From positions 1-52,569 of IMG/VR virus record IMGVR_UViG_3300007513_000054: a DNA stretch of 52,569 bases. One strand, written 5' to 3'. Origin of the DNA: a virus. Shown here piece after piece: positions 1 to 52,569 of the stretch. Each line of letters begins with the position of its first letter. Positions within the stretch are counted from its first letter, which is position 1. The position numbers and the translations under genes are program-made. The notes under the pieces were generated by a model that was not told the DNA's origin, did not search any database, and saw only the letters and a list, made by a program, of their open reading frames with translations.

Positions 1-23
1 ATAACAACTATCTATAATGATAT

Positions 24-51
24 GAACTCTGTACGTATACGGAGTTCTTTT
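24..51 (+). terminator. Rho-independent terminator
   Basis: A 10-bp stem (GAACTCTGTA / TACGGAGTTC, one G-T pair) closes a CGTA tetraloop and is followed by TTTT. It probably ends the transcription unit entering from the left, so the first gene here begins a new unit. Confidence 0.75.
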
Positions 52-63
52 GTGATATAAATA

Positions 64-447
64 ATGATGAATATTGAAGAAATAAATGATGATAATTTTA
101 TATTTTATGCGGCTAGTAACTACTTAAATCCAAAGTCAATTACAATTGATGAGTTTTATGAAGATTTAAACCATATAAAGTATATTAAGAGATTAATTAA
201 TAGGTATCTTAATCATAATGAATTAAAAATTAATTTGATAATAAATCATCTAATTTTATTGTATAACGTTTTTGATTCTGGAGCAATGACGAAAATGTTA
301 TTTTTTAAATTAGATGATTTACATTATCCTATTCTAAAACCGTTTTTAATTCAATTGAATTATTTACCCAAAAATGTAGGAAATATTGATACTGATATGA
401 TTCCTTTAAACCAGATAGTATGTTCAGCATTAAGGGTTTTACAATGA
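64..447 (+). CDS. conserved T4-like phage protein (DUF7207-like)
   Basis: A 127-residue acidic helical protein. The central pattern (YIKRLINRYL, then INHLILLYNVF, then MLFFKLDD, then LKPFLIQLNYLP) is one I recall from an uncharacterised family widespread in T4-like marine phages; its function is unknown. Two ATG codons (64 and 67) are possible starts. A TATAAATA sequence ends at base 63, directly before the start, so a late transcript from it would have almost no leader; that match may be chance. The stop overlaps the next start by four bases (ATGA), implying coupled translation. Confidence 0.75.
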   Translation: MMNIEEINDDNFIFYAASNYLNPKSITIDEFYEDLNHIKYIKRLINRYLNHNELKINLIINHLILLYNVFDSGAMTKMLFFKLDDLHYPILKPFLIQLNYLPKNVGNIDTDMIPLNQIVCSALRVLQ

Positions 448-737
448 AAACATTTAAAGAGCAGGCAATGACAACGGGCGGAGTTCCGACTACTCAATCA
501 CCTGAAATAAATTATGCTATGAAGAAGAAAAAGACTTTTGCAGGTGGCAGAGTCTTTGATGTGAAATCTTCCACTTTAATGAAGGCTCGTTACGGGCATA
601 GAAAGTGGGAGAATTATGAAAAGCTTCTTAGTAATGAAGAATGTTTGGACGATGTTAGATCATTTTGTAAGACTGATAGATCTACTCCTGTAATTTTAAA
701 GGATGAGTTTGGTGTCATGGTGTATTTAAGGCGGTAA
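444..737 (+). CDS. hypothetical phage protein with MKTFKE start
   Basis: A 97-residue basic protein of unknown function. The ATG at 444 overlaps the previous stop, which favours it over an in-frame ATG at 420. The first residues, MKTFKEQAM, resemble the T4 capsid-targeting sequence MKTYQEFIAEA carried by internal head proteins, but there is no clear L/I-x-E cleavage site, so packaging is only a possibility. The C-terminal part (TPVILKDEFGVMVYLR) looks like a small beta structure. Confidence 0.7.
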   Translation: MKTFKEQAMTTGGVPTTQSPEINYAMKKKKTFAGGRVFDVKSSTLMKARYGHRKWENYEKLLSNEECLDDVRSFCKTDRSTPVILKDEFGVMVYLRR

Positions 738-741
738 TAGT

Positions 742-981
742 ATGACAGATTTGACAGATAGAGTTATCGTCTTAGAAACTAAGGTAGAGAGTATCGTGGA
801 AAGTCAAAAAAATATTGACGATAAATTAAATATAATAATGGAAAATCATTTACATCATCTAGAATTAGATGTTCAATCGATTAAAACTGCTATACAAATG
901 TATTCTAAAATTATGATTTCTTTACTCGCAGTTCCTGGTGTGATTTTCACGATAATACAAATAATTAAAGCAATTAATTAG
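742..981 (+). CDS. coiled-coil plus C-terminal membrane segment (XhlA/holin-accessory-like)
   Basis: A 79-residue protein. Residues 1-50 form an amphipathic coiled coil (TDRVIVLETKVESIVESQKN). Residues 56-76 are a hydrophobic segment (ISLLAVPGVIFTIIQII). This coiled coil plus tail-anchor layout is that of the XhlA/hemolysin family that assists holins, so a membrane role is likely; an actual role in lysis is inference only. It lies between small structural-type genes and the primase promoter. Confidence 0.65.
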   Translation: MTDLTDRVIVLETKVESIVESQKNIDDKLNIIMENHLHHLELDVQSIKTAIQMYSKIMISLLAVPGVIFTIIQIIKAIN

Positions 982-983
982 GG

Positions 984-1013
984 TTGACAAAGAGGGCTAT
1001 ATTATGTTATAAT
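984..1013 (+). promoter_or_regulatory. sigma-70-type promoter (TTGACA-N18-TATAAT)
   Basis: TTGACA at 984-989 and TATAAT at 1008-1013, in the context TATGTTATAATAT shared with five other promoters in the window. The expected transcript start (about 1020) coincides with the primase ATG, so that message may be leaderless. Confidence 0.8.
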
Positions 1014-1019
1014 ATAGTC

Positions 1020-2012
1020 ATGATACAAATAGATTTACAATATTTAAGTTTAATTTCCCATCAATTAGAAAAATTTAAATCTCAGGGTGATAGTGTATTT
1101 AATTTCCGCTGTCCTATTTGTGGAGATTCTACTAAGAGCAAAAAGAAAGCCAGAGGTTATATTTTTCCTCACAAAACTAATTTATTCTATAAATGTCATA
1201 ATTGTGGATATTCATCTCCATTTGCAGAGTTGTTAAAGCGTATTGATTCTGAAATGTTTAAGCGATATGCTATGGAGAAATTTTATAATAAACAGGCGAA
1301 AAGAAAAGAAGAAGTTGTTTACAATTATGAAGCTCCAATCTTCAAGAAAGGACTTGATTTTAAAAATGCTATCAGTATAAGTGAATTAGATAATGATCAT
1401 GAAGCAAAATCTTATTTGAATAATAGGAGGTTACCTTATGATTATTTTTACTTTGCAGAAAATTTTTCAGAATTTACCAAGGAAGTCAAGAATAAAATTA
1501 GCAATTTTAGTGATTCTAGAATTATTATTCCTTTTCTTTCTTCTGATGGTGAATTAATGGGGTATCAGGGAAGAGCATTGTCTTCTTTTGGTCAAAGATA
1601 TGTAACAGAAAAATTACATCCTAATGCTCCAAAAATATTTGGATTGGACAGAGTTAATATTAAAGAAACAATTTATATTACCGAAGGTCCTTTTGATAGT
1701 TTGTTTGTTCCAAATGGAATCGCAATGGCTGGTAGTGATAGTAATAGATGGATTAGAAAATTTCCTAAAGAACGAGTTGTTATGGTATTAGATAATGAAC
1801 CAAGAAATATTTCAATAATTAAAAAATACGAAAAATTTATTCATGAAGAATATAAAATTTTTATATGGCCTGAATATATTACTGAAAAGGACTTGAATGA
1901 TCTGGCTTTGTTGGATTCGTTTGACCATACAAAGATTCTTGAGACAATAAATAATAATACTTTTTATGGGATTGGAGCTACTGTAAAACTTTCACAATGG
2001 CGAAAATGCTAA
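1020..2012 (+). CDS. 61: DNA primase, T4 gp61-like
   Basis: A 330-residue DnaG-type primase that makes RNA primers for lagging-strand synthesis with the replicative helicase. The N-terminus has a zinc-binding motif (CPICGDS...CHNCGYSS). The second half carries a TOPRIM core: YITEGPFDSLFV supplies the conserved glutamate and VVMVLDNEP the acidic metal-binding residues. An upstream in-frame TTG lies inside the -35 box, so ATG 1020 is the sensible start, even though it sits at the predicted transcript start with no Shine-Dalgarno leader. Confidence 0.85.
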   Translation: MIQIDLQYLSLISHQLEKFKSQGDSVFNFRCPICGDSTKSKKKARGYIFPHKTNLFYKCHNCGYSSPFAELLKRIDSEMFKRYAMEKFYNKQAKRKEEVVYNYEAPIFKKGLDFKNAISISELDNDHEAKSYLNNRRLPYDYFYFAENFSEFTKEVKNKISNFSDSRIIIPFLSSDGELMGYQGRALSSFGQRYVTEKLHPNAPKIFGLDRVNIKETIYITEGPFDSLFVPNGIAMAGSDSNRWIRKFPKERVVMVLDNEPRNISIIKKYEKFIHEEYKIFIWPEYITEKDLNDLALLDSFDHTKILETINNNTFYGIGATVKLSQWRKC

Positions 2013-2022
2013 GGGGGTTATT

Positions 2023-2802
2023 TTGTATTATCGTTTTTTATTGTTTATTCTCGCATTTTTATTAACATCTTTCACTTATTCCGTAGATTATTATAATACT
2101 GATGGATTATTGCATTTTTGGAATTTTAATCATAAACAAAGTTTTGAAGCTGATGTAAAATTAAATGTGGAAGGATATGCTCAGGGAAAAACATATTGGG
2201 TTAATCCTGAGTTTTCTTTCACTAATCCTGAATCTGGTGTTATTCATATTCATGGAGATAAATCTCCATCTTCTCTTTTTTTAGTACAAGGTTATAAATT
2301 ATATCGTGAACTGGAAGATTGGACAATAGATTTTGAATTTGCAGTAGGAACTCACAACATCAATGAAGAAAATCATGACCATGGTTCTTTGGTTGATGGA
2401 ACTGTAATGCAATGGGGTGATGTTAAAATAGATTTTTTTCGTGATCGTGAATTACCAAGATCAAGAGGAGTGATAGTTGTTGATTTTAGAGGTAGAAAAA
2501 AGTTTATACAGAATGTGTTAGGTTATGATTATTATTATATGGCAATCAGATCAGAAGATGAGGGAATATCTGTTTGGTTGAATTCTTATTGTACTAATCT
2601 TATTAAAAGACCACGACGATCTATAGCTGGTAAACAACTTACTTTTGGTGGTAGTGGATTTGCTGGAAGAATTGATGATATTAAAATATATAATAGAAGA
2701 TTAAAGCCATGGGAAATTACTCAAAATTATTGGGGTACTGAATATGCAATTGATTTTAAATCTAAGCGTATAACAACATGGTCTAACGAAAAAATAAAGT
2801 AA
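2023..2802 (+). CDS. secreted LamG/concanavalin-like domain protein
   Basis: A 259-residue protein starting at TTG, preceded by AAGGGGG. Residues 1-20 form a signal peptide (FLLFILAFLLTSFTYS). The rest has the layout of a LamG/concanavalin-type beta-sandwich: GLLHFWNF near the start, WTIDFEFAV in the middle and the typical end FAGRIDDIKIYNRRLKPWEI. Such domains bind carbohydrate. With an export signal it could act in the host envelope or periplasm, or be displayed on the virion; which one is unknown. Confidence 0.75.
   Translation: MYYRFLLFILAFLLTSFTYSVDYYNTDGLLHFWNFNHKQSFEADVKLNVEGYAQGKTYWVNPEFSFTNPESGVIHIHGDKSPSSLFLVQGYKLYRELEDWTIDFEFAVGTHNINEENHDHGSLVDGTVMQWGDVKIDFFRDRELPRSRGVIVVDFRGRKKFIQNVLGYDYYYMAIRSEDEGISVWLNSYCTNLIKRPRRSIAGKQLTFGGSGFAGRIDDIKIYNRRLKPWEITQNYWGTEYAIDFKSKRITTWSNEKIK
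2252..2269 (+). repeat. intragenic inverted repeat
   Basis: ATGGAGAT-AA-ATCTCCAT, perfect 8-bp arms, followed by a pyrimidine tract rich in T. It resembles a terminator but lies inside the LamG gene. Confidence 0.4.
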
Positions 2803-2812
2803 GGAGAAAAAT

Positions 2813-3223
2813 ATGAGTGAAAATCTAGAATTTATGCAGGGATTTGATGATCTTAATTTTGATTATGGGTTTACTGCTGTTAGTGCTGATGAAGTTGATA
2901 AACAAGAACAGCAAGGACAAAAAATCGAGGAGGTTTCGCAAAATTCTATAGCTATTGATAATAAAATAAATCAACTAATAGAAACTGTTAGTCAGGTATT
3001 AAATTTACAACAACAAAAAACACATGATGAAATCCAGAATAAGATGGTGGAATTAGATGGACAATTGACGGAAAAAATGGGATCTGTTGAAAAGTTAATA
3101 TTACCCTTATTGGTTAATTTATATAAAACTGCTGATGAACCATACATTCATTGGCCAAATAGAAAACCGATTGTCAAAGAACAAATTGACAAGTTATTAG
3201 CTATTACAAGACCTGGAGGGTAA
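2813..3223 (+). CDS. conserved T4-like phage protein, coiled coil
   Basis: A 136-residue acidic protein with a good ribosome site (AAGGAG). The N-terminal 35 residues are acidic and disordered (FDDLNFDYGF), the middle (residues 40-100) is coiled-coil, and the end YIHWPNRKPIVKEQIDKLL is a signature I recall from uncharacterised proteins of T4-like marine phages. Function unknown. It lies directly before the ribonucleotide reductase. Confidence 0.7.
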   Translation: MSENLEFMQGFDDLNFDYGFTAVSADEVDKQEQQGQKIEEVSQNSIAIDNKINQLIETVSQVLNLQQQKTHDEIQNKMVELDGQLTEKMGSVEKLILPLLVNLYKTADEPYIHWPNRKPIVKEQIDKLLAITRPGG

Positions 3224-3226
3224 CTA

Positions 3227-5212
3227 ATGCTGGCTGAGAATTTGAAAGTGATGAGTGATATCACTCATCATATGAAATATGCGAGATATATACCTGAAAA
3301 GCAGAGGCGTGAAACATATCAAGAAACAGTTTCACGTAATATGAATATGCACATTGATAATTATCCTCAATTAAGATTTGAAATTATCAATAAATTTAAA
3401 TTTGTATTTGATAAAAAAGTTCTTCCATCTATGAGATCTATGCAATTTTCAGGAGATGCTATTGATCTTAATCCTGCCAGAATGTTTAATTGTTCTTATC
3501 TTCCTGTTTCAGAGATAGATGCATTTTGGGAAACTATGTTTTTATTGTTGTGTGGTTGTGGTGTAGGCTTTTCAGTACAACAACATCATATTGATAAGCT
3601 TCCAGAGATTCGCAAACCAACAAAATCTAGACGCTATTTAATTGGAGATTCGATAGAGGGATGGGCTGATTCTATTAAAGTATTGATGAAAGCTTATTTT
3701 GCAGATCGTTCACTTCCTTTATTTGATTATAGAGGAATTCGTGCAAAGGGTGAGAGATTAATTACTTCAGGTGGCAAAGCTCCTGGTCCAGAGCCACTTA
3801 AAGTTTGTTTAGATAAATTACAAGGAATACTTGATAGAAAGGAAAATGGATCTAAATTAACCACATTGGAAGCTCATGATATTCAATGTATTATTGCTGA
3901 TGCTGTTCTTGCAGGAGGTATTCGACGATCTGCTTTAATATCTTTATTTAATATTGATGATGAAGAAATGCTAAACTGTAAATCTACACAAGAAGCTAAG
4001 TTAGATGTTGTACATTCTAAAGCTGATGATGGATATGATGTTTCTTTGGTCACTAATAATGGAAATGATCATAGAGTTTGGTTGAATACTGTTGATTATG
4101 ATAAATTATGTCAAGAACAAAAGATAGAATGGTATCATTTATATCCAGAGAGGGCTAGATCTAATAATTCTATGACTGTTGCTCGTAGTTTGATAGATTA
4201 TAAAACATTTAAGGAAAAATGGGAGGTATTAAAAAATTCTGGTTCTGGCGAACCGGGATTTTATTTTACGAATGATAAAGAATATGGTGTTAATCCTTGT
4301 TGTGAAATAGCACTTAAACCGTATCAGTTTTGTAATTTGACTTCTATTAACGTTTCTGATGTAGAAACTCAAGAAGATTTAAACCAACGAGCAAAAGCAG
4401 CCGCTTTTGTTGGAACTTTACAAGCATCATATACAGATTTTCATTATTTAAGATCTGAATGGAAACGAATTACCGAAAAGGAAGCTTTGCTAGGTGTTAG
4501 TTTAACTGGACTATCATCTATAAATCATCATGATTTTAATTGGCAAGAGGCTGCAGAAGGAGCTGTTGAAGAAAATAAAAGAGTTGCTGAACTTTTAAAT
4601 ATTAATCCTGCTCGTAGAGTTACATGTATTAAACCTGAAGGAACAGGTAGTTTAGTGTTGGGAACATCTTCTGGTATACATTCATGGCATAATATGTATT
4701 ATAAACGAAGAATTCGTGTGGGTAAGAATGAAGCTATTTATTCTTATTTGCAAAATACTCTACCTGAATTAGTTGAAGATGAAATTTATGGTAGAAATGC
4801 TGTGATTACTATTCCTATTAAAGCTCCTGATCAAGCTATTACTAGAGAAGAAGATGTTGTAGATTTTATGGAAAGAATTAAATTTTTTTCTGAAAATTGG
4901 GTTAATCCTGGTCATAATAGAGGAACTAATACACACAATGTGTCTGCAACCGTTTCTGTTAAACCCGATGAATGGGGTAAAGTCGCTTCTTGGTTATGGA
5001 AAAATCAAGATTCGTTTAATGGTCTTTCATTTTTGCCTTATGATAATGGCACATATGTGCAGGCTCCTTTTGAAGATTGCACAGAAAGCGAATATAAGGA
5101 ATTAACTAAATATATACGAGAGGTTGATTTGACAAAAATTATAGAAGAAGTTGATGAAACCAATCTTCAATCTGAATTAGCATGTTCTGGAGGATCATGT
5201 GAGGTTATATAA
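3227..5212 (+). CDS. nrdJ: adenosylcobalamin-dependent (class II) ribonucleotide reductase
   Basis: A 661-residue monomeric class II enzyme (RTPR type) that reduces ribonucleotides to deoxyribonucleotides using vitamin B12. Visible features are FNCSYL with the N-terminal active-site cysteine (C89), the finger-loop cysteine/glutamate motif NPCCEIAL near residue 356, KPEGTGS near residue 467, and the C-terminal CSGGSC redox pair (C653 and C658). It needs no NrdB subunit and works without oxygen, but depends on host cobalamin. CobS- and CobT-like genes occur 30 kb downstream, although in T4-like phages these are core genes and may not act in cobalamin synthesis. A 22-bp palindrome lies just inside the start. 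Confidence 0.92.
   Translation: MLAENLKVMSDITHHMKYARYIPEKQRRETYQETVSRNMNMHIDNYPQLRFEIINKFKFVFDKKVLPSMRSMQFSGDAIDLNPARMFNCSYLPVSEIDAFWETMFLLLCGCGVGFSVQQHHIDKLPEIRKPTKSRRYLIGDSIEGWADSIKVLMKAYFADRSLPLFDYRGIRAKGERLITSGGKAPGPEPLKVCLDKLQGILDRKENGSKLTTLEAHDIQCIIADAVLAGGIRRSALISLFNIDDEEMLNCKSTQEAKLDVVHSKADDGYDVSLVTNNGNDHRVWLNTVDYDKLCQEQKIEWYHLYPERARSNNSMTVARSLIDYKTFKEKWEVLKNSGSGEPGFYFTNDKEYGVNPCCEIALKPYQFCNLTSINVSDVETQEDLNQRAKAAAFVGTLQASYTDFHYLRSEWKRITEKEALLGVSLTGLSSINHHDFNWQEAAEGAVEENKRVAELLNINPARRVTCIKPEGTGSLVLGTSSGIHSWHNMYYKRRIRVGKNEAIYSYLQNTLPELVEDEIYGRNAVITIPIKAPDQAITREEDVVDFMERIKFFSENWVNPGHNRGTNTHNVSATVSVKPDEWGKVASWLWKNQDSFNGLSFLPYDNGTYVQAPFEDCTESEYKELTKYIREVDLTKIIEEVDETNLQSELACSGGSCEVI
3249..3270. 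repeat. 22-bp perfect palindrome in the nrdJ start
   Basis: TGATGAGTGAT-ATCACTCATCA, 11-bp arms with no loop, within codons 8-15 of nrdJ. Its position suggests an operator or a hairpin affecting translation, but no function is proven. Confidence 0.6.
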
Positions 5213-5214
5213 TT

Positions 5215-5421
5215 ATGTTGGATTTATTGCAGGAATATTATAAGAATAACGTTTATGTTAATTTCGTTTTAAAATCTGGTAATAGGACCATTGATGGTTG
5301 TATTACTAGAATAACATGGGATGATATGGATGATGTCATTCATATTATTCACCCTTTAACCAAAGAACAATCATTTTTTCCTCTTAAAATGGTTGAAAGT
5401 GTTTCTATTTTAAAATCATAG
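5215..5421 (+). CDS. small beta-barrel protein, LSm/Sm-like
   Basis: A 68-residue protein directly after nrdJ. The pattern VYVNFVLKSGNRTIDGCITRI, then an acidic turn (WDDMDDV) and strands IHIIHP and MVESVSIL, fits a five-stranded small barrel as in Sm/LSm or SH3-like folds. That fold is a guess from the strand pattern. RNA binding is possible but unproven. Confidence 0.65.
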   Translation: MLDLLQEYYKNNVYVNFVLKSGNRTIDGCITRITWDDMDDVIHIIHPLTKEQSFFPLKMVESVSILKS

Positions 5422-5431
5422 GAGAAATATT

Positions 5432-5827
5432 ATGCCAGTATATTACGACGATAATGAAGCGATTTTTGATTATTTGGATGAGATTGTAAATAAAGCAGAT
5501 TCTTTTTGTATAGATTCTTATCTATATTCATCTTATATTTGGGAGAATGATCTTAATGTAGATGAATTTATAACCCATGAACAAAAAGCAGCATATGAAG
5601 AAGTTTTATATGATTTAGGTAAACGTTTCTCACATTTAAGTGATGAAGATGCTGAACTGTATTTGCTGGAATATATTCAAACAGATGAAGAAGAAGAAGA
5701 AAATTTGACGGCCGAGGACTGGAAAGATGAATTGCGTTCACTATTGGAAGCTGTTCAAACTTCAATTAATGCAGATGATACACCTGATATTTCTGTGATA
5801 TTAGGGGGTAGTACCACTTCAAATTAA
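5432..5827 (+). CDS. acidic hypothetical protein
   Basis: A 131-residue strongly acidic helical protein with a good ribosome site (AGGAG). No known domain is recognised. The acidic stretch TDEEEEEN (residues 89-96) and mostly helical content would suit a DNA-mimic or adaptor role, but there is no direct evidence. A 12-base gap follows. Confidence 0.65.
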   Translation: MPVYYDDNEAIFDYLDEIVNKADSFCIDSYLYSSYIWENDLNVDEFITHEQKAAYEEVLYDLGKRFSHLSDEDAELYLLEYIQTDEEEEENLTAEDWKDELRSLLEAVQTSINADDTPDISVILGGSTTSN

Positions 5828-5839
5828 ATTTGTGCTATT

Positions 5840-6016
5840 ATGAATAATGAATGTGATGAAAATAGTATTGATGATGAATTGATGGAGTTATATTCTGAGG
5901 TCTTTCGAGAAGTTTTGAAAGACCTCAAAATATCTCGACTTTCGGGTGTTCCTATTCATATGTTGAGATATGATCCTATTGAAGAAACTAGTGGAGAAAA
6001 GGATGAAGAAGAATAA
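5840..6016 (+). CDS. small acidic hypothetical protein
   Basis: A 58-residue protein (MNNECDENSI... to GEKDEEE) filling the space between two longer genes. Its 3' end overlaps the start of the next gene by 14 bases in another frame. No ribosome site of note is seen and no family is recognised. It contains a perfect 11-bp-arm hairpin in the middle of the coding region, which may itself be the conserved element. Confidence 0.5.
   Translation: MNNECDENSIDDELMELYSEVFREVLKDLKISRLSGVPIHMLRYDPIEETSGEKDEEE
5896..5927 (+). repeat. intragenic hairpin, 11-bp perfect arms
   Basis: TGAGGTCTTTC, a 10-base loop, GAAAGACCTCA, then AAA. It is much stronger than expected by chance in this AT-rich DNA and may be an RNA processing or attenuation site. 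Confidence 0.55.
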
Positions 6017-6365
6017 TGAAGAAGTATTGACTGATTATGATAAAAATCTCCACAAAAAAATAGATGATACTCATCGTTCTGATTGGCATAAATATGCAGG
6101 AATTACTAGTACAATTAGCTTATTACTTCCTATTATGAGTGAGTTTGAAGGAGTTATAGCTGATAATTTTATTATGAGTATAGGAGGTGCTGGTGCGGTA
6201 TCAGTATTTGCAATATTAATGAAAGTTGGTAGAGTGGCTTCTATGATGCCTATTATTGAAAAAGAACACCATGAACATCTTAAAGAAGAAGTTGAAAATC
6301 ATAAAGATAGAATAGGAAAGGAAAGACAAAGGAGAATTGATTCTGATTATCTTCATGATTTTTAA
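6003..6365 (+). CDS. small membrane protein
   Basis: A 120-residue protein. ATG 6003, preceded by GTGGAG, is preferred over an in-frame start at 5970. A charged N-terminus is followed by two hydrophobic segments (about residues 33-48 and 58-77, rich in small residues: GGAGAVSVFAIL) and a highly charged, probably coiled C-terminus (EKEHHEHLKEEVENHKDR). The layout fits a hairpin membrane protein with both ends on the same side. Function unknown. Confidence 0.65.
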   Translation: MKKNNEEVLTDYDKNLHKKIDDTHRSDWHKYAGITSTISLLLPIMSEFEGVIADNFIMSIGGAGAVSVFAILMKVGRVASMMPIIEKEHHEHLKEEVENHKDRIGKERQRRIDSDYLHDF

Positions 6366-6376
6366 GGGAGATTCTC

Positions 6377-7060
6377 ATGGCAAAAAGAAAGCGTATGGAT
6401 TTGACTTTAAAGACTATAAATCCTTTAACATCATTACAGGGAGAAGCATTTCGTAGTTTTCAATCTGGAAAAAATTTATTATTGCATGGTGTAGCAGGAA
6501 CAGGAAAAACTTTTGTTGCATTATATTTGGCTTTAGATTTATTCTTTGAAAATTTATATCGTCCTGCTTTTAATAAAATACATATTTTAAGATCTATTGT
6601 TCCTACTAGAAGTATGGGATTTTTACCTGGTTCCTTAGAAGAAAAAATAGAAGTCTATGAATCTCCTTATAAATCTATTTTTTCTGAATTGTTTAGTAGT
6701 GCAGATGCCTATAACATGGCATGGCAAAAGGAAATTATTGAATTTACTACAACGTCCTATCTTAGAGGTGAAACGTTTAATGATTGTATACTTGTAGTTG
6801 ATGAATGTCAAAATATGAATATGCATGAATTAGATTCAATTATTACTAGACTTGGAGAAAATTCTAGAATTATATTTGCGGGTGATTTTAGACAAAGTGA
6901 TTTCAAATCCAATTGGGAGAAAAATGGAATATTGGATTTTAAATTTATTTTGTCTGCTATGGAATTATTTGATGTGATAGAATTTGGTATAGATGATATA
7001 GTTCGTAGTGCTTTGGTTAAAGATTATATAATTGCTAAATATGAGTTAGGATACGTATAA
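6377..7060 (+). CDS. phoH: PhoH-family ATPase
   Basis: A 227-residue PhoH-like P-loop protein. Walker A is GVAGTGKT (residues 38-45) and Walker B is ILVVDECQN near residue 140; RIIFAGDFRQSD is the sensor segment of this helicase-like fold. phoH is very common in marine T4-like phages. Its biochemical role is still unclear, and RNA helicase or RNA metabolism functions have been proposed. It has a good ribosome site (AAGGGAG). Confidence 0.92.
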   Translation: MAKRKRMDLTLKTINPLTSLQGEAFRSFQSGKNLLLHGVAGTGKTFVALYLALDLFFENLYRPAFNKIHILRSIVPTRSMGFLPGSLEEKIEVYESPYKSIFSELFSSADAYNMAWQKEIIEFTTTSYLRGETFNDCILVVDECQNMNMHELDSIITRLGENSRIIFAGDFRQSDFKSNWEKNGILDFKFILSAMELFDVIEFGIDDIVRSALVKDYIIAKYELGYV

Positions 7061-7061
7061 T

Positions 7062-7069
7062 TATAAATA
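7062..7069 (+). promoter_or_regulatory. candidate T4-type late promoter
   Basis: TATAAATA, the T4 late promoter core, 20 bases before the next ATG. The octamer alone is expected several times by chance in 52 kb of this composition, so the support is its position and the presence of a gp33-like co-activator gene in the window. Confidence 0.5.
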
Positions 7070-7088
7070 CAACATATGGAGTTTTTTT

Positions 7089-7808
7089 ATGTTAAGTTTT
7101 AGGGAATACGTTGCTGCTGTTGGATCTTCTGTTAGAACGGTTGCTTCTAGAAAATTTAAAGAAACATATGACCAAGTTTTAGCTGAATCTAAAATAGTAA
7201 TGTTAGATAAAACTGGAAAATATGTTTTAAATCGTTGGCATGCACCTCGTATTAATATTATAACAGAAGGTGATGTCCAGGGTGAATGGATAAGCGATCA
7301 ACCCCCTTTAGATTCTACTACATGGATCGGGTTTAGACCAGCTATTAAAGAGAATGTTCCTAATGGTGAAATAGCAGTTAGATTTGGCACAGGTATTCCC
7401 TTAGACTACAATAAAAATAAGTATATTATTTCTGATGAATATAGATTAACTCATGCTAAAGAATTGAGATCCCATTTAGTAGAAGGTGTTATTCTTCCTG
7501 CAAAAAAAATGTTACAAGAAGCAGGACAGGAATTATCAGATGCTAGATCATTAATAGTTCCTGATGATGAAAATACTTTAAAGTATGGTCAGCATTTTAA
7601 ATTTTTGCATTTTGAATTTATGTATAATTTTTATGAAGAAGAAGGAACCTATGAACGAATTCCTTATACAGGAAAAGATTTGACTATAGTTAAAAAGAAA
7701 AGAAAGAAATCCTTTTCTGATCTTAAATCATCTATTTTAAATGTAAGAAGGGATATGAAAGAATTACAACAATTATTAACACATATAGAAAAGAAAGAAG
7801 TTATTTAG
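7089..7808 (+). CDS. hypothetical protein with capsid-targeting-like N-terminus
   Basis: A 239-residue protein beginning MLSFREYVAAV, a variant of the 'M-x-F-x-E-F/Y' start seen in T4 internal head proteins. It is preceded by GGAG and by a TATAAATA late promoter. The body contains SDQPPLDSTTWIGFRP and a C-terminal charged coiled coil (residues 195-236). It is not clearly homologous to the paralog family that follows. A virion or head-associated protein is plausible; its function is unknown. Confidence 0.7.
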   Translation: MLSFREYVAAVGSSVRTVASRKFKETYDQVLAESKIVMLDKTGKYVLNRWHAPRINIITEGDVQGEWISDQPPLDSTTWIGFRPAIKENVPNGEIAVRFGTGIPLDYNKNKYIISDEYRLTHAKELRSHLVEGVILPAKKMLQEAGQELSDARSLIVPDDENTLKYGQHFKFLHFEFMYNFYEEEGTYERIPYTGKDLTIVKKKRKKSFSDLKSSILNVRRDMKELQQLLTHIEKKEVI

Positions 7809-7820
7809 AGAAGGATTATA

Positions 7821-7997
7821 ATGAATAGATTAAAACAGCTTATAATGGAATTGGACGCTTACATTAAAAATACACGTACATTACATCCTGCTCAAAAAAC
7901 CAGAAGATTATCTAAAAAGAACAAGAATTTTAAGGTAGTTAAAGAAATTGATCCGGTAAAGGTTGTACAACAATATGCTAAGAATAAGGGAAAATAG
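7821..7997 (+). CDS. small basic hypothetical protein
   Basis: A 58-residue basic protein (MNRLKQLIMELDAYI... to QYAKNKGK) with a good ribosome site (AGAAGGATTATAATG). It sits immediately before the Fe-S carrier gene with no gap. Lysine and arginine are concentrated in residues 25-41, which suggests nucleic-acid or membrane-surface binding. No family is recognised. Confidence 0.6.
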   Translation: MNRLKQLIMELDAYIKNTRTLHPAQKTRRLSKKNKNFKVVKEIDPVKVVQQYAKNKGK

Positions 7998-8330
7998 ATG
8001 TTAAGTATATCTGACACAGCAATAGAAAAATGTAAGTCGTTGATGTTAGAAAGTGATTTGAAATTAGGTGGATTGAGAGTAAAGGTTGAAGGCGGAGGTT
8101 GTTCTGGTTTTCAGTATAATCTTTCTTTTGATGTTTGGGATAATGATGATATGGTATTTTGGGCAAAATATGAAAATGATAAGTTTCCAGTTATAGTTGA
8201 TAAGAGAACATTTTTATATGTTGCTGGTTCACAAATTAATTATTTTGATGGATTAATGGCAGGTGGTTTTTCTGTGGATAATCCAAAAGCTAATAGTACA
8301 TGTGGATGTGGGGAGAGCTTTAGTCTATAA
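7998..8330 (+). CDS. A-type iron-sulfur carrier (IscA/ErpA-like)
   Basis: A 110-residue HesB/IscA-family protein. The three cluster-binding cysteines are present: EGGGCSGF (C35) and STCGCGESF (C102 and C104), with the usual core LRVKVEGGGCSGFQY and a length typical of the family. Such proteins deliver 4Fe-4S or 2Fe-2S clusters to target enzymes. A phage copy may support Fe-S proteins during infection. It starts on the base after the preceding stop, and its stop overlaps the following ATG. Confidence 0.9.
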   Translation: MLSISDTAIEKCKSLMLESDLKLGGLRVKVEGGGCSGFQYNLSFDVWDNDDMVFWAKYENDKFPVIVDKRTFLYVAGSQINYFDGLMAGGFSVDNPKANSTCGCGESFSL

Positions 8331-8764
8331 TGTATGGTCATTGGTTGTGTGAAGAATTTAATCCTGAAGATTATTTTGGTTTTGTTTATGAAATAATAGA
8401 TACAACTAGTGATAGAAAATATATAGGAAAAAAACAATTGCAGTTCACTGAAAGAAGAAAGGTGGCTGGAAGAAAGAATAGAAAGGTTATAAGAAAGGAC
8501 TCTAATTGGAGAGAATACACTGGAAGTAATAAGGAACTTAATTATGAAATATCGCAGAAAGGTAATGAATTATTTGAATTTAAGATTTTGCGATTGTGCA
8601 AAACAAAGACAGAGCTTGGCTATTTTGAGTGCATGTATCAATTTCAAGAAAATGTTTTACATAGACGATTGGACAGCGGAGAGTATGCCTTTTACAATAG
8701 TAACATAATGAATAGGTGGTTTAGAGAAAAAGGATGGTCTGATGGAGCAAAAAATGATATTTAA
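8330..8764 (+). CDS. GIY-YIG-type putative nuclease (Seg-like)
   Basis: A 144-residue protein. FGFVYEIIDTTSDRKYIGKK is a GIY-YIG-type core, followed by the phage-typical WREYTGSNKEL and a late glutamate in ELGYFECMYQF. The family resembles Seg/homing endonucleases of T4-like phages. It stands free in an operon rather than in an intron, so it may be a homing enzyme or a recombination or repair nuclease. Confidence 0.75.
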   Translation: MYGHWLCEEFNPEDYFGFVYEIIDTTSDRKYIGKKQLQFTERRKVAGRKNRKVIRKDSNWREYTGSNKELNYEISQKGNELFEFKILRLCKTKTELGYFECMYQFQENVLHRRLDSGEYAFYNSNIMNRWFREKGWSDGAKNDI

Positions 8765-8846
8765 TAATTATTATATATACACATTTGAGATTGATGGTGT
8801 TGTATATAAGGGTAAAATATTTATGTGGGCTCTGGAGGAAGTATGA
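8742..8846 (+). CDS. 34-residue microprotein
   Basis: A short frame (MEQKMIFNNYYIYTFEIDG...) bridging two genes. It overlaps the end of the nuclease gene by 23 bases and shares ATGA with the start of the next gene, which fits a coupling peptide. No family is recognised. It could simply be a translated leader. Confidence 0.4.
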   Translation: MEQKMIFNNYYIYTFEIDGVVYKGKIFMWALEEV

Positions 8847-9961
8847 AAGCTTTAGGTGGATTAAAATCATGGTTATCAAAATTCAAGAAAGTTGATAAAA
8901 GAAAAAAATTAGATATTGATTTATCAGCTGGTAAAGTTGATCCTGTTATTCAAAATTGGAAATTTTGGGATGCTAAATTATATATGGCTTCTAGTCCTGT
9001 TACATATTTTCCTGCATTGGAAGATATGTGGGATCGTCTTATGAATTTTGAAGAAGGATACACTAAGGATGTAATTCATATTAGTTCACCTGATAGATTT
9101 GATGGTGTTGTGGATTTTCAGAAAGGTACTACACAATTACCAGTTATGAGTAAGTTTACTGATTATTCTCTCCTCCAGGGTGGTGTTGCTACTGGTGGAG
9201 GTATTATTTTTCGTTTAAATGGAAAACCTGTTTTGGAGTTTGAGAATGATGTGTGGTCAGAATTAGATACAATGGGTATTAGATGGGTATCAATTCCTGC
9301 TCTATTTAAGGCTAATCCTATTGCTTTAGTCAAATTTACTGCTAAGTTTCTTGGTATGCGTAAGAGGATATATAAGGAATTGAAGAAGAAATATACTAAA
9401 ACACAGCATAATAATAGAGGTGATAAATTTTTTAGATTGTGTAGAAATTTTAGATCTACTGTTTTGGCTGGTATTTTAGGTAATGAAAATCCTAATCATA
9501 GATTAAAGGATAGAGGATTTCAAGATGTTCCATCTGCTGAAGCTATAGGTAATGCATTAAGGGAAGAGAAAGAAGCTACAGCTACAAATTGGGTAGATCA
9601 TAATAGAACTATTGTATCATTACAAGCAGAAGCTGCCGATCGTTATATTAGTGATTCTGAAGCACTCATTAAAAAAAGTATAGATGATTTTAAGGATGGT
9701 ATGGTGAATGGATTTCAGCCATGGCAATATTTTTCATCTGTTGGTAAATGGAATGAAATCTTTTTTACTAATTGGGTGATTAAGAAAGCTTATATTGTTG
9801 GTAATGCTGATAATCCAGAACAAATGGAAAATAAGATGATGACTGTAGAGGAATGTAAACAAAAATTATTGGATAAGGGTATTGCTAAATCTAATATAGT
9901 GATAATTACTCCTGGTGATTTTGAGAAAACATTTGGAGAATTTAAAGTGGAGAATTTTTAA
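8843..9961 (+). CDS. paralog family member A (ADP-ribosyltransferase-like, tentative)
   Basis: A 372-residue protein. ATG 8843 has a strong GGAGG four bases upstream, better than an in-frame ATG at 8825. It shares with the genes at 9961, 13198 and 22368 an N-terminal block: M-x-D/N/E-R, then IHISSPDRF (position of K-A-L-H-x-T in the others), then GVATGGGIIFRLNGKPVL, then DVWSELDTMGIRW. Near the C-terminus WNEIFFTNWVIKKAYI matches the NEG/VIM-x-x-F-x-I/V-K segment. These three blocks resemble the H, S/T and E motifs of ADP-ribosyltransferases; this is inference. There is no MKTF-type start here. Confidence 0.7.
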   Translation: MKALGGLKSWLSKFKKVDKRKKLDIDLSAGKVDPVIQNWKFWDAKLYMASSPVTYFPALEDMWDRLMNFEEGYTKDVIHISSPDRFDGVVDFQKGTTQLPVMSKFTDYSLLQGGVATGGGIIFRLNGKPVLEFENDVWSELDTMGIRWVSIPALFKANPIALVKFTAKFLGMRKRIYKELKKKYTKTQHNNRGDKFFRLCRNFRSTVLAGILGNENPNHRLKDRGFQDVPSAEAIGNALREEKEATATNWVDHNRTIVSLQAEAADRYISDSEALIKKSIDDFKDGMVNGFQPWQYFSSVGKWNEIFFTNWVIKKAYIVGNADNPEQMENKMMTVEECKQKLLDKGIAKSNIVIITPGDFEKTFGEFKVENF

Positions 9962-11427
9962 TGCTTACATTGAAAGAAGCTATTGAAATAAGTGTTTTTA
10001 AAACCAGAAAGAGATATTTGATTGGAGAAGAACAACATATTCCTATCTCTAAGCCGATGTGGGATAGACTATTAGGCCAAAGGGAAAGAATTAAAGCTCT
10101 CCATCTTACTGATTTTGATGTTTATGGTGGAATGTTACAGCATCACAAAAAAAATAGCTCTCCTCAATTTTCTTTTATGGCTAGAATATCTAGTTTTAAT
10201 GTTATATCTAGAGGTATTGCCACACAAGGTGGAATAGTGTATGAGTGTACAGGATATCCTGTTATTCATGCAGGTTCTGATATTTATACAGAAGTAGATA
10301 AAGATGGAATGAGATGGATACCTATTTATAATTTAATGGGAGATTCAATAGATATAGCAGAAGATATTAAATATGATATAGATCAGATGCTTTTTAAGAA
10401 GTTCAAAGATATTGCTGGTCGTGATGATTATATTGTCAGAAAGTTATGTGAGTATGCAGGAGATCAGTCAAAAAGTAAAGGGGTAACAGTTCCTAAAGCG
10501 TTGATTACAATGGAACTTCCGAGTGGTTATTTCACTGATGAAGAAATTTCTGTACTAGGTAAATTGCAGTATGAAATGGTAAAGGAGTTTATGGAACAAA
10601 TAGAAGTAATACTTAAAAAGTATTTGCCTGATATTAAAAAGAGTTTGGAAGATAGATTCGTTGTTAAAGGTGATGGTCCAACAGTTGCCTTATGGGATGA
10701 AGTTATTTTAAATGATATAGAAATTGAAAATGCTTATTTCATACGAAGCATCACTAATAATTTAATAGATTCTCCTCAACCTTATTTTTTGAAAGGTTCT
10801 AATAAAAGTGCAAGAAGCAAGATAGAAGATGCTGAGAGTATTATTGAAAGAGCAATTGGTAAAAATGTTAAATATGTAGACGATAATGAAATACCTAGAA
10901 TATTCGGAGAATATCTGGATAAGGGAGAAGGTTTAGTGAAAGAATCTTATGAGCAGCAATTAGAAGATTATGTTGGTAATTTGCAGGAGAGTTGGGTTGA
11001 TTTTGGTAAAGGTATTATTGCAGCCCATCTTGCTAATTGGGGAATGGGAGAGGTTCAAAAATTTATTTCCGGATCAGGAATTGGTAAAAAAGCTGTTAAG
11101 TTGATTAATACTAAGTTACAGTTAGATTTAAATGATTGGCGTTCTGTTCTTGTTGATGCATCTACTAAAGAAAAATTAGATATTGCTGAGAAGTGTAAGG
11201 ATATTAATATGTTGTATCATATGGCATTTAATTGGCATCCTTTTAATAATGATATAAAAATGATACGTCGGACATTAGTTAAGAATCCTCAATTTGTTCA
11301 TCAATTAAAATTGAAATTGCTCCAACATATAGCACCTTTTGATGTTCATAGTAAAAAAAGAATTTATAAGCACCCTGCAGAATATGATTCTACCTTAGAA
11401 AAAAAATTGAAAAAAAGTATATTTTAG
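9961..11427 (+). CDS. paralog family member B (ADP-ribosyltransferase-like, tentative)
   Basis: A 488-residue protein, the largest of the four paralogs. It starts at the last base of member A's stop (TAATG). The shared block is clear: PMWDRLLGQRERIKALHLT, FSFMARISSF, RGIATQGGIVYECTGYPVI and DKDGMRWIPI. The WDEVILNDIEIENAYFI segment around residue 243 matches the third family block. Residues from about 310 to 488 are a unique helical extension with a basic end (SKKRIYKHP...KKLKKSIF). It begins MLTLKEAIEIS, only loosely like a capsid-targeting start. Confidence 0.7.
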   Translation: MLTLKEAIEISVFKTRKRYLIGEEQHIPISKPMWDRLLGQRERIKALHLTDFDVYGGMLQHHKKNSSPQFSFMARISSFNVISRGIATQGGIVYECTGYPVIHAGSDIYTEVDKDGMRWIPIYNLMGDSIDIAEDIKYDIDQMLFKKFKDIAGRDDYIVRKLCEYAGDQSKSKGVTVPKALITMELPSGYFTDEEISVLGKLQYEMVKEFMEQIEVILKKYLPDIKKSLEDRFVVKGDGPTVALWDEVILNDIEIENAYFIRSITNNLIDSPQPYFLKGSNKSARSKIEDAESIIERAIGKNVKYVDDNEIPRIFGEYLDKGEGLVKESYEQQLEDYVGNLQESWVDFGKGIIAAHLANWGMGEVQKFISGSGIGKKAVKLINTKLQLDLNDWRSVLVDASTKEKLDIAEKCKDINMLYHMAFNWHPFNNDIKMIRRTLVKNPQFVHQLKLKLLQHIAPFDVHSKKRIYKHPAEYDSTLEKKLKKSIF

Positions 11428-11429
11428 CC

Positions 11430-11459
11430 TTGACATTCTCCTCTCAAATATGTTATAAT
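11430..11459 (+). promoter_or_regulatory. sigma-70-type promoter (TTGACA-N18-TATAAT)
   Basis: TTGACA at 11430-11435 and TATAAT at 11454-11459, with the family context AGCCTTGACA and TATGTTATAAT. It lies 29 bases before the RNase H start codon. Confidence 0.85.
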
Positions 11460-11488
11460 AAATAATATAAGAGATAGGAGAATTACTA

Positions 11489-12331
11489 ATGGCAATTCTT
11501 ATAGATTACAGTCAGGTATTCATCTCCAATATAATTAAACAATTAAATATGGGAACTATGGAAATTGAAGAAGATTTAGTGCGACATACTGTATTAAATA
11601 CTCTTAGATTTTATAGAACTAAGTTTAAAGATGAATATGGAGAAATTATAATTTGTTGTGATAATAGAAAATATTGGAGGCGGGATTTATTTAAATATTA
11701 TAAAGCACATAGAAAAAAGGCAAGAGAGGAATCTGATATAGATTGGAATGCTCTTTTTGGGTATTTAAATAAAATAAAGCAAGAAATTAAAGACAATTTT
11801 CCGTATATTATTATGGAAGTACAGTTTGCTGAAGCAGATGATATTATAGCTATTCTATCAGAGCATATCACAGCTAAAAATGTTATTGTTTCTAGTGATA
11901 AAGATTTTGGTCAATTGACTAAATTCTCTTGGGTTAATCAATATAGTCCTACAATAAAGGATTTTATTGTTATTGAAAACCCAGATGAGTTTAAACGTGA
12001 ACATATAATGAAAGGAGATCGAGGAGATGGTATACCTAATTTTCTTAGTAGCGATAGCTGCTTGGTCGATGGAATTCGCCAGACGCCTATTAATTATAGG
12101 AAAATCGATAATTGGAAAAAATTAAACCCAGAAATATTTTGTGATAGAAAAATGTTAAAAGGATATAAAAGAAATCAAAAATTAGTTGATTTTGATTTTA
12201 TACCTGAGAATATAAAAGAGGAAATATTAAATGAGTATATTAGTTATTTAAATAATGATAGAAGTAAGATATTTGATTATTTTATTGCTAATAATTTAAA
12301 ATATTTAATGGAACAAATTGGAGAATTTTAG
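11489..12331 (+). CDS. rnh: RNase H / 5'-3' exonuclease, T4 rnh-like
   Basis: A 280-residue FEN-1/T4 RNase H family nuclease that removes RNA primers during lagging-strand synthesis. Metal-binding acidic residues are visible in ILIDYSQ, IICCDNRKYWRRDLFKYYKAHR, AEADDIIAIL and VSSDKDFGQLT; RGDGIPNFL is the helix-hairpin region. Its ribosome site is AGATAGGAG. The 3' end runs 14 bases into a longer alternative start for the next gene, but with ATG 12333 the two are adjacent. Confidence 0.9.
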   Translation: MAILIDYSQVFISNIIKQLNMGTMEIEEDLVRHTVLNTLRFYRTKFKDEYGEIIICCDNRKYWRRDLFKYYKAHRKKAREESDIDWNALFGYLNKIKQEIKDNFPYIIMEVQFAEADDIIAILSEHITAKNVIVSSDKDFGQLTKFSWVNQYSPTIKDFIVIENPDEFKREHIMKGDRGDGIPNFLSSDSCLVDGIRQTPINYRKIDNWKKLNPEIFCDRKMLKGYKRNQKLVDFDFIPENIKEEILNEYISYLNNDRSKIFDYFIANNLKYLMEQIGEF

Positions 12332-12332
12332 T

Positions 12333-12782
12333 ATGAGAAATATGCATGATGTGTTTAGTGAAATTGGTAATGAAAAGGCTATTAACAAGAAAGTAGCAAT
12401 TTTAAAAGAAAATGAAACAGATGGTATTAAAGCAGTATTACGTGGTACTTATGATTTAAGATTAAAGTGGTTAGTTCCTGATACAAAACCACCTTTTGAT
12501 GAAAATGAGGAAGAAGATTGGGAAAAGGTGGAGGGTAAATTAGAAAATGCTGCCAGTGCATTTTATTTTTATGTAGAGTTTAATGGTAAAATGCCTGATC
12601 AAGCCAAGACAATGAGTCAGATGAAACGTGAACAAATGTTTATTCAAATGTTAGAAGGTTTACATAAGGATGAAACAGAAGTAGTATTTGGAATGATACA
12701 ACGTAAATTGCCATACAAAGGTTTAACAGCCAGAGTTGCTAATAAAGCATTTCCTGGTTTAATTCCAGAGGAGTTTGAGTAA
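12333..12782 (+). CDS. conserved T4-like phage protein (DUF6433-like)
   Basis: A 149-residue protein starting MRNMHDVFSEIGNEKA. The pattern 'AVLRGTYDLRLKWLVPDTKPPF' (residues about 34-55; shown in part) with LPYKGLTARVANKAFP near the end is one I recall from the uncharacterised DUF6433 family of T4-like phages. It follows RNase H closely, so a replication-linked role is possible. ATG 12333 is chosen because it directly follows the rnh stop; its ribosome site GGAG lies at the end of rnh. Confidence 0.75.
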   Translation: MRNMHDVFSEIGNEKAINKKVAILKENETDGIKAVLRGTYDLRLKWLVPDTKPPFDENEEEDWEKVEGKLENAASAFYFYVEFNGKMPDQAKTMSQMKREQMFIQMLEGLHKDETEVVFGMIQRKLPYKGLTARVANKAFPGLIPEEFE

Positions 12783-13024
12783 TGATGGAATTGGAAGATA
12801 GGATTGTTGAATTCATTTATGATGGAAATAGATGTCCAGGTGAAGTAATTGAATTTGTAATCAGAACTAATATCACCGTCATGGTTGGCGGTGATAAGAC
12901 CAATTTATATAAATTTAATTATATAGGAGATAACACATGGCAGACGGAAGACGAAAGGGGAATACTAGAAGGGTGGAACTTCGACCCAAATCAAAGAGCG
13001 AATTGGGTGAAAGTCAAAAGATAA
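12782..13024 (+). CDS. hypothetical beta-rich protein
   Basis: An 80-residue protein starting on the previous stop (TAATG) with AGGAG upstream. Predicted strands alternate through IVEFIYDGNRCPGEVIEFVI and NLYKFNYIGDNTWQTEDERG. Its last 88 bases overlap the next gene in another frame, and both genes have good ribosome sites. Unknown function. Confidence 0.6.
   Translation: MMELEDRIVEFIYDGNRCPGEVIEFVIRTNITVMVGGDKTNLYKFNYIGDNTWQTEDERGILEGWNFDPNQRANWVKVKR
12871..12896 (+). repeat. intragenic hairpin, 8-bp arms
   Basis: TATCACCG, a 10-base loop, CGGTGATA. It lies about 40 bases upstream of the out-of-frame start at 12937. Confidence 0.4.
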
Positions 13025-13197
13025 AATTAAAGGCTTGTATAGAAGTATCTGTTCGTACTGCTAAAGATTTACAGCATTTTGGAAGATATGTTGATATTGT
13101 GGATTTAGCATATTATATAAATATGCGTGAAAACGAGACTATTGAATATGATATTGTTCGTGATGTGTATGAGGAATATGTAGCGGAGAATAGTTAA
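12937..13197 (+). CDS. basic hypothetical protein overlapping its neighbour
   Basis: An 86-residue protein. The first 29 residues are very basic (GRRKGNTRRVELRPKSKS) and are read out of frame with the end of the previous gene. The remainder is acidic and helical (DIVDLAYYINMRENETIEYD). GGAG seven bases upstream of ATG supports the start. A basic tail produced by overprinting suggests nucleic-acid binding, but no family is known. Confidence 0.65.
   Translation: MADGRRKGNTRRVELRPKSKSELGESQKIKLKACIEVSVRTAKDLQHFGRYVDIVDLAYYINMRENETIEYDIVRDVYEEYVAENS
13116..13123 (+). promoter_or_regulatory. candidate T4-type late promoter inside a gene
   Basis: TATAAATA lies within the preceding coding region, 74 bases before the start of paralog C. 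The octamer alone could be chance. Confidence 0.35.
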
Positions 13198-14286
13198 ATG
13201 TTAAATTTTAAAGATTTTCTTACAGAGGAAGGGTTTTATGATGATAAACCCCAGCCTTATGAAAATTGGCTTTTGCCGGGATATATGCTACCTTTTCCTG
13301 CCTCAAGACCGATGATTGAAAGAATTGTTGGTGAGTTAGAACAAACTAAAGCATTGCATGTTACTAATCTTGAAGGATTAGAAGGTCTTGGTAGTATTGA
13401 AGGTACTGCTAAACAATTATCAGTTTTTACTCTTTTAGAATCTGCTAGAAATGCTAGAGGTATGGCTCAAGGTGTAGCCACTAGTGGTGGCATTATAGTT
13501 GAGTTAGAGGGTAAGATAGTTGTTCTTTCTACCAGTGATGTTTGGTCAAGTTCTGATGCGGATGGTACCAGATGGTTTGATCTTAATAGATTTGATGGAA
13601 GAACTATGAGTGGTGATTCTTTGCTTAAGGATTATACTAAGAAATTGGAAAGATTTCGTAATGAAGTTATGAATGATTATCTTAATGATAAAGAATATGA
13701 TGAAGCAATGGAGAGAACAACAAAAGAATTTCCACAAAATAGTAATTTTCCAAAACATGCAGAATTAAAAGAGTATGCCAATTCTAGTAATTTTAGAGGA
13801 TTTGGTATTACAATTCTTGAGTTAAAGAAAGGATTAGCCAAGTGGAGTTTTGGTTGGTCATTTTCTAATGATCCTGCTAATGCCAGTATAATAGAAGATT
13901 TTGAAAAGGCAAAGAAAGGTTTAGGTCAATGGTTATATAGATCTACTAAGAAGTTTTATGATTTAGCTGAAGAAACATTTAAAGATTGGAAGGGTGAATT
14001 TATTATGTTGTTCGTTGAAGGTGATCAACGAACATATAATGAAGGTATTATGACACAGTTTTTAGTAAAAGGTGTGTATTATAATATAGGAGGAGGACCT
14101 GGTGTAGGATTTGATATGTCATATAATGAATCAGAGATTAGAGATATTGCTAGTAAGTTTAGAGGTAGACCAGTAGTTAAAGGTATACAATATGATAGTT
14201 GGCCTAGTTTTTATGAGGACTGGAAACAGAAAGCTGGAAAGAATAATAGTTATTATTTAGGTAGAAGTCAAGAGGAGTATAGTTAA
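13198..14286 (+). CDS. paralog family member C with capsid-targeting-like start
   Basis: A 362-residue protein. It begins MLNFKDFLTEE; LTE fits the T4 prohead protease site L/I-x-E, so residues 1-10 may be a removable capsid-targeting sequence. The shared domain follows: PMIERIVGELEQTKALHVTN, QLSVFT, GVATSGGIIVELEGKIV and SDADGTRWFDL. TYNEGIMTQFLVKGVYYN (near residue 280) is the third block. By layout (H in LHVT, S/T in LSVFT, E in YNEG) I suspect an ADP-ribosyltransferase fold, and so an injected effector like T4 Alt. This is unproven. Confidence 0.75.
   Translation: MLNFKDFLTEEGFYDDKPQPYENWLLPGYMLPFPASRPMIERIVGELEQTKALHVTNLEGLEGLGSIEGTAKQLSVFTLLESARNARGMAQGVATSGGIIVELEGKIVVLSTSDVWSSSDADGTRWFDLNRFDGRTMSGDSLLKDYTKKLERFRNEVMNDYLNDKEYDEAMERTTKEFPQNSNFPKHAELKEYANSSNFRGFGITILELKKGLAKWSFGWSFSNDPANASIIEDFEKAKKGLGQWLYRSTKKFYDLAEETFKDWKGEFIMLFVEGDQRTYNEGIMTQFLVKGVYYNIGGGPGVGFDMSYNESEIRDIASKFRGRPVVKGIQYDSWPSFYEDWKQKAGKNNSYYLGRSQEEYS
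14009..14034 (+). repeat. intragenic hairpin, 10-bp perfect arms
   Basis: TGTTCGTTGA, AGGTGA loop, TCAACGAACA, inside paralog C just before its conserved YNEG block. Confidence 0.5.
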
Positions 14287-14642
14287 TGAAATATGTATTA
14301 GAAGATTTTTTCCGAATGGTTACACCACGCATTGCAGATGCGGGCAGGTTTAAGAAAACTGGTAATGTTTGGTTGCTTATATCATCTCCTGGTGATACAG
14401 AAGATATAGCAAATAGTGTTGCAACTGATAAATCAGTTATGATTGAGTATGATCCTGTTTCTCAGATTATTGCAAATATAAATATATCTGTCTGGAATGA
14501 AGAAGATAATTCTGATACTATAGCAATTTATACTCAGACAAACGAATATTCACATATTTCTTCAATTGTGGATATTGTTGATTGGAATGATATAATTGAG
14601 CTTTGTAGGGAATATGTCAATGTAGGAGGATTAAGAGGATGA
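14286..14642 (+). CDS. hypothetical protein
   Basis: A 118-residue acidic, beta-rich protein starting on the stop of paralog C (TAATG), so translation is probably coupled. Segments KTGNVWLLISSP, QIIANINISVW and DTIAIYTQTNE look like strands of one small domain. It could be a partner or immunity/chaperone protein for the paralog upstream, but only the gene order suggests this. Confidence 0.6.
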   Translation: MKYVLEDFFRMVTPRIADAGRFKKTGNVWLLISSPGDTEDIANSVATDKSVMIEYDPVSQIIANINISVWNEEDNSDTIAIYTQTNEYSHISSIVDIVDWNDIIELCREYVNVGGLRG

Positions 14643-14890
14643 AACTCATTCGCTTGGAATCTTTTCCTAAAACTGATTGGGAAGACATTATTAGTAAAGA
14701 GATAACATATCGTAGTCCAGTGGATTTTGAATTTCCACCTAATGATTTGAAAGAAGTTCTTGCTATAATGAAAAAATTGGAGATTCCATGGTTGGATGAG
14801 AATAGAAAAAAGGGTGGTGGTAAATTTTTAATTGGTCCTCTATTACGTGTTTATGATGATGGATGGATTTTGAGAAAAAGACGTGTTTAG
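14639..14890 (+). CDS. hypothetical protein
   Basis: An 83-residue protein overlapping the previous gene by four bases (ATGA), with AGAGG upstream. It has an acidic N-terminal half and a basic C-terminus (YDDGWILRKRRV). The short linker GGGKFLIGPLLRVY is glycine-rich. No family is recognised. Confidence 0.6.
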   Translation: MKLIRLESFPKTDWEDIISKEITYRSPVDFEFPPNDLKEVLAIMKKLEIPWLDENRKKGGGKFLIGPLLRVYDDGWILRKRRV

Positions 14891-15029
14891 AAAATTATTA
14901 ATAAAATTGGGATTGAGTCCCAGTGTGTCTTATCTTTCAGCTTATGTAGTTAATTGGACGATTATTGGATTAGCATGTTTTGTTATTACTAGATACGGTA
15001 TATTAATATTATGGAGATTATTTAATTAA
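14883..15029 (+). CDS. 48-residue membrane microprotein
   Basis: GTG start inside the end of the preceding gene. A basic N-terminus (VFRKLLIKLG) is followed by one hydrophobic segment (NWTIIGLACFVITRYGILIL). Basic-in orientation predicts a single-pass inner-membrane protein. The ribosome site is weak. Confidence 0.45.
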   Translation: MFRKLLIKLGLSPSVSYLSAYVVNWTIIGLACFVITRYGILILWRLFN

Positions 15030-15030
15030 T

Positions 15031-15591
15031 ATGGAAAAGAAAACGTGGTTTATTGATATAGATGGTACCTTAGTTGAACATAGAAATAATGATGAGTTAG
15101 ATGAAGTGTTGAATATTTTGAAAGGTATATATTTACCAGCAGATAAGTATAGTTTTTCTAATATTCCGATGTGGAAATGTCCAATTGGAGAATTTAGAGA
15201 ATTGATGTTGCCGGATAGTAGAGAGTTTATGAATAAGATTCCTCGTAATGATTATATTATTCTTACTACCGCCAGAGAATATAGACATCAATGGCAAACA
15301 GAGGAATTTTTACGTAGAAATAATGTACAGTGGGATAAGATAATTTATGCCTTACCTAGTGGTAGAAGAATATTAATTAATGATTCTGATGAATCTGGAG
15401 AAGTTAAAGCATATGGAATACCTGTTACTAGAAATTCTGGTGTAAGGTCTGAGGATGTAACAGCACATTTATATTGGAATAATTTTAGATATCAGGATGT
15501 AGAAAATGATTCATTTCTGCATAAAGATGCAGAACATCATAAACAACAACATGATAGTATGATACAACAAGAATTTGAATGGGAATGGTAA
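15031..15591 (+). CDS. HAD-superfamily phosphatase-like protein
   Basis: A 186-residue protein with HAD motif I FIDIDGTLVEH (nucleophile D8 and D10), motif II IILTTARE and a late acidic motif LINDSDESG. The arrangement resembles 5'-nucleotidase/capsule-type HAD phosphatases and the 3'-phosphatase half of polynucleotide kinase. Substrate unknown; a nucleotide or nucleic-acid end is plausible in a phage. It is directly upstream of the ammonium transporter. Confidence 0.75.
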   Translation: MEKKTWFIDIDGTLVEHRNNDELDEVLNILKGIYLPADKYSFSNIPMWKCPIGEFRELMLPDSREFMNKIPRNDYIILTTAREYRHQWQTEEFLRRNNVQWDKIIYALPSGRRILINDSDESGEVKAYGIPVTRNSGVRSEDVTAHLYWNNFRYQDVENDSFLHKDAEHHKQQHDSMIQQEFEWEW

Positions 15592-15611
15592 ATATAAAGG
15601 AGTAATTCGTT

Positions 15612-16874
15612 ATGGAAACAGATACCTTAGCTTTGCTTAGAGATCACAGTAATATTTTATGGACATGTCTTGCCGCTTTTTTGGTATTCTTTATGCAAGC
15701 AGGATTTGCTTTAGTTGAATCAGGATTTACTAGAGCAAAGAATGTTTGTAATATCATCATGAAAAATTTAATGGATGTTTCAATAGGATCTATTGTTTTT
15801 TGGATGTTTGGTTTTGGTTTAATGTTTGGAATTAGTAATGGTTATATAGGCGAGAATATGTTTTTGTTTGATGGAGGAAGTGAGAAGGCTATAGCAACAG
15901 GTAATTCAGTTGGATTTAATTGGGCCTTTTTGTTGTTTCAAACTGTGTTTTGTGCAACGGCTGCAACAATTGTTAGTGGTGCAGTAGCAGAAAGAACAAA
16001 ATTTATTGCCTATTTGGCATATTCTGTTGTAATATGTGGATTTATTTATCCTATTTTCGGATCATGGGCATGGGGTGGACTTTATGCTGGTGGTGGTTGG
16101 TTAGAGAATATGGGATTTTTAGATTTTGCTGGTTCAACTGTTGTTCATTCTATTGGTGGTTGGGCTGCATTAGCAGGAGCAATGGTAATTGGCGCAAGAC
16201 ATGGCAAATATCTTTCTGATGGGAAAGTAGGATTTTTGCAACCCCATAATGTTCCAATGGGTGCATTGGGAGTATTTATTCTTTGGTTAGGATGGTTTGG
16301 ATTCAATGCTGGTAGTACAACTGCAGTTGGTGGAGATTTAGCATTTATTGCATTGATTACAAATCTTGCGGCATGTGGTGGTGCATTGGGTGCTGGAATG
16401 ATTAGTTGGTTTTTACACAAAAAACCAGATCCTACATTAGCATTGAATGGTGCATTAGCTGGATTAGTTTCAATTACTGCTGGATGTGATATAATGTCTC
16501 CTGGAGCCGCAATATTAACTGGATTTGTTGGTGGTTGTATTGTAGTATTTGCTGTTAGATTGTTTGATATGCTTAGAATTGATGATCCTGTTGGAGCAAT
16601 ATCGGTTCATGGTGTCTGTGGTGCTTGGGGTACAATAGCAATAGGATTGCTTAGTTCTCAAGCAGGATGGAAACAATTGGGAATACAATCAATTGGTGTT
16701 CTTGTTGCATTTGTATGGTCGTTTGGACTCAGTTTAGTTATGTTTTTATTAATTAAACATACAATTGGACTAAGAGTGAGTGAAGAAGATGAATTAGCAG
16801 GATTAGATGAAACGGAACATGGAGTTTCTGGTTATCAAATTCCTGTAACTGATAGTACTGTATCGTTAAACTGA
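15612..16874 (+). CDS. amtB: ammonium transporter (Amt/MEP family)
   Basis: A 420-residue, apparently complete ammonium channel with about 11 membrane segments. Key pore features are kept: the family signature DFAGSTVVHSIGGWAA with pore histidine H179, and the second histidine in SVHGVCGAWG (H333); FQTVFCATAATIVSGAVAER is the expected phenylalanine-gate region. It would move ammonium across the host inner membrane and so raise nitrogen supply during infection. No PII (GlnK) gene is beside it. The ribosome site AAAGGAG is good. It is rare cargo for a phage and probably of host origin. Confidence 0.95.
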   Translation: METDTLALLRDHSNILWTCLAAFLVFFMQAGFALVESGFTRAKNVCNIIMKNLMDVSIGSIVFWMFGFGLMFGISNGYIGENMFLFDGGSEKAIATGNSVGFNWAFLLFQTVFCATAATIVSGAVAERTKFIAYLAYSVVICGFIYPIFGSWAWGGLYAGGGWLENMGFLDFAGSTVVHSIGGWAALAGAMVIGARHGKYLSDGKVGFLQPHNVPMGALGVFILWLGWFGFNAGSTTAVGGDLAFIALITNLAACGGALGAGMISWFLHKKPDPTLALNGALAGLVSITAGCDIMSPGAAILTGFVGGCIVVFAVRLFDMLRIDDPVGAISVHGVCGAWGTIAIGLLSSQAGWKQLGIQSIGVLVAFVWSFGLSLVMFLLIKHTIGLRVSEEDELAGLDETEHGVSGYQIPVTDSTVSLN

Positions 16875-17095
16875 TGCCATTTTATATTTACAGATGTCTT
16901 AAATGTAAAAAGCATTTAGAGATACAACAAAAAATAACAGATACTAGAATTGAGAATTGTGGACAATATTGTGAAGAACCTTATTCCGAGTCAACTGGCC
17001 CATTAAATGGGCCAGTGAAAATAGTATTACAGCCAATTCATACTATTTTTAAAGGGTCAGGATTTTATGAAACTGATTATAAAAAGAAAAAATGA
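16874..17095 (+). CDS. FmdB-type zinc-ribbon protein
   Basis: A 73-residue protein starting at the stop of amtB (TGATG). YRCLKCKKHLE and ENCGQYCEEP supply paired cysteines of a zinc ribbon, and the ending IFKGSGFYETDYKKKK is the hallmark of the FmdB-like family (putative regulators; function unsettled). A second, more divergent copy is at 41493. A strong hairpin lies in the middle of the gene. Confidence 0.8.
   Translation: MPFYIYRCLKCKKHLEIQQKITDTRIENCGQYCEEPYSESTGPLNGPVKIVLQPIHTIFKGSGFYETDYKKKK
16994..17016 (+). repeat. intragenic GC-rich palindrome, 11-bp arms
   Basis: ACTGGCCCATT, one central base, AATGGGCCAGT. It is unusually GC-rich for this genome and sits inside the FmdB-like gene just before its GPVKIVL segment. 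Confidence 0.55.
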
Positions 17096-17111
17096 GATGT
17101 GGAGTAAAATT

Positions 17112-17204
17112 ATGGCTTATGTGATTATATCTTGTTGGTTTTTAAATGCTCTATTTTGGCTTTTTGTTATGCTAAAGGATTTTAAAAATGGTGGTAAAAA
17201 TTGA
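17112..17204 (+). CDS. 30-residue membrane microprotein
   Basis: MAYVIISCWFLNALFWLFVML followed by a short basic tail. GGAG lies seven bases upstream. One membrane span is predicted. It overlaps the following gene's start by 17 bases. Confidence 0.5.
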   Translation: MAYVIISCWFLNALFWLFVMLKDFKNGGKN

Positions 17205-17373
17205 AGACGTGAAACAAGAAAATGAGGAATTAAAAGAAGCTTATTATAACTTAGAAATGAAATATATGAAATTGCAAAAGGAAGTTGTAATATTGCAGAG
17301 ACTTGTTGATAGAGTCCGAAATAAAGAAAATTCTAATATTCCAGTTAAAGATACAAAATTTCAAGGACCGTAA
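17188..17373 (+). CDS. small coiled-coil protein
   Basis: A 61-residue protein, nearly all one coiled coil (residues 5-48, with heptads in LKEAYYNLEMKYMKLQKEVV) and a short polar tail. AAAGGA precedes the ATG. It may be a scaffolding or tail-assembly chaperone-type helper; no family is recognised. Confidence 0.6.
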   Translation: MVVKIEDVKQENEELKEAYYNLEMKYMKLQKEVVILQRLVDRVRNKENSNIPVKDTKFQGP

Positions 17374-17828
17374 TGGTATTATCTTTGTTTCAACGTTTTA
17401 CTGAGAAAAAGTGGAGCGAATTTACTTTATTTGGTAAAATCAGGATGATATGGTTTGGTCCACCAACTCTTATTTGTTGGTTGAGTTCTCCTGTTTTATT
17501 TGTGATTGCATTGATAACTTGGAGTGCAAAATTTGCTGAATACGGAGGCATGGCAGTTTTACTTGGTTATGTTGGTTTATTTTTATCAGGAATAAAAACT
17601 ATTAAGGAAGCAGGTAAGTTTTTCGTTTCTGAGGACTTACATGGTTCTAAATTAGGAGCCATTGGCGGTGGTCTTAGTTCCATGATACTTGAGATAGTAG
17701 GTCATTTTGTAATGTATTTTCTATGGGATAAGAAAGATAAAACTAGGAGAGAGGCAAATAAGTTTAGTAAAAAATGGAAAGAGAATATGAAAAAACAACA
17801 AGAGCTTAATAGGGAAAGGGATGAGTGA
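17373..17828 (+). CDS. membrane protein with charged coiled C-terminus
   Basis: A 151-residue protein starting on the previous stop (TAATG). Hydrophobic segments are at about residues 30-50, 56-76 and 98-118, the last glycine-rich (GAIGGGLSSMILEIVGHFVMY). The last 33 residues are highly basic and charged (KKDKTRREANKFSKKWKENM), presumably cytoplasmic. Unknown function. Confidence 0.6.
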   Translation: MVLSLFQRFTEKKWSEFTLFGKIRMIWFGPPTLICWLSSPVLFVIALITWSAKFAEYGGMAVLLGYVGLFLSGIKTIKEAGKFFVSEDLHGSKLGAIGGGLSSMILEIVGHFVMYFLWDKKDKTRREANKFSKKWKENMKKQQELNRERDE

Positions 17829-17883
17829 TTTTGAGTTAATTTGCATACTTGTTTTGTGTGCATTAATCATTTTACAAAATTAA
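17821..17883 (+). CDS. 20-residue membrane microprotein
   Basis: MSDFELICILVLCALIILQN, with AGGGAAAGGG immediately upstream and overlap with the preceding gene. It is essentially one membrane span. Such mini-genes recur through this window, which raises the chance that it is real. Confidence 0.35.
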   Translation: MSDFELICILVLCALIILQN

Positions 17884-17896
17884 ATAGGAATAAATC

Positions 17897-18241
17897 ATGT
17901 ATGAATATAATGTAAAGGTGACTAAAGTGGTTGATGGTGATACTATAGATCTTATGGTTGATCTCGGATTCAATACCTGGAAGCATGTTCGTTGTCGGAT
18001 GTACGGGATTAATGCTCCTGAAAGTAGAACTAGAGATTTAGTAGAGAAGAAATTGGGTTTGGCTGCTAAAGTTAGATTAATTGAACTTGTAGATGTTGAA
18101 GATTTAAGATTAGTATCTCATGGTGTTGGTAAATATGGTAGATGTTTGGGTGAAATATTTGTAGGAGATAATCCTATTTCAGTTAATCATCAATTAGTGG
18201 AAGAAGGTCATGGAGTAGAATATTATGGTGGAAAGCGTTAA
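17897..18241 (+). CDS. staphylococcal nuclease-like (SNase/TNase) protein
   Basis: A 114-residue thermonuclease-fold protein. VVDGDTIDLMVDLGF carries the metal-binding aspartate, CRMYGINAPESR the catalytic arginine and second aspartate, and GKYGRCLGEIFV the second arginine. The family cuts DNA and RNA with calcium. No signal peptide is seen, so it would act inside the cell, for example on host nucleic acid. Its stop overlaps the next start (TAATG). Confidence 0.88.
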   Translation: MYEYNVKVTKVVDGDTIDLMVDLGFNTWKHVRCRMYGINAPESRTRDLVEKKLGLAAKVRLIELVDVEDLRLVSHGVGKYGRCLGEIFVGDNPISVNHQLVEEGHGVEYYGGKR

Positions 18242-18495
18242 TGGATCATGATAGTATAAGACATCATGCAGGATATGTCAGTGAACAGCAAGTTATACAT
18301 AAATGTTTAGGAACTTATCAGGATATTTTTCGTAATATGCCATTAAAATGGTATGTGCAAAATATTTATGATAGTGTGAATCGTAAGGGTTATAATATTT
18401 CTTACAAAGATGTTTATCTCACAGTACGATATTTCATGAAGGACGAAAGAGAAACTTGTCCTCATTGTTATGGAGAAATAGATATTAAATTATGA
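18241..18495 (+). CDS. small protein with C-terminal CxxC
   Basis: An 84-residue protein rich in tyrosine and histidine, ending in a single CPHC motif (ERETCPHCYGEIDIKL). One CxxC could be half of a zinc site completed by histidines or a dimer partner. It is sandwiched between the nuclease and thyX with overlaps at both ends. Confidence 0.6.
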   Translation: MDHDSIRHHAGYVSEQQVIHKCLGTYQDIFRNMPLKWYVQNIYDSVNRKGYNISYKDVYLTVRYFMKDERETCPHCYGEIDIKL

Positions 18496-19109
18496 ATGTA
18501 ACGATGTTAGAGAAGATGGGTTCTGATTTAACTGTAGTTAATGCAGCCAGAGTATCATTTGGAAAGAAAAAGACTAAATTTACTAAACAAGATGAAAAAC
18601 TTATCAAATATCTTGCTAAACATAATCATTGGACACCTTTTGGTCATTGTAGTGTACAGTTTCATATCAATGCTCCTGTTTTTGTTGCTCGTCAATTGGT
18701 CAAACATCAAGTAGGATTAATATGGAATGAGGTTAGTAGAAGATATGTTGATACTACACCAGAAATTTATACTCCTGATGAATGGCGAGGACGTGCAGAA
18801 GATAAAAAGCAAGGATCATCTGGTGTTGTTAAAAAGAGATGTTTGGAGTATGAATCGTTGAGTAAAACTATGGTTGGTGCTTATGAGAGATTATTAGAGG
18901 AAGGAGTATGTCCAGAACAAGCACGTATGATATTACCACAGTCAATGATGACAGAGTGGTATTGGTCAGGCACATTAATGGCATTTGCTAGAGTGTGCAA
19001 TTTAAGATGTAAACCTGACACGCAATTAGAAACACAACAGATTGGCAATCAGATAGATGACCTGATGAAATTAGAATTTCCTGTTTCATGGGAGGCATTG
19101 AGAAAATAA
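18492..19109 (+). CDS. thyX: flavin-dependent thymidylate synthase
   Basis: A 205-residue ThyX that makes dTMP from dUMP using FAD and methylene-folate. VNAARVSF and HWTPFGHCSVQFHI are conserved substrate-binding parts. The ThyX motif, usually RHR-x7-S, appears here as KHQVGLIWNEVSRRY, a variant also common in T4-like phages. PEQARMILPQSM is the second conserved block. With nrdJ it supplies deoxynucleotides. It overlaps the previous gene by four bases. Confidence 0.95.
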   Translation: MNVTMLEKMGSDLTVVNAARVSFGKKKTKFTKQDEKLIKYLAKHNHWTPFGHCSVQFHINAPVFVARQLVKHQVGLIWNEVSRRYVDTTPEIYTPDEWRGRAEDKKQGSSGVVKKRCLEYESLSKTMVGAYERLLEEGVCPEQARMILPQSMMTEWYWSGTLMAFARVCNLRCKPDTQLETQQIGNQIDDLMKLEFPVSWEALRK

Positions 19110-19195
19110 TGATTAATGATAGTTATTGGTGGATATGTACTGTAGGTCTAATGCTTATATTCTTTTTATGGACATTTACATTAAGAGGATGTTAA
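19109..19195 (+). CDS. 28-residue membrane microprotein
   Basis: MINDSYWWICTVGLMLIFFL followed by WTFTLRGC. It starts on the thyX stop (TAATG). One membrane span, unknown role. Confidence 0.4.
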   Translation: MINDSYWWICTVGLMLIFFLWTFTLRGC

Positions 19196-19199
19196 AGTT

Positions 19200-19424
19200 G
19201 TGCTTGATCCTAAAATTCCTGATTCATTTGATCAATTTATCAGAGAACATATAAATTTACATGCAAAGGTGGATCAGTTAAGGAATGACAATTCTAAATT
19301 GGTTAGGCAAAATAAAGAATTAATAGATCAATTACGTAAACAAGTTGAAGCAAATGATAAATTGCTCCAAAGATTAAAAAAAATAGAAAATAAAAAAAGT
19401 GAAAATTATAAACATTATGTTTAA
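19200..19424 (+). CDS. coiled-coil protein
   Basis: A 74-residue protein with a GTG start. Residues 15-65 form one long coiled coil (HAKVDQLRNDNSKLVRQNKE and further heptads) with a basic end. It is the last gene before a strong terminator. No family is recognised. Confidence 0.6.
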   Translation: MLDPKIPDSFDQFIREHINLHAKVDQLRNDNSKLVRQNKELIDQLRKQVEANDKLLQRLKKIENKKSENYKHYV

Positions 19425-19453
19425 TAGTATCCTGAGCAGGCACAGGAAATAGG

Positions 19454-19479
19454 CTCGGCTAATTTTAGCCGAGTTTTTT
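19454..19479 (+). terminator. Rho-independent terminator
   Basis: Stem CTCGGCTAA / TTAGCCGAG with a two-base loop, followed by six T. It ends the unit containing amtB, the SNase gene and thyX. Confidence 0.9.
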
Positions 19480-19499
19480 ATATTATAGGAGAAAATATA

Positions 19500-19712
19500 A
19501 TGGATGAATTGAGAAATAAAAATTATAAAGTGTCTATGTTATTAGACTTTCATATCACATGTGATATAAATTTAGAACCAGAAGAATTGGTCAATCAGTT
19601 AAAGGATCAGTTCGTGATTAAGAAGCGACATCAACAATGGATAATTGATAATTTAGAGATGGACTATCAAGTATTTAAAGTGAAAGATAGTGTGGAGATT
19701 ATGAATGTCTAA
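19500..19712 (+). CDS. hypothetical protein
   Basis: A 70-residue protein following the terminator, with TAGGAG upstream. The segment VSMLLDFHITCDINLEPEEL suggests a small alpha-beta fold. A perfect 16-bp palindrome (ATATCACATGTGATAT, 19552-19567) lies in the coding region and might be an operator. Unknown function. Confidence 0.6.
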   Translation: MDELRNKNYKVSMLLDFHITCDINLEPEELVNQLKDQFVIKKRHQQWIIDNLEMDYQVFKVKDSVEIMNV

Positions 19713-19956
19713 AATATCTAATTTGAATATATTTGTAATGTTGGTTAGATATGGATGGATGATCAGAAAGAGAAATTGGTGGAAATTGTTTCCCTTTTTG
19801 CCTATTCCTCCTACTAATTATATAATGTGGAGATTTGAGACAGTATGGGGAATTGATGCACAGAATCCTCGTTTAGAACAGTTTCCTTCTATTAAAACAA
19901 TGATAAAAGATACATGGGCTTTTGGTAGATGGTTATGTTTAATCATACCAAGATAA
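19705..19956 (+). CDS. hypothetical tryptophan-rich protein
   Basis: An 83-residue basic protein with many tryptophans (RKRNWWKLFPFLPIPPTNYI). It overlaps the previous gene by eight bases. It is hydrophobic but without a clear membrane span; a membrane-associated protein is possible. Confidence 0.5.
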   Translation: MSKISNLNIFVMLVRYGWMIRKRNWWKLFPFLPIPPTNYIMWRFETVWGIDAQNPRLEQFPSIKTMIKDTWAFGRWLCLIIPR

Positions 19957-20186
19957 TAATTCCTGATAAGGCAATATTAGAAGGTGCACCAAACATGTGG
20001 GGAATATATAGAGGAGATGGAAAATTACATCAATTTTATTGTAGTGATTGTTATATACACATCGAAGTTAAATTTCCTAGATGGGACAGAACACTTAATA
20101 AAGAACGTGTTGTAGATGATGTCTTGAATAATAAAATATTCAGATGTCCTGGTTGTATCAATTCAAATTTTATAGAGGTTAATTAA
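19929..20186 (+). CDS. small zinc-binding protein
   Basis: An 85-residue protein (possibly starting at ATG 19935). It has two CxxC motifs, FYCSDCYIHI and FRCPGCINSN, 40 residues apart, fitting a zinc ribbon. It overlaps the preceding gene by 28 bases. Unknown function. Confidence 0.65.
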   Translation: MVMFNHTKIIIPDKAILEGAPNMWGIYRGDGKLHQFYCSDCYIHIEVKFPRWDRTLNKERVVDDVLNNKIFRCPGCINSNFIEVN

Positions 20187-20187
20187 T

Positions 20188-20328
20188 ATGTTATTTCAAG
20201 GATCTAAGTATGCATTGTATTTACGTGAAGGTGGAATTTATGAGGCTGATAGTATTATTGGATTAATTATGGAAATTATAAAACACAGATTTGGGCATTT
20301 GATTAAAGATGGAAAATGGATGGACTGA
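20188..20328 (+). CDS. 46-residue hypothetical protein
   Basis: MLFQGSKYALYLREGGIYEA, then a helical segment and a basic end; AGAGG upstream. It is one base short of the next gene. No family is recognised. Confidence 0.5.
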   Translation: MLFQGSKYALYLREGGIYEADSIIGLIMEIIKHRFGHLIKDGKWMD

Positions 20329-20329
20329 T

Positions 20330-21091
20330 ATGAGTGATTATGTAAACATTTATCATGAAGAATATGTTGAAGGTTTGAAGGAGATATTTAATAGTGGTAT
20401 TACCACAACCTTCAGTACTCTTATGATGGGATTAGCTCTTGTTAAGGTTCTAGAAACTATTACCAATAATATTAGAAACAGAAAAAGACATTTTTATTGC
20501 ACTTTGTATTATTTTCATCTATTTACTATAATTGTGTTGACTTGTCATGGTATTTTTACGGCCCATGAACCATGGGCCAGTCAAACTGATTCTATTTATG
20601 ATTACACTGAAGATTGGGAAATTCCTCTTTCGTTCCATTATTTCAATATAGTATATATTTTTATGTTTATTTTTTCTGTGTATTTTAGTATTCCTTCTAG
20701 TGATGATATGAATAAACACTTTTTATCCTTGAGGAATTTTTATAAGAAAAGTACTGAATTGTGGCTTCCTTTTATGTGGGGGTCAATCTTTTTTTTAGAC
20801 ATGGCAATTTGGTTAGATAGGTCACTTGCAGGAGATATAGAATTTTATTATTGGTGTTATGATAGTACGTTAAGTAGTTTGTTATTAGGAATTTTGGATC
20901 ATCAGTGGATCCATATTTTAGGTCTTTCTTTTATTTTTCTGATTCTTCGATTTAAGAAAGATTGGTTATATTGGCTTTGGTATCTAGCAATATATTCTCC
21001 TCTTATCTACATGATACTTCAAGGAGAAAATCATTGGATATCTATGGAAATTGACATACAACAGTTTAAAGAAGGAATTTCAGAGTATTAA
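20330..21091 (+). CDS. multi-span membrane protein
   Basis: A 253-residue protein; ATG 20330 directly follows the previous gene and is preferred to an in-frame ATG at 20309. Five to six hydrophobic segments are visible, e.g. FHLFTIIVLTCHGIF, FNIVYIFMFIFSVYF, FMWGSIFFLDMAIWL, ILGLSFIFLILRF and WYLAIYSPLIYMILQG. The loops are rich in aromatic and acidic residues. Unknown transporter or envelope-modifying role. Confidence 0.65.
   Translation: MSDYVNIYHEEYVEGLKEIFNSGITTTFSTLMMGLALVKVLETITNNIRNRKRHFYCTLYYFHLFTIIVLTCHGIFTAHEPWASQTDSIYDYTEDWEIPLSFHYFNIVYIFMFIFSVYFSIPSSDDMNKHFLSLRNFYKKSTELWLPFMWGSIFFLDMAIWLDRSLAGDIEFYYWCYDSTLSSLLLGILDHQWIHILGLSFIFLILRFKKDWLYWLWYLAIYSPLIYMILQGENHWISMEIDIQQFKEGISEY
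20560..20578 (+). repeat. intragenic GC-rich hairpin, 8-bp arms
   Basis: GGCCCATG, AAC loop, CATGGGCC, inside the membrane-protein gene. It shares GGCCCAT with the hairpin at 16994. Confidence 0.4.
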
Positions 21092-21112
21092 TTGATGAGG
21101 TGAATTAGAAAT

Positions 21113-21337
21113 ATGAGTAAAATTAAATTTGTGATTATTGTAATTGTATTAATTTTAATCAGTGCTTGTGATTATCAAGAGAATAAATTAATTAAGGAGC
21201 AGGCAACTACATTTGAACAAGAATTATCATTTAGACAACGTAAGGAGATTGAGTTGAAAAATGAAATTCAGAAAAAACAAGAATATATAAATAAATTAGA
21301 GAGAATGTTAGAATGTAAGGATGGTGAAAAAAAATGA
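21113..21337 (+). CDS. small lipoprotein with coiled coil
   Basis: A 74-residue protein. The signal IVIVLILISACDY has a lipobox cysteine at residue 19, then a coiled coil (residues 22-68). A lipid-anchored coiled coil fits an outer-membrane spanin subunit, but the pairing inner-membrane partner is not certain. It overlaps the next start by four bases. Confidence 0.65.
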   Translation: MSKIKFVIIVIVLILISACDYQENKLIKEQATTFEQELSFRQRKEIELKNEIQKKQEYINKLERMLECKDGEKK

Positions 21338-21519
21338 TCGAGTGGTCGAATAGGAATTGGATTAATAAAGGGTATTTTGATAATTTACAGAAATATCAGT
21401 TGATTGAAAGTTTTCGTAGAAATCCGGAAAAAATATTTCAATTAGTTGTAGAAAATTTTAGAATGAAGGAAGAAATAACTAATTTAAAACGACAAATTGC
21501 AGAACAAAATAGACCTTGA
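21334..21519 (+). CDS. small helical protein
   Basis: A 61-residue protein overlapping the lipoprotein stop. It has a basic, aromatic N-terminal half and a coiled-coil end (FRMKEEITNLKRQIAEQN). No family is recognised. Confidence 0.5.
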   Translation: MIEWSNRNWINKGYFDNLQKYQLIESFRRNPEKIFQLVVENFRMKEEITNLKRQIAEQNRP

Positions 21520-21535
21520 TAATAGGAGAAATGTT

Positions 21536-21937
21536 ATGAAGTTGTATTGGATTATTTTACCATTGATATTATTATTGGGTTGTACTACAACTCCTTATCA
21601 ATATTATGAATTAGAGTATGAGCCTCTTGAATTTTATGACTATCCTCTTTCTCCCGGAGTAAATGTATATATTCCTAGACATAGGCCTTATCCATTATAT
21701 CGTTTTGATGGATTTTATTATGATGAACCATATACATATATGTTATATCGTGAGCAAAACGGAAGAGTAAGACCTCGTAAAATTCCTAATTCTGTATTAA
21801 GGAAAATTCACCGATCACACCAAGTACATCCTCCTCCTGTTAAAAAAACCAAGAAGCAACATATTTTTACGAATCCTACGATGGATCAAGAATCTAATCG
21901 TAGGTTAATTCGGAAAAGAATTGAGGATAGACAATGA
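21536..21937 (+). CDS. lipoprotein, tyrosine/proline-rich
   Basis: A 133-residue protein. ATG 21536 with AGGAG seven bases upstream is preferred to an in-frame ATG at 21497. Lipobox LLLGCTTTPY is followed by a tyrosine/glutamate-rich segment (YQYYELEYEPLEFYDYPL) and a basic C-terminus. It is probably anchored in the envelope after export. Unknown function. Confidence 0.65.
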   Translation: MKLYWIILPLILLLGCTTTPYQYYELEYEPLEFYDYPLSPGVNVYIPRHRPYPLYRFDGFYYDEPYTYMLYREQNGRVRPRKIPNSVLRKIHRSHQVHPPPVKKTKKQHIFTNPTMDQESNRRLIRKRIEDRQ

Positions 21938-22140
21938 TTGGTTCATTTAGTCTTTTTGGTAAAAGATATAGTACGTGGTGGATATTAGTAATAATAACCG
22001 CTTTTATGGTATTGATGGCAAGTTTCAGAGAAATTCCAAAACCAGATCCAATTCATTGTTGCAAATGTTGCGTTGCATTGGAATATTTATGTTGTACTAA
22101 AGTTCAAGCAGATGCCGGTAGTGCATGTTTAGGGAGATAA
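21934..22140 (+). CDS. membrane protein with cysteine cluster
   Basis: A 68-residue protein. One membrane span (WWILVIITAFMVLMASF) is followed by a cysteine-rich tail (HCCKCCVALEYLCC, plus a seventh Cys near the end). The tail would face the periplasm or cytoplasm and could bind metal or form disulfides. It overlaps the previous gene by four bases. Confidence 0.6.
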   Translation: MIGSFSLFGKRYSTWWILVIITAFMVLMASFREIPKPDPIHCCKCCVALEYLCCTKVQADAGSACLGR

Positions 22141-22142
22141 CA

Positions 22143-22334
22143 ATGGCACATATTAATTTAGAAATAGAAACAATGAATCCTAAGACAGTAGTAAGATTAA
22201 ATATTGAAGACGGTTATTATGAACCTCAACAAATAGCCGATTTGTATGGTGCTATGCTAAAAGTAATAGAATCAATACAAGTTGGTACTCCTGGACGCAT
22301 AGATATTAAAATAACACCTGATGATGAAGAATAA
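22143..22334 (+). CDS. hypothetical protein
   Basis: A 63-residue acidic protein. ATG 22143 is set by GGGAG six bases upstream. The pattern HINLEIETMNPKTVVRLNIE then YYEPQQIADLYGAMLKVIES and IDIKITPDD suggests a small alpha-beta fold. No family is recognised. Confidence 0.6.
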   Translation: MAHINLEIETMNPKTVVRLNIEDGYYEPQQIADLYGAMLKVIESIQVGTPGRIDIKITPDDEE

Positions 22335-22338
22335 TATT

Positions 22339-22346
22339 TATAAATA
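22339..22346 (+). promoter_or_regulatory. candidate T4-type late promoter
   Basis: TATAAATA, 22 bases before the start of paralog D; the octamer begins just after the previous stop. Confidence 0.5.
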
Positions 22347-22367
22347 TTGGTTTTAAGAGGAGATAGT

Positions 22368-23456
22368 ATGAAAACGTTTAATGAGTTTTTAGCAGAAATG
22401 GCTTATTCTGATACTACTAGAGGATATCTCGATTCTCGTTCTAAGCCATATGAGTTTTGGCTTAGTGGTAAGTATGAGGCTCCATTACCTTTTTCTGCTC
22501 CGATGTTTAATCGCATAAAAGAGGACAATACGGATAAGAAGGCATTGCATATTACTGGTGGATCTGGTATGTTGTCATTGTTTGATTTACAAAATTCATC
22601 TAAATCCCTTTCTGTAATGACTAAAATATTTAAAGCACAAGCTCCTTATTTGTTAAAAGGAATTGAAACCTCTGGTGGTTATATTGTTGAGTTAGAAGGA
22701 AATATGATTATGATAGGGGAGGAAGATATTTTCACTTCTTCTGATAGTGATGGTATGCGTTGGATGGATCTTACTTTTTTTAAAGAACAGAAAAGATTTA
22801 CAAAAAAATATGTAGAAAGTATGGAGAAGGTATTAGATACTATAAGAGATGATTTTAATACGGAAGTCTCCATAATTGGAAAGAATTTAACAAATGACAT
22901 ACGTGAATTTGGAGAAAGGCAAAAAAATGGACGGTTAAAATGGGCATTACAAAACGCAGATGATGCAGGAAACTCTCGATTGTGGGGAACAAAACTTTTA
23001 AATTTAAAAAATACATTAAAGGAGGAAAGGGAACTCAATAAGGAAATATCCAATGAACATCTTAACTTAATTAATGCATATGATGAAGAAATCAACAAAA
23101 CCTTATTTCAAATAACTAAAGGTTTATTTGATAATGCGGAAAGATTCATTAAAGACAATTTTGAAGAATTTTCTAATATCTTCACTCAAGCAGAAGCAGG
23201 ATCCTATAATGAAGGTGTTATGAATAGATTTAAGATTAAGAAAATTCATGTTGATGCCAGACTACCTTTTCCAAATTTGAAAAAGAAAACTGAGAATACT
23301 GTACATATAGATTTCTTAAATACAAATTTAAAAAGAGAAATTGATAGTTATGGAATTCCAGTAGTAACACACACAGATATGGCATCATGGAATACGTTAT
23401 TTGATGGCTATACATGGGAGAAGGCGGGAAAAAGACCTGCCTTATTTATGCCATGA
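22368..23456 (+). CDS. paralog family member D with capsid-targeting-like start
   Basis: A 362-residue protein. GAGGAG fixes ATG 22368. It begins MKTFNEFLAEMAYSD, very close to the T4 capsid-targeting sequence MKTYQEFIAEA, with LAE as a prohead-protease-type site. The family blocks are KKALHITGG, KSLSVMT, GIETSGGYIVELEGN, SDSDGMRWMDL, and YNEGVMNRFKIKKIHVD near residue 283. Its middle is a long helical region. Packaging and injection with the DNA, and an ADP-ribosyltransferase-like fold, are inferences. Confidence 0.78.
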   Translation: MKTFNEFLAEMAYSDTTRGYLDSRSKPYEFWLSGKYEAPLPFSAPMFNRIKEDNTDKKALHITGGSGMLSLFDLQNSSKSLSVMTKIFKAQAPYLLKGIETSGGYIVELEGNMIMIGEEDIFTSSDSDGMRWMDLTFFKEQKRFTKKYVESMEKVLDTIRDDFNTEVSIIGKNLTNDIREFGERQKNGRLKWALQNADDAGNSRLWGTKLLNLKNTLKEERELNKEISNEHLNLINAYDEEINKTLFQITKGLFDNAERFIKDNFEEFSNIFTQAEAGSYNEGVMNRFKIKKIHVDARLPFPNLKKKTENTVHIDFLNTNLKREIDSYGIPVVTHTDMASWNTLFDGYTWEKAGKRPALFMP

Positions 23457-23563
23457 AATTGATAGTAGCAATCACGGTATTTCTGTTTCTTATAATTGTA
23501 TCAGTGGGATATGTCTATGTAGCAGATAAGATAAGTCATTGGACTAATTTCAGGAAAAGGTAA
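23453..23563 (+). CDS. 36-residue membrane microprotein
   Basis: Starts on ATGA shared with the previous stop. MKLIVAITVFLFLIIVSVGY forms one span, followed by a basic tail (HWTNFRKR). Unknown role. Confidence 0.5.
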   Translation: MKLIVAITVFLFLIIVSVGYVYVADKISHWTNFRKR

Positions 23564-23564
23564 T

Positions 23565-23690
23565 ATGAAAAGACCATTTGCGGAAATTTATATTTATTTG
23601 ACGGCGGCATTAGTAACATTAGTAGGAATCCTAACAGGAATCTTGTTAGGATCTTTATGGATTTTAAAAAAATTTATTGAGGTATTATAA
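23565..23690 (+). CDS. 41-residue membrane microprotein
   Basis: One glycine-containing span (AALVTLVGILTGILLGSLWI) with AGGAAAAGG upstream. It could be a small holin or antiholin-like peptide, but nothing specific supports this. The stop overlaps the next ATG. Confidence 0.5.
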   Translation: MKRPFAEIYIYLTAALVTLVGILTGILLGSLWILKKFIEVL

Positions 23691-23935
23691 TGAACACAAT
23701 AGAACACACTGAATTAGATCATGAAACGCTTAATCAACAACTAATGGGAGTAGAAAAACAAATCAATCCTGTCACAACATCACTCAAGGAGGAAAATGAA
23801 AATTTTAGAAAATTAGTCTTGGCACAGGAAAGAATCATCGAAAAGTTACGAAATAAATTGAAAAGCTCACAAGCAAATGAGAAATTACAAAAAGAATTAA
23901 GTGCCAAATGGGCAAGAGGAGAAATTGAAAATTAA
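23690..23935 (+). CDS. coiled-coil protein
   Basis: An 81-residue soluble protein with coiled coil from about residue 30 to 75 (KEENENFRKLVLAQERIIEK). It is embedded in a run of tiny membrane-protein genes. No family is recognised. Confidence 0.55.
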   Translation: MNTIEHTELDHETLNQQLMGVEKQINPVTTSLKEENENFRKLVLAQERIIEKLRNKLKSSQANEKLQKELSAKWARGEIEN

Positions 23936-23937
23936 TC

Positions 23938-24168
23938 ATGGAACAATTATTTACGGCAGTGACGATTTCATTATTTATGATGATGGGTAGTGCATTATAC
24001 GTCCTACTCTGGGACGTAATTGACAATCAAAAACATAAGCATCCTAAGCATTTAATTAATCTAGAGGAGGAAATATATCAACAAGTAATCATATTTCTAG
24101 CTAATGAAGACAAAGACAATATAACCGCATTAGTCAATAAAGCAATTTTACAATATTTAAAAAAATGA
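23938..24168 (+). CDS. single-span membrane protein
   Basis: A 76-residue protein. An N-terminal span (FTAVTISLFMMMGSALYVLL) is followed by a soluble acidic helical domain ending IFLANEDKDNITALVNKAIL. It overlaps the next lipoprotein start by four bases. It is a possible inner-membrane partner of that lipoprotein (spanin-like arrangement), but this is speculative. Confidence 0.55.
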   Translation: MEQLFTAVTISLFMMMGSALYVLLWDVIDNQKHKHPKHLINLEEEIYQQVIIFLANEDKDNITALVNKAILQYLKK

Positions 24169-24323
24169 GATTCCTATTTCTATTTTTATTACTATTAGGT
24201 GGTTGTACAACAAAACAAATATCAATAGAACCAATATCCACAAGACAGCCATTAGAAGAAAACAAGCATGAAGTGGCAGGTAAAGAAATTTATGAAGGTA
24301 TGTTAATAATTCTAGGAGAATAA
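24165..24323 (+). CDS. small lipoprotein
   Basis: A 52-residue protein: MRFLFLFLLLLGGCTTKQIS has a clear lipobox (LGGC). The mature part is only about 38 residues. It starts within the end of the preceding membrane-protein gene, an arrangement seen in Rz/Rz1-type spanin pairs. Confidence 0.6.
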   Translation: MRFLFLFLLLLGGCTTKQISIEPISTRQPLEENKHEVAGKEIYEGMLIILGE

Positions 24324-24327
24324 AAAA

Positions 24328-24750
24328 ATGAAAAAGTTCATTATAGGCCTAATATTTTTAATATTAACACAGTGCAGTTATCACGGTTGTGCGATAAAGC
24401 CCAAATATCTAGTAGAAAAATCATTACAAGAGGAGGCACAACAAGAAATACAACAACGTCAAGAAGAATGGAATTGGAAAAATCGTCATCGTCTCAGACA
24501 AGATAAAGTCTATTGGGAGAAAAGATTTGAATTACTTCCACCTAGACAAGGAACGCATAAGAAACAACTAATCACTAGAAAAAGACAATATAGAAATCCT
24601 CAATTAGGAATAGCACGAAATAGATTCAATAATAATGCCAAACGAAGAACACATATCACTCCTAAAAAACACAATGGTGTCAAGGTCCATAAAAAAAATT
24701 ATTGGTCCAAAACTACCAAAGATCGAAAGGAGGATATAGCTAATGAGTAA
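24328..24750 (+). CDS. basic lipoprotein-like exported protein
   Basis: A 140-residue protein. Signal segment FIIGLIFLILTQCSYHGC has a lipobox-like LTQC. The mature part is extremely basic (HRLRQDKVYWEKRFELLPPR and a C-terminus full of K/R/N), suggesting contact with peptidoglycan, lipopolysaccharide or nucleic acid outside the inner membrane. Unknown function. Confidence 0.6.
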   Translation: MKKFIIGLIFLILTQCSYHGCAIKPKYLVEKSLQEEAQQEIQQRQEEWNWKNRHRLRQDKVYWEKRFELLPPRQGTHKKQLITRKRQYRNPQLGIARNRFNNNAKRRTHITPKKHNGVKVHKKNYWSKTTKDRKEDIANE

Positions 24751-24931
24751 TGTCAAGTTACTACTACAAGAAACAATAAATGAATTAAAAAAATTACATA
24801 TTTTAATGAGAAACGATACAGAAGATTATCAAGAGAAATATGATTTTTTAATGAGAAGAAAAAAACGATTACATGAACATTATCTAGAAGAAGAACACCG
24901 AGCCGCAATAATAAGGAGACTAGAACAATGA
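24743..24931 (+). CDS. small charged coiled-coil protein
   Basis: A 62-residue protein overlapping the previous gene by eight bases, with AAAGGAGG upstream. It is all helical and highly charged (YDFLMRRKKRLHEHYLEEEH). No family is recognised. Confidence 0.55.
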   Translation: MSNVKLLLQETINELKKLHILMRNDTEDYQEKYDFLMRRKKRLHEHYLEEEHRAAIIRRLEQ

Positions 24932-25107
24932 TAGCCAGAATAGTAGCAGTAGCTACAGCCACTAAAAAAGCATTAATGCAAAATAAAAAGAAAAAACAAC
25001 GTAAAACAACCCCTGTTACATGTATTAGTGGAAAGAAAAAATCACAGACAGTAGAGGAATTACAGAAAGAAGGTGATTTCAAAGGAATAATAGATAAATT
25101 AATGTGA
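24928..25107 (+). CDS. small basic protein
   Basis: A 59-residue protein with AAGGAG upstream and a four-base overlap with the previous gene. A hydrophobic start (MIARIVAVATATKKALM) is followed by a lysine-rich middle (QNKKKKQRKTT) and an acidic-amphipathic helix. Possible nucleic-acid binding; unknown. Confidence 0.5.
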   Translation: MIARIVAVATATKKALMQNKKKKQRKTTPVTCISGKKKSQTVEELQKEGDFKGIIDKLM

Positions 25108-25268
25108 AAGTATCCAGACAGCAAATTTTATCCATGATAGAGAAGTATGAGAGAACCAAAATGCAGTTGTATCAGACCAAGAAAAAAGCAGAGAGAATCT
25201 ATTTGCATAATCAATTAGAGAAGTATGTCAAAATGGCACAACAACTGTGCCAACAATTGAATATTTAA
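25104..25268 (+). CDS. small helical protein
   Basis: GTG start overlapping the previous stop (GTGA). 54 residues, basic and coiled-coil (VKVSRQQILSMIEKYERT...). It is the last gene before the non-coding control region. Confidence 0.45.
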   Translation: MKVSRQQILSMIEKYERTKMQLYQTKKKAERIYLHNQLEKYVKMAQQLCQQLNI

Positions 25269-25320
25269 AAAACCTAATAAAAACCTTGTTTTCTTTTTTT
25301 AGGTCTCCGTATGTTACCAT

Positions 25321-25410
25321 CTGATACCATGCGATACTACTCGATACCATGCGATACTACTCGATACCATGCGATACTACTCGATACCATGCGATACTAC
25401 TCGATACCAG
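25321..25410 (+). repeat. 20-bp tandem repeats (4.5 copies)
   Basis: Four copies of TCGATACCATGCGATACTAC (the first starting CTGATACC) plus a partial fifth. Each unit is two half-sites beginning CGATAC, so CGATAC recurs every 10 bp, one helical turn. This is iteron-like; there are no spacers as in a CRISPR array. Confidence 0.9.
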
Positions 25411-25436
25411 TCAAGGCGACGTGCGCCCGATTTTCA

Positions 25437-25493
25437 AGTGTGCGGTATTTCATACAGTGTGCGGTATGGTAGACACTGTGCGGCTTAGTAGAC
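25437..25493 (+). repeat. 19-bp tandem repeats (3 copies)
   Basis: AGTGTGCGGTATTTCATAC, AGTGTGCGGTATGGTAGAC and ACTGTGCGGCTTAGTAGAC are head to tail; they share the core TGTGCGG and the end AC. Confidence 0.8.
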
Positions 25494-25529
25494 ACTCGGA
25501 GGTGTCTACGTGTATGATTTACTATACAC
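25488..25529. repeat. two adjacent inverted repeats
   Basis: GTAGACAC-TCGGAG-GTGTCTAC (25488-25509, perfect 8-bp arms) is followed immediately by GTGTAT-8 bases-ATACAC (25510-25529). The motif ACTCGGAG occurs in the first loop and again after the second arm. Confidence 0.75.
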
Positions 25530-25598
25530 TCGGAGAAGTTTTTTGTAAAAAAATTTGTAGACGTATACAAAATCATACAACTAAACACTGAGATCCTG

Positions 25599-25620
25599 AA
25601 AGCCTGATCCCCAGGGCTTT
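25599..25620 (+). terminator. terminator-like hairpin
   Basis: AAAGCC, a 10-base loop, GGCTTT, followed by an A/T-rich tract (TTAATAAATATTATTTTT). A weak to moderate Rho-independent terminator is possible. Confidence 0.45.
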
Positions 25621-25757
25621 TAATAAATATTATTTTTCATACACACCAGGGCCCGATTCCCAATATTGGCGAGCGATACATCTGAATCAAGATATAACTT
25701 TTTGTATACAAAATTTTTTTTCCACAAAATTATTTTGTGTCAACATCAAAAAAAAGC

Positions 25758-25784
25758 TAAAGTTTCCCCCACAATTGTCGATAA
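25758..25784 (+). promoter_or_regulatory. sigma-28-type promoter copy 1 (no gene follows)
   Basis: TAAAGTTT, 11 bases, GTCGATAA. It is followed by TTATAAGTAGAGGCGC, and the whole segment is duplicated 99 bases later. No open gene follows. Confidence 0.75.
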
Positions 25785-25856
25785 TTATAAGTAGAGGCGC
25801 AAGTAATATCAAAACACAAATGCAAAAATTAATTTCAAAAAAAGTGAAAATAAAGC

Positions 25857-25883
25857 TAAAGTTTTCCGCATTTGTGTCGATAA
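25857..25883 (+). promoter_or_regulatory. sigma-28-type promoter copy 2 (no gene follows)
   Basis: TAAAGTTT at 25857-25864 and GTCGATAA at 25876-25883, spacer 11; the tail is duplicated from copy 1. Confidence 0.75.
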
Positions 25884-25986
25884 TTATAAGTAGAGGCGCA
25901 AGTAATATCGAAACACAAACCAAACATTCTAGCAGAAAAATCAAAAAATCTGAAAAATTTATTTTCCGGATTATTGAAAATAAAGC

Positions 25987-26013
25987 TAAAGTTTTTGGAT
26001 ATTGTGTCGATAA
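25987..26013 (+). promoter_or_regulatory. sigma-28-type promoter copy 3
   Basis: TAAAGTTT-N11-GTCGATAA, then TTATAATATAGCAAGT. The -10 ends 29 bases before the ATG of the next gene. Confidence 0.85.
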
Positions 26014-26042
26014 TTATAATATAGCAAGTAATTGGAGATAGT

Positions 26043-26387
26043 ATGACATTAGACCAACTTTTATTGAAAAACAGCATAGACTTGGAAACGTTAGCAAAAA
26101 ATTTAGATCTTGATAAAATTTTCGGAGAATCTAACGAGTTGGAACGTGATGATAATTCGGAGACTGATTTAGACTTGACAGATTTTGAGATAGTAGAAAC
26201 CCAACATGGGTTCGACGTTTCGTTTACTGATTTTGATGGAAAAATTTTTCTTGCATTTTTTAAGACTATCAAAGCAAGTGAAAATTGGCTCGATATGATG
26301 ATGGGAACGTCGGACTTTGTATCTGATAATACTTTGACAGAATATCAGAGTAATCTATCAGGAAAACATTTTTACAATAATAGCTAA
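26043..26387 (+). CDS. hypothetical acidic protein
   Basis: A 114-residue acidic protein with TTGGAG upstream, the first gene after the control region and directly served by sigma-28-type promoter copy 3. FEIVETQHGFDVSFTDFDGK suggests a beta hairpin; the N-terminal 45 residues are helical and acidic. Its TAA stop lies in an AGCTAAA sequence just before the next promoter copy. Possibly an early host-takeover protein. Confidence 0.65.
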   Translation: MTLDQLLLKNSIDLETLAKNLDLDKIFGESNELERDDNSETDLDLTDFEIVETQHGFDVSFTDFDGKIFLAFFKTIKASENWLDMMMGTSDFVSDNTLTEYQSNLSGKHFYNNS

Positions 26388-26395
26388 AAAAAAGC

Positions 26396-26422
26396 TAAAG
26401 TTTTCGGCTTAACTGTCGATAA
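26396..26422 (+). promoter_or_regulatory. sigma-28-type promoter copy 4
   Basis: TAAAGTTT-N11-GTCGATAA followed by TTATAATATAGCAA; 32 bases before the next start. Confidence 0.85.
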
Positions 26423-26454
26423 TTATAATATAGCAACTAACACTGGAGAATATC

Positions 26455-26658
26455 TTGAAACTTTCAGAATTGATACAAAAATTACAAACTGCGGAACGTG
26501 AACATGGGAACGTGGAAGTAGAGTTTAACATAGCCGCCGATCCGGAGTCTACTATGCAAATAGGGGACGCCTGTGCAAGTGATTTAATTAAGATTGAATC
26601 ATTTGATTGGAAAGGATCTACGATATTAAACTTGGATTTAGGATTTTCAAAATTCTAA
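26455..26658 (+). CDS. small phage protein
   Basis: A 67-residue protein with a TTG start and GGAGA upstream. The start MKLSELIQKLQTAEREHGNV, followed by EVEFNIA, follows a pattern common in small uncharacterised phage proteins that organise as a helix then beta strands. It has its own sigma-28-type promoter. Confidence 0.6.
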   Translation: MKLSELIQKLQTAEREHGNVEVEFNIAADPESTMQIGDACASDLIKIESFDWKGSTILNLDLGFSKF

Positions 26659-26677
26659 AATAATTTGAAAATAAAGC

Positions 26678-26704
26678 TAAAGTTTTCGGCAATTGTGTCG
26701 ATAA
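26678..26704 (+). promoter_or_regulatory. sigma-28-type promoter copy 5
   Basis: TAAAGTTT-N11-GTCGATAA, then TTATAATATAGCAAGTGATT; 43 bases before the next ATG. Confidence 0.85.
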
Positions 26705-26747
26705 TTATAATATAGCAAGTGATTAGAAAATTGGAGAGAATTACAAC

Positions 26748-27185
26748 ATGCCATTAAAAGTTAGCGTAAGTAGAGTTGGATCGAAAAATGCTGGTAAACC
26801 TTACTCATATCTCACCGGCGTAGAACGTAAAGTTGGATACTGTAAAGGTGGACGATTTAACACGCCTGAGTTGGACCAAGCTAGGGTAACATTTAACGGT
26901 GCCAAAAATCGTAATAAAGATATTACACCGTTAACTGAGGATCGGGAAGCCATCTTTGATATGTATTATCAAGCATATATGACAAGTTTGGAGACTGGTA
27001 TTACACACCGTGTGGCAATGGCTAAGCCTAAAAAAGCTGGCGGATTGTGGACCTTGTCTAATCTTAAAATTGTCAAGAAAGGTGAGTCGGTCAACCCTAA
27101 GCCGAAAAATGCTAAAAAAGCTGAAAAACAGTTGGAACTATTTGAGGAACCAAAAGTAGATGATTCCCAATTGGAGTTATTTTAA
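26748..27185 (+). CDS. HNH-like protein with two clamp-binding motifs
   Basis: A 145-residue basic protein. The segment GITHRVAMAKPKKAGGLW followed by TLSNLKIVKKGESVNPKPK resembles the second half of an HNH nuclease (H...GG...NL...N..K), although no zinc cysteine pairs are seen. The end carries QLELF twice (residues 128-132 and 141-145), matching the bacterial sliding-clamp-binding pentapeptide QLxLF. It may therefore be tethered to the host beta clamp. GGAGAG precedes the ATG. Confidence 0.65.
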   Translation: MPLKVSVSRVGSKNAGKPYSYLTGVERKVGYCKGGRFNTPELDQARVTFNGAKNRNKDITPLTEDREAIFDMYYQAYMTSLETGITHRVAMAKPKKAGGLWTLSNLKIVKKGESVNPKPKNAKKAEKQLELFEEPKVDDSQLELF

Positions 27186-27392
27186 TTGAACAAAATTAAA
27201 TTTAGATCAAAATCAGGAAGTCAGGAAGTAACCTTATGTTATGCAAACCGTTCCGCTGTTTATAAACGTAGGGCGGAACGTACCAAGGAACATTATCTAA
27301 CGGATATGGATTTCCATAGATTGATTGATAATTTTTGGAATAATAAACGTTGGGATAAGGTTAGAGTTTTTAACAGTGGAGACGTAAGTTAA
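27186..27392 (+). CDS. small basic protein
   Basis: A 68-residue basic protein starting at TTG directly after the previous stop. SAVYKRRAERTKEHYLTDMD is strongly helical. It is probably co-transcribed from promoter copy 5. Unknown function. Confidence 0.55.
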   Translation: MNKIKFRSKSGSQEVTLCYANRSAVYKRRAERTKEHYLTDMDFHRLIDNFWNNKRWDKVRVFNSGDVS

Positions 27393-27568
27393 TGATAAGA
27401 TTGATAACTGGAGGATTCCTAGTATTAGGGTCCGTTGGTGGAATGGAGATGGGATCCATGGGACCGGGAATGGCGATAATGTTTGCCGTTCCCGGACTGA
27501 TGGCAATTTGGTGGGCCTTGTTAGATGGTACTATTCACAGATTAGCCGGAGTAAAAAAATTATGGTAG
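27392..27568 (+). CDS. 58-residue membrane protein
   Basis: Starts on the stop of the previous gene (TAATG). It is glycine/methionine-rich with hydrophobic segments around residues 3-18 and 27-44 (GPGMAIMFAVPGLMAIWW), probably a two-span protein. Unknown. Confidence 0.5.
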   Translation: MIRLITGGFLVLGSVGGMEMGSMGPGMAIMFAVPGLMAIWWALLDGTIHRLAGVKKLW

Positions 27569-27648
27569 AAATGATGATGTTAATTGGAATAGGAATAATT
27601 ATTTTTGGTGGACCGATTGTATTATTTTCACCGAAAAATAAATCGTAA
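27562..27648 (+). CDS. 28-residue membrane microprotein
   Basis: MVEMMMLIGIGIIIFGGPIV then LFSPKNKS: one span and a basic end, overlapping the previous gene by seven bases. It lies just upstream of promoter copy 6. Confidence 0.4.
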   Translation: MVEMMMLIGIGIIIFGGPIVLFSPKNKS

Positions 27649-27655
27649 TTAGTGC

Positions 27656-27682
27656 TAAAGTTTTCCGGGTTTGTGTCGATAA
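27656..27682 (+). promoter_or_regulatory. sigma-28-type promoter copy 6
   Basis: TAAAGTTT-N11-GTCGATAA, then TAGTAATATAGCAA; 32 bases before the next ATG. Confidence 0.85.
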
Positions 27683-27714
27683 TAGTAATATAGCAACAAA
27701 AAGGGATTAGTGAA

Positions 27715-28395
27715 ATGACAATTCAGAAAAGTAAACATTGGCCATTACAATTCCCAAACGTTAACCAACAGGAAAAGGAAATGCCAGAAAATACGGAACG
27801 GGATAAAATGATTGATGGTTATTATAACAATTTGACCCATACCAAAGGTGATGATGGTGAGAGAAGGGTTGAGGAATTTTGTGCTAAAAATAATTGTCTA
27901 ATCTCAAGACCAACTAACCAATCTTTTCCATATGATTTAATGGTAGATTATATGGCCGAATATACCTTAAAGGTCCAAGTTAAACAAGTTACATTGTTAG
28001 GGACTGGTTTGGTAAATGTTCCATTAACAAATAGAATCAATGCCGGATCGAAAAGAAAAGGAATTGGTAATTCCCATAGCTATTTGAATACCGTTGACGT
28101 TATGGCTGTGGTTGTTACCGATGATAATGGCGAGGCAGTATATGATGAACCATTTTTTATATCCTGTAATACCTTAACAAATGATTTGGACGTTCCAACT
28201 ACTCAGGGAACTAAAATGTTCCAAACTGATAAGTATGTTCCTAGCTCAACGAAAGCCCCTTTAATCAATCAATATACTTGGGCTAACCTGATTAACAGAC
28301 TTAAGGAAAAGGATAAGGAATTAGAAAATGAATACTCCGAATTAAAGGATATTTTCAATTCCTTTACCGCTTTCCTAAATCGAAAATATAGCTAA
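27715..28395 (+). CDS. PD-(D/E)XK endonuclease-like protein
   Basis: A 226-residue protein. KGDDGERRVEEFCAKNNCLI supplies the N-terminal glutamate helix, FPYDLMVDY the central aspartate, and YTLKVQVKQV the (D/E)xK-type strand (VQVK). This is the layout of the PDDEXK family found in plasmids and phages. The C-terminus (from about 190) is coiled coil. It may degrade host DNA or act in recombination. The stop TAA lies inside the next promoter element (GCTAAAG). Confidence 0.75.
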   Translation: MTIQKSKHWPLQFPNVNQQEKEMPENTERDKMIDGYYNNLTHTKGDDGERRVEEFCAKNNCLISRPTNQSFPYDLMVDYMAEYTLKVQVKQVTLLGTGLVNVPLTNRINAGSKRKGIGNSHSYLNTVDVMAVVVTDDNGEAVYDEPFFISCNTLTNDLDVPTTQGTKMFQTDKYVPSSTKAPLINQYTWANLINRLKEKDKELENEYSELKDIFNSFTAFLNRKYS

Positions 28396-28419
28396 AGTTT
28401 TCGGCTTAACTGTCGATAA
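28393..28419 (+). promoter_or_regulatory. sigma-28-type promoter copy 7
   Basis: TAAAGTTT-N11-GTCGATAA with TTATAATATAGCAAGTGATT; the first three bases are the previous gene's stop codon. The next ATG used here is 29 bases after the -10. Confidence 0.85.
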
Positions 28420-28448
28420 TTATAATATAGCAAGTGATTAAAAAGAGT

Positions 28449-28673
28449 ATGAATTTTACAAACGGACAAATGGTCAAGTCCTATTCTGACCAAGTTTATC
28501 GGATAGTTGGAATAGATAGCAATATCTATAAAGTAGAGCATGGAATTGATGGTGAAATTAGTCATGGATGTGATGATGATTTTTTACCACTTAAATGGAA
28601 TGATCCGGTCTATGATAGTTGGTTAACCGCCAAATTTAATTACAATTACAATTTAGTATATGGAAAACATTAG
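28449..28673 (+). CDS. small hypothetical protein
   Basis: A 74-residue acidic protein. ATG 28449 is chosen over GTG 28434 because the other sigma-28-driven genes start mostly about 23-43 bases after the -10. SDQVYRIVGIDSNIYKVEHG looks like an SH3-like beta structure. It heads a long run of small genes probably read from promoter copy 7. Confidence 0.6.
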   Translation: MNFTNGQMVKSYSDQVYRIVGIDSNIYKVEHGIDGEISHGCDDDFLPLKWNDPVYDSWLTAKFNYNYNLVYGKH

Positions 28674-28680
28674 GAGAGAA

Positions 28681-28866
28681 ATGAAAATGCAAGAACTACT
28701 GGACCTACTCGAAGGAATTACGACTACTGTGGACGACCTGGCGACACAAATACCCAATGCGGATGATGCCCATGAGCAGATACAACTGGCTGAAATGATA
28801 GAACGGGAAATGTCTGATGCCCGATCTATTCTGCGGGTTATGAATCTTATTCAAAAACAAAGTTAG
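28681..28866 (+). CDS. small acidic helical protein
   Basis: A 61-residue protein with AGGAG upstream; ATG 28681 or 28687 may be the start. It is entirely helical and acidic (MQELLDLLEGITTTVDDLAT). No family is recognised. Confidence 0.6.
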   Translation: MKMQELLDLLEGITTTVDDLATQIPNADDAHEQIQLAEMIEREMSDARSILRVMNLIQKQS

Positions 28867-28879
28867 GGGAGATTATAAT

Positions 28880-29284
28880 ATGGGTTATTTAAGACGGATT
28901 AAGAATCGGGAACGTAAAATTGAAAAGGCTAAAAATCGTAAACGTTATAACACACCGAAGGAAACTTCAGTAAGATCACGTTTGAGAAAAGCCGCTGTGG
29001 CTAAACTAAAGCAAGAACGGGAAGCCCTAGCCCAACGTGAAGCTGATATAGCGGCACAGGAAATGGCTGATTATAAAGAGGTCAATGACCAAGTTAGGGA
29101 AAATCCAGAAGCCTATGAAAATTTTCTGGAAACTGAAGGAATTGAAGTTCCTCAGATATATACCGATCACCGTGGAGAGGAAGAGGAAAATGACACCGAT
29201 ACAAAAGATAACGGATCCGATGCGGATGGTGAGGACGTTGGGTCCACATCCGAGCCAGATGATAGTCAAGGCGGTGGAGAATAG
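28880..29284 (+). CDS. bipolar charged protein
   Basis: A 134-residue protein. Residues 1-55 are strongly basic (RRIKNRERKIEKAKNRKR), residues 60-85 helical, and the last 40 residues almost purely acidic and disordered (EEEENDTDTKDNGSDADGED). Such a basic head and acidic tail suggests a nucleic-acid binding protein or a histone/polymerase mimic. GGGGAG upstream supports the start. Confidence 0.65.
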   Translation: MGYLRRIKNRERKIEKAKNRKRYNTPKETSVRSRLRKAAVAKLKQEREALAQREADIAAQEMADYKEVNDQVRENPEAYENFLETEGIEVPQIYTDHRGEEEENDTDTKDNGSDADGEDVGSTSEPDDSQGGGE

Positions 29285-29426
29285 TTTAGCTATAGGTGGC
29301 AGTTGGATCACCTCTGTTAAACAGGTGATGGATGATAATGATCGAACATGGACACCTGGATGTGGTGACATTTTAGATCAAGATATTATGGTTATAGTAT
29401 TAAGAACATTAAGGAGAGAATTTTAA
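29259..29426 (+). CDS. small hypothetical protein
   Basis: A 55-residue protein starting inside the end of the previous gene. MIVKAVENSLAIGGSWITSV and DIMVIVLRTLRREF are its main features. The frame is open further upstream, but that part only shadows the neighbour. The stop overlaps the next ATG (TAATG). Confidence 0.45.
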   Translation: MIVKAVENSLAIGGSWITSVKQVMDDNDRTWTPGCGDILDQDIMVIVLRTLRREF

Positions 29427-30172
29427 TGGGACTACCGAATGGTAACCTAGCTAAACTTACAATTAAAGATTGTAAAGAAAATGTTGGACAATTCAGTGAT
29501 CCAAGTAAAATGCCTGGATTGTCTTGGGGAATTCCAATTGATTATTGTATCACTGGCTCCCAACTTATTGACGTTGAAGGTAGCACCTGTCATGGGTGCT
29601 ATGCCGACAGTGGTGCATACATTTGGGAAAATACTCAAAATGCTTATGAACGTCGGCACCAAGCCTACATTAAAGATCCATTACTGTGGGTTCAATCCAT
29701 GATCCATTTTTTCCATGAAAGCACAGTGATGGCTAAGGAACCATTCTTTAGATTTTTTGATAGTGGTGACATTCAATCACTAAAAATGCTAATGGATATT
29801 GCCACTGTGGCATATGCTTGTACCCATATAAATTTCTGGGTTCCTACTAAAGAATATCAGATATATCAGGATTATCTAAAGGTGGCAGAGCCTCCAAATA
29901 ATATGATAATTCGGGTATCGGCACCCATGAAAGATACAGTCCTTAAATCTGATAAATATGAATGGTCTAGTACCACTTATACTACGGAAAAGTTTGATAA
30001 AATGAAGGACGAAGAGGATTGGTTTTTCTGTCCGGCATCTAGTCAAAAAAATTCTTGTGGTGATTGTAGGGCATGTTGGGATCCGGATGTACCGGTAGTG
30101 GTATATAAGTATCATGGTGCCAAAAAGTATAATACCTCTAGGGAATTATTACAAATTGAGAGGGCCGCTTAA
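29426..30172 (+). CDS. phage GP88-family protein
   Basis: A 248-residue protein. CHGCYADSGAYIWENTQNAY with ERRHQAYI matches the phage Gp88-like family, whose cysteine-rich pattern (ST-CxxC, and late CGDCRACW) suggests a metal or Fe-S site. The family has no settled function. FFRFFDSGDIQSLKMLMDIA is the central conserved part. It starts on the previous stop with AAGGAGAG upstream. Confidence 0.75.
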   Translation: MGLPNGNLAKLTIKDCKENVGQFSDPSKMPGLSWGIPIDYCITGSQLIDVEGSTCHGCYADSGAYIWENTQNAYERRHQAYIKDPLLWVQSMIHFFHESTVMAKEPFFRFFDSGDIQSLKMLMDIATVAYACTHINFWVPTKEYQIYQDYLKVAEPPNNMIIRVSAPMKDTVLKSDKYEWSSTTYTTEKFDKMKDEEDWFFCPASSQKNSCGDCRACWDPDVPVVVYKYHGAKKYNTSRELLQIERAA

Positions 30173-30396
30173 TGACAGTTAAGGATTTACGAAAGTATTT
30201 GGATGGTTACAAACCAAATGATGAAATTGTAGCTTTATGGTGGGATAAGGATTCCTACTTTGAGTATAATTTTACAGATGAACAGTGGAAAACGATAGTT
30301 GATAAGACTGAGGAATATAGTTTTGATGGTATTCATGAAATTATAACCTCAGAAATAGTAGATATTGCAACGGATTTAGGATATAAGGCAGAATAA
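30172..30396 (+). CDS. small phage protein
   Basis: A 74-residue acidic protein starting MTVKDLRKYLDGYKPNDEIV, a layout frequent in small phage proteins (helix followed by a strand with a tryptophan). It starts on the previous stop and ends on the next start. Unknown function. Confidence 0.6.
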   Translation: MTVKDLRKYLDGYKPNDEIVALWWDKDSYFEYNFTDEQWKTIVDKTEEYSFDGIHEIITSEIVDIATDLGYKAE

Positions 30397-30497
30397 TGGA
30401 TCCAGTGATAGTAGTTTGTATAGCGGTTTGGATAGTATCGTCAGTAGCGGCAGTGGTTGTAATTGTTAAGAATGGACATGATACAGGAGGAAAATAA
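30396..30497 (+). CDS. 33-residue membrane microprotein
   Basis: MDPVIVVCIAVWIVSSVAAV and onward is one membrane span with a short basic tail. It starts on the stop of the previous gene (TAATG). Confidence 0.45.
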   Translation: MDPVIVVCIAVWIVSSVAAVVVIVKNGHDTGGK

Positions 30498-30498
30498 G

Positions 30499-30714
30499 AT
30501 GGGAATCGTACCTACACAAAAAAGATCGGAATTGGAATTAGAATTAGCTAAAATCTTTGGGAAAAGTAGACCGGCTACGATTATGGCTGGCTCCTGTATG
30601 ACCTGCGATACTAATGATATTGTGGAAGCAGATTTTAAGGACGATATATCAATTAAAGAATATCAAATTTCTGGCCTCTGCCAATCATGCCAGGATGATG
30701 TGTTTGGTATTTAA
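30499..30714 (+). CDS. zinc-ribbon phage protein
   Basis: A 71-residue protein. AGGAGG eight bases upstream fixes ATG 30499. Two CxxC pairs, CMTCDTND and CQSCQDDVFG, 31 residues apart with EYQISGLCQSC between, follow a zinc-ribbon pattern recalled from other phages. Unknown function, perhaps RNA polymerase or nucleic-acid binding. Confidence 0.7.
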   Translation: MGIVPTQKRSELELELAKIFGKSRPATIMAGSCMTCDTNDIVEADFKDDISIKEYQISGLCQSCQDDVFGI

Positions 30715-30733
30715 TTAAGATAGGAGGTATAAG

Positions 30734-30907
30734 GTGAAATTTGTACGAAAGAAAACATTTGACCAAAAAATAGATGAGGCTCCTTTGCCTACTGGTCTTA
30801 CATTGAAACAGAGGGGTAAAAAACGTAAACCGATTAAGAAATTAACAACATGGGAAAAAATTGTGAAGTGGATTAGCGAACATTTTCTAGGTGGAGGGAG
30901 AGGATAG
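30734..30907 (+). CDS. small basic protein
   Basis: A 57-residue protein with a GTG start set by TAGGAGG. It is very basic in the middle (KQRGKKRKPIKKL) with an amphipathic end. Possible nucleic-acid binding. Confidence 0.55.
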   Translation: MKFVRKKTFDQKIDEAPLPTGLTLKQRGKKRKPIKKLTTWEKIVKWISEHFLGGGRG

Positions 30908-30909
30908 TA

Positions 30910-31059
30910 ATGGATATAGCACAAATGATAATTATGGGTATTATTATAGTTACGACAGGTGTAATGGCGTATACTATAGGACATTTTAATGGTTTTATGC
31001 AAGGTATGAATAAATGTCAAAAGATTTATTCACCTAATGCCAATTCAACTGATGCTTAG
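30910..31059 (+). CDS. 49-residue membrane microprotein
   Basis: MDIAQMIIMGIIIVTTGVMA continuing to AYTIGHFNGFMQG forms one span; GGAGAGG lies upstream. Unknown. Confidence 0.5.
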   Translation: MDIAQMIIMGIIIVTTGVMAYTIGHFNGFMQGMNKCQKIYSPNANSTDA

Positions 31060-31231
31060 ATACTTTTTAGGAGGTTCCATTGCGTTACTTGCGTTTATTT
31101 TTAACGTGCTGGCTAGTTTGGGTAATATCCCGGCTCTTTTCCTTGGTATATGGGGCTTGTATATTATGACAGGACCCATAGTTGATGGTAGCTTATGGAA
31201 ACAAATGAAAAGGATTTATTATGAAAGTTAA
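31052..31231 (+). CDS. two-span membrane protein
   Basis: A 59-residue protein (an upstream ATG at 31037 is also possible). Hydrophobic segments LGGSIALLAFIFNVLASL and PALFLGIWGLYIMTGPIV are linked by a short turn. It overlaps neighbours at both ends. Confidence 0.5.
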   Translation: MLRYFLGGSIALLAFIFNVLASLGNIPALFLGIWGLYIMTGPIVDGSLWKQMKRIYYES

Positions 31232-31400
31232 TATCCCATATCAATACTCAGTAGCAGAAATTTCAGAACAGATTCAGGAAGATATTCTATCCTATTTTGA
31301 ATCATTAAACGAAAATATCGAATACTACACGGTATATGAAAAATTTAAGGACGATTTATGTCAAATCGTAGTTGATAATATGGAAAAATTAGATGATTAA
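31221..31400 (+). CDS. small acidic protein
   Basis: A 59-residue protein with AAAGGA upstream (MKVNIPYQYSVAEISEQIQE...). It is acidic and helical, and overlaps the genes on both sides. Unknown. Confidence 0.5.
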   Translation: MKVNIPYQYSVAEISEQIQEDILSYFESLNENIEYYTVYEKFKDDLCQIVVDNMEKLDD

Positions 31401-31590
31401 CACATATGGTGTCCAAACAATGGATATATATGATTATTATCGTGCCTATATGGAAGTACAGGCAGCAAAACGTGTACAAAGGGTTGAGGCAGTTACAGAT
31501 TCTATGAAAAATGCCTTAGATCCGAGAAAAAATAAAAGTCATCCACTAGCAGACAAAAAGTGGGGGAGTAATTTAGATGTCCGAGCTTAA
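31393..31590 (+). CDS. small hypothetical protein
   Basis: A 65-residue protein, possibly starting at ATG 31420. The end is basic (ALDPRKNKSHPLADKKWG). Unknown function. Confidence 0.5.
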   Translation: MINTYGVQTMDIYDYYRAYMEVQAAKRVQRVEAVTDSMKNALDPRKNKSHPLADKKWGSNLDVRA

Positions 31591-31810
31591 AAAATATGCG
31601 GTAAGAATAATTTGGCCTTGTTATATTACAGTAAGTGCCGATACTGAAAGTCAAGCAATTGCTCAAGGCATGGAAATGGCTGATGATTTGTTTGAAACTT
31701 CCACTATTAGGCCGTACGTTGATTCAGTAACGGAAATCGAAAAAAAGTTTCAAAATTTAACTAAAGTTTCCGATGAAACTGTCGATAATAATAATATAAG
31801 CGGAGATTAA
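31577..31810 (+). CDS. small protein ending in a translated promoter element
   Basis: A 77-residue protein with GGGGGAG upstream. The N-terminal part KYAVRIIWPCYITVSADTES is beta-rich. The C-terminal codons coincide with sigma-28-type promoter copy 9 and read KVSDETVDNNNIS, so the promoter is encoded within the gene end. The same frame of another copy is found in the gene at 37968. Confidence 0.6.
   Translation: MSELKKYAVRIIWPCYITVSADTESQAIAQGMEMADDLFETSTIRPYVDSVTEIEKKFQNLTKVSDETVDNNNISGD
31762..31788 (+). promoter_or_regulatory. sigma-28-type promoter copy 9 (inside a gene end)
   Basis: TAAAGTTT-N11-GTCGATAA, then TAATAATATAAG; 23 bases before the next ATG. Confidence 0.75.
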
Positions 31811-31811
31811 G

Positions 31812-32039
31812 ATGTTTGATTTAGCAATTCCAACTGAAAGGGAAATTGATCTTGATAAATTACGATTAGAATATGTGGAAGCTCTACTTTCTAATATGGA
31901 TTATAAAGATTTATTGGAAACATTTAGATCTACCATGTTTGAACACCTAAAAACTTTGTCCGAAGATGAATTATACGAAGAAATTGAAAAATGGGGCTTT
32001 GGATATATTTTTGACCAACAGGAGATTATAGAATGTTAA
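31812..32039 (+). CDS. small acidic protein
   Basis: A 75-residue acidic helical protein with CGGAG upstream. It lies directly after promoter copy 9 and overlaps the next gene by seven bases. Its last part (LYEEIEKWGFGYIFDQQEII) resembles the end of its downstream neighbours (DLYEIHFDEP). It may be a DNA mimic or inhibitor; unknown. Confidence 0.55.
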   Translation: MFDLAIPTEREIDLDKLRLEYVEALLSNMDYKDLLETFRSTMFEHLKTLSEDELYEEIEKWGFGYIFDQQEIIEC

Positions 32040-32239
32040 CTACAGATGTCCATGATAACAGTACCAAATACCAAATTATGCGGGATATGTTATGTGATGC
32101 CGAATATGAAAATATACAGTGGAGTGATATTTATGACATTCTAATGGATGGTTGTCAAGGCTATAGAAATATGTCGGATGAAGAAATTGAAGATTTATAT
32201 GAAATCCATTTTGATGAACCTTTTGACTCGGAGAAATAA
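32033..32239 (+). CDS. small acidic protein
   Basis: A 68-residue, strongly acidic protein (MSDEEIEDLYEIHFDEPFD near the end). It overlaps the previous gene by seven bases. Several acidic proteins of this size sit together here. Unknown function. Confidence 0.55.
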   Translation: MLTTDVHDNSTKYQIMRDMLCDAEYENIQWSDIYDILMDGCQGYRNMSDEEIEDLYEIHFDEPFDSEK

Positions 32240-32240
32240 A

Positions 32241-32477
32241 ATGTCCGATTTAATTGATTCCCTAACTATGGTTTCCTCTAGAATTTCAGAGATTTTAGAG
32301 GAATTTACTACTGAATTAAGTGGTACCAATTCCCAAAAACTAGAAGAAATGTTGGAAGATCTAATTGACATCGTTACTGATTTGGATCAAATTGCAGAAT
32401 TGGATGAAAATCCGCCAAAAATAGATATAAATGAAATAATCTATGATTTAGATGAGGAGGATAACTTATGGGATTGA
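32241..32477 (+). CDS. small acidic coiled-coil protein
   Basis: A 78-residue protein; CGGAG seven bases upstream fixes ATG 32241 within a longer open frame. It is acidic and helical throughout (SRISEILEEFTTELSGTNSQ). It overlaps the next gene by ten bases. Unknown. Confidence 0.55.
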   Translation: MSDLIDSLTMVSSRISEILEEFTTELSGTNSQKLEEMLEDLIDIVTDLDQIAELDENPPKIDINEIIYDLDEEDNLWD

Positions 32478-32626
32478 TATTTGATGCCATAAAAGGTTTT
32501 ATTGCAGTATTGGGAATGATCTGTGGTACTTTGTGTGTTTCTTTGATAGGATTATATTCTATTTTTTCTCCTGAATCTGCTGAAAAGTTATTTCAACGAC
32601 TACAGGAATGGGCAAATGGGGAATGA
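32468..32626 (+). CDS. 52-residue membrane protein
   Basis: Hydrophobic core KGFIAVLGMICGTLCVSLIG and LYSIF, then a charged tail. AGGAGG upstream. Probably single-span; unknown. Confidence 0.5.
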   Translation: MGLIFDAIKGFIAVLGMICGTLCVSLIGLYSIFSPESAEKLFQRLQEWANGE

Positions 32627-32823
32627 AATTTATACAATGGTTGTTATTCCATATAACCTTTTTAACAGGATTATTTTTTCTTTATTCTGTTAGGTTTTTT
32701 TTGGATTTAGTATTTTTATGGGCCAATATCATTGGATCACATGATTTAATTCAATGGTGTTCTGATGCTGAAGATTCCATAATAGCTTGGTTAGATGAAT
32801 TGGATGATGATGATGAAAACTAA
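32623..32823 (+). CDS. membrane protein with acidic tail
   Basis: A 66-residue protein beginning on ATGA shared with the previous stop. Two hydrophobic segments (IQWLLFHITFLTGLFFLYSV, LDLVFLWANIIG) precede an acidic tail ending LDELDDDDEN. Unknown. Confidence 0.5.
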   Translation: MKFIQWLLFHITFLTGLFFLYSVRFFLDLVFLWANIIGSHDLIQWCSDAEDSIIAWLDELDDDDEN

Positions 32824-32986
32824 GAAAAGGAATAAGATTATTAGGAGAATTACCAAAGTATCCCATGCGATCGGGGTTAATCTTTGGGATGTTATCCCTA
32901 GTGATGTGTGGGGTGGTGAATTAACCAAAGTAGTAGAGAAGTTACAGGAAAAAAAGACGATTGGATTTAAGTATCCACGAAATTAG
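32813..32986 (+). CDS. small basic protein
   Basis: About 57 residues; several ATG codons between 32795 and 32813 could start it. A basic head (KTKKRNKIIRRITKVSHAIG) is followed by NLWDVIPSDVWGGEL and a basic end. It is the last gene before a sigma-70-type promoter. Confidence 0.5.
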   Translation: MKTKKRNKIIRRITKVSHAIGVNLWDVIPSDVWGGELTKVVEKLQEKKTIGFKYPRN

Positions 32987-32988
32987 CC

Positions 32989-33018
32989 TTGACAGGGGCT
33001 GGTTAAAAATGTTATAAT
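32989..33018 (+). promoter_or_regulatory. sigma-70-type promoter (TTGACA-N18-TATAAT)
   Basis: TTGACA at 32989-32994 and TATAAT at 33013-33018, preceded by TAGCC as in sister promoters. It is 31 bases before the next ATG. Confidence 0.85.
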
Positions 33019-33049
33019 ATAGATGTCCTACGCTGGAGGAGATAGTATA

Positions 33050-33418
33050 ATGGTAGATGTTAAGATTGGTATTGCTAAATACTGTTTTAGTCAAATTTAT
33101 GAATTAGCTACTGAGGCTGTTGATTTATGTGAATTAGGTAATGATGCAGATACATATTCTATAATGAAGTACGTGGATAAGATTGATTCTTATACAGAAA
33201 CTATAGATTCCTTAGTGAGTGATATAGTTAATGATAATGATTCAACTGGTGAAACAGTTATAAATCAGGAAAATGTAGATATTATTATAAATGAAGATAA
33301 AAAAACCTCAAAACAGGCTTATGTTGATGAATTAAATAAGACCTATGATGATTTTATAGAATATAGTCGTCAGGAAGATATGCGTAAAACTTTTAATCAA
33401 GGTGAGGGTGATGGCTAG
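33050..33418 (+). CDS. acidic hypothetical protein
   Basis: A 122-residue acidic helical protein. GGAGGAG eight bases upstream fixes ATG 33050. YSIMKYVDKIDSYTETIDSL is a long amphipathic region, followed by a disordered middle and a charged end. It overlaps the next gene by eight bases. Unknown. Confidence 0.6.
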   Translation: MVDVKIGIAKYCFSQIYELATEAVDLCELGNDADTYSIMKYVDKIDSYTETIDSLVSDIVNDNDSTGETVINQENVDIIINEDKKTSKQAYVDELNKTYDDFIEYSRQEDMRKTFNQGEGDG

Positions 33419-33608
33419 AATTTATAAACAAAGTTTATTGGTGGAGTTTAGGAATACTGAACCTTTTATTTATGACTTGGAATCTGAACAACCAATTACA
33501 ATGGATAGAATAGTTGAGTATTTCGTTAAGGTTGAGGATTGGAATGAGGAACGTGATAGCCTAACCTTATTAGACGCTTCAACTGTAATTGATTTAGATA
33601 AAAAATAA
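33411..33608 (+). CDS. small acidic protein
   Basis: A 65-residue protein (MARIYKQSLLVEFRNTEPFI...). The ATG at 33411 follows GGTGAGGGTG; a longer start at 33402 is less likely. Its stop lies four bases before promoter copy 8. Unknown. Confidence 0.55.
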   Translation: MARIYKQSLLVEFRNTEPFIYDLESEQPITMDRIVEYFVKVEDWNEERDSLTLLDASTVIDLDKK

Positions 33609-33611
33609 AGC

Positions 33612-33638
33612 TAAAGTTTTCGGCATAACTGTCGATAA
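33612..33638 (+). promoter_or_regulatory. sigma-28-type promoter copy 8
   Basis: TAAAGTTT-N11-GTCGATAA then TTATAATATAGCAA; 35 bases before the CobS-like ATPase gene. Confidence 0.85.
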
Positions 33639-33673
33639 TTATAATATAGCAACTAAATGGAGAATAATTAAGA

Positions 33674-34900
33674 ATGAAATCTTTGAATCACAATCATATG
33701 ACCTTTGTTAAATGTGCTTATAGTCATTATGATAAAGATGAATTAACCAAAGCTGAATTGCAAGTTATTACAGATACTTATGATGTTAAAAAACCGGGTT
33801 GGATTCAAAGACCTGAATTTAGAACATCTGCTGGTTTGTATAAATTACCTATCGATGGTAAATTGCCAGAAGCATTAAAAGCGAAAGAAGGTGTCGAAGG
33901 AATTAATGGAGATTTTCCATTAGAAACTTATAATAACATTGTACCAATGAAAAAAGGACAAATGCCAGTTACTACAAAAATAGTTCCACAAGTAGTTGAA
34001 GAATCTCAACAACAGGCAGAAATAGTGGAAATACCAAAAGAGGATGTAAATTTAGTTCCTGATAAATCTGAGAAGTATGTTCCATTTGGAAATTCTAAAG
34101 ATATTCTTAGTATAATCAAATCGGAGATATTTTATCCTGTTTTTATTACAGGTCTTTCTGGTAACGGTAAAACGTTGATGGTTGATCAGGCTTGTGCCAG
34201 ATCAAATAGAGAATTGGTTCGTGCTAACATTACTATTGAAACGGATGAAGATGATTTGCTTGGTGGTTTTAGATTGATTAACGGCAATACTGTCTGGCAC
34301 AATGGTCCAGTAGTAGATGCTATGGAGAGAGGTGCAATACTTCTCCTAGATGAAATTGATTTAGCATCAAATAAAATTATGTGTTTGCAACCCGTATTGG
34401 AGGGTTCAGGTGTCTATCTTAAAAAAGTTAATCGGTGGGTTAAACCCAAACCTGGTTTCAATGTTATTGCTACTGCTAACACAAAGGGTAAAGGGTCGGA
34501 GCATGGTCAATTCATTGGAACTAACATTCTTAATGAGGCGTTTCTTGAAAGATTCGCTATTACGTTAGAGCAGTCCTATCCTACAGCCGTTACTGAAAAG
34601 AAAATTTTAAGATTAGAATTGAAGGAGTTGGAATATGATGATAAGTTTTTGGATCGGCTTGTTAATTGGGCTGACATTGTTCGTAAAACTTATGATGATG
34701 GTGGTCTTGATGAAGTAATTTCAACTCGCCGCCTTGTTCATATTGTTAATGCGTTTAAGATATTTGGAAAGGAAGATAAGGCCATCAATGTTTGTATCTC
34801 AAGATTTGATGATGATACGAAGGCCGCATTGAGTGATCTTTATTCCAAACTTGAAGAAAAGCCAGTTGAAGAGGAACAGACTGAAGAAGTACCATTTTGA
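33674..34900 (+). CDS. cobS: CobS/MoxR-like AAA+ ATPase
   Basis: A 408-residue AAA+ protein. Walker A is GLSGNGKT near residue 159 and Walker B is ILLLDEID near residue 222. NVIATANTKGKGSEHGQFIG is the sensor-1 region typical of the CobS/MoxR group. The N-terminal 110 residues are specific. The family partners with VWA proteins to remodel substrates; in bacteria CobS acts in cobalt insertion. In T4-like phages it is a core gene, perhaps structural or assembly-related. It is followed by a VWA protein and driven by a sigma-28-type promoter. Confidence 0.88.
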   Translation: MKSLNHNHMTFVKCAYSHYDKDELTKAELQVITDTYDVKKPGWIQRPEFRTSAGLYKLPIDGKLPEALKAKEGVEGINGDFPLETYNNIVPMKKGQMPVTTKIVPQVVEESQQQAEIVEIPKEDVNLVPDKSEKYVPFGNSKDILSIIKSEIFYPVFITGLSGNGKTLMVDQACARSNRELVRANITIETDEDDLLGGFRLINGNTVWHNGPVVDAMERGAILLLDEIDLASNKIMCLQPVLEGSGVYLKKVNRWVKPKPGFNVIATANTKGKGSEHGQFIGTNILNEAFLERFAITLEQSYPTAVTEKKILRLELKELEYDDKFLDRLVNWADIVRKTYDDGGLDEVISTRRLVHIVNAFKIFGKEDKAINVCISRFDDDTKAALSDLYSKLEEKPVEEEQTEEVPF

Positions 34901-34984
34901 GATCTGGACAAAAAAATGTTTCGGGCGAAACAAAAGCAAGATATATCAATGGGCCAAGGAATGAACCTTCCATAAGGAGATAAA

Positions 34985-37492
34985 GTGAAGTATACTCAAG
35001 AGCAAAAACAAGTATTGGCCAGATTGTTGGCTACTGAAAACATTACAGTGGAACATAGAAATGTCTCCACAGCAATGTTTGATGTTCAAAATCGTACATT
35101 ATTACTCCCTACTTGGGACTCTATGCCTGAGGATGTTTATGATATGCTAGTAGGGCATGAAGTTGGGCATGCCTTGTTTACTCCGACAGATATGGATGAT
35201 CTACAAACTAAGATCGATGGTATTGATTCGGATCATCCAGGCCGTGTCAAGACCTTGTTTAATATAGTGGAAGACGCCCGGATTGAAAAGAAAATGAAAC
35301 GGAAATTTCCTGGTTTAAGGAGAGACTTTCATAATGGCTATAAAGATTTTTTGCAGAAAGGATTGTTTGGTGATCCTGAAAGCCTTAATAGGAAATTGAT
35401 TGATAAGATCAATATACATTTTAAGTGTGGTTCTTTAGGACCACAATATGAGTTTAGTCCAGATGAACAGCAGTTGATTGATAGAATAGAAAAGGTGGAG
35501 ACATTTGAAGATGTGGCTGGTATAGTTAAAGATTTGTATGAGTTTGTATTGGGTGATGTACCTGATATGGCAGATGATATGTTAATGCAACAGCAAATGG
35601 AAGAAAGAGGTGATTGTAATGGCTGGGAAGAGGAGACACAGAAGTCTAATTCGGGATCTGGAACGGATTCTGCTGATGGTGACGAAAAAGATACCACCGA
35701 TTCGGATGGGACTGATGGTGACAGAGAACGTGATGGAGATGATACTAGAGAGTCTACACAATCTGAGAAATCAGGAAGTGGCAAACAAGAGATGGAGGAT
35801 GAAAAGGGAAAGGAATCTAAAAAATACAACTCCAAAGTCGGAGGTAGAGGAAATAGAAATAACTTAGAAGACCAATTTAAGTCTGATACACAAGATGCTA
35901 TGGATGATTTTATAGAATCTAGTTATGATCCGACTATGTTACCAGATATGGTTGTTAATATCCCTAAGGTGGATTCTAATAGGTATATAGAGAATTATTC
36001 ATCCGTTTTATCGAATCTGGATGAGTATTATCACGAAAAGATTTATACGGATAAATGGTTTGTTAGAGCGTTGATGGATAATGACATTTCAAAAGAACAA
36101 TATAATCAGGCTTTGGTTGATGGTTATAAATCTTGGAAAAAGTCTGTTAATTCTTCTGTCAATTTTATGGCTAAAGAATTTGAAATGAAAAAATCTGCCG
36201 ATCAGTATGCTAGGGCATCTGTTAACAAAACAGGTACTTTGAATACTAATAAGATTCACCAATACCGATATAATGAAGATATATTTCGTAGGATTACAAT
36301 TTTACCTGATGGTAAAGATCATGCGATGATACTTGTAATTGATTGGTCTGGATCTATGGATGCTAGTATTAGTAACACTATTCATCAAGCTATGACATTG
36401 GTATTATTTTGTAAAAAAGTTAATATACCATTTGAAGTTTATTGTTTTAGTGATAATCCAGGGGCGTATCGTGATGTTATAAAGCCATTACAGCAGAAAG
36501 ATTATGAGGTAGATGATTTATACGTGGACTATTTTGTTATGCGTAATATGTTTTCTTCCCGAATGACTACCAAAGAATTGGAAAGATCAATGACATATTT
36601 TTATGCTATGTCTAATGGATTTAGTTATGGAGGATTAGAGAGTGCTTATGGTATAGAATTGAATTATGGATATGCAAGACATTTAGTGCCTACTGACTGG
36701 TCTTTGTGTGGTACACCTCTTAATGATTCATTGATTATAATGAAAGATTATTTGGAGAGGTATCGAAAGGATAATAGAAGTACCATTATCAATGTGATTC
36801 TTTTGACAGATGGTGATTCAGCAACTTCTATTCTCAAAATTACTGAGGATGATGAAATTGCTCATAATGCTTCTGATATTGGATATTCTGGGTATGTACA
36901 GTATGATGATTCGGATGAGACAAAGGAATATTATAGAGAAAAACTATATGTTGATGCTAAGATTGCAAATTTTTGTCATTCTAATGTCAATGTGAGGTTG
37001 AAAGATCCATATTCTAATACCACTGAATATATTTCTCCTAGTTCTGATCGTCAAGGTGTTTATAGAACTAGCTGGTATAGCACGGAGCATAATAATATGA
37101 CTAATTCTTTAATTAGATCATTAGGAAATATACCAAGAGTTAATGTTGTTGGATTTTTCGTTGCGAATGGTAAATATAATGTTAGAAATGCTGTTTCAAC
37201 TCATTTCTTTTCAAGGCGTGACCATGGGCATGTTGAAAAATATGATGAAATGATGAAGGATTTTAGAAAGTCTAAATACTTAGTTAATGAGGAACATGCT
37301 GGATATGATATATTCTTTGTTCTATCAGGTGGGTCTGATTTAGAATTGGAAACAGGTGGTTTAGATGATGATTTGAAAGGAGAATCAAAAAGACGATTGA
37401 CCACAGCATTTAAGAAACATAGTAAAGCCAAATTACAGAGTCGTGTATTTTTAACTAAATTTATTGATTATATTTCAAAGGAGAATTATTAA
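34985..37492 (+). CDS. CobT-like VWA protein with HExxH-like site
   Basis: An 835-residue protein starting at GTG with AAGGAG upstream. VGHEVGHALFTP (residues 56-67) is a zincin-type HExxH motif; residues about 215-290 are a low-complexity acidic/serine/glycine linker; MILVIDWSGSMDAS near residue 446 starts a VWA domain with an intact MIDAS (DxSxS). The pairing of an AAA+ ATPase and a VWA protein mirrors CobS-CobT and MoxR-VWA systems. It probably acts as a remodelling complex or peptidase, not necessarily in cobalamin synthesis. The 84-base gap before it holds only a short hairpin (TGTTTCG-GG-CGAAACA). Confidence 0.85.
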   Translation: MKYTQEQKQVLARLLATENITVEHRNVSTAMFDVQNRTLLLPTWDSMPEDVYDMLVGHEVGHALFTPTDMDDLQTKIDGIDSDHPGRVKTLFNIVEDARIEKKMKRKFPGLRRDFHNGYKDFLQKGLFGDPESLNRKLIDKINIHFKCGSLGPQYEFSPDEQQLIDRIEKVETFEDVAGIVKDLYEFVLGDVPDMADDMLMQQQMEERGDCNGWEEETQKSNSGSGTDSADGDEKDTTDSDGTDGDRERDGDDTRESTQSEKSGSGKQEMEDEKGKESKKYNSKVGGRGNRNNLEDQFKSDTQDAMDDFIESSYDPTMLPDMVVNIPKVDSNRYIENYSSVLSNLDEYYHEKIYTDKWFVRALMDNDISKEQYNQALVDGYKSWKKSVNSSVNFMAKEFEMKKSADQYARASVNKTGTLNTNKIHQYRYNEDIFRRITILPDGKDHAMILVIDWSGSMDASISNTIHQAMTLVLFCKKVNIPFEVYCFSDNPGAYRDVIKPLQQKDYEVDDLYVDYFVMRNMFSSRMTTKELERSMTYFYAMSNGFSYGGLESAYGIELNYGYARHLVPTDWSLCGTPLNDSLIIMKDYLERYRKDNRSTIINVILLTDGDSATSILKITEDDEIAHNASDIGYSGYVQYDDSDETKEYYREKLYVDAKIANFCHSNVNVRLKDPYSNTTEYISPSSDRQGVYRTSWYSTEHNNMTNSLIRSLGNIPRVNVVGFFVANGKYNVRNAVSTHFFSRRDHGHVEKYDEMMKDFRKSKYLVNEEHAGYDIFFVLSGGSDLELETGGLDDDLKGESKRRLTTAFKKHSKAKLQSRVFLTKFIDYISKENY

Positions 37493-37689
37493 TGTCATAT
37501 GTATGTGATGTGGAGGCGGTTCCTGAACGTGAAGGATATGAAGAAGTTACAGGAACAATGATGGAAATTCATAAGTGTGATGATTGTGGTTTTCATATTG
37601 GTTTTGATGTGTCGTATTTGGAGCAAGTAGAAGAAATTGTAATGGAATGTCCGAGTTGTGCTGAGGTAATTTATACTTATGATGAATAA
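37492..37689 (+). CDS. zinc-ribbon protein
   Basis: A 65-residue protein starting on the previous stop (TAATG). KCDDCGFHIGF and MECPSCAEVIY form a CxxC-x24-CxxC zinc ribbon. Acidic overall. Unknown, perhaps a transcription or RNA-binding accessory. Confidence 0.65.
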   Translation: MSYVCDVEAVPEREGYEEVTGTMMEIHKCDDCGFHIGFDVSYLEQVEEIVMECPSCAEVIYTYDE

Positions 37690-37702
37690 GGAGGTAGATA
37701 TT

Positions 37703-37978
37703 TTGAGTGCTACGTATGCAGAATTGGTTAGATTGTTGGAAAATAGTATTTGTAATATAGAATTTATAAAGGCAGATGGAAGTCAAAGAAAGATGACTTG
37801 CACATTGAATCCATTTACAGAGGAGATGGAAGTGTTAGCAGATGATTATAATAATTCAACTAAAGAAAGTATTACAGTATGGGATTTAGAGAAGAAAGAT
37901 TGGAGATCTTTTCGTAAAGATAGATTGACAAAATGTACTGTTACCACTTCAATATTGGAGGTAGCAAGTGGAGCTTGA
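37703..37978 (+). CDS. SH3-like small phage protein (DUF2693-like)
   Basis: A 91-residue protein; a TTG start with AAGGAGG eight bases upstream looks better than ATG codons at 37679/37682 that lie inside the previous gene. The core LENSICNIEFIKADGSQRKM then TCTLNP resembles the DUF2693 small beta-barrel family of phages. Its end overlaps the next gene by 11 bases. Confidence 0.6.
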   Translation: MSATYAELVRLLENSICNIEFIKADGSQRKMTCTLNPFTEEMEVLADDYNNSTKESITVWDLEKKDWRSFRKDRLTKCTVTTSILEVASGA

Positions 37979-38552
37979 AGAAATTTATAAACGAGGTCAA
38001 AAGGCTACTTTAGAGAATGAACCTTTAATTTCTGGTATTGATACGTCTTATGCTCGTTCAATGTATTATGTGGATCTTTGGAGAGATTGGTACGCCAATC
38101 TTTCCGATGTTCTTCGGCATGATTATATGTTTCAAGAACTTCCAGAGAAATTTCGTACTACTAATAATACTTTATGTCAAAGTGCATTGGAGTATTTTGA
38201 TGAAGATTTTGCTAGAAAGAGATGGAATATAATTGATCCTCCTTCTTTAGAAGAGGTAAAGAAGGATAATGAGAAAAATAATTTTACAAAACCTGTAAAA
38301 AAAGTTAAAGTTTCTAAGAAAGCTGTCGATAATAATAGTATAACAGCCGCACAAGCGTTTGCTGAAATAAATAGTCTAGTTGATGAATTGGAATATCATG
38401 AGAAGAAGTATTATGAGGATAATGATCCTGAGATTTCTGATTATGATTTTGATATGAAGTTAAAGAGATTGGAAGAATTAGAAAAACAATTTCCGGAATT
38501 CAAACAAAGTGAATCACCTACTGAACGAGTAGGGAGGGGGGATTTGAAATGA
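37968..38552 (+). CDS. fusion protein ending in a NAD+ DNA ligase Ia-like domain
   Basis: A 194-residue protein with a GTG start and TTGGAGG upstream. Residues 1-110 are of unknown family. Residues about 130-194 match the N-terminal Ia (NMN-binding) domain of LigA: ELEYHEKKYYEDNDPEISDY, then LEELEKQFPEF and SPTERVG. No adenylation or other ligase domain follows. The linker between the two parts is encoded by sigma-28-type promoter copy 10, suggesting that two genes were fused through the promoter. Whether it binds NAD+/NMN or acts as a ligase antagonist is unknown. Confidence 0.75.
   Translation: MELEEIYKRGQKATLENEPLISGIDTSYARSMYYVDLWRDWYANLSDVLRHDYMFQELPEKFRTTNNTLCQSALEYFDEDFARKRWNIIDPPSLEEVKKDNEKNNFTKPVKKVKVSKKAVDNNSITAAQAFAEINSLVDELEYHEKKYYEDNDPEISDYDFDMKLKRLEELEKQFPEFKQSESPTERVGRGDLK
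38306..38332 (+). promoter_or_regulatory. sigma-28-type promoter copy 10 (inside a gene)
   Basis: TAAAGTTT-N11-GTCGATAA, then TAATAGTATAAC, in the middle of the fusion gene, just before its LigA-like domain. No good internal start codon follows closely. Confidence 0.6.
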
Positions 38553-38758
38553 ACGATAGGCTTACATATAAGAAAACTAATATATTAGTTAATGATATGG
38601 TCAGAGCAATTATGAAATGGAAACAACCGTCGGGTCAGGCAGAGAAACATTTTTATGATAAGAACGAGGTACTTGAATATAATAGCATAGTTTCTATAGT
38701 TGAAGGTATTTTTCGGAAATATAAAATTCTGAATTTTATTCAGAATAATATATCATAA
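38549..38758 (+). CDS. small basic protein
   Basis: A 69-residue protein overlapping the ligase-like gene by four bases (ATGA), with GGAGGGGGG upstream. It is mostly helical and basic (ILVNDMVRAIMKWKQPSGQA). Unknown, but translational coupling suggests a partner of the upstream protein. Confidence 0.55.
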   Translation: MNDRLTYKKTNILVNDMVRAIMKWKQPSGQAEKHFYDKNEVLEYNSIVSIVEGIFRKYKILNFIQNNIS

Positions 38759-38764
38759 TTAGCC

Positions 38765-38794
38765 TTGACAGCTGCCATTTGGATATGTTATAAT
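38765..38794 (+). promoter_or_regulatory. sigma-70-type promoter (TTGACA-N18-TATAAT)
   Basis: TTGACA at 38765-38770, TATAAT at 38789-38794, with TAGCC before and ATATG before the -10 as in sister promoters. Confidence 0.85.
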
Positions 38795-38824
38795 ATGTTA
38801 TACTAATGAATAGGAGACTTCAAT

Positions 38825-39439
38825 ATGGCGCTTCGAGACAAGAAGCATATGGTTTGTACACATGTTAATAATAAAGTAGATCGAATAGATAAGGAAACAG
38901 ATTATAGTCCTCTTTTTTGGGATTTATTTTCTGGTGTTGTTCCTGGTATAGATACTAGGATAGATACCTATATGTATGGTTTATGTCGTGACGGGCCAGT
39001 TATGCGGAATTTCAAGAGAAGGCTTATGGATCCTCTGATAACTAATGTTAGCTCCACGAATCTTCATAATAGGGAAGAGGAAATACTGAAAGCTAAGATG
39101 CTTGTGAATAGGATGCGATTACTTGTGAATTGTAGAGCTACTAATCTTCTTCCAATTGATGAAATTGATACGGATATTATAGATGCTATTATTAAGATGC
39201 AGTGGTATAATGAAAATGTTATGTTAGAGTTGCCTATGGTTATTATTGATGTTTGTGGATATCATGGATGTGATAATAATGTAATGCACGATAATTACGG
39301 TAAGAGCAGATTTAATAAAAATAGACCATTGTTTAAACCTTGGTGTAAAAAACATAAGGATATCATGGAGAAGAAAAATAGAGAAGCAAAACTAGAAGGA
39401 AATGGACTTGGTCGGTTATATGAAACAACCACTAGATGA
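38825..39439 (+). CDS. hypothetical phage protein
   Basis: A 204-residue basic protein with TAGGAG upstream. It has cysteine/histidine spots (DVCGYHGCDNNV and WCKKHKD near the C-terminus) that could form one zinc site. No family is recognised. A perfect 10-bp-arm hairpin follows its stop. Confidence 0.6.
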   Translation: MALRDKKHMVCTHVNNKVDRIDKETDYSPLFWDLFSGVVPGIDTRIDTYMYGLCRDGPVMRNFKRRLMDPLITNVSSTNLHNREEEILKAKMLVNRMRLLVNCRATNLLPIDEIDTDIIDAIIKMQWYNENVMLELPMVIIDVCGYHGCDNNVMHDNYGKSRFNKNRPLFKPWCKKHKDIMEKKNREAKLEGNGLGRLYETTTR

Positions 39440-39548
39440 TAAAATTATAGCTGATCTTATTGGATCAGCTATATTCTTTATATTGGTATTAGTAATGATG
39501 ATAGAATGGGATGTTATATGGAAATTATTGAAGATCACGGGCAATTAA
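39420..39548 (+). CDS. 42-residue membrane microprotein
   Basis: MKQPLDDKIIADLIGSAIFF continues to ILVLVMMIEW: one membrane span and a basic end. It overlaps both neighbours and contains the hairpin at 39447, so either the gene or the hairpin may be the functional element. Confidence 0.4.
   Translation: MKQPLDDKIIADLIGSAIFFILVLVMMIEWDVIWKLLKITGN
39447..39472 (+). terminator. hairpin, possible terminator
   Basis: ATAGCTGATC, TTATTG loop, GATCAGCTAT, perfect 10-bp arms, followed by ATTCTTT. It lies 8 bases after the stop of the preceding gene. Confidence 0.5.
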
Positions 39549-40510
39549 TGCGGGCAATTCAGAAATTTGATGGAACTTCTATTGAAGCCCGAAAATATTT
39601 AAAACAGTATTTTGAGTCTACAGACGAAAAACAAGTTTTAGGATATTTGACTCATAGTGTTGCAGATGATATGATACCTAGAGAATATGCTTGGGCTGCA
39701 AAACTTGTTTTGGATGGTGTTGATATACAGTGTTATGAGAATGAAGACGAATTGCATAATCGCATAAAGAAGGCTATTTGGGATATAACTCCTAAGTTAC
39801 CTGAAGTTATTAAAGTACCTGTCAAGAAAACGTATGGTGGAGATATTGAACATTCTATAGATCAGTTTATTAATGGAGGATATAAACTTAAAGATGTTAC
39901 TTTTGATACTTATGAATATCTGGAAAAGGAAAAGGTTCCGCCAGGTGAAGTTCGTAAATTGGTAAAACATTTTACTGAAATGAGGGATGAATTGGAGCAG
40001 ATTGATTCTGATGAACAGTTGAAGGAAGCATATGCCTATCTTGGAAAGCGTAATCGAAACAGTTATATTAAGTATCTTGACTCTATATTGGATGGTTGTG
40101 GGAATTATCTCACTAATACTAGGACTCTTAAAAAGATTGCTAAACCTGGTAAGAAGAAGCGTCTAGCTAAGGTTAATTATATGGAATCTTGTGATGAATT
40201 GCAATTAGTCAGTCAGGATCCAACAAAGATTAATGGTGCTAAAGAGGCTTGGATCATTCATGAAAAGTATAATTTATTAATTGTATATAGGACTGCCGAT
40301 CATGATGGACTGAAATTAGAAGGAAGTTCTATTAAGAATTTTAAGGAAAAGACTTCCACCAATAAGAAAATTCAAAGAAAATTTATTCCCGGATTATCTG
40401 GTTTAGGAAAAAGAGCAATGAATAAAACATGGAGAGATTTAAAACGTAAAGAGAATACTAATAATGGTAGATTGAATAAGAATCATATTATAGTGGGAGT
40501 GTTTAAGTAA
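39518..40510 (+). CDS. conserved phage protein of unknown function
   Basis: A 330-residue protein, start at ATG 39518 (an in-frame ATG at 39506 is possible). The first 200 residues are helical. The C-terminal part, with WIIHEKYNLLIVYRTADHDG and LKLEGSSIKNF, is beta-rich and basic at the end. I do not recognise a family name, but the layout recalls large uncharacterised T4-like phage proteins. Confidence 0.6.
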   Translation: MEIIEDHGQLMRAIQKFDGTSIEARKYLKQYFESTDEKQVLGYLTHSVADDMIPREYAWAAKLVLDGVDIQCYENEDELHNRIKKAIWDITPKLPEVIKVPVKKTYGGDIEHSIDQFINGGYKLKDVTFDTYEYLEKEKVPPGEVRKLVKHFTEMRDELEQIDSDEQLKEAYAYLGKRNRNSYIKYLDSILDGCGNYLTNTRTLKKIAKPGKKKRLAKVNYMESCDELQLVSQDPTKINGAKEAWIIHEKYNLLIVYRTADHDGLKLEGSSIKNFKEKTSTNKKIQRKFIPGLSGLGKRAMNKTWRDLKRKENTNNGRLNKNHIIVGVFK

Positions 40511-40971
40511 TGTTTGACCAGAGATTGAGAAATGAAAAGAAAATGTTACAGTTGGGTTTTGAAGGAGAGAAACTAGTAAAGGCGATTTATGAACGTATGG
40601 GATATATAGTAGAATTGTCAGAAGATTATTGGGATCCTTTAAAGGATATGTTAATTGATGGAAGAACGTGTGAAGTAAAAACACAGATTCCTGTCATTAC
40701 CCAAAATTGTATGGCTATTAATACTAGTCAGTATGAAAAATGTACTAATGTGGATATATTGATATTTGTTGAGATACCTTATAGTAACAAATATGATGTA
40801 AATGAAACAGTTAATATATATCAAGCCCTTGATAGGGAAGTTAGAGAGTTTCGTACTGCTGATGGTAGAGATATGTTGTTATATCCTATCAGTAAGATGA
40901 ATTTAATTAAGAAAGTAACAAGTACGGTAATTTGCAAACATTTTGAAAGTTTAAGTAATTCACAAGTATAA
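40510..40971 (+). CDS. PD-(D/E)XK-type nuclease-like protein
   Basis: A 153-residue protein starting on the previous stop (TAATG). GFEGEKLVKAIYERMGYIVE provides the N-terminal glutamate helix; DPLKDMLIDGRTCEVKTQ gives D...EVK, the core restriction-endonuclease-fold motif. The length and single domain fit small phage or restriction-type nucleases. It may take part in host DNA breakdown or recombination. TATAAATA overlaps its stop. Confidence 0.72.
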   Translation: MFDQRLRNEKKMLQLGFEGEKLVKAIYERMGYIVELSEDYWDPLKDMLIDGRTCEVKTQIPVITQNCMAINTSQYEKCTNVDILIFVEIPYSNKYDVNETVNIYQALDREVREFRTADGRDMLLYPISKMNLIKKVTSTVICKHFESLSNSQV

Positions 40972-40974
40972 ATA
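40967..40974 (+). promoter_or_regulatory. candidate T4-type late promoter
   Basis: TATAAATA, 63 bases before the Hsp20 gene; the predicted transcript would begin in the hairpin at 40978. Confidence 0.5.
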
Positions 40975-40977
40975 ATA

Positions 40978-40998
40978 GTGCGAGTCGAAAGATCGCAC
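40978..40998 (+). repeat. 5' leader hairpin
   Basis: GTGCGA, a 9-base loop, TCGCAC, at the predicted 5' end of the Hsp20 transcript. It may stabilise the mRNA. Confidence 0.5.
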
Positions 40999-41037
40999 AT
41001 ATAAAAATTAATCTTGCTTATTTAAGGAGATAGAACG

Positions 41038-41493
41038 ATGACAACTACAATACAACAATTTCGACAAAATAATTTTCCATTTTTCGTAGGTTTTGAAACA
41101 CTATGGGATACAATGGATAAAATCACTGAAACTCGACCACAGAGTTATCCGCCCTATAATCTTATTAAACATGATGATTATAATTATACTATTGAATTGG
41201 CCGTAGCTGGGTTTAGTTCGGAGCAAATTACAGTATCACATGAACCAGAACGTAATACGCTAACTGTTAAGGGAGATCAGTCAGGAAGTTCTGATGATGT
41301 TTCTTTTTTACATAGAGGTATTGCTGAACGTCAGTTCGATAGGACATGGACTGTTGCTGATAGTATTATAGTTAATAGTGCTGATTTGACTGATGGTATA
41401 CTAAGTATATCATTGGAAAAGTTAATTCCTGAGGAAAAGAAACCAAAAGAAATTTCGATTTCAACAGGAAGACAACTTTTGGTGGAAGACTAA
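41038..41493 (+). CDS. small heat-shock protein (Hsp20/IbpA-like)
   Basis: A 151-residue alpha-crystallin-domain chaperone. NLIKHDDYNYTIELAVAGFS opens the domain and DGILSISLEKLIPEEKKPKE is the typical L-x-I/V-x-L-x-K-x-x-P-E-E-KKP ending of the IbpA group. AAGGAG precedes the ATG. Hsp20 genes are common in marine T4-like phages and probably help folding of virion proteins late in infection. Confidence 0.92.
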   Translation: MTTTIQQFRQNNFPFFVGFETLWDTMDKITETRPQSYPPYNLIKHDDYNYTIELAVAGFSSEQITVSHEPERNTLTVKGDQSGSSDDVSFLHRGIAERQFDRTWTVADSIIVNSADLTDGILSISLEKLIPEEKKPKEISISTGRQLLVED

Positions 41494-41780
41494 TGCCATA
41501 TTACGATTATAAATGTAAAGAATGTAATCATAGTTGGGAGGAACAACAAAGTATAGATGCTAGAAATGTTCCTAGGTATAATCCTTGTCCTGATTGTGGT
41601 TCTTCTGGAGATATTGTTCTAGTGATGGGATCGCCTGCTATAGGCGATCCTGTAACATTAGGAATTAGAAAACCAGATGCAGGTTTTCAAAATAGATTAA
41701 GACAAATACATGAAAATGTGAAACCAGTGGGAGGCGATATATTAGGTAATTCTACCTATGGTCATAATATCACAGAATGA
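41493..41780 (+). CDS. FmdB-like zinc-ribbon protein (second copy)
   Basis: A 95-residue protein starting on the Hsp20 stop (TAATG). MPYYDYKCKECNHSWEEQQS and PCPDCGSSGDIVLV form the FmdB-type ribbon, but the usual FYxTDY ending is replaced by DAGFQNRLRQIHEN. A GC-rich hairpin occurs at the same place as in the copy at 16874. Function unknown. Confidence 0.75.
   Translation: MPYYDYKCKECNHSWEEQQSIDARNVPRYNPCPDCGSSGDIVLVMGSPAIGDPVTLGIRKPDAGFQNRLRQIHENVKPVGGDILGNSTYGHNITE
41628..41650 (+). repeat. intragenic GC-rich hairpin, 9-bp arms
   Basis: GGATCGCCT, GCTAT loop, AGGCGATCC, inside the second FmdB-like gene. Confidence 0.5.
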
Positions 41781-42127
41781 TACCTTTGAAAATAGCCTTG
41801 ACAATTGGGGCTATATATGTTATAATATGTACAATTGGATGTTCTGAAGGATTTGAATATGGATGGACTTGGGGAATAACAAAAGATGATGGGGAGAGAG
41901 GTACAGGAAAACTTAAATGGAAGGCATATGAAGTTCGGGTTGATGATGTTTTAACATCTGTTGATGGTTCAGAAATAATTATACCTGCTGATCCACACAA
42001 AGATTGTAAACATGGTCATTATGTTGATCCTTATACAAAAATAGAATATTGTTTGCCAGAAAATTTTAGAAATATTAATACATTACATTTATACAGGGTA
42101 ACTAAAATACATGACTTAATTAATTAG
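41777..42127 (+). CDS. lipoprotein whose signal peptide overlaps a promoter
   Basis: A 116-residue protein overlapping the previous gene by four bases (ATGA). The signal segment LKIALTIGAIYVIICTIGCS has a lipobox-type cysteine at residue 22. The codons for this segment also spell a full TTGACA-N17-TATAAT promoter of the local family. The mature part is polar with two cysteines (DCKHG, YCLPENF). Unknown function; likely envelope-located. Confidence 0.65.
   Translation: MIPLKIALTIGAIYVIICTIGCSEGFEYGWTWGITKDDGERGTGKLKWKAYEVRVDDVLTSVDGSEIIIPADPHKDCKHGHYVDPYTKIEYCLPENFRNINTLHLYRVTKIHDLIN
41798..41826 (+). promoter_or_regulatory. sigma-70-type promoter inside a signal-peptide sequence
   Basis: TTGACA at 41798-41803 and TATAAT at 41821-41826, spacer 17, with TAGCC before it. 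It would start a transcript inside the lipoprotein gene and serve the genes after it. Confidence 0.7.
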
Positions 42128-42136
42128 GAGGATATC

Positions 42137-42343
42137 ATGAAGATTCATTCTTCATCGCCAGAGATAGCTAGAACGTTTGATAGGTCAAAAGAACAACAAG
42201 TTCTCATGTCTAATATGGCATCTAGGGCTCATGTTAGAACTGAGTTGGCTACTCATGAAAGAGAAAAACACGATGTTAGTGTTGCTTCCAATATTTCACA
42301 AGATGTGTCAAAGATTGGAGCCACTTTAGACGTTAAAGCATAA
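42137..42343 (+). CDS. small helical protein
   Basis: A 68-residue polar protein with AGGAGG upstream. MKIHSSSPEIARTFDRSKEQ and ASRAHVRTELATHEREKHDV are its main parts. It lies directly before the flagellin-like gene and could be its chaperone or partner; only position suggests this. Confidence 0.55.
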   Translation: MKIHSSSPEIARTFDRSKEQQVLMSNMASRAHVRTELATHEREKHDVSVASNISQDVSKIGATLDVKA

Positions 42344-42379
42344 TACATAATTTTTTAAATTATGAAAGCGGAGAATTGT

Positions 42380-43210
42380 ATGTTATCAGGAATTACACAA
42401 AAAACTTTAGGACGTTATCAAGAAGCCACAAAAATGGTTGAAGAAACGATGTCAAGGCTGGCATCTGGAACGGCTGATATTGGATCGGCTGATAAAATTA
42501 AAATGGGTAGAATTAATAATACTATTCATACGTTACAGACAGCACATAAAGTAGTTAAACAGAATCAAGATTTGTTGGAGTCTGCTCTTGTAGGAACAGA
42601 TTCTATTACTGCTGTTGTTCTTAAAATGAAAGAGGTTGCTACTGAGGCACAAGACGATCAATTAACAGCATCCCAACGTTTAGCTTTGATGGATGAGTAT
42701 AATGAATTGTCTGCTGAAATTGATTATGTTGCACAGAATACAGAATATGATGGAACAGAATTGATTGATGGTTCTTTTGGAACTAAAAGTTTTGTTATTG
42801 ATGGTGTTAATACTGATCAGACAGTTAGTGTTGAATTAGGTGATCTTACGTTAGAAGGATTAAAGCTTGGTGCTTATACTGATGATAATAATCAGGCAGT
42901 AGCTGTAGCTAAATTGGATACTGTTGCTGATGCTGAAGATGCAGTAACAAGATTGGAAACTGCTCTTGCATCATTAGAGGGTGAGAGATCTAATCAGTTG
43001 GCTAAAATTGAAAGATTCGATTTTACTATTTCTCATATGGAACGTATGATTGGTATTAATGAAGAATCTATTGCCACTATTAATGATTTTGATGAAGCAT
43101 CAGAGATGGCTAAATTGACTAGTTATAGAATTGAACAACAAACAGCTATTGCATTAATGGCTCAAGCACAACAACTTTCTGCTTCTGTTTTACAGTTGTT
43201 GGGCGGTTAA
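42380..43210 (+). CDS. flagellin-like protein
   Basis: A 276-residue protein; GGAG seven bases upstream sets ATG 42380. The N-terminal half follows the flagellin D0/D1 pattern: ETMSRLASGTADIGSADKIK, QNQDLLESALVGTDSITAVV, LKMKEVATEAQDD, AEIDYVAQNTEYDGTELIDG. The C-terminal helix (DEASEMAKLTSYRIEQQTAI then ALMAQAQQLSASVLQLLGG) matches the flagellin C-terminal D0. The central domain is very short. In a phage it may form a fibre, a flagellum-interacting part or a decoy subunit. The coding region looks intact. Confidence 0.82.
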   Translation: MLSGITQKTLGRYQEATKMVEETMSRLASGTADIGSADKIKMGRINNTIHTLQTAHKVVKQNQDLLESALVGTDSITAVVLKMKEVATEAQDDQLTASQRLALMDEYNELSAEIDYVAQNTEYDGTELIDGSFGTKSFVIDGVNTDQTVSVELGDLTLEGLKLGAYTDDNNQAVAVAKLDTVADAEDAVTRLETALASLEGERSNQLAKIERFDFTISHMERMIGINEESIATINDFDEASEMAKLTSYRIEQQTAIALMAQAQQLSASVLQLLGG

Positions 43211-43219
43211 TAAATAATA

Positions 43220-43393
43220 ATGCGAATTAGTGAGGCAGTTTATAAATTAATACATACATGGCCTTATAAAATTAAGGCCATTGAACCTGTGGATGAATCT
43301 ATAAAAGGTGATAATAATAATGGGAAAAACGACATTCGACGAAATAATAGAAGTAGTATTAAAACACGAAGGCGGGTATGTAGACGATCCTGA
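43220..43393 (+). CDS. possible small basic protein overlapping the endolysin start
   Basis: A 57-residue frame (MRISEAVYKLIHTWPYKIKA...) whose last 25 residues, very basic, come from out-of-frame overlap with the endolysin. The upstream part looks gene-like, but the hairpin at 43259 lies in it and no good ribosome site is seen. Confidence 0.3.
   Translation: MRISEAVYKLIHTWPYKIKAIEPVDESIKGDNNNGKNDIRRNNRSSIKTRRRVCRRS
43259..43280 (+). repeat. hairpin upstream of the endolysin, 8-bp arms
   Basis: TGGCCTTA, TAAAAT loop, TAAGGCCA, 40 bases before the endolysin start. It may attenuate or protect lysis mRNA. Confidence 0.5.
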
Positions 43394-43910
43394 CGACAAA
43401 GGGGGAGCTACTAATTTTGGTGTAACTCAGGCATCTTATTCACAGTATCTAGGACGAAAAGCTTCTAAAGATGAAATTAAGGATATGAGTGTTGAAGATG
43501 CGAAGGGTTGTTATAAACAAGATTTTTGGGATCCTTCTAGGGCCGAACAGCTTAATGAGGATCTTAGAGAAGTATATTTTGATATGGTTGTTAATCATGG
43601 CCAGCGAAATGCGGTAAAAATTTTACAACAGGCCGCAAATAATAGAAATGCAGAAATAACAGTTGATGGTTTAATTGGACCTAATACTATTCGTGCCGCT
43701 AATAATGTTTCTAGGGAAGATGTTTTATTGGAACGTACTATGTTCTATGCTAATTTATGTTTTAATGGATCAAAGTATGCTGATAGGACTTCTCAAAATA
43801 AATTTTTGCGTGGGTGGGTATTTAATCGTGTATTCTATTTTGTAAAGAGTGAATTGCAAGATGAGGTAGATCGTCTTAAACAAATTATTAAAGAATTAAA
43901 GGAGCTATAG
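43320..43910 (+). CDS. endolysin, GH108 family N-acetylmuramidase
   Basis: A 196-residue muramidase that cuts peptidoglycan for lysis. The catalytic region LKHEGGYVDDPDDKGGATNF holds E17; GVTQASY follows. A C-terminal peptidoglycan-binding-like part contains VDGLIGPNTIRAAN and the GH108-typical YFVKSELQDEVDR, with a short basic/acidic coiled tail. ATG 43320 is used; a start at 43308 is less likely. No signal peptide, so it probably needs a holin. Confidence 0.92.
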   Translation: MGKTTFDEIIEVVLKHEGGYVDDPDDKGGATNFGVTQASYSQYLGRKASKDEIKDMSVEDAKGCYKQDFWDPSRAEQLNEDLREVYFDMVVNHGQRNAVKILQQAANNRNAEITVDGLIGPNTIRAANNVSREDVLLERTMFYANLCFNGSKYADRTSQNKFLRGWVFNRVFYFVKSELQDEVDRLKQIIKELKEL

Positions 43911-43911
43911 T

Positions 43912-44790
43912 ATGAGTAATAATGGAACACAGAGTTTATTGACGCAGGAGCAATTGCATGAACAAATTTTATATCCTGTGGTTCGTGTTAGGTGTGAGAA
44001 AGCTGGAGGTTCAGGTGTAGTTATTTATAGTGAACCTGATCCTGAGAATGAAGGGAAATTTATTAATATCGCTTTAACTTGCGAACACGTTATTGCAGAC
44101 GCAATTACAGTGAAAAATGAGTGGGATTCTTTGCTTAAACGTGAAGTAAAGAAAGATATAATGAAAGAAGTAGTTGTGGAGGTATTTGAATATGAAGGTT
44201 CGGAACTCCTTTCTGCTAATTCAACTAGGGCAGATGTTATTGCTTATGATAAAGGGCATGATTTGGCGGCTGTCAAATTGCACAATACAAAGCCTATGGA
44301 ATATGTGTCTCAAGTTATTTCGAAGGATGATATTACAAATTTGCGATTATTTGATCCGGTATGGACAAGTGGATGTAGTTTGTTACATGATCCTTTTGCT
44401 AACCCGGGAACGTTAACATACCTAAAAGAAGATATTGAGGAAAAGGATTATATGATGTATAATGCTCCATCAGTATTTGGTAATTCTGGTGGTGGTGTTT
44501 TTAGTGGTAAATCAGGAAATCTTTTAGGTCTGGCATCTCGTATTTCGACTATTCAACTTGGATTTGGAATTGATGTTATGACATGGATGGGTTTTTGTAC
44601 GCAACCGGCTAGATTGTATGAGTTTTTTGAGCATCAAGAAATGCAATTTTTGTATGATGATAATGATACTTATGCAGAAGGTTTAGAACGCCGTGAAAGT
44701 CGTCGTAAAGAATCTTTAAAATCATTGTTATTAGGTCAAGAAGGCGATTTGCCTGGAACAGAAAAGGCAGGTGGTAAGCGTAAAGATTAG
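43912..44790 (+). CDS. trypsin-like serine protease
   Basis: A 292-residue protein of the chymotrypsin/HtrA fold. The catalytic triad is visible: H59 in LTCEHVIA, D117 in GHDLAAVKLH and S192 in FGNSGGGVFSG. Residues 27-58 are the first barrel strands (GSGVVIYSEPDPEN). There is no PDZ domain or signal peptide. The C-terminus is basic (ERRESRRKESLKSLL). It may process a virion protein or cleave a host target. It starts two bases after the endolysin stop. Confidence 0.88.
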   Translation: MSNNGTQSLLTQEQLHEQILYPVVRVRCEKAGGSGVVIYSEPDPENEGKFINIALTCEHVIADAITVKNEWDSLLKREVKKDIMKEVVVEVFEYEGSELLSANSTRADVIAYDKGHDLAAVKLHNTKPMEYVSQVISKDDITNLRLFDPVWTSGCSLLHDPFANPGTLTYLKEDIEEKDYMMYNAPSVFGNSGGGVFSGKSGNLLGLASRISTIQLGFGIDVMTWMGFCTQPARLYEFFEHQEMQFLYDDNDTYAEGLERRESRRKESLKSLLLGQEGDLPGTEKAGGKRKD

Positions 44791-45491
44791 ATGAAAGTAT
44801 TTAATCATAAGGATGTAAAATATAATTTTTTTCCTTTAGATGTTATTGAAAAGGATAATAAACGCTATTACGGAAAGGATGGCGTTTATTATCCTTCAAT
44901 TACAACAGTTTTATCAGAGTTTCCTGGAAAGAAAGAAGGTTTAGAAAGATGGCGTAAGAAAGAAGGATTAGAGAAGGCTAATTCCATTACTTATGTTGCT
45001 GGCCAGCGTGGTAGTGCATTGCATGATGTAGCTGAAATGTATTTGAATAATGAAATACGGGATAATAGTTTTTTTCTCTTTAAAAGGCCTCCTATCAATC
45101 CAGATGTTGTTTCTATGTTTTATGACTTACAACCATATTTGGATCAAATTGATAATATAGATGGTTTAGAACTTGCTCTTTATTCTGATCAGTATAAAAT
45201 GGCAGGAAGGGTTGATTGTATAGGTGAATTTCAAGGAATTCCTTCTATAATTGATTTTAAGACTGCAAGAAGAATGAAAAAAACTGATTGGATTGAAGAT
45301 TATTTTTGTCAAGCTACTGGTTATAGTTTAATGTGGGAAGAAATGACAGGAAACATTATAAATAGAATTGTAGTGTTGATGGTTTCTAAAAAAGATGATA
45401 TTAGTTATGAATCTAAAGCATGGGTTCGTAATCGAAATGATTATATAGAATTATTAACAGAAACTAGAAAAATATTTAAGGAGATACATGA

Positions 45492-45501
<10 letters not shown>
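44791..45501 (+). CDS. RecB/MGME1-like PD-(D/E)XK exonuclease
   Basis: A 236-residue nuclease. GSALHDVAEMYLNN carries the GxxxH-like helix, AGRVDCIGEF the aspartate, SIIDFKTARR the D-x-K motif, and QATGYSLMWEEM the Q-xxx-Y motif of the RecB/Cas4/MGME1 group. It follows the protease with no gap. Its last ten bases lie inside the tRNA gene. Likely role: recombination or processing of DNA ends. Confidence 0.85.
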
Positions 45502-45566
<65 letters not shown>

Positions 45567-45571
45567 CAATC

Positions 45572-45745
45572 ATGAAGAAACGTAGACAGAAATTCAAAGA
45601 GATTAAATCAGGTAAGAAAAAAAATATAAGACATCCTATTGCACCTGAAGAGCAGGTGGAAACACAAAAAAGAAAGTATAATAGGAGCCAGGAAAAAAGG
45701 GAATGGCGTGAAGAAATGGAAGAATGGAAAGATTATTTTAAGTAG
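45572..45745 (+). CDS. small, highly charged protein
   Basis: A 57-residue protein after the tRNA; the frame is open back through the tRNA, but ATG 45572 is the first start outside it. It is extremely charged (MKKRRQKFKEIKSGKKKNIR at the start, EEMEEWKDYFK at the end). Unknown. Confidence 0.5.
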   Translation: MKKRRQKFKEIKSGKKKNIRHPIAPEEQVETQKRKYNRSQEKREWREEMEEWKDYFK

Positions 45746-46337
45746 TTTGTTTTTCTTTTGTTGTTCTTTTGTATATAGTGATGATAGAGATTACTATAAT
45801 GTTATAACAGATAATAATCTCTTTCGTCCATTAGGTTGGACTAGACCAGATAATACTCCAAAATTTTATTTAGTAGCTACAATTGATACTAAGGATGATT
45901 ATACCTATGCTATTATTCGTAATCAGAGAAATAGATTACGAATAGTTCGTAAAGGTGATTTGATTAATCAAATAGAAATTCTTTCAATTAAATCTAATAA
46001 AATAATTATGAAAAATGGAGAAAATTATGAGTCAAGTAGGATGGTTTTCCTATCAGGGACAACTGGAAAAAAAAGTAGAACGACTAGAAAAGGAAATCAA
46101 GGATCTGGAGTACAAACTTCGGGTTCAGAAAGTGGTCAATCAGAAACTATTGGACAAAATCAACGATCTGTTCAGAGAAGAAGGTCTAGAGGAGGTTCTA
46201 GATCGAATCAAAATGTCTCCGGTATGAGAAACCAATGGCAAAATGCTTCTCCAGAAGATCGTCAGAAGATGATAGAAGAATTTAGGGCTCAACGGGGTAG
46301 TGGATCCCGAGGAGGTCGTCGAGGAAGACGGCAATAA
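45708..46337 (+). CDS. exported protein with GspC/PilP-like core
   Basis: A 209-residue protein, GTG start preceded by AGGAAAAAAGGG. Signal peptide: KKWKNGKIILSSLFFFCCSF. The pattern TDNNLFRPLGW, YLVATIDTKDDYTYAIIRN, IVRKGDLINQIEILSI and IIMKNGENYE resembles the periplasmic homology region of GspC/PilP-type secretion and pilus proteins. The C-terminal 90 residues are low-complexity, basic and serine/glycine-rich, and the second gene below is encoded in their other frame. Confidence 0.65.
   Translation: MKKWKNGKIILSSLFFFCCSFVYSDDRDYYNVITDNNLFRPLGWTRPDNTPKFYLVATIDTKDDYTYAIIRNQRNRLRIVRKGDLINQIEILSIKSNKIIMKNGENYESSRMVFLSGTTGKKSRTTRKGNQGSGVQTSGSESGQSETIGQNQRSVQRRRSRGGSRSNQNVSGMRNQWQNASPEDRQKMIEEFRAQRGSGSRGGRRGRRQ
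46027..46227 (+). CDS. nested coiled-coil protein in another frame
   Basis: A 66-residue protein lying wholly inside the preceding gene in a different frame. GGAG seven bases upstream of ATG 46027 and a convincing coiled coil (LEKKVERLEKEIKDLEYKLR, then KLLDKINDLFREEGLEE) support it. The host frame there is low-complexity, which suggests that the nested gene may be the constrained one. Function unknown. Confidence 0.6.
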   Translation: MSQVGWFSYQGQLEKKVERLEKEIKDLEYKLRVQKVVNQKLLDKINDLFREEGLEEVLDRIKMSPV

Positions 46338-46364
46338 TTACACACACACATAGGAGAATATATT

Positions 46365-46700
46365 ATGAGTTATACAGGAAGTTCTACACCATATCAAATT
46401 CGTTTGGAATTGATTAAACAAGCTAAAGACCTATTGGAATTTCAATATGGTCAAAAACAACAAGAGTTGGATAATATTTGGGCGGCACAGGTTGCAGATT
46501 GGGAAAAAGGATCTAGTGGAGCATATGCTGAAACACATCCTTTACCTGAACAAGCAGGTGCACCTACAGCAGAAGAAATACTAGAAGTTGCTGAGAAATT
46601 TAATGCTTTTGTTAGTAATGGTGATAATGGTCGTAGTGGTTATGATGTGGGCGGACTTGGTGGTCTTAGCTTATCAGTTGATACATCTCACGATTTTTAA
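46365..46700 (+). CDS. hypothetical phage protein
   Basis: A 111-residue acidic protein with AGGAG upstream, following a CACACACA tract. A helical N-terminus (YQIRLELIKQAKDLLEFQYG) is followed by a proline/glycine-rich end. I recall similar uncharacterised proteins near gp33/gp59 in marine T4-like phages. Function unknown. Confidence 0.65.
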   Translation: MSYTGSSTPYQIRLELIKQAKDLLEFQYGQKQQELDNIWAAQVADWEKGSSGAYAETHPLPEQAGAPTAEEILEVAEKFNAFVSNGDNGRSGYDVGGLGGLSLSVDTSHDF

Positions 46701-46707
46701 ATTAACC

Positions 46708-46737
46708 TTGACAAATGGGTATATTATATGTTATAAT
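46708..46737 (+). promoter_or_regulatory. sigma-70-type promoter (TTGACA-N18-TATAAT)
   Basis: TTGACA at 46708-46713 and TATAAT at 46732-46737 with ATATG before the -10. It drives the gp33-gp59-gp32 unit. Confidence 0.85.
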
Positions 46738-46760
46738 ATACCCATAATCAAAGAGGGAAT

Positions 46761-46997
46761 ATGAATGAAATAGCTTCCTTATTTAATAACAAGGAAACAT
46801 TTAGTATGGAGATAGAACAATTAGTGCAGGAAGAAGATACTTCATATATAGATGCAGTAATGTTTTATTGTGATGAACATGAAATTGATTACAATATTTT
46901 AAAAAAATTAATTGATAATACATTGAAAGCTAAATTGGAGTTGGAAGCCCGAGAACGAAATTTTTTATCTAATAAAGTAAATACATTACCGGTATGA
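46761..46997 (+). CDS. 33: late transcription co-activator gp33-like
   Basis: A 78-residue acidic protein. MEIEQLVQEEDTSYIDAVMF and KLIDNTLKAKLELEARE align by eye with T4 gp33 (IEKMVEEFGMSYLEATTAF...). T4 gp33 bridges host RNA polymerase and the sliding clamp at late promoters. Synteny with gp59 and gp32 is the main support. Overlap with the next gene is four bases. Confidence 0.75.
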   Translation: MNEIASLFNNKETFSMEIEQLVQEEDTSYIDAVMFYCDEHEIDYNILKKLIDNTLKAKLELEARERNFLSNKVNTLPV

Positions 46998-47593
46998 TTA
47001 AAACACAACCAATACAAGTTTATAGAATGTATCTTGGTGTGAAATTGCATTTTTCCGATAAAAAATTTAATTATGTGAAAGCGAAGGGTGGTGTTAAGGT
47101 TAGTCCTGAAGCATTGACTAAGCGGAAGGATCGTTATTATTTTGAGAAACTGTCAGAATCATATTCACCTGATCAGTTATTGGGTTATTTTGTTTCTAAT
47201 TTTGTTTATGGTCAACAAGATGGTGCAGTTATTAATCAAGAAGAAGGTTTTTCAGTTTATTCTAATTGGAAAGCAAAGTTAGAACGATTATCCTATCATG
47301 TTGTGAATGAAGTTCAGGGTTTGGTAGATTCTGATAACTCGTTTAATTCTTTTTTTGTAGTCGAAGATGGAAAGCATCCTATTTTATTGAAAAATCATTT
47401 AAAGGGTGATTTTTCGTTAGAAACAATGCTTATCTTGGATCGATTAACCAATTATTTAGAGGACTGGAGAAATTTTATTAAAGACGAATATGTCTGGCCT
47501 GAAATCTATAATTTATTAATTCGATATAGTCATTTTATAGATTTTGGTAATATTAAACAATATAAAGAAAAAATATTAGAAATATTGAGGTAA
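46994..47593 (+). CDS. 59: helicase loader gp59-like
   Basis: A 199-residue protein matching T4 gp59: VYRMYLGVKLHFSDKKFNYV, then ALTKRKDRYYFEKLSESYSP, as in T4 (QKRRDKYFFQKLSEKY). It loads the gp41 helicase onto gp32-covered single-stranded DNA at forks. It lies between gp33 and gp32 as in T4. Confidence 0.88.
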   Translation: MIKTQPIQVYRMYLGVKLHFSDKKFNYVKAKGGVKVSPEALTKRKDRYYFEKLSESYSPDQLLGYFVSNFVYGQQDGAVINQEEGFSVYSNWKAKLERLSYHVVNEVQGLVDSDNSFNSFFVVEDGKHPILLKNHLKGDFSLETMLILDRLTNYLEDWRNFIKDEYVWPEIYNLLIRYSHFIDFGNIKQYKEKILEILR

Positions 47594-47597
47594 TACT

Positions 47598-48518
47598 ATG
47601 TCTACATTTGCAAATATGAAGAAAGATCGTAAATCTATGATGGATACAGTTCGTAAGGCAGTTGAAAGTTCACAAAATGAAACACAATCATTTCAGGATG
47701 ATAGATTCTGGTATCCTGAAAGAGATAAAGGTGGTAACGGATTTGCTGTAGTTCGTTTTCTTCCACAATCTGAAGGAGAGACAGTTCCTTGGATTAAATA
47801 TTGGGATCACGGGTTTCAAGGTTCTGGCGGTTGGTTTATTGAGAATTGTTTGACATCTATCAATAAAAAATGTCCGGCATGTGAATTTAATACTTCATTG
47901 TGGAATTCGGGTGTTGAATCTGATAAAGATATAGCTCGTAAACAGAAACGTAGATTACGTCATGTTTCCAACATATATGTTGTTCATGATCCGTCTAATC
48001 CGCAGAATGAAGGTAAAGTTATGCTTTATCGTTATGGTAAGAAGATTTATGATAAACTTTCCGAAGCTATGAATCCTGAATTTAAGGATGAAGTAGCTTT
48101 TAATCCGTTTGATTTGTGGGAAGGCGCCGACCTTAAACTCAAAATTCGTAAAGTTGATGGATGGCCAAATTATGATCGTTCTGAATTTGATGAACGAAAG
48201 CCACTGTTTGGTACTGATTCTGAATTAGAGGAAGTATGGAAACAGCAATATAAGTTAGAAGAATTTCTTTCTGATGAGAAATTTAAAACTTATGAGGAGT
48301 TACAAGTTTCGTTAGCTAGAGCATTAGGACAGTCAAAGGATATTGGTACAGTAGAAGATAATGATACAGATTTACAAGAAGAAGTAGTTTTGGAATCTCC
48401 TAGTACTAAGTTTGGTCGAATAGAAGAAAAAGTAGAAACTCCTGAATTAAATATTGATACTGATGCAGGAGAAGAAAAGATGGATTATTTTGCACGTTTA
48501 GCGGAAGATAATCAATAA
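47598..48518 (+). CDS. 32: single-stranded DNA-binding protein gp32-like
   Basis: A 306-residue gp32 homolog. Basic N-terminal cooperativity segment (KKDRKSMMDTVRKAVE), core DNA-binding domain DDRFWYPERDKGGNGFAVVR with the zinc site H...C...C..C (WDHGFQ, ENCLTS, KKCPAC), and an acidic C-terminal tail (residues 255-306) that contacts replication proteins. It is the last gene of the rightward unit, before a terminator. Confidence 0.95.
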   Translation: MSTFANMKKDRKSMMDTVRKAVESSQNETQSFQDDRFWYPERDKGGNGFAVVRFLPQSEGETVPWIKYWDHGFQGSGGWFIENCLTSINKKCPACEFNTSLWNSGVESDKDIARKQKRRLRHVSNIYVVHDPSNPQNEGKVMLYRYGKKIYDKLSEAMNPEFKDEVAFNPFDLWEGADLKLKIRKVDGWPNYDRSEFDERKPLFGTDSELEEVWKQQYKLEEFLSDEKFKTYEELQVSLARALGQSKDIGTVEDNDTDLQEEVVLESPSTKFGRIEEKVETPELNIDTDAGEEKMDYFARLAEDNQ

Positions 48519-48665
48519 AGACATTGAGTAGAGCAATCCGATGATTAACCTATGATTCGTTCATAGAATTATTTCATTGGGAAAACAGTCCTCAGAGGGT
48601 CTCTATTCTGAACGGCATAGATTTGTAGTAAGGTAGCACCTTACCTTCTATGCCGTTTTTTTTTA
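48519..48665 (+). ncRNA. candidate structured RNA / gp32 3' region
   Basis: The 144-base gap between convergent genes contains a run of hairpins: CTATGA-TTCGT-TCATAG (48550-48566), TCAGA/TCTGA (48592-48611) and the terminator stem, which has a nested GTAAGGT-AGC-ACCTTAC. This is far more structure than a simple terminator, so it may be a small RNA or a stabilising 3' end. No known RNA family is recognised. Confidence 0.4.
48612..48664 (+). terminator. strong Rho-independent terminator
   Basis: ACGGCATAGA pairs with TCTATGCCGT around an inner 7-bp hairpin, followed by nine T. It works only for + strand transcription, since no T run exists on the other side. Confidence 0.92.
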
Positions 48666-49103
48666 ATCTGTGTCTGCTGTTTTTTTGTTATTACCATTAT
48701 TAATATTATTGCCATTTTTATTGGTGTTAATGGTAAAGTTTCTGACATCAAAAAAACTGCTTACTGCTCCTCCAACAATACCAATAAACACAAGAATTAT
48801 TCTTTCAAAAAATGCCATTTCTCTTTCTATTGCTTCCTGACCTGTAGCCCATCCGACAAATACTAAAGTCCACATACACATTACTAATAATACTACACCA
48901 AAAAATATGTGTTTTAATAAGCCATGCTGTGCTGATAGTTTTTCGTGTATAGCTAGTTGTTCTGATGTATCATGATGATCACTTTTAGATTCTGTTAATT
49001 GTGATGATAAATCTTCTATCTCCTTTTTTAAAAGGAGAATCATTTCATGGTCTGAATCTACTATATCTTCTAAATCATGTCTGTCTCTATCATTTAAACT
49101 CAT
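48663..49103 (-). CDS. membrane protein, leftward
   Basis: A 146-residue protein. Coiled-coil N-terminus (residues 8-65, LLLKKEIEDLSSQLTESKSD), two membrane segments (IFFGVVLLVMCMWTLVFVGW and ERIILVFIGIVGGAVSSFF) and an asparagine-rich tail. It could be a holin-type protein by size and layout, or a structural membrane partner. It is separated by one base from the large gene upstream of it on this strand. Confidence 0.65.
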   Translation of the reverse strand: MSLNDRDRHDLEDIVDSDHEMILLLKKEIEDLSSQLTESKSDHHDTSEQLAIHEKLSAQHGLLKHIFFGVVLLVMCMWTLVFVGWATGQEAIEREMAFFERIILVFIGIVGGAVSSFFDVRNFTINTNKNGNNINNGNNKKTADTD

Positions 49104-49104
49104 A

Positions 49105-52100
49105 TTAACTTCCTACTATAGACATGGTTCTCATTCTTCTATCATCTCTTACAGAAGGTTTAACAGATTGATACGTAGTATTGTTTTGCACATTAGCTGT
49201 TGGTGCATTGATAGCAGTTTGATTTGAGCCTTCCATATGACTCATTGTTCTTAGTTCCATTTGAGCCGTTTCCTTTTCTATTCTTGCAGTTTCTAATTGC
49301 GTGGCTGTCTGCGGAGTTCCGTAATCCATATTCAATGCTGTTGGAGGAACTACTACTGGTGCTGAAGGATATGCTAATTGTTCTATAGGTAATAATAGAC
49401 TTTCTGTTGCTAATGCAATTCTTTTAAGTGGATCCCATACGTAAGCCATTGTATAATTTTTTAGTGTACTTAATGTACTATCAGATAAATGTACTCTACC
49501 TAATGTTTCTTGATCCATTAATTTCTTTTCTTGTTCAGGTCCAATTGGAGCTACAATAGCTGATTGTAAGTGAAGACTAGCAGCCGTTATACTTCCCATT
49601 TTGATTGATGGTATTTCAAATGTTTTTGGCATGGAACTCTTTTTCTTACCGAATAGTCCCATAAATCCACCCCTTTTCTGACCACCACCAAATGCGTTCA
49701 TTATTTCGTTGATTACTTTTATTGCTTTTTTAGTTTCACCGCTTTTTAATTCTTTAGCTGCCTTTTTAATATCAACAGACATTTTTAACATTCCGGCACC
49801 AACAGCGTTAAACTTCTGTGATATTTTTCCACCTTCAGTTATTTTTGCTACTGCTGTTAGAATTTTTCCTAGTCTGGTCATTGCTGGTAAAGCAATTAGA
49901 GATGCAAGTCCAAAGGCAGTTAAAGAAATACCTAATGCTATAAAGGCAGGTCCTAGTGCAAAGATAAATGCTACAATTTTAACCATTTGAGTTACTTTGA
50001 ATGATGCTAAAACTTCTAAGAATTCTCCTATTCCACCTAATACAGTTTTAATTCCTTGAGCTAAAGCTCCTATAATTACAGCTATAGCTGTTCCAAATGC
50101 TTTAATTATATTTGCAAATGCTTCAAAAGCAGGTGCGGCTATTCTTAATGCTACACCTAGTCCTATGATTGCTGCTGTGATCACAGCAAGAACAGGAGCT
50201 GCTCCTATTAAAGCTGGAGCTGCTTGGGCTAATCCTTTAACAAATCCTGCTATTCCTCGTCCAATTCCTGATAAAAAGGAAGCTATTCCTTTTCCTACAG
50301 CTTTCATTACAGAACCAATCGCTTCAAAAACTTTTAATATACCGCCAGAGAACCAATCTTTAATTTTACTAAAGAAGTCTTTAATTCCACTAAATTTTTC
50401 TGTTATAGCACTTACTTTTCCAGATACTTTATCTTGTATTCCGCTTATTACTCCTCCATCTTTGTTTAGAATTTGATCTACAGCTCCTTCTGCGGGAGGA
50501 GCTTCTGTTTTTCCTCCAATTTTTCCTAATATGAAACCTTTTAATTTTGATCCAATATTTTTGGCTGTTACTCCAGTTTTTTCTGAATCATCTATTTGTT
50601 TTTCACCTCTATTAAAGAAGTTTAGCCCAGTATCCCATAATTTTTTTGCTTGTCCGATTCCTCCATCACCAGTTGCTTTATCTAATGCACCAGTTGATTG
50701 TGCAAATTGTAATCCTGCCTGCCACCATTTTTTATCTTCACCTGGTTTAACTTCTGTTGCTTGTCCTACAGCATTGGCTAAGAATCCCTCTTTGCCACCT
50801 TGTTTGAAAGCTGATAACATTGAGGCAGCTTTACCTACTTTAGTTTCTGTATCTTTACTATTGGTTAATAATTTTCCCATAACTGTATGAGGAGCAATCA
50901 TATCTGTTCCTGCTCGGTATAATCCTTCTTTACCACCATCTTGGAATGATTGTATTAGATTCACTCCACTAGCAGCCATTGTATGACCAAATCCTTCTTG
51001 TTGTTTTCCTAACCATTCACCAAGCTTTGTTCCTTCAAGAGCATCTAGTCCTTTGTTTAAGTAAGGATTATTTTTTATATTCTCAATAGTATTTCCTAGA
51101 TTACTAGACCATGTTGGTTCCCATCCCAAGTCTGGTATAACTGGATCGTTCATTATAGGAGCATTGGCTAATGTTTTATCAAATTGTTTTACAGCTTGAA
51201 TATTATTCGCTTTAGCTTCTTTCTTTTCTTCTTCGGTGGGAGCTATACTTGTAACAGCTTTATGTAGATCTGCTCTTTGTCTTGCTTCTATTTCTGCCTT
51301 TCTTGCTTCAGCAGTAGCTACATTGATAGCATGTTGTTTTTCCCATTTAGCCCTTTCTTCTAATGCTCTTTGATATGCAGCATCTCTGGCAGCTTTAGCT
51401 GCTTGATGTTTTTCTAGATTTTCATCTCTTACTCTTTCTCTAACAGGTTTTAATTCACTAGGATCAGTTCCAGAATCAGTTCCAAGCAAGTCCCAATCAT
51501 CAGTAGCATCAGCTTCTGCTTTAATTTTTTTATCAAGTTCTTCTAATACAGGAGCAGATTTTTCTTGTGCTTCTTTTGCTGTTGTAGATGTTTCAGCTAT
51601 TTCTTTAATACTTTCTGCAACTTTGTTTTTATCTAAATTTTTAATTGGACCTTCCATATTATACAGACATGTATAGATACGTTCTAATTGACTAATAACT
51701 TCTCCTAATTGTTCTCTTCTGGTATGATTAGCATCAATCATTTCAGGATCCATTTTTACAACTGTACTCATGCTAGTTAAGTCTGGAGCAGATAGTTGGT
51801 CTTTTAATGCTTTTAATGGATCATCTCCCTTATTTACTTCTGCTAGTACTCTTTCGGCTTCTTCCCTTAATCTTTTTTCTTCATGATGATATGCTAGTTT
51901 TGTAACTAAGTTTTGTTGTTCTTCATTTAATTGTTTATGGTGTAGTTTTTGTAGATCAAATCCTAAGTCGTCATTTAGAACTTTTAATTTTTGTATTTTT
52001 TTCTGACGCTGTTTGGAATCAAGCTCCATTTCACCTATCTCATTGATTAATTTTAATCTTTTATTTAAATTACTTTTAGTTTTTTTATCTAATTCGGAAT

Positions 52101-52569
52101 CCCATGGTTTTTCTTTTTCTGTTCCTTCTTTCTTTAAAGGTTCAGGTCCTTCTTCTTTGTCTTTACCCCAAAATTTTAATTTACCTGCTAATTTTCTAGG
52201 ATCAAGATTGTCTTTTGCAAATTGTACAATTCTAGCAAAGGCATTTGGTATCCATTCAGCTAGTTCTTTAATGGGGTCTGTAACTGTTGTAATTATATTT
52301 TTCATCCAAGGAGGAATAATATTATCCCATACATAATCAAAGAAAGCTGTAAATTTATCTCCTACTTTTGAGAATATTTCAAGAGGATAGTGTAATATAG
52401 CTTGTACAGAATTTTGTATTTTTTCAATAGTAGAGGAAAAGTCTACTTTTCCTAATCCAAATAATGAAGCTATCCGATTTATAAAACTTTCTACAAGTTT
52501 GATCGGAGCTGCTATCATACCATTTATACCTTCTTTAATTCCACCTACAAGACCATCTGTTTTAAATCC
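49105..52569 (-). CDS. very large structural-type protein, 5' end outside window
   Basis: At least 1,154 residues; the frame stays open through the right edge (start not visible). The first 550 residues are helical and charged with long coiled coils, residues about 570-700 contain repeated K/G-rich motifs, and a later block is alanine/glycine/isoleucine-rich and hydrophobic (IAGFVKGLAQAAPALIGAAP and similar). This layout resembles tape-measure or baseplate-associated proteins. The C-terminal part is polar with QTAINAPTANVQNNTTYQSV. Leftward orientation marks a virion-structure block. Confidence 0.6.
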   Translation of the reverse strand, partial: GFKTDGLVGGIKEGINGMIAAPIKLVESFINRIASLFGLGKVDFSSTIEKIQNSVQAILHYPLEIFSKVGDKFTAFFDYVWDNIIPPWMKNIITTVTDPIKELAEWIPNAFARIVQFAKDNLDPRKLAGKLKFWGKDKEEGPEPLKKEGTEKEKPWDSELDKKTKSNLNKRLKLINEIGEMELDSKQRQKKIQKLKVLNDDLGFDLQKLHHKQLNEEQQNLVTKLAYHHEEKRLREEAERVLAEVNKGDDPLKALKDQLSAPDLTSMSTVVKMDPEMIDANHTRREQLGEVISQLERIYTCLYNMEGPIKNLDKNKVAESIKEIAETSTTAKEAQEKSAPVLEELDKKIKAEADATDDWDLLGTDSGTDPSELKPVRERVRDENLEKHQAAKAARDAAYQRALEERAKWEKQHAINVATAEARKAEIEARQRADLHKAVTSIAPTEEEKKEAKANNIQAVKQFDKTLANAPIMNDPVIPDLGWEPTWSSNLGNTIENIKNNPYLNKGLDALEGTKLGEWLGKQQEGFGHTMAASGVNLIQSFQDGGKEGLYRAGTDMIAPHTVMGKLLTNSKDTETKVGKAASMLSAFKQGGKEGFLANAVGQATEVKPGEDKKWWQAGLQFAQSTGALDKATGDGGIGQAKKLWDTGLNFFNRGEKQIDDSEKTGVTAKNIGSKLKGFILGKIGGKTEAPPAEGAVDQILNKDGGVISGIQDKVSGKVSAITEKFSGIKDFFSKIKDWFSGGILKVFEAIGSVMKAVGKGIASFLSGIGRGIAGFVKGLAQAAPALIGAAPVLAVITAAIIGLGVALRIAAPAFEAFANIIKAFGTAIAVIIGALAQGIKTVLGGIGEFLEVLASFKVTQMVKIVAFIFALGPAFIALGISLTAFGLASLIALPAMTRLGKILTAVAKITEGGKISQKFNAVGAGMLKMSVDIKKAAKELKSGETKKAIKVINEIMNAFGGGQKRGGFMGLFGKKKSSMPKTFEIPSIKMGSITAASLHLQSAIVAPIGPEQEKKLMDQETLGRVHLSDSTLSTLKNYTMAYVWDPLKRIALATESLLLPIEQLAYPSAPVVVPPTALNMDYGTPQTATQLETARIEKETAQMELRTMSHMEGSNQTAINAPTANVQNNTTYQSVKPSVRDDRRMRTMSIVGS

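Follow-up and report, generated by a model that had tools for sequence, protein, structure and literature searches.

Ten candidate sigma-28 (FliA)-type promoters clustered in part of the genome of an environmental T4-like phage

Introduction

Phage genes can be placed under an alternative sigma factor of the host, as in YuA-group Pseudomonas phages, whose promoters are of the sigma-54 type; these phages are not T4-like and differ from the phage described here in sigma class and promoter architecture. Phage T4 is of the same phage family as ours and resembles it in gp55, which relatives of our phage encode, and in strong sigma-70 promoters, but no early, middle or late promoter class of T4 has the -35/-10 pair reported below. 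We know of no FliA-type phage regulon that has been described, and non-exhaustive searches of the open-access literature and of databases found neither a paper on one nor a cultured phage with one, in agreement with the remark in an initial annotation of this DNA that no T4-like phage with such a regulon was known to have been described.

The class 3 flagellar promoters of bacteria, recognised by E-sigma28 (FliA) at genes such as flgM, fliC, tar and motA, are like the elements reported here in both boxes, in the 11-nt spacer (N11) and in matrix score, and the -10 variant found here, GTCGATAA, also occurs at E. coli holA and in many flgM promoters; binding of E. coli FliA to GTCGATAA variants is recorded at holA, rluF and hslU (PMC4183435). 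The present elements differ in that they would drive phage genes, lie ten within 13 kb and have an AT-rich TTATAATATAGCAA block behind the box. In the Bdellovibrio attack-phase regulon, FliA-type promoters (consensus TTAAG-N16-CCGATA) control a global programme that reaches far past the flagellar genes (PMC3627812); that regulon is cellular, whereas the set described here belongs to a phage. Phages with sporulation sigma factors engage the developmental sigma system of the host by carrying a sigma gene (PMC9429907), whereas our phage carries promoters, and FliA is absent from the main text of that study. TldR/FliCP prophages, which are temperate, combine a phage-borne flagellin with RNA-guided repression and interfere with flagellar expression, and the TldR-associated FliCP has been termed the first known prophage-encoded flagellin (PMC13418256); our phage is instead T4-like, with a flagellin gene that lacks a FliA site.

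The phage fragment and its ten elements

The DNA analysed, here called the window, is the IMG/VR virus record IMGVR_UViG_3300007513_000054, 52,569 bp of 33% GC from an environmental sample. It is an incomplete T4-like phage genome (a 52.6-kb fragment; cultured T4-like relatives have ~140-190 kb), with a primase, a class II-type RNR, a gp46-type exonuclease, gp59, gp32 SSB and a CobS/CobT pair, which upheld its initial description as T4-like; judged by the gp32, gp59, primase and CobS/CobT homologues found, the phage is of the Pantevenvirales type. Individual proteins have their closest cultured relatives in cyanophages and Pelagibacter phages (~50-65% identity), the latter (T4-like) being closest for the CobS-like ATPase. 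A twin contig from another sample (IMGVR 3300007760_000054, G001) is 99.93% identical to the window over 34 kb, and one fragment from sample 3300032820 has 77% nucleotide identity to it. Clues to the host diverged, with CobS, RNR, gp32 and AmtB each nearest to different distant phages; a cobT search for host clues retrieved only the same phage, and a genome scan for the extended promoter as a route to the host gave no match.

A motif search found exactly ten copies of TAAAGTTT-N11-GTCGATAA in the window, between 25758 and 38332, all on the + strand and with 0 mismatches, at the coordinates and with the unvarying N11 spacer given by the initial annotation. All ten (10/10) follow the gene strand, on which nearly all genes of the window lie (+), and the independent twin contig has the same ten sites. 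The elements and the genes behind them are as follows.

25758..25784, + strand: FliA-type promoter 1, exact match; first half of a 99-bp duplication
25857..25883, + strand: FliA-type promoter 2, exact match; second half of the 99-bp duplication
25987..26013, + strand: FliA-type promoter 3, exact match; 29 nt before ORF 26043-26387
26043..26387, + strand: ORF, 114 aa; no match in family search
26396..26422, + strand: FliA-type promoter 4, exact match; 32 nt before ORF 26455-26658
26455..26658, + strand: ORF, 67 aa; TTG start with GGAG upstream
26678..26704, + strand: FliA-type promoter 5, exact match; 43 nt before ORF 26748-27185
26748..27185, + strand: ORF, 145 aa; no match in family search
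27656..27682, + strand: FliA-type promoter 6, exact match; 32 nt before ORF 27715-28395
27715..28395, + strand: ORF, 226 aa; PDDEXK_5-type nuclease domain
28393..28419, + strand: FliA-type promoter 7, exact match; before ORF 28434-28673
28434..28673, + strand: ORF, 79 aa; GTG start 14 nt after promoter 7
31762..31788, + strand: FliA-type promoter 8, exact match; 23 nt before ORF 31812-32039
31812..32039, + strand: ORF, 75 aa
33612..33638, + strand: FliA-type promoter 9, exact match; 35 nt before the gene of the CobS-like AAA+ ATPase
33674..34900, + strand: CobS-like AAA+ ATPase (PHROG 249, 403 bits)
34985..37492, + strand: CobT-like protein/peptidase (PHROG 459, 612 bits), in line after cobS
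37968..38552, + strand: ORF with a C-terminal NAD-ligase N-terminal domain (domain search)
38306..38332, + strand: FliA-type promoter 10, exact match; within ORF 37968-38552, at the start of the LigA-like domain

Seven copies (25987, 26396, 26678, 27656, 28393, 31762 and 33612) are followed, after 23-43 nt, by a start codon that has a GGAG-like ribosome-binding site; the distances agree with those first proposed, and that for 28393 is counted to its ATG. This in-frame ATG (28449) is a more likely start of ORF 28434-28673 than the GTG. The tenth element is intragenic, and more than half of E. coli FliA sites are intragenic as well (PMC4183435). The ORF that holds it appears to join an N-terminal part of unknown nature to the first domain of a NAD-dependent ligase, with the element at the junction.

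Across the ten copies the box columns are invariant (16/16), against 6/43 spacer and flank columns (Fisher p 7e-10). The next-best match in the window has 3 mismatches, half-decayed copies are absent, and dinucleotide shuffles gave 1.46 matches at <=3 mismatches (maximum 5) where ten exact copies were observed. With a -35 TAAAGTTT and a -10 GCCGATAA at 11-nt spacing as the FliA-class consensus, all ten sites agree at 15/16 positions, the figure originally reported. Position 2 of the -10 is T in all ten, where C is commonest in FliA sites, and this constant T could point to a sigma factor with a shifted preference.

The flank first given for these elements needs correcting for two of them: at sites 25758 and 25857 the downstream flank is TTATAAGTAGAGGCGCAAG, not TTATAATATAGCAA. 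These two sites are the halves of a 99-bp tandem duplication (25748-25940) stacked before site 25987, and the shared flanks suggest that some of the conservation may stem from recent duplication of promoter cassettes. Clustering, and the placing of two sites within a tandem duplication, might also be expected of DNA repeats with a non-promoter role in origin function, packaging or recombination, but the uniform orientation with the genes, the position mostly before ribosome-binding sites and the match to a known promoter class make this explanation extremely improbable. Separately, the gap directly upstream of the block of elements holds 4.3 perfect tandem copies of the 20-bp unit GATACCATGCGATACTACTC (25323-25409).

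Comparison with bacterial FliA sites

A scoring matrix was derived, with no use of the window, from 25 E. coli FliA sites that have good ChIP-seq support (PMC4183435, Table 2). All ten sites scored 23.6 bits and took ranks 1-10 in the window, the next site reaching 17.0; most of the E. coli FliA sites score below 23.6 bits. On random sequence of the same composition the maxima averaged 14.7 bits, with 1/30 reaching 23.9.

In a blind scan of 84,980 bacterial and archaeal species genomes for the window's own GCTAAAGTTT-N11-GTCGATAA, 101 stretches matched, of which 80 were listed. Among the matches listed, the 67 downstream ORFs included 27 FlgM, 7 flagellin and 4 MCP, and also FlaG, FliD and FliS; the sequence thus stands mainly before flgM, flagellin and chemotaxis genes and is therefore a genuine sigma-28-class promoter sequence. 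A Bdellovibrio-like predator as host, an idea taken from PMC3627812, was unsupported, with no such title among the 80 of 101 matches listed. The exact form TAAAGTTT-N11-GNCGATAA, with any base at -10 position 2, was present in 39/369 sampled gammaproteobacterial genomes at <=3 copies each, and ten in 13 kb of phage DNA are therefore extraordinary.

FliA-type sites in other phages

An IMG/VR scan with the canonical N11 element returned at least 120 stretches, with many contigs multi-copy, and the wrong-spacer N14 control returned 25, all single; counts of contigs are biased because the motif served to find them, a bias that affects the spacing control and the further sites within each contig much less. 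Several unrelated uncultured phages have 4-28 FliA-type sites each, at a spacing of 11, in a few cases 12 and almost never otherwise, mostly intergenic and shortly before ORFs. The carriers examined include a 153-kb PolA/DnaB phage (G002) with 28 sites, a 30-kb contig (G041) with 12, most of them in a row of small genes, and a 163-kb phage (G003). Scans of 50 kb each gave no site in T4 (none >18 bits) and two in Salmonella phage Chi. No site >20 bits was found in 80 loci around T4-like cobS relatives (871 kb), which led us to reject the idea that T4-like marine phages commonly have the element.

Because the independent E. coli matrix, the spacer specificity in unrelated phages, the wrong-spacer control and the genes behind the element in bacteria agree, the ten elements are very probably sigma-28 (FliA-class) promoters, and the class originally assigned to them is supported. 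Chance or AT-richness as their origin was ruled out by the shuffles, the random-sequence maxima and the wrong-spacer controls. The same two-part consensus, its spacing and its association with flagellar genes in bacteria tell against sigma-70 or gp55 promoters joined to an unrelated activator box, as in the middle (MotA) or late promoters of T4. Such an arrangement might be looked for in a T4-like phage with TATAAT nearby and relatives that carry gp55, but the T4 late (gp55) motif TATAAATA, sought without a -35, was absent at all ten sites, and no conserved MotA box stood ~12 nt upstream of TATAAT, the spacer being the variable part (judged by eye). T4 gp55 or MotA-type promoters were rejected on these grounds, and a non-FliA origin of this kind is very improbable.

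An exact TATAAT (TTATAAT in several), with no matching -35, directly follows the box in half of the sites; in others this region reads TATAAG, AGTAAT, AATAAT or AATAGT, and GTCGATAA never varies among the ten. In other phages (G042, which is 3300037245_004243, L323-L329; G050, G063, G026 and G083) the N11 spacer of the FliA element was seen to contain TTGACA, making hybrid promoters, and G042 has about ten repeats of a cassette AAAATAAAGC-T(A/C)AAGTTT-..TTGACA..-GCCGATAA-CAGTTATAGTAT; in G042, G050 and G063 the TTGACA suggests overlapping sigma-70 and sigma-28 promoters. Dual promoters of this sort in the window, with host sigma-70 on the TATAAT and sigma-28 on the box, would leave the genes on in both motile and non-motile cells. 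The TTATAAT copies and the hybrids of G042, G050 and G063 speak for them, but TATAAT varies between copies while GTCGATAA is constant, and among the + strand matches listed at 9 of 12 positions in a scan for TTGACA-N16-18-TATAAT, none drew its TATAAT from one of the ten elements; dual promoters are improbable here. Elsewhere on the + strand the window has six perfect TTGACA-N17/18-TATAAT promoters (984, 11430, 32989, 38765, 41798 and 46708), mostly with AGCC upstream and AT downstream, which form a second, separate class common to relatives.

The sigma factor that may recognise the elements

For the sigma-28-class elements, host FliA is somewhat the likelier reader, and for the window it is favoured over a phage FliA; the initial annotation had allowed for either. 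Searches of the 52.6-kb window and its twin contig for sigma genes (FliA, sigma-70 region 2 or gp55) gave no match. As the window is a fragment of a larger genome, a phage sigma gene may therefore lie in the remainder, and a FliA-like sigma encoded there could read the same promoters as a private middle or late class to which motility is irrelevant. The invariant GTCGATAA, suggestive of a single dedicated reader, fits such a factor, and 3300045994_000147 (G007), another phage that has FliA-type sites, has a real FliA-family sigma:

L376 1432-2151 (contig 25.5-26.2 kb): FliA-family sigma of 3300045994_000147, adjoining ThyX and MazG

It is a full sigma of this family (TIGR02479, 232 bits, above cut-off, with Pfam regions 2 and 4) whose closest solved structures are FliA, and it is surrounded by phage genes (portal, primase-helicase, ThyX and MazG); its contig has 10 FliA-type sites >14 bits against 0.4 expected. 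On the other side, 22/24 phage records with FliA-type sites gave no match in a FliA-family search, the 137- and 163-kb records included, and the 153-kb G002 had sub-threshold fragments only. In relatives of this phage gp55 is encoded: gp43 and gp55 occur on contigs that share its promoter motif, and the sample 3300032820 fragments with its AGCCTTGACA-N14-ATGTTATAATA motif encode T4 gp55. A phage-encoded reader for the window is thus rather unlikely. As most of the searched records with FliA-type sites gave no FliA-family match and G007 has such a gene, both routes, by host FliA and by phage FliA, are plausible in nature. No FlgM homologue was above cut-off among the 24 records.

A flagellin homologue in the window

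The window also encodes a homologue of flagellin.

42362..43210, + strand: flagellin homologue, 282 aa; Flagellin_N and Flagellin_C both above Pfam cut-offs

Its best PDB matches are solved flagellins (2e-22), and it is present in both the window and the twin contig; strong matches in cultured phages were essentially none at the search sensitivity used. No FliA site precedes the gene, and the closest upstream promoter is the sigma-70-type one at 41798. An AlphaFold model made with no alignment (pLDDT 49) was too weak for use. The presence of the homologue is still consistent with a phage of flagellated bacteria.

Proposed mechanism and meaning

The class, spacing, orientation and position before genes of the ten elements are read from the sequence; as to their activity, start sites, sigma factor and link to motility, we infer the following. 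RNA polymerase with a FliA-family sigma would bind TAAAGTTT as the -35 (region 4) and GTCGATAA as the -10 (region 2), the AT-rich TTATAATA behind the box would be melted, and transcription would start close to AGCAA, ~9-11 nt beyond the box, giving short leaders that run directly into the ribosome-binding site. The driven set would comprise the block of small genes, the PD-(D/E)XK nuclease-like gene and the cobS-cobT pair, with the remaining fragment served by the strong TTGACA-N17/18-TATAAT promoters; the 'early' timing suggested for the driven genes, from their small size and position, is a guess. The most likely reader would be host FliA, released once FlgM is exported from motile cells, and since host FliA is free in motile cells, the FliA-driven part of the programme would therefore run best in swimming hosts. 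Part of phage expression is in this way probably tied to host motility.

If true, this regulon would be the first in a phage to be described as resting on the flagellar sigma factor, and infection would be linked to motility, with swimming cells as the productive hosts or with host FliA diverted from flagellin and chemotaxis genes. FliA-type phage promoters seem recurrent in several unrelated uncultured phages. From the many FliA promoters, the presence of a FliA-family sigma in at least one of these phages and the flagellin of the window phage, there is about an even chance that large phages of motile bacteria, unrelated to one another, have repeatedly put part of their genes under the flagellar sigma, so that development is gated by motility or the sigma factor is commandeered. 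Such promoters also offer a sequence handle for predicting phages of flagellated hosts.

Further features of the fragment

A tRNA-Thr(UGU) at 45492-45566 (+) is the sole tRNA of the fragment, and an Rfam search of the window gave nothing beyond it. At 49105-52518 (-) lies a 1137-aa ORF with no family match, part of which is conserved at ~73-81% aa in a related contig (L386). The gene at 15612-16874 (+) encodes an ammonium transporter (PF00909, 399 bits) and is likely an auxiliary metabolic gene.
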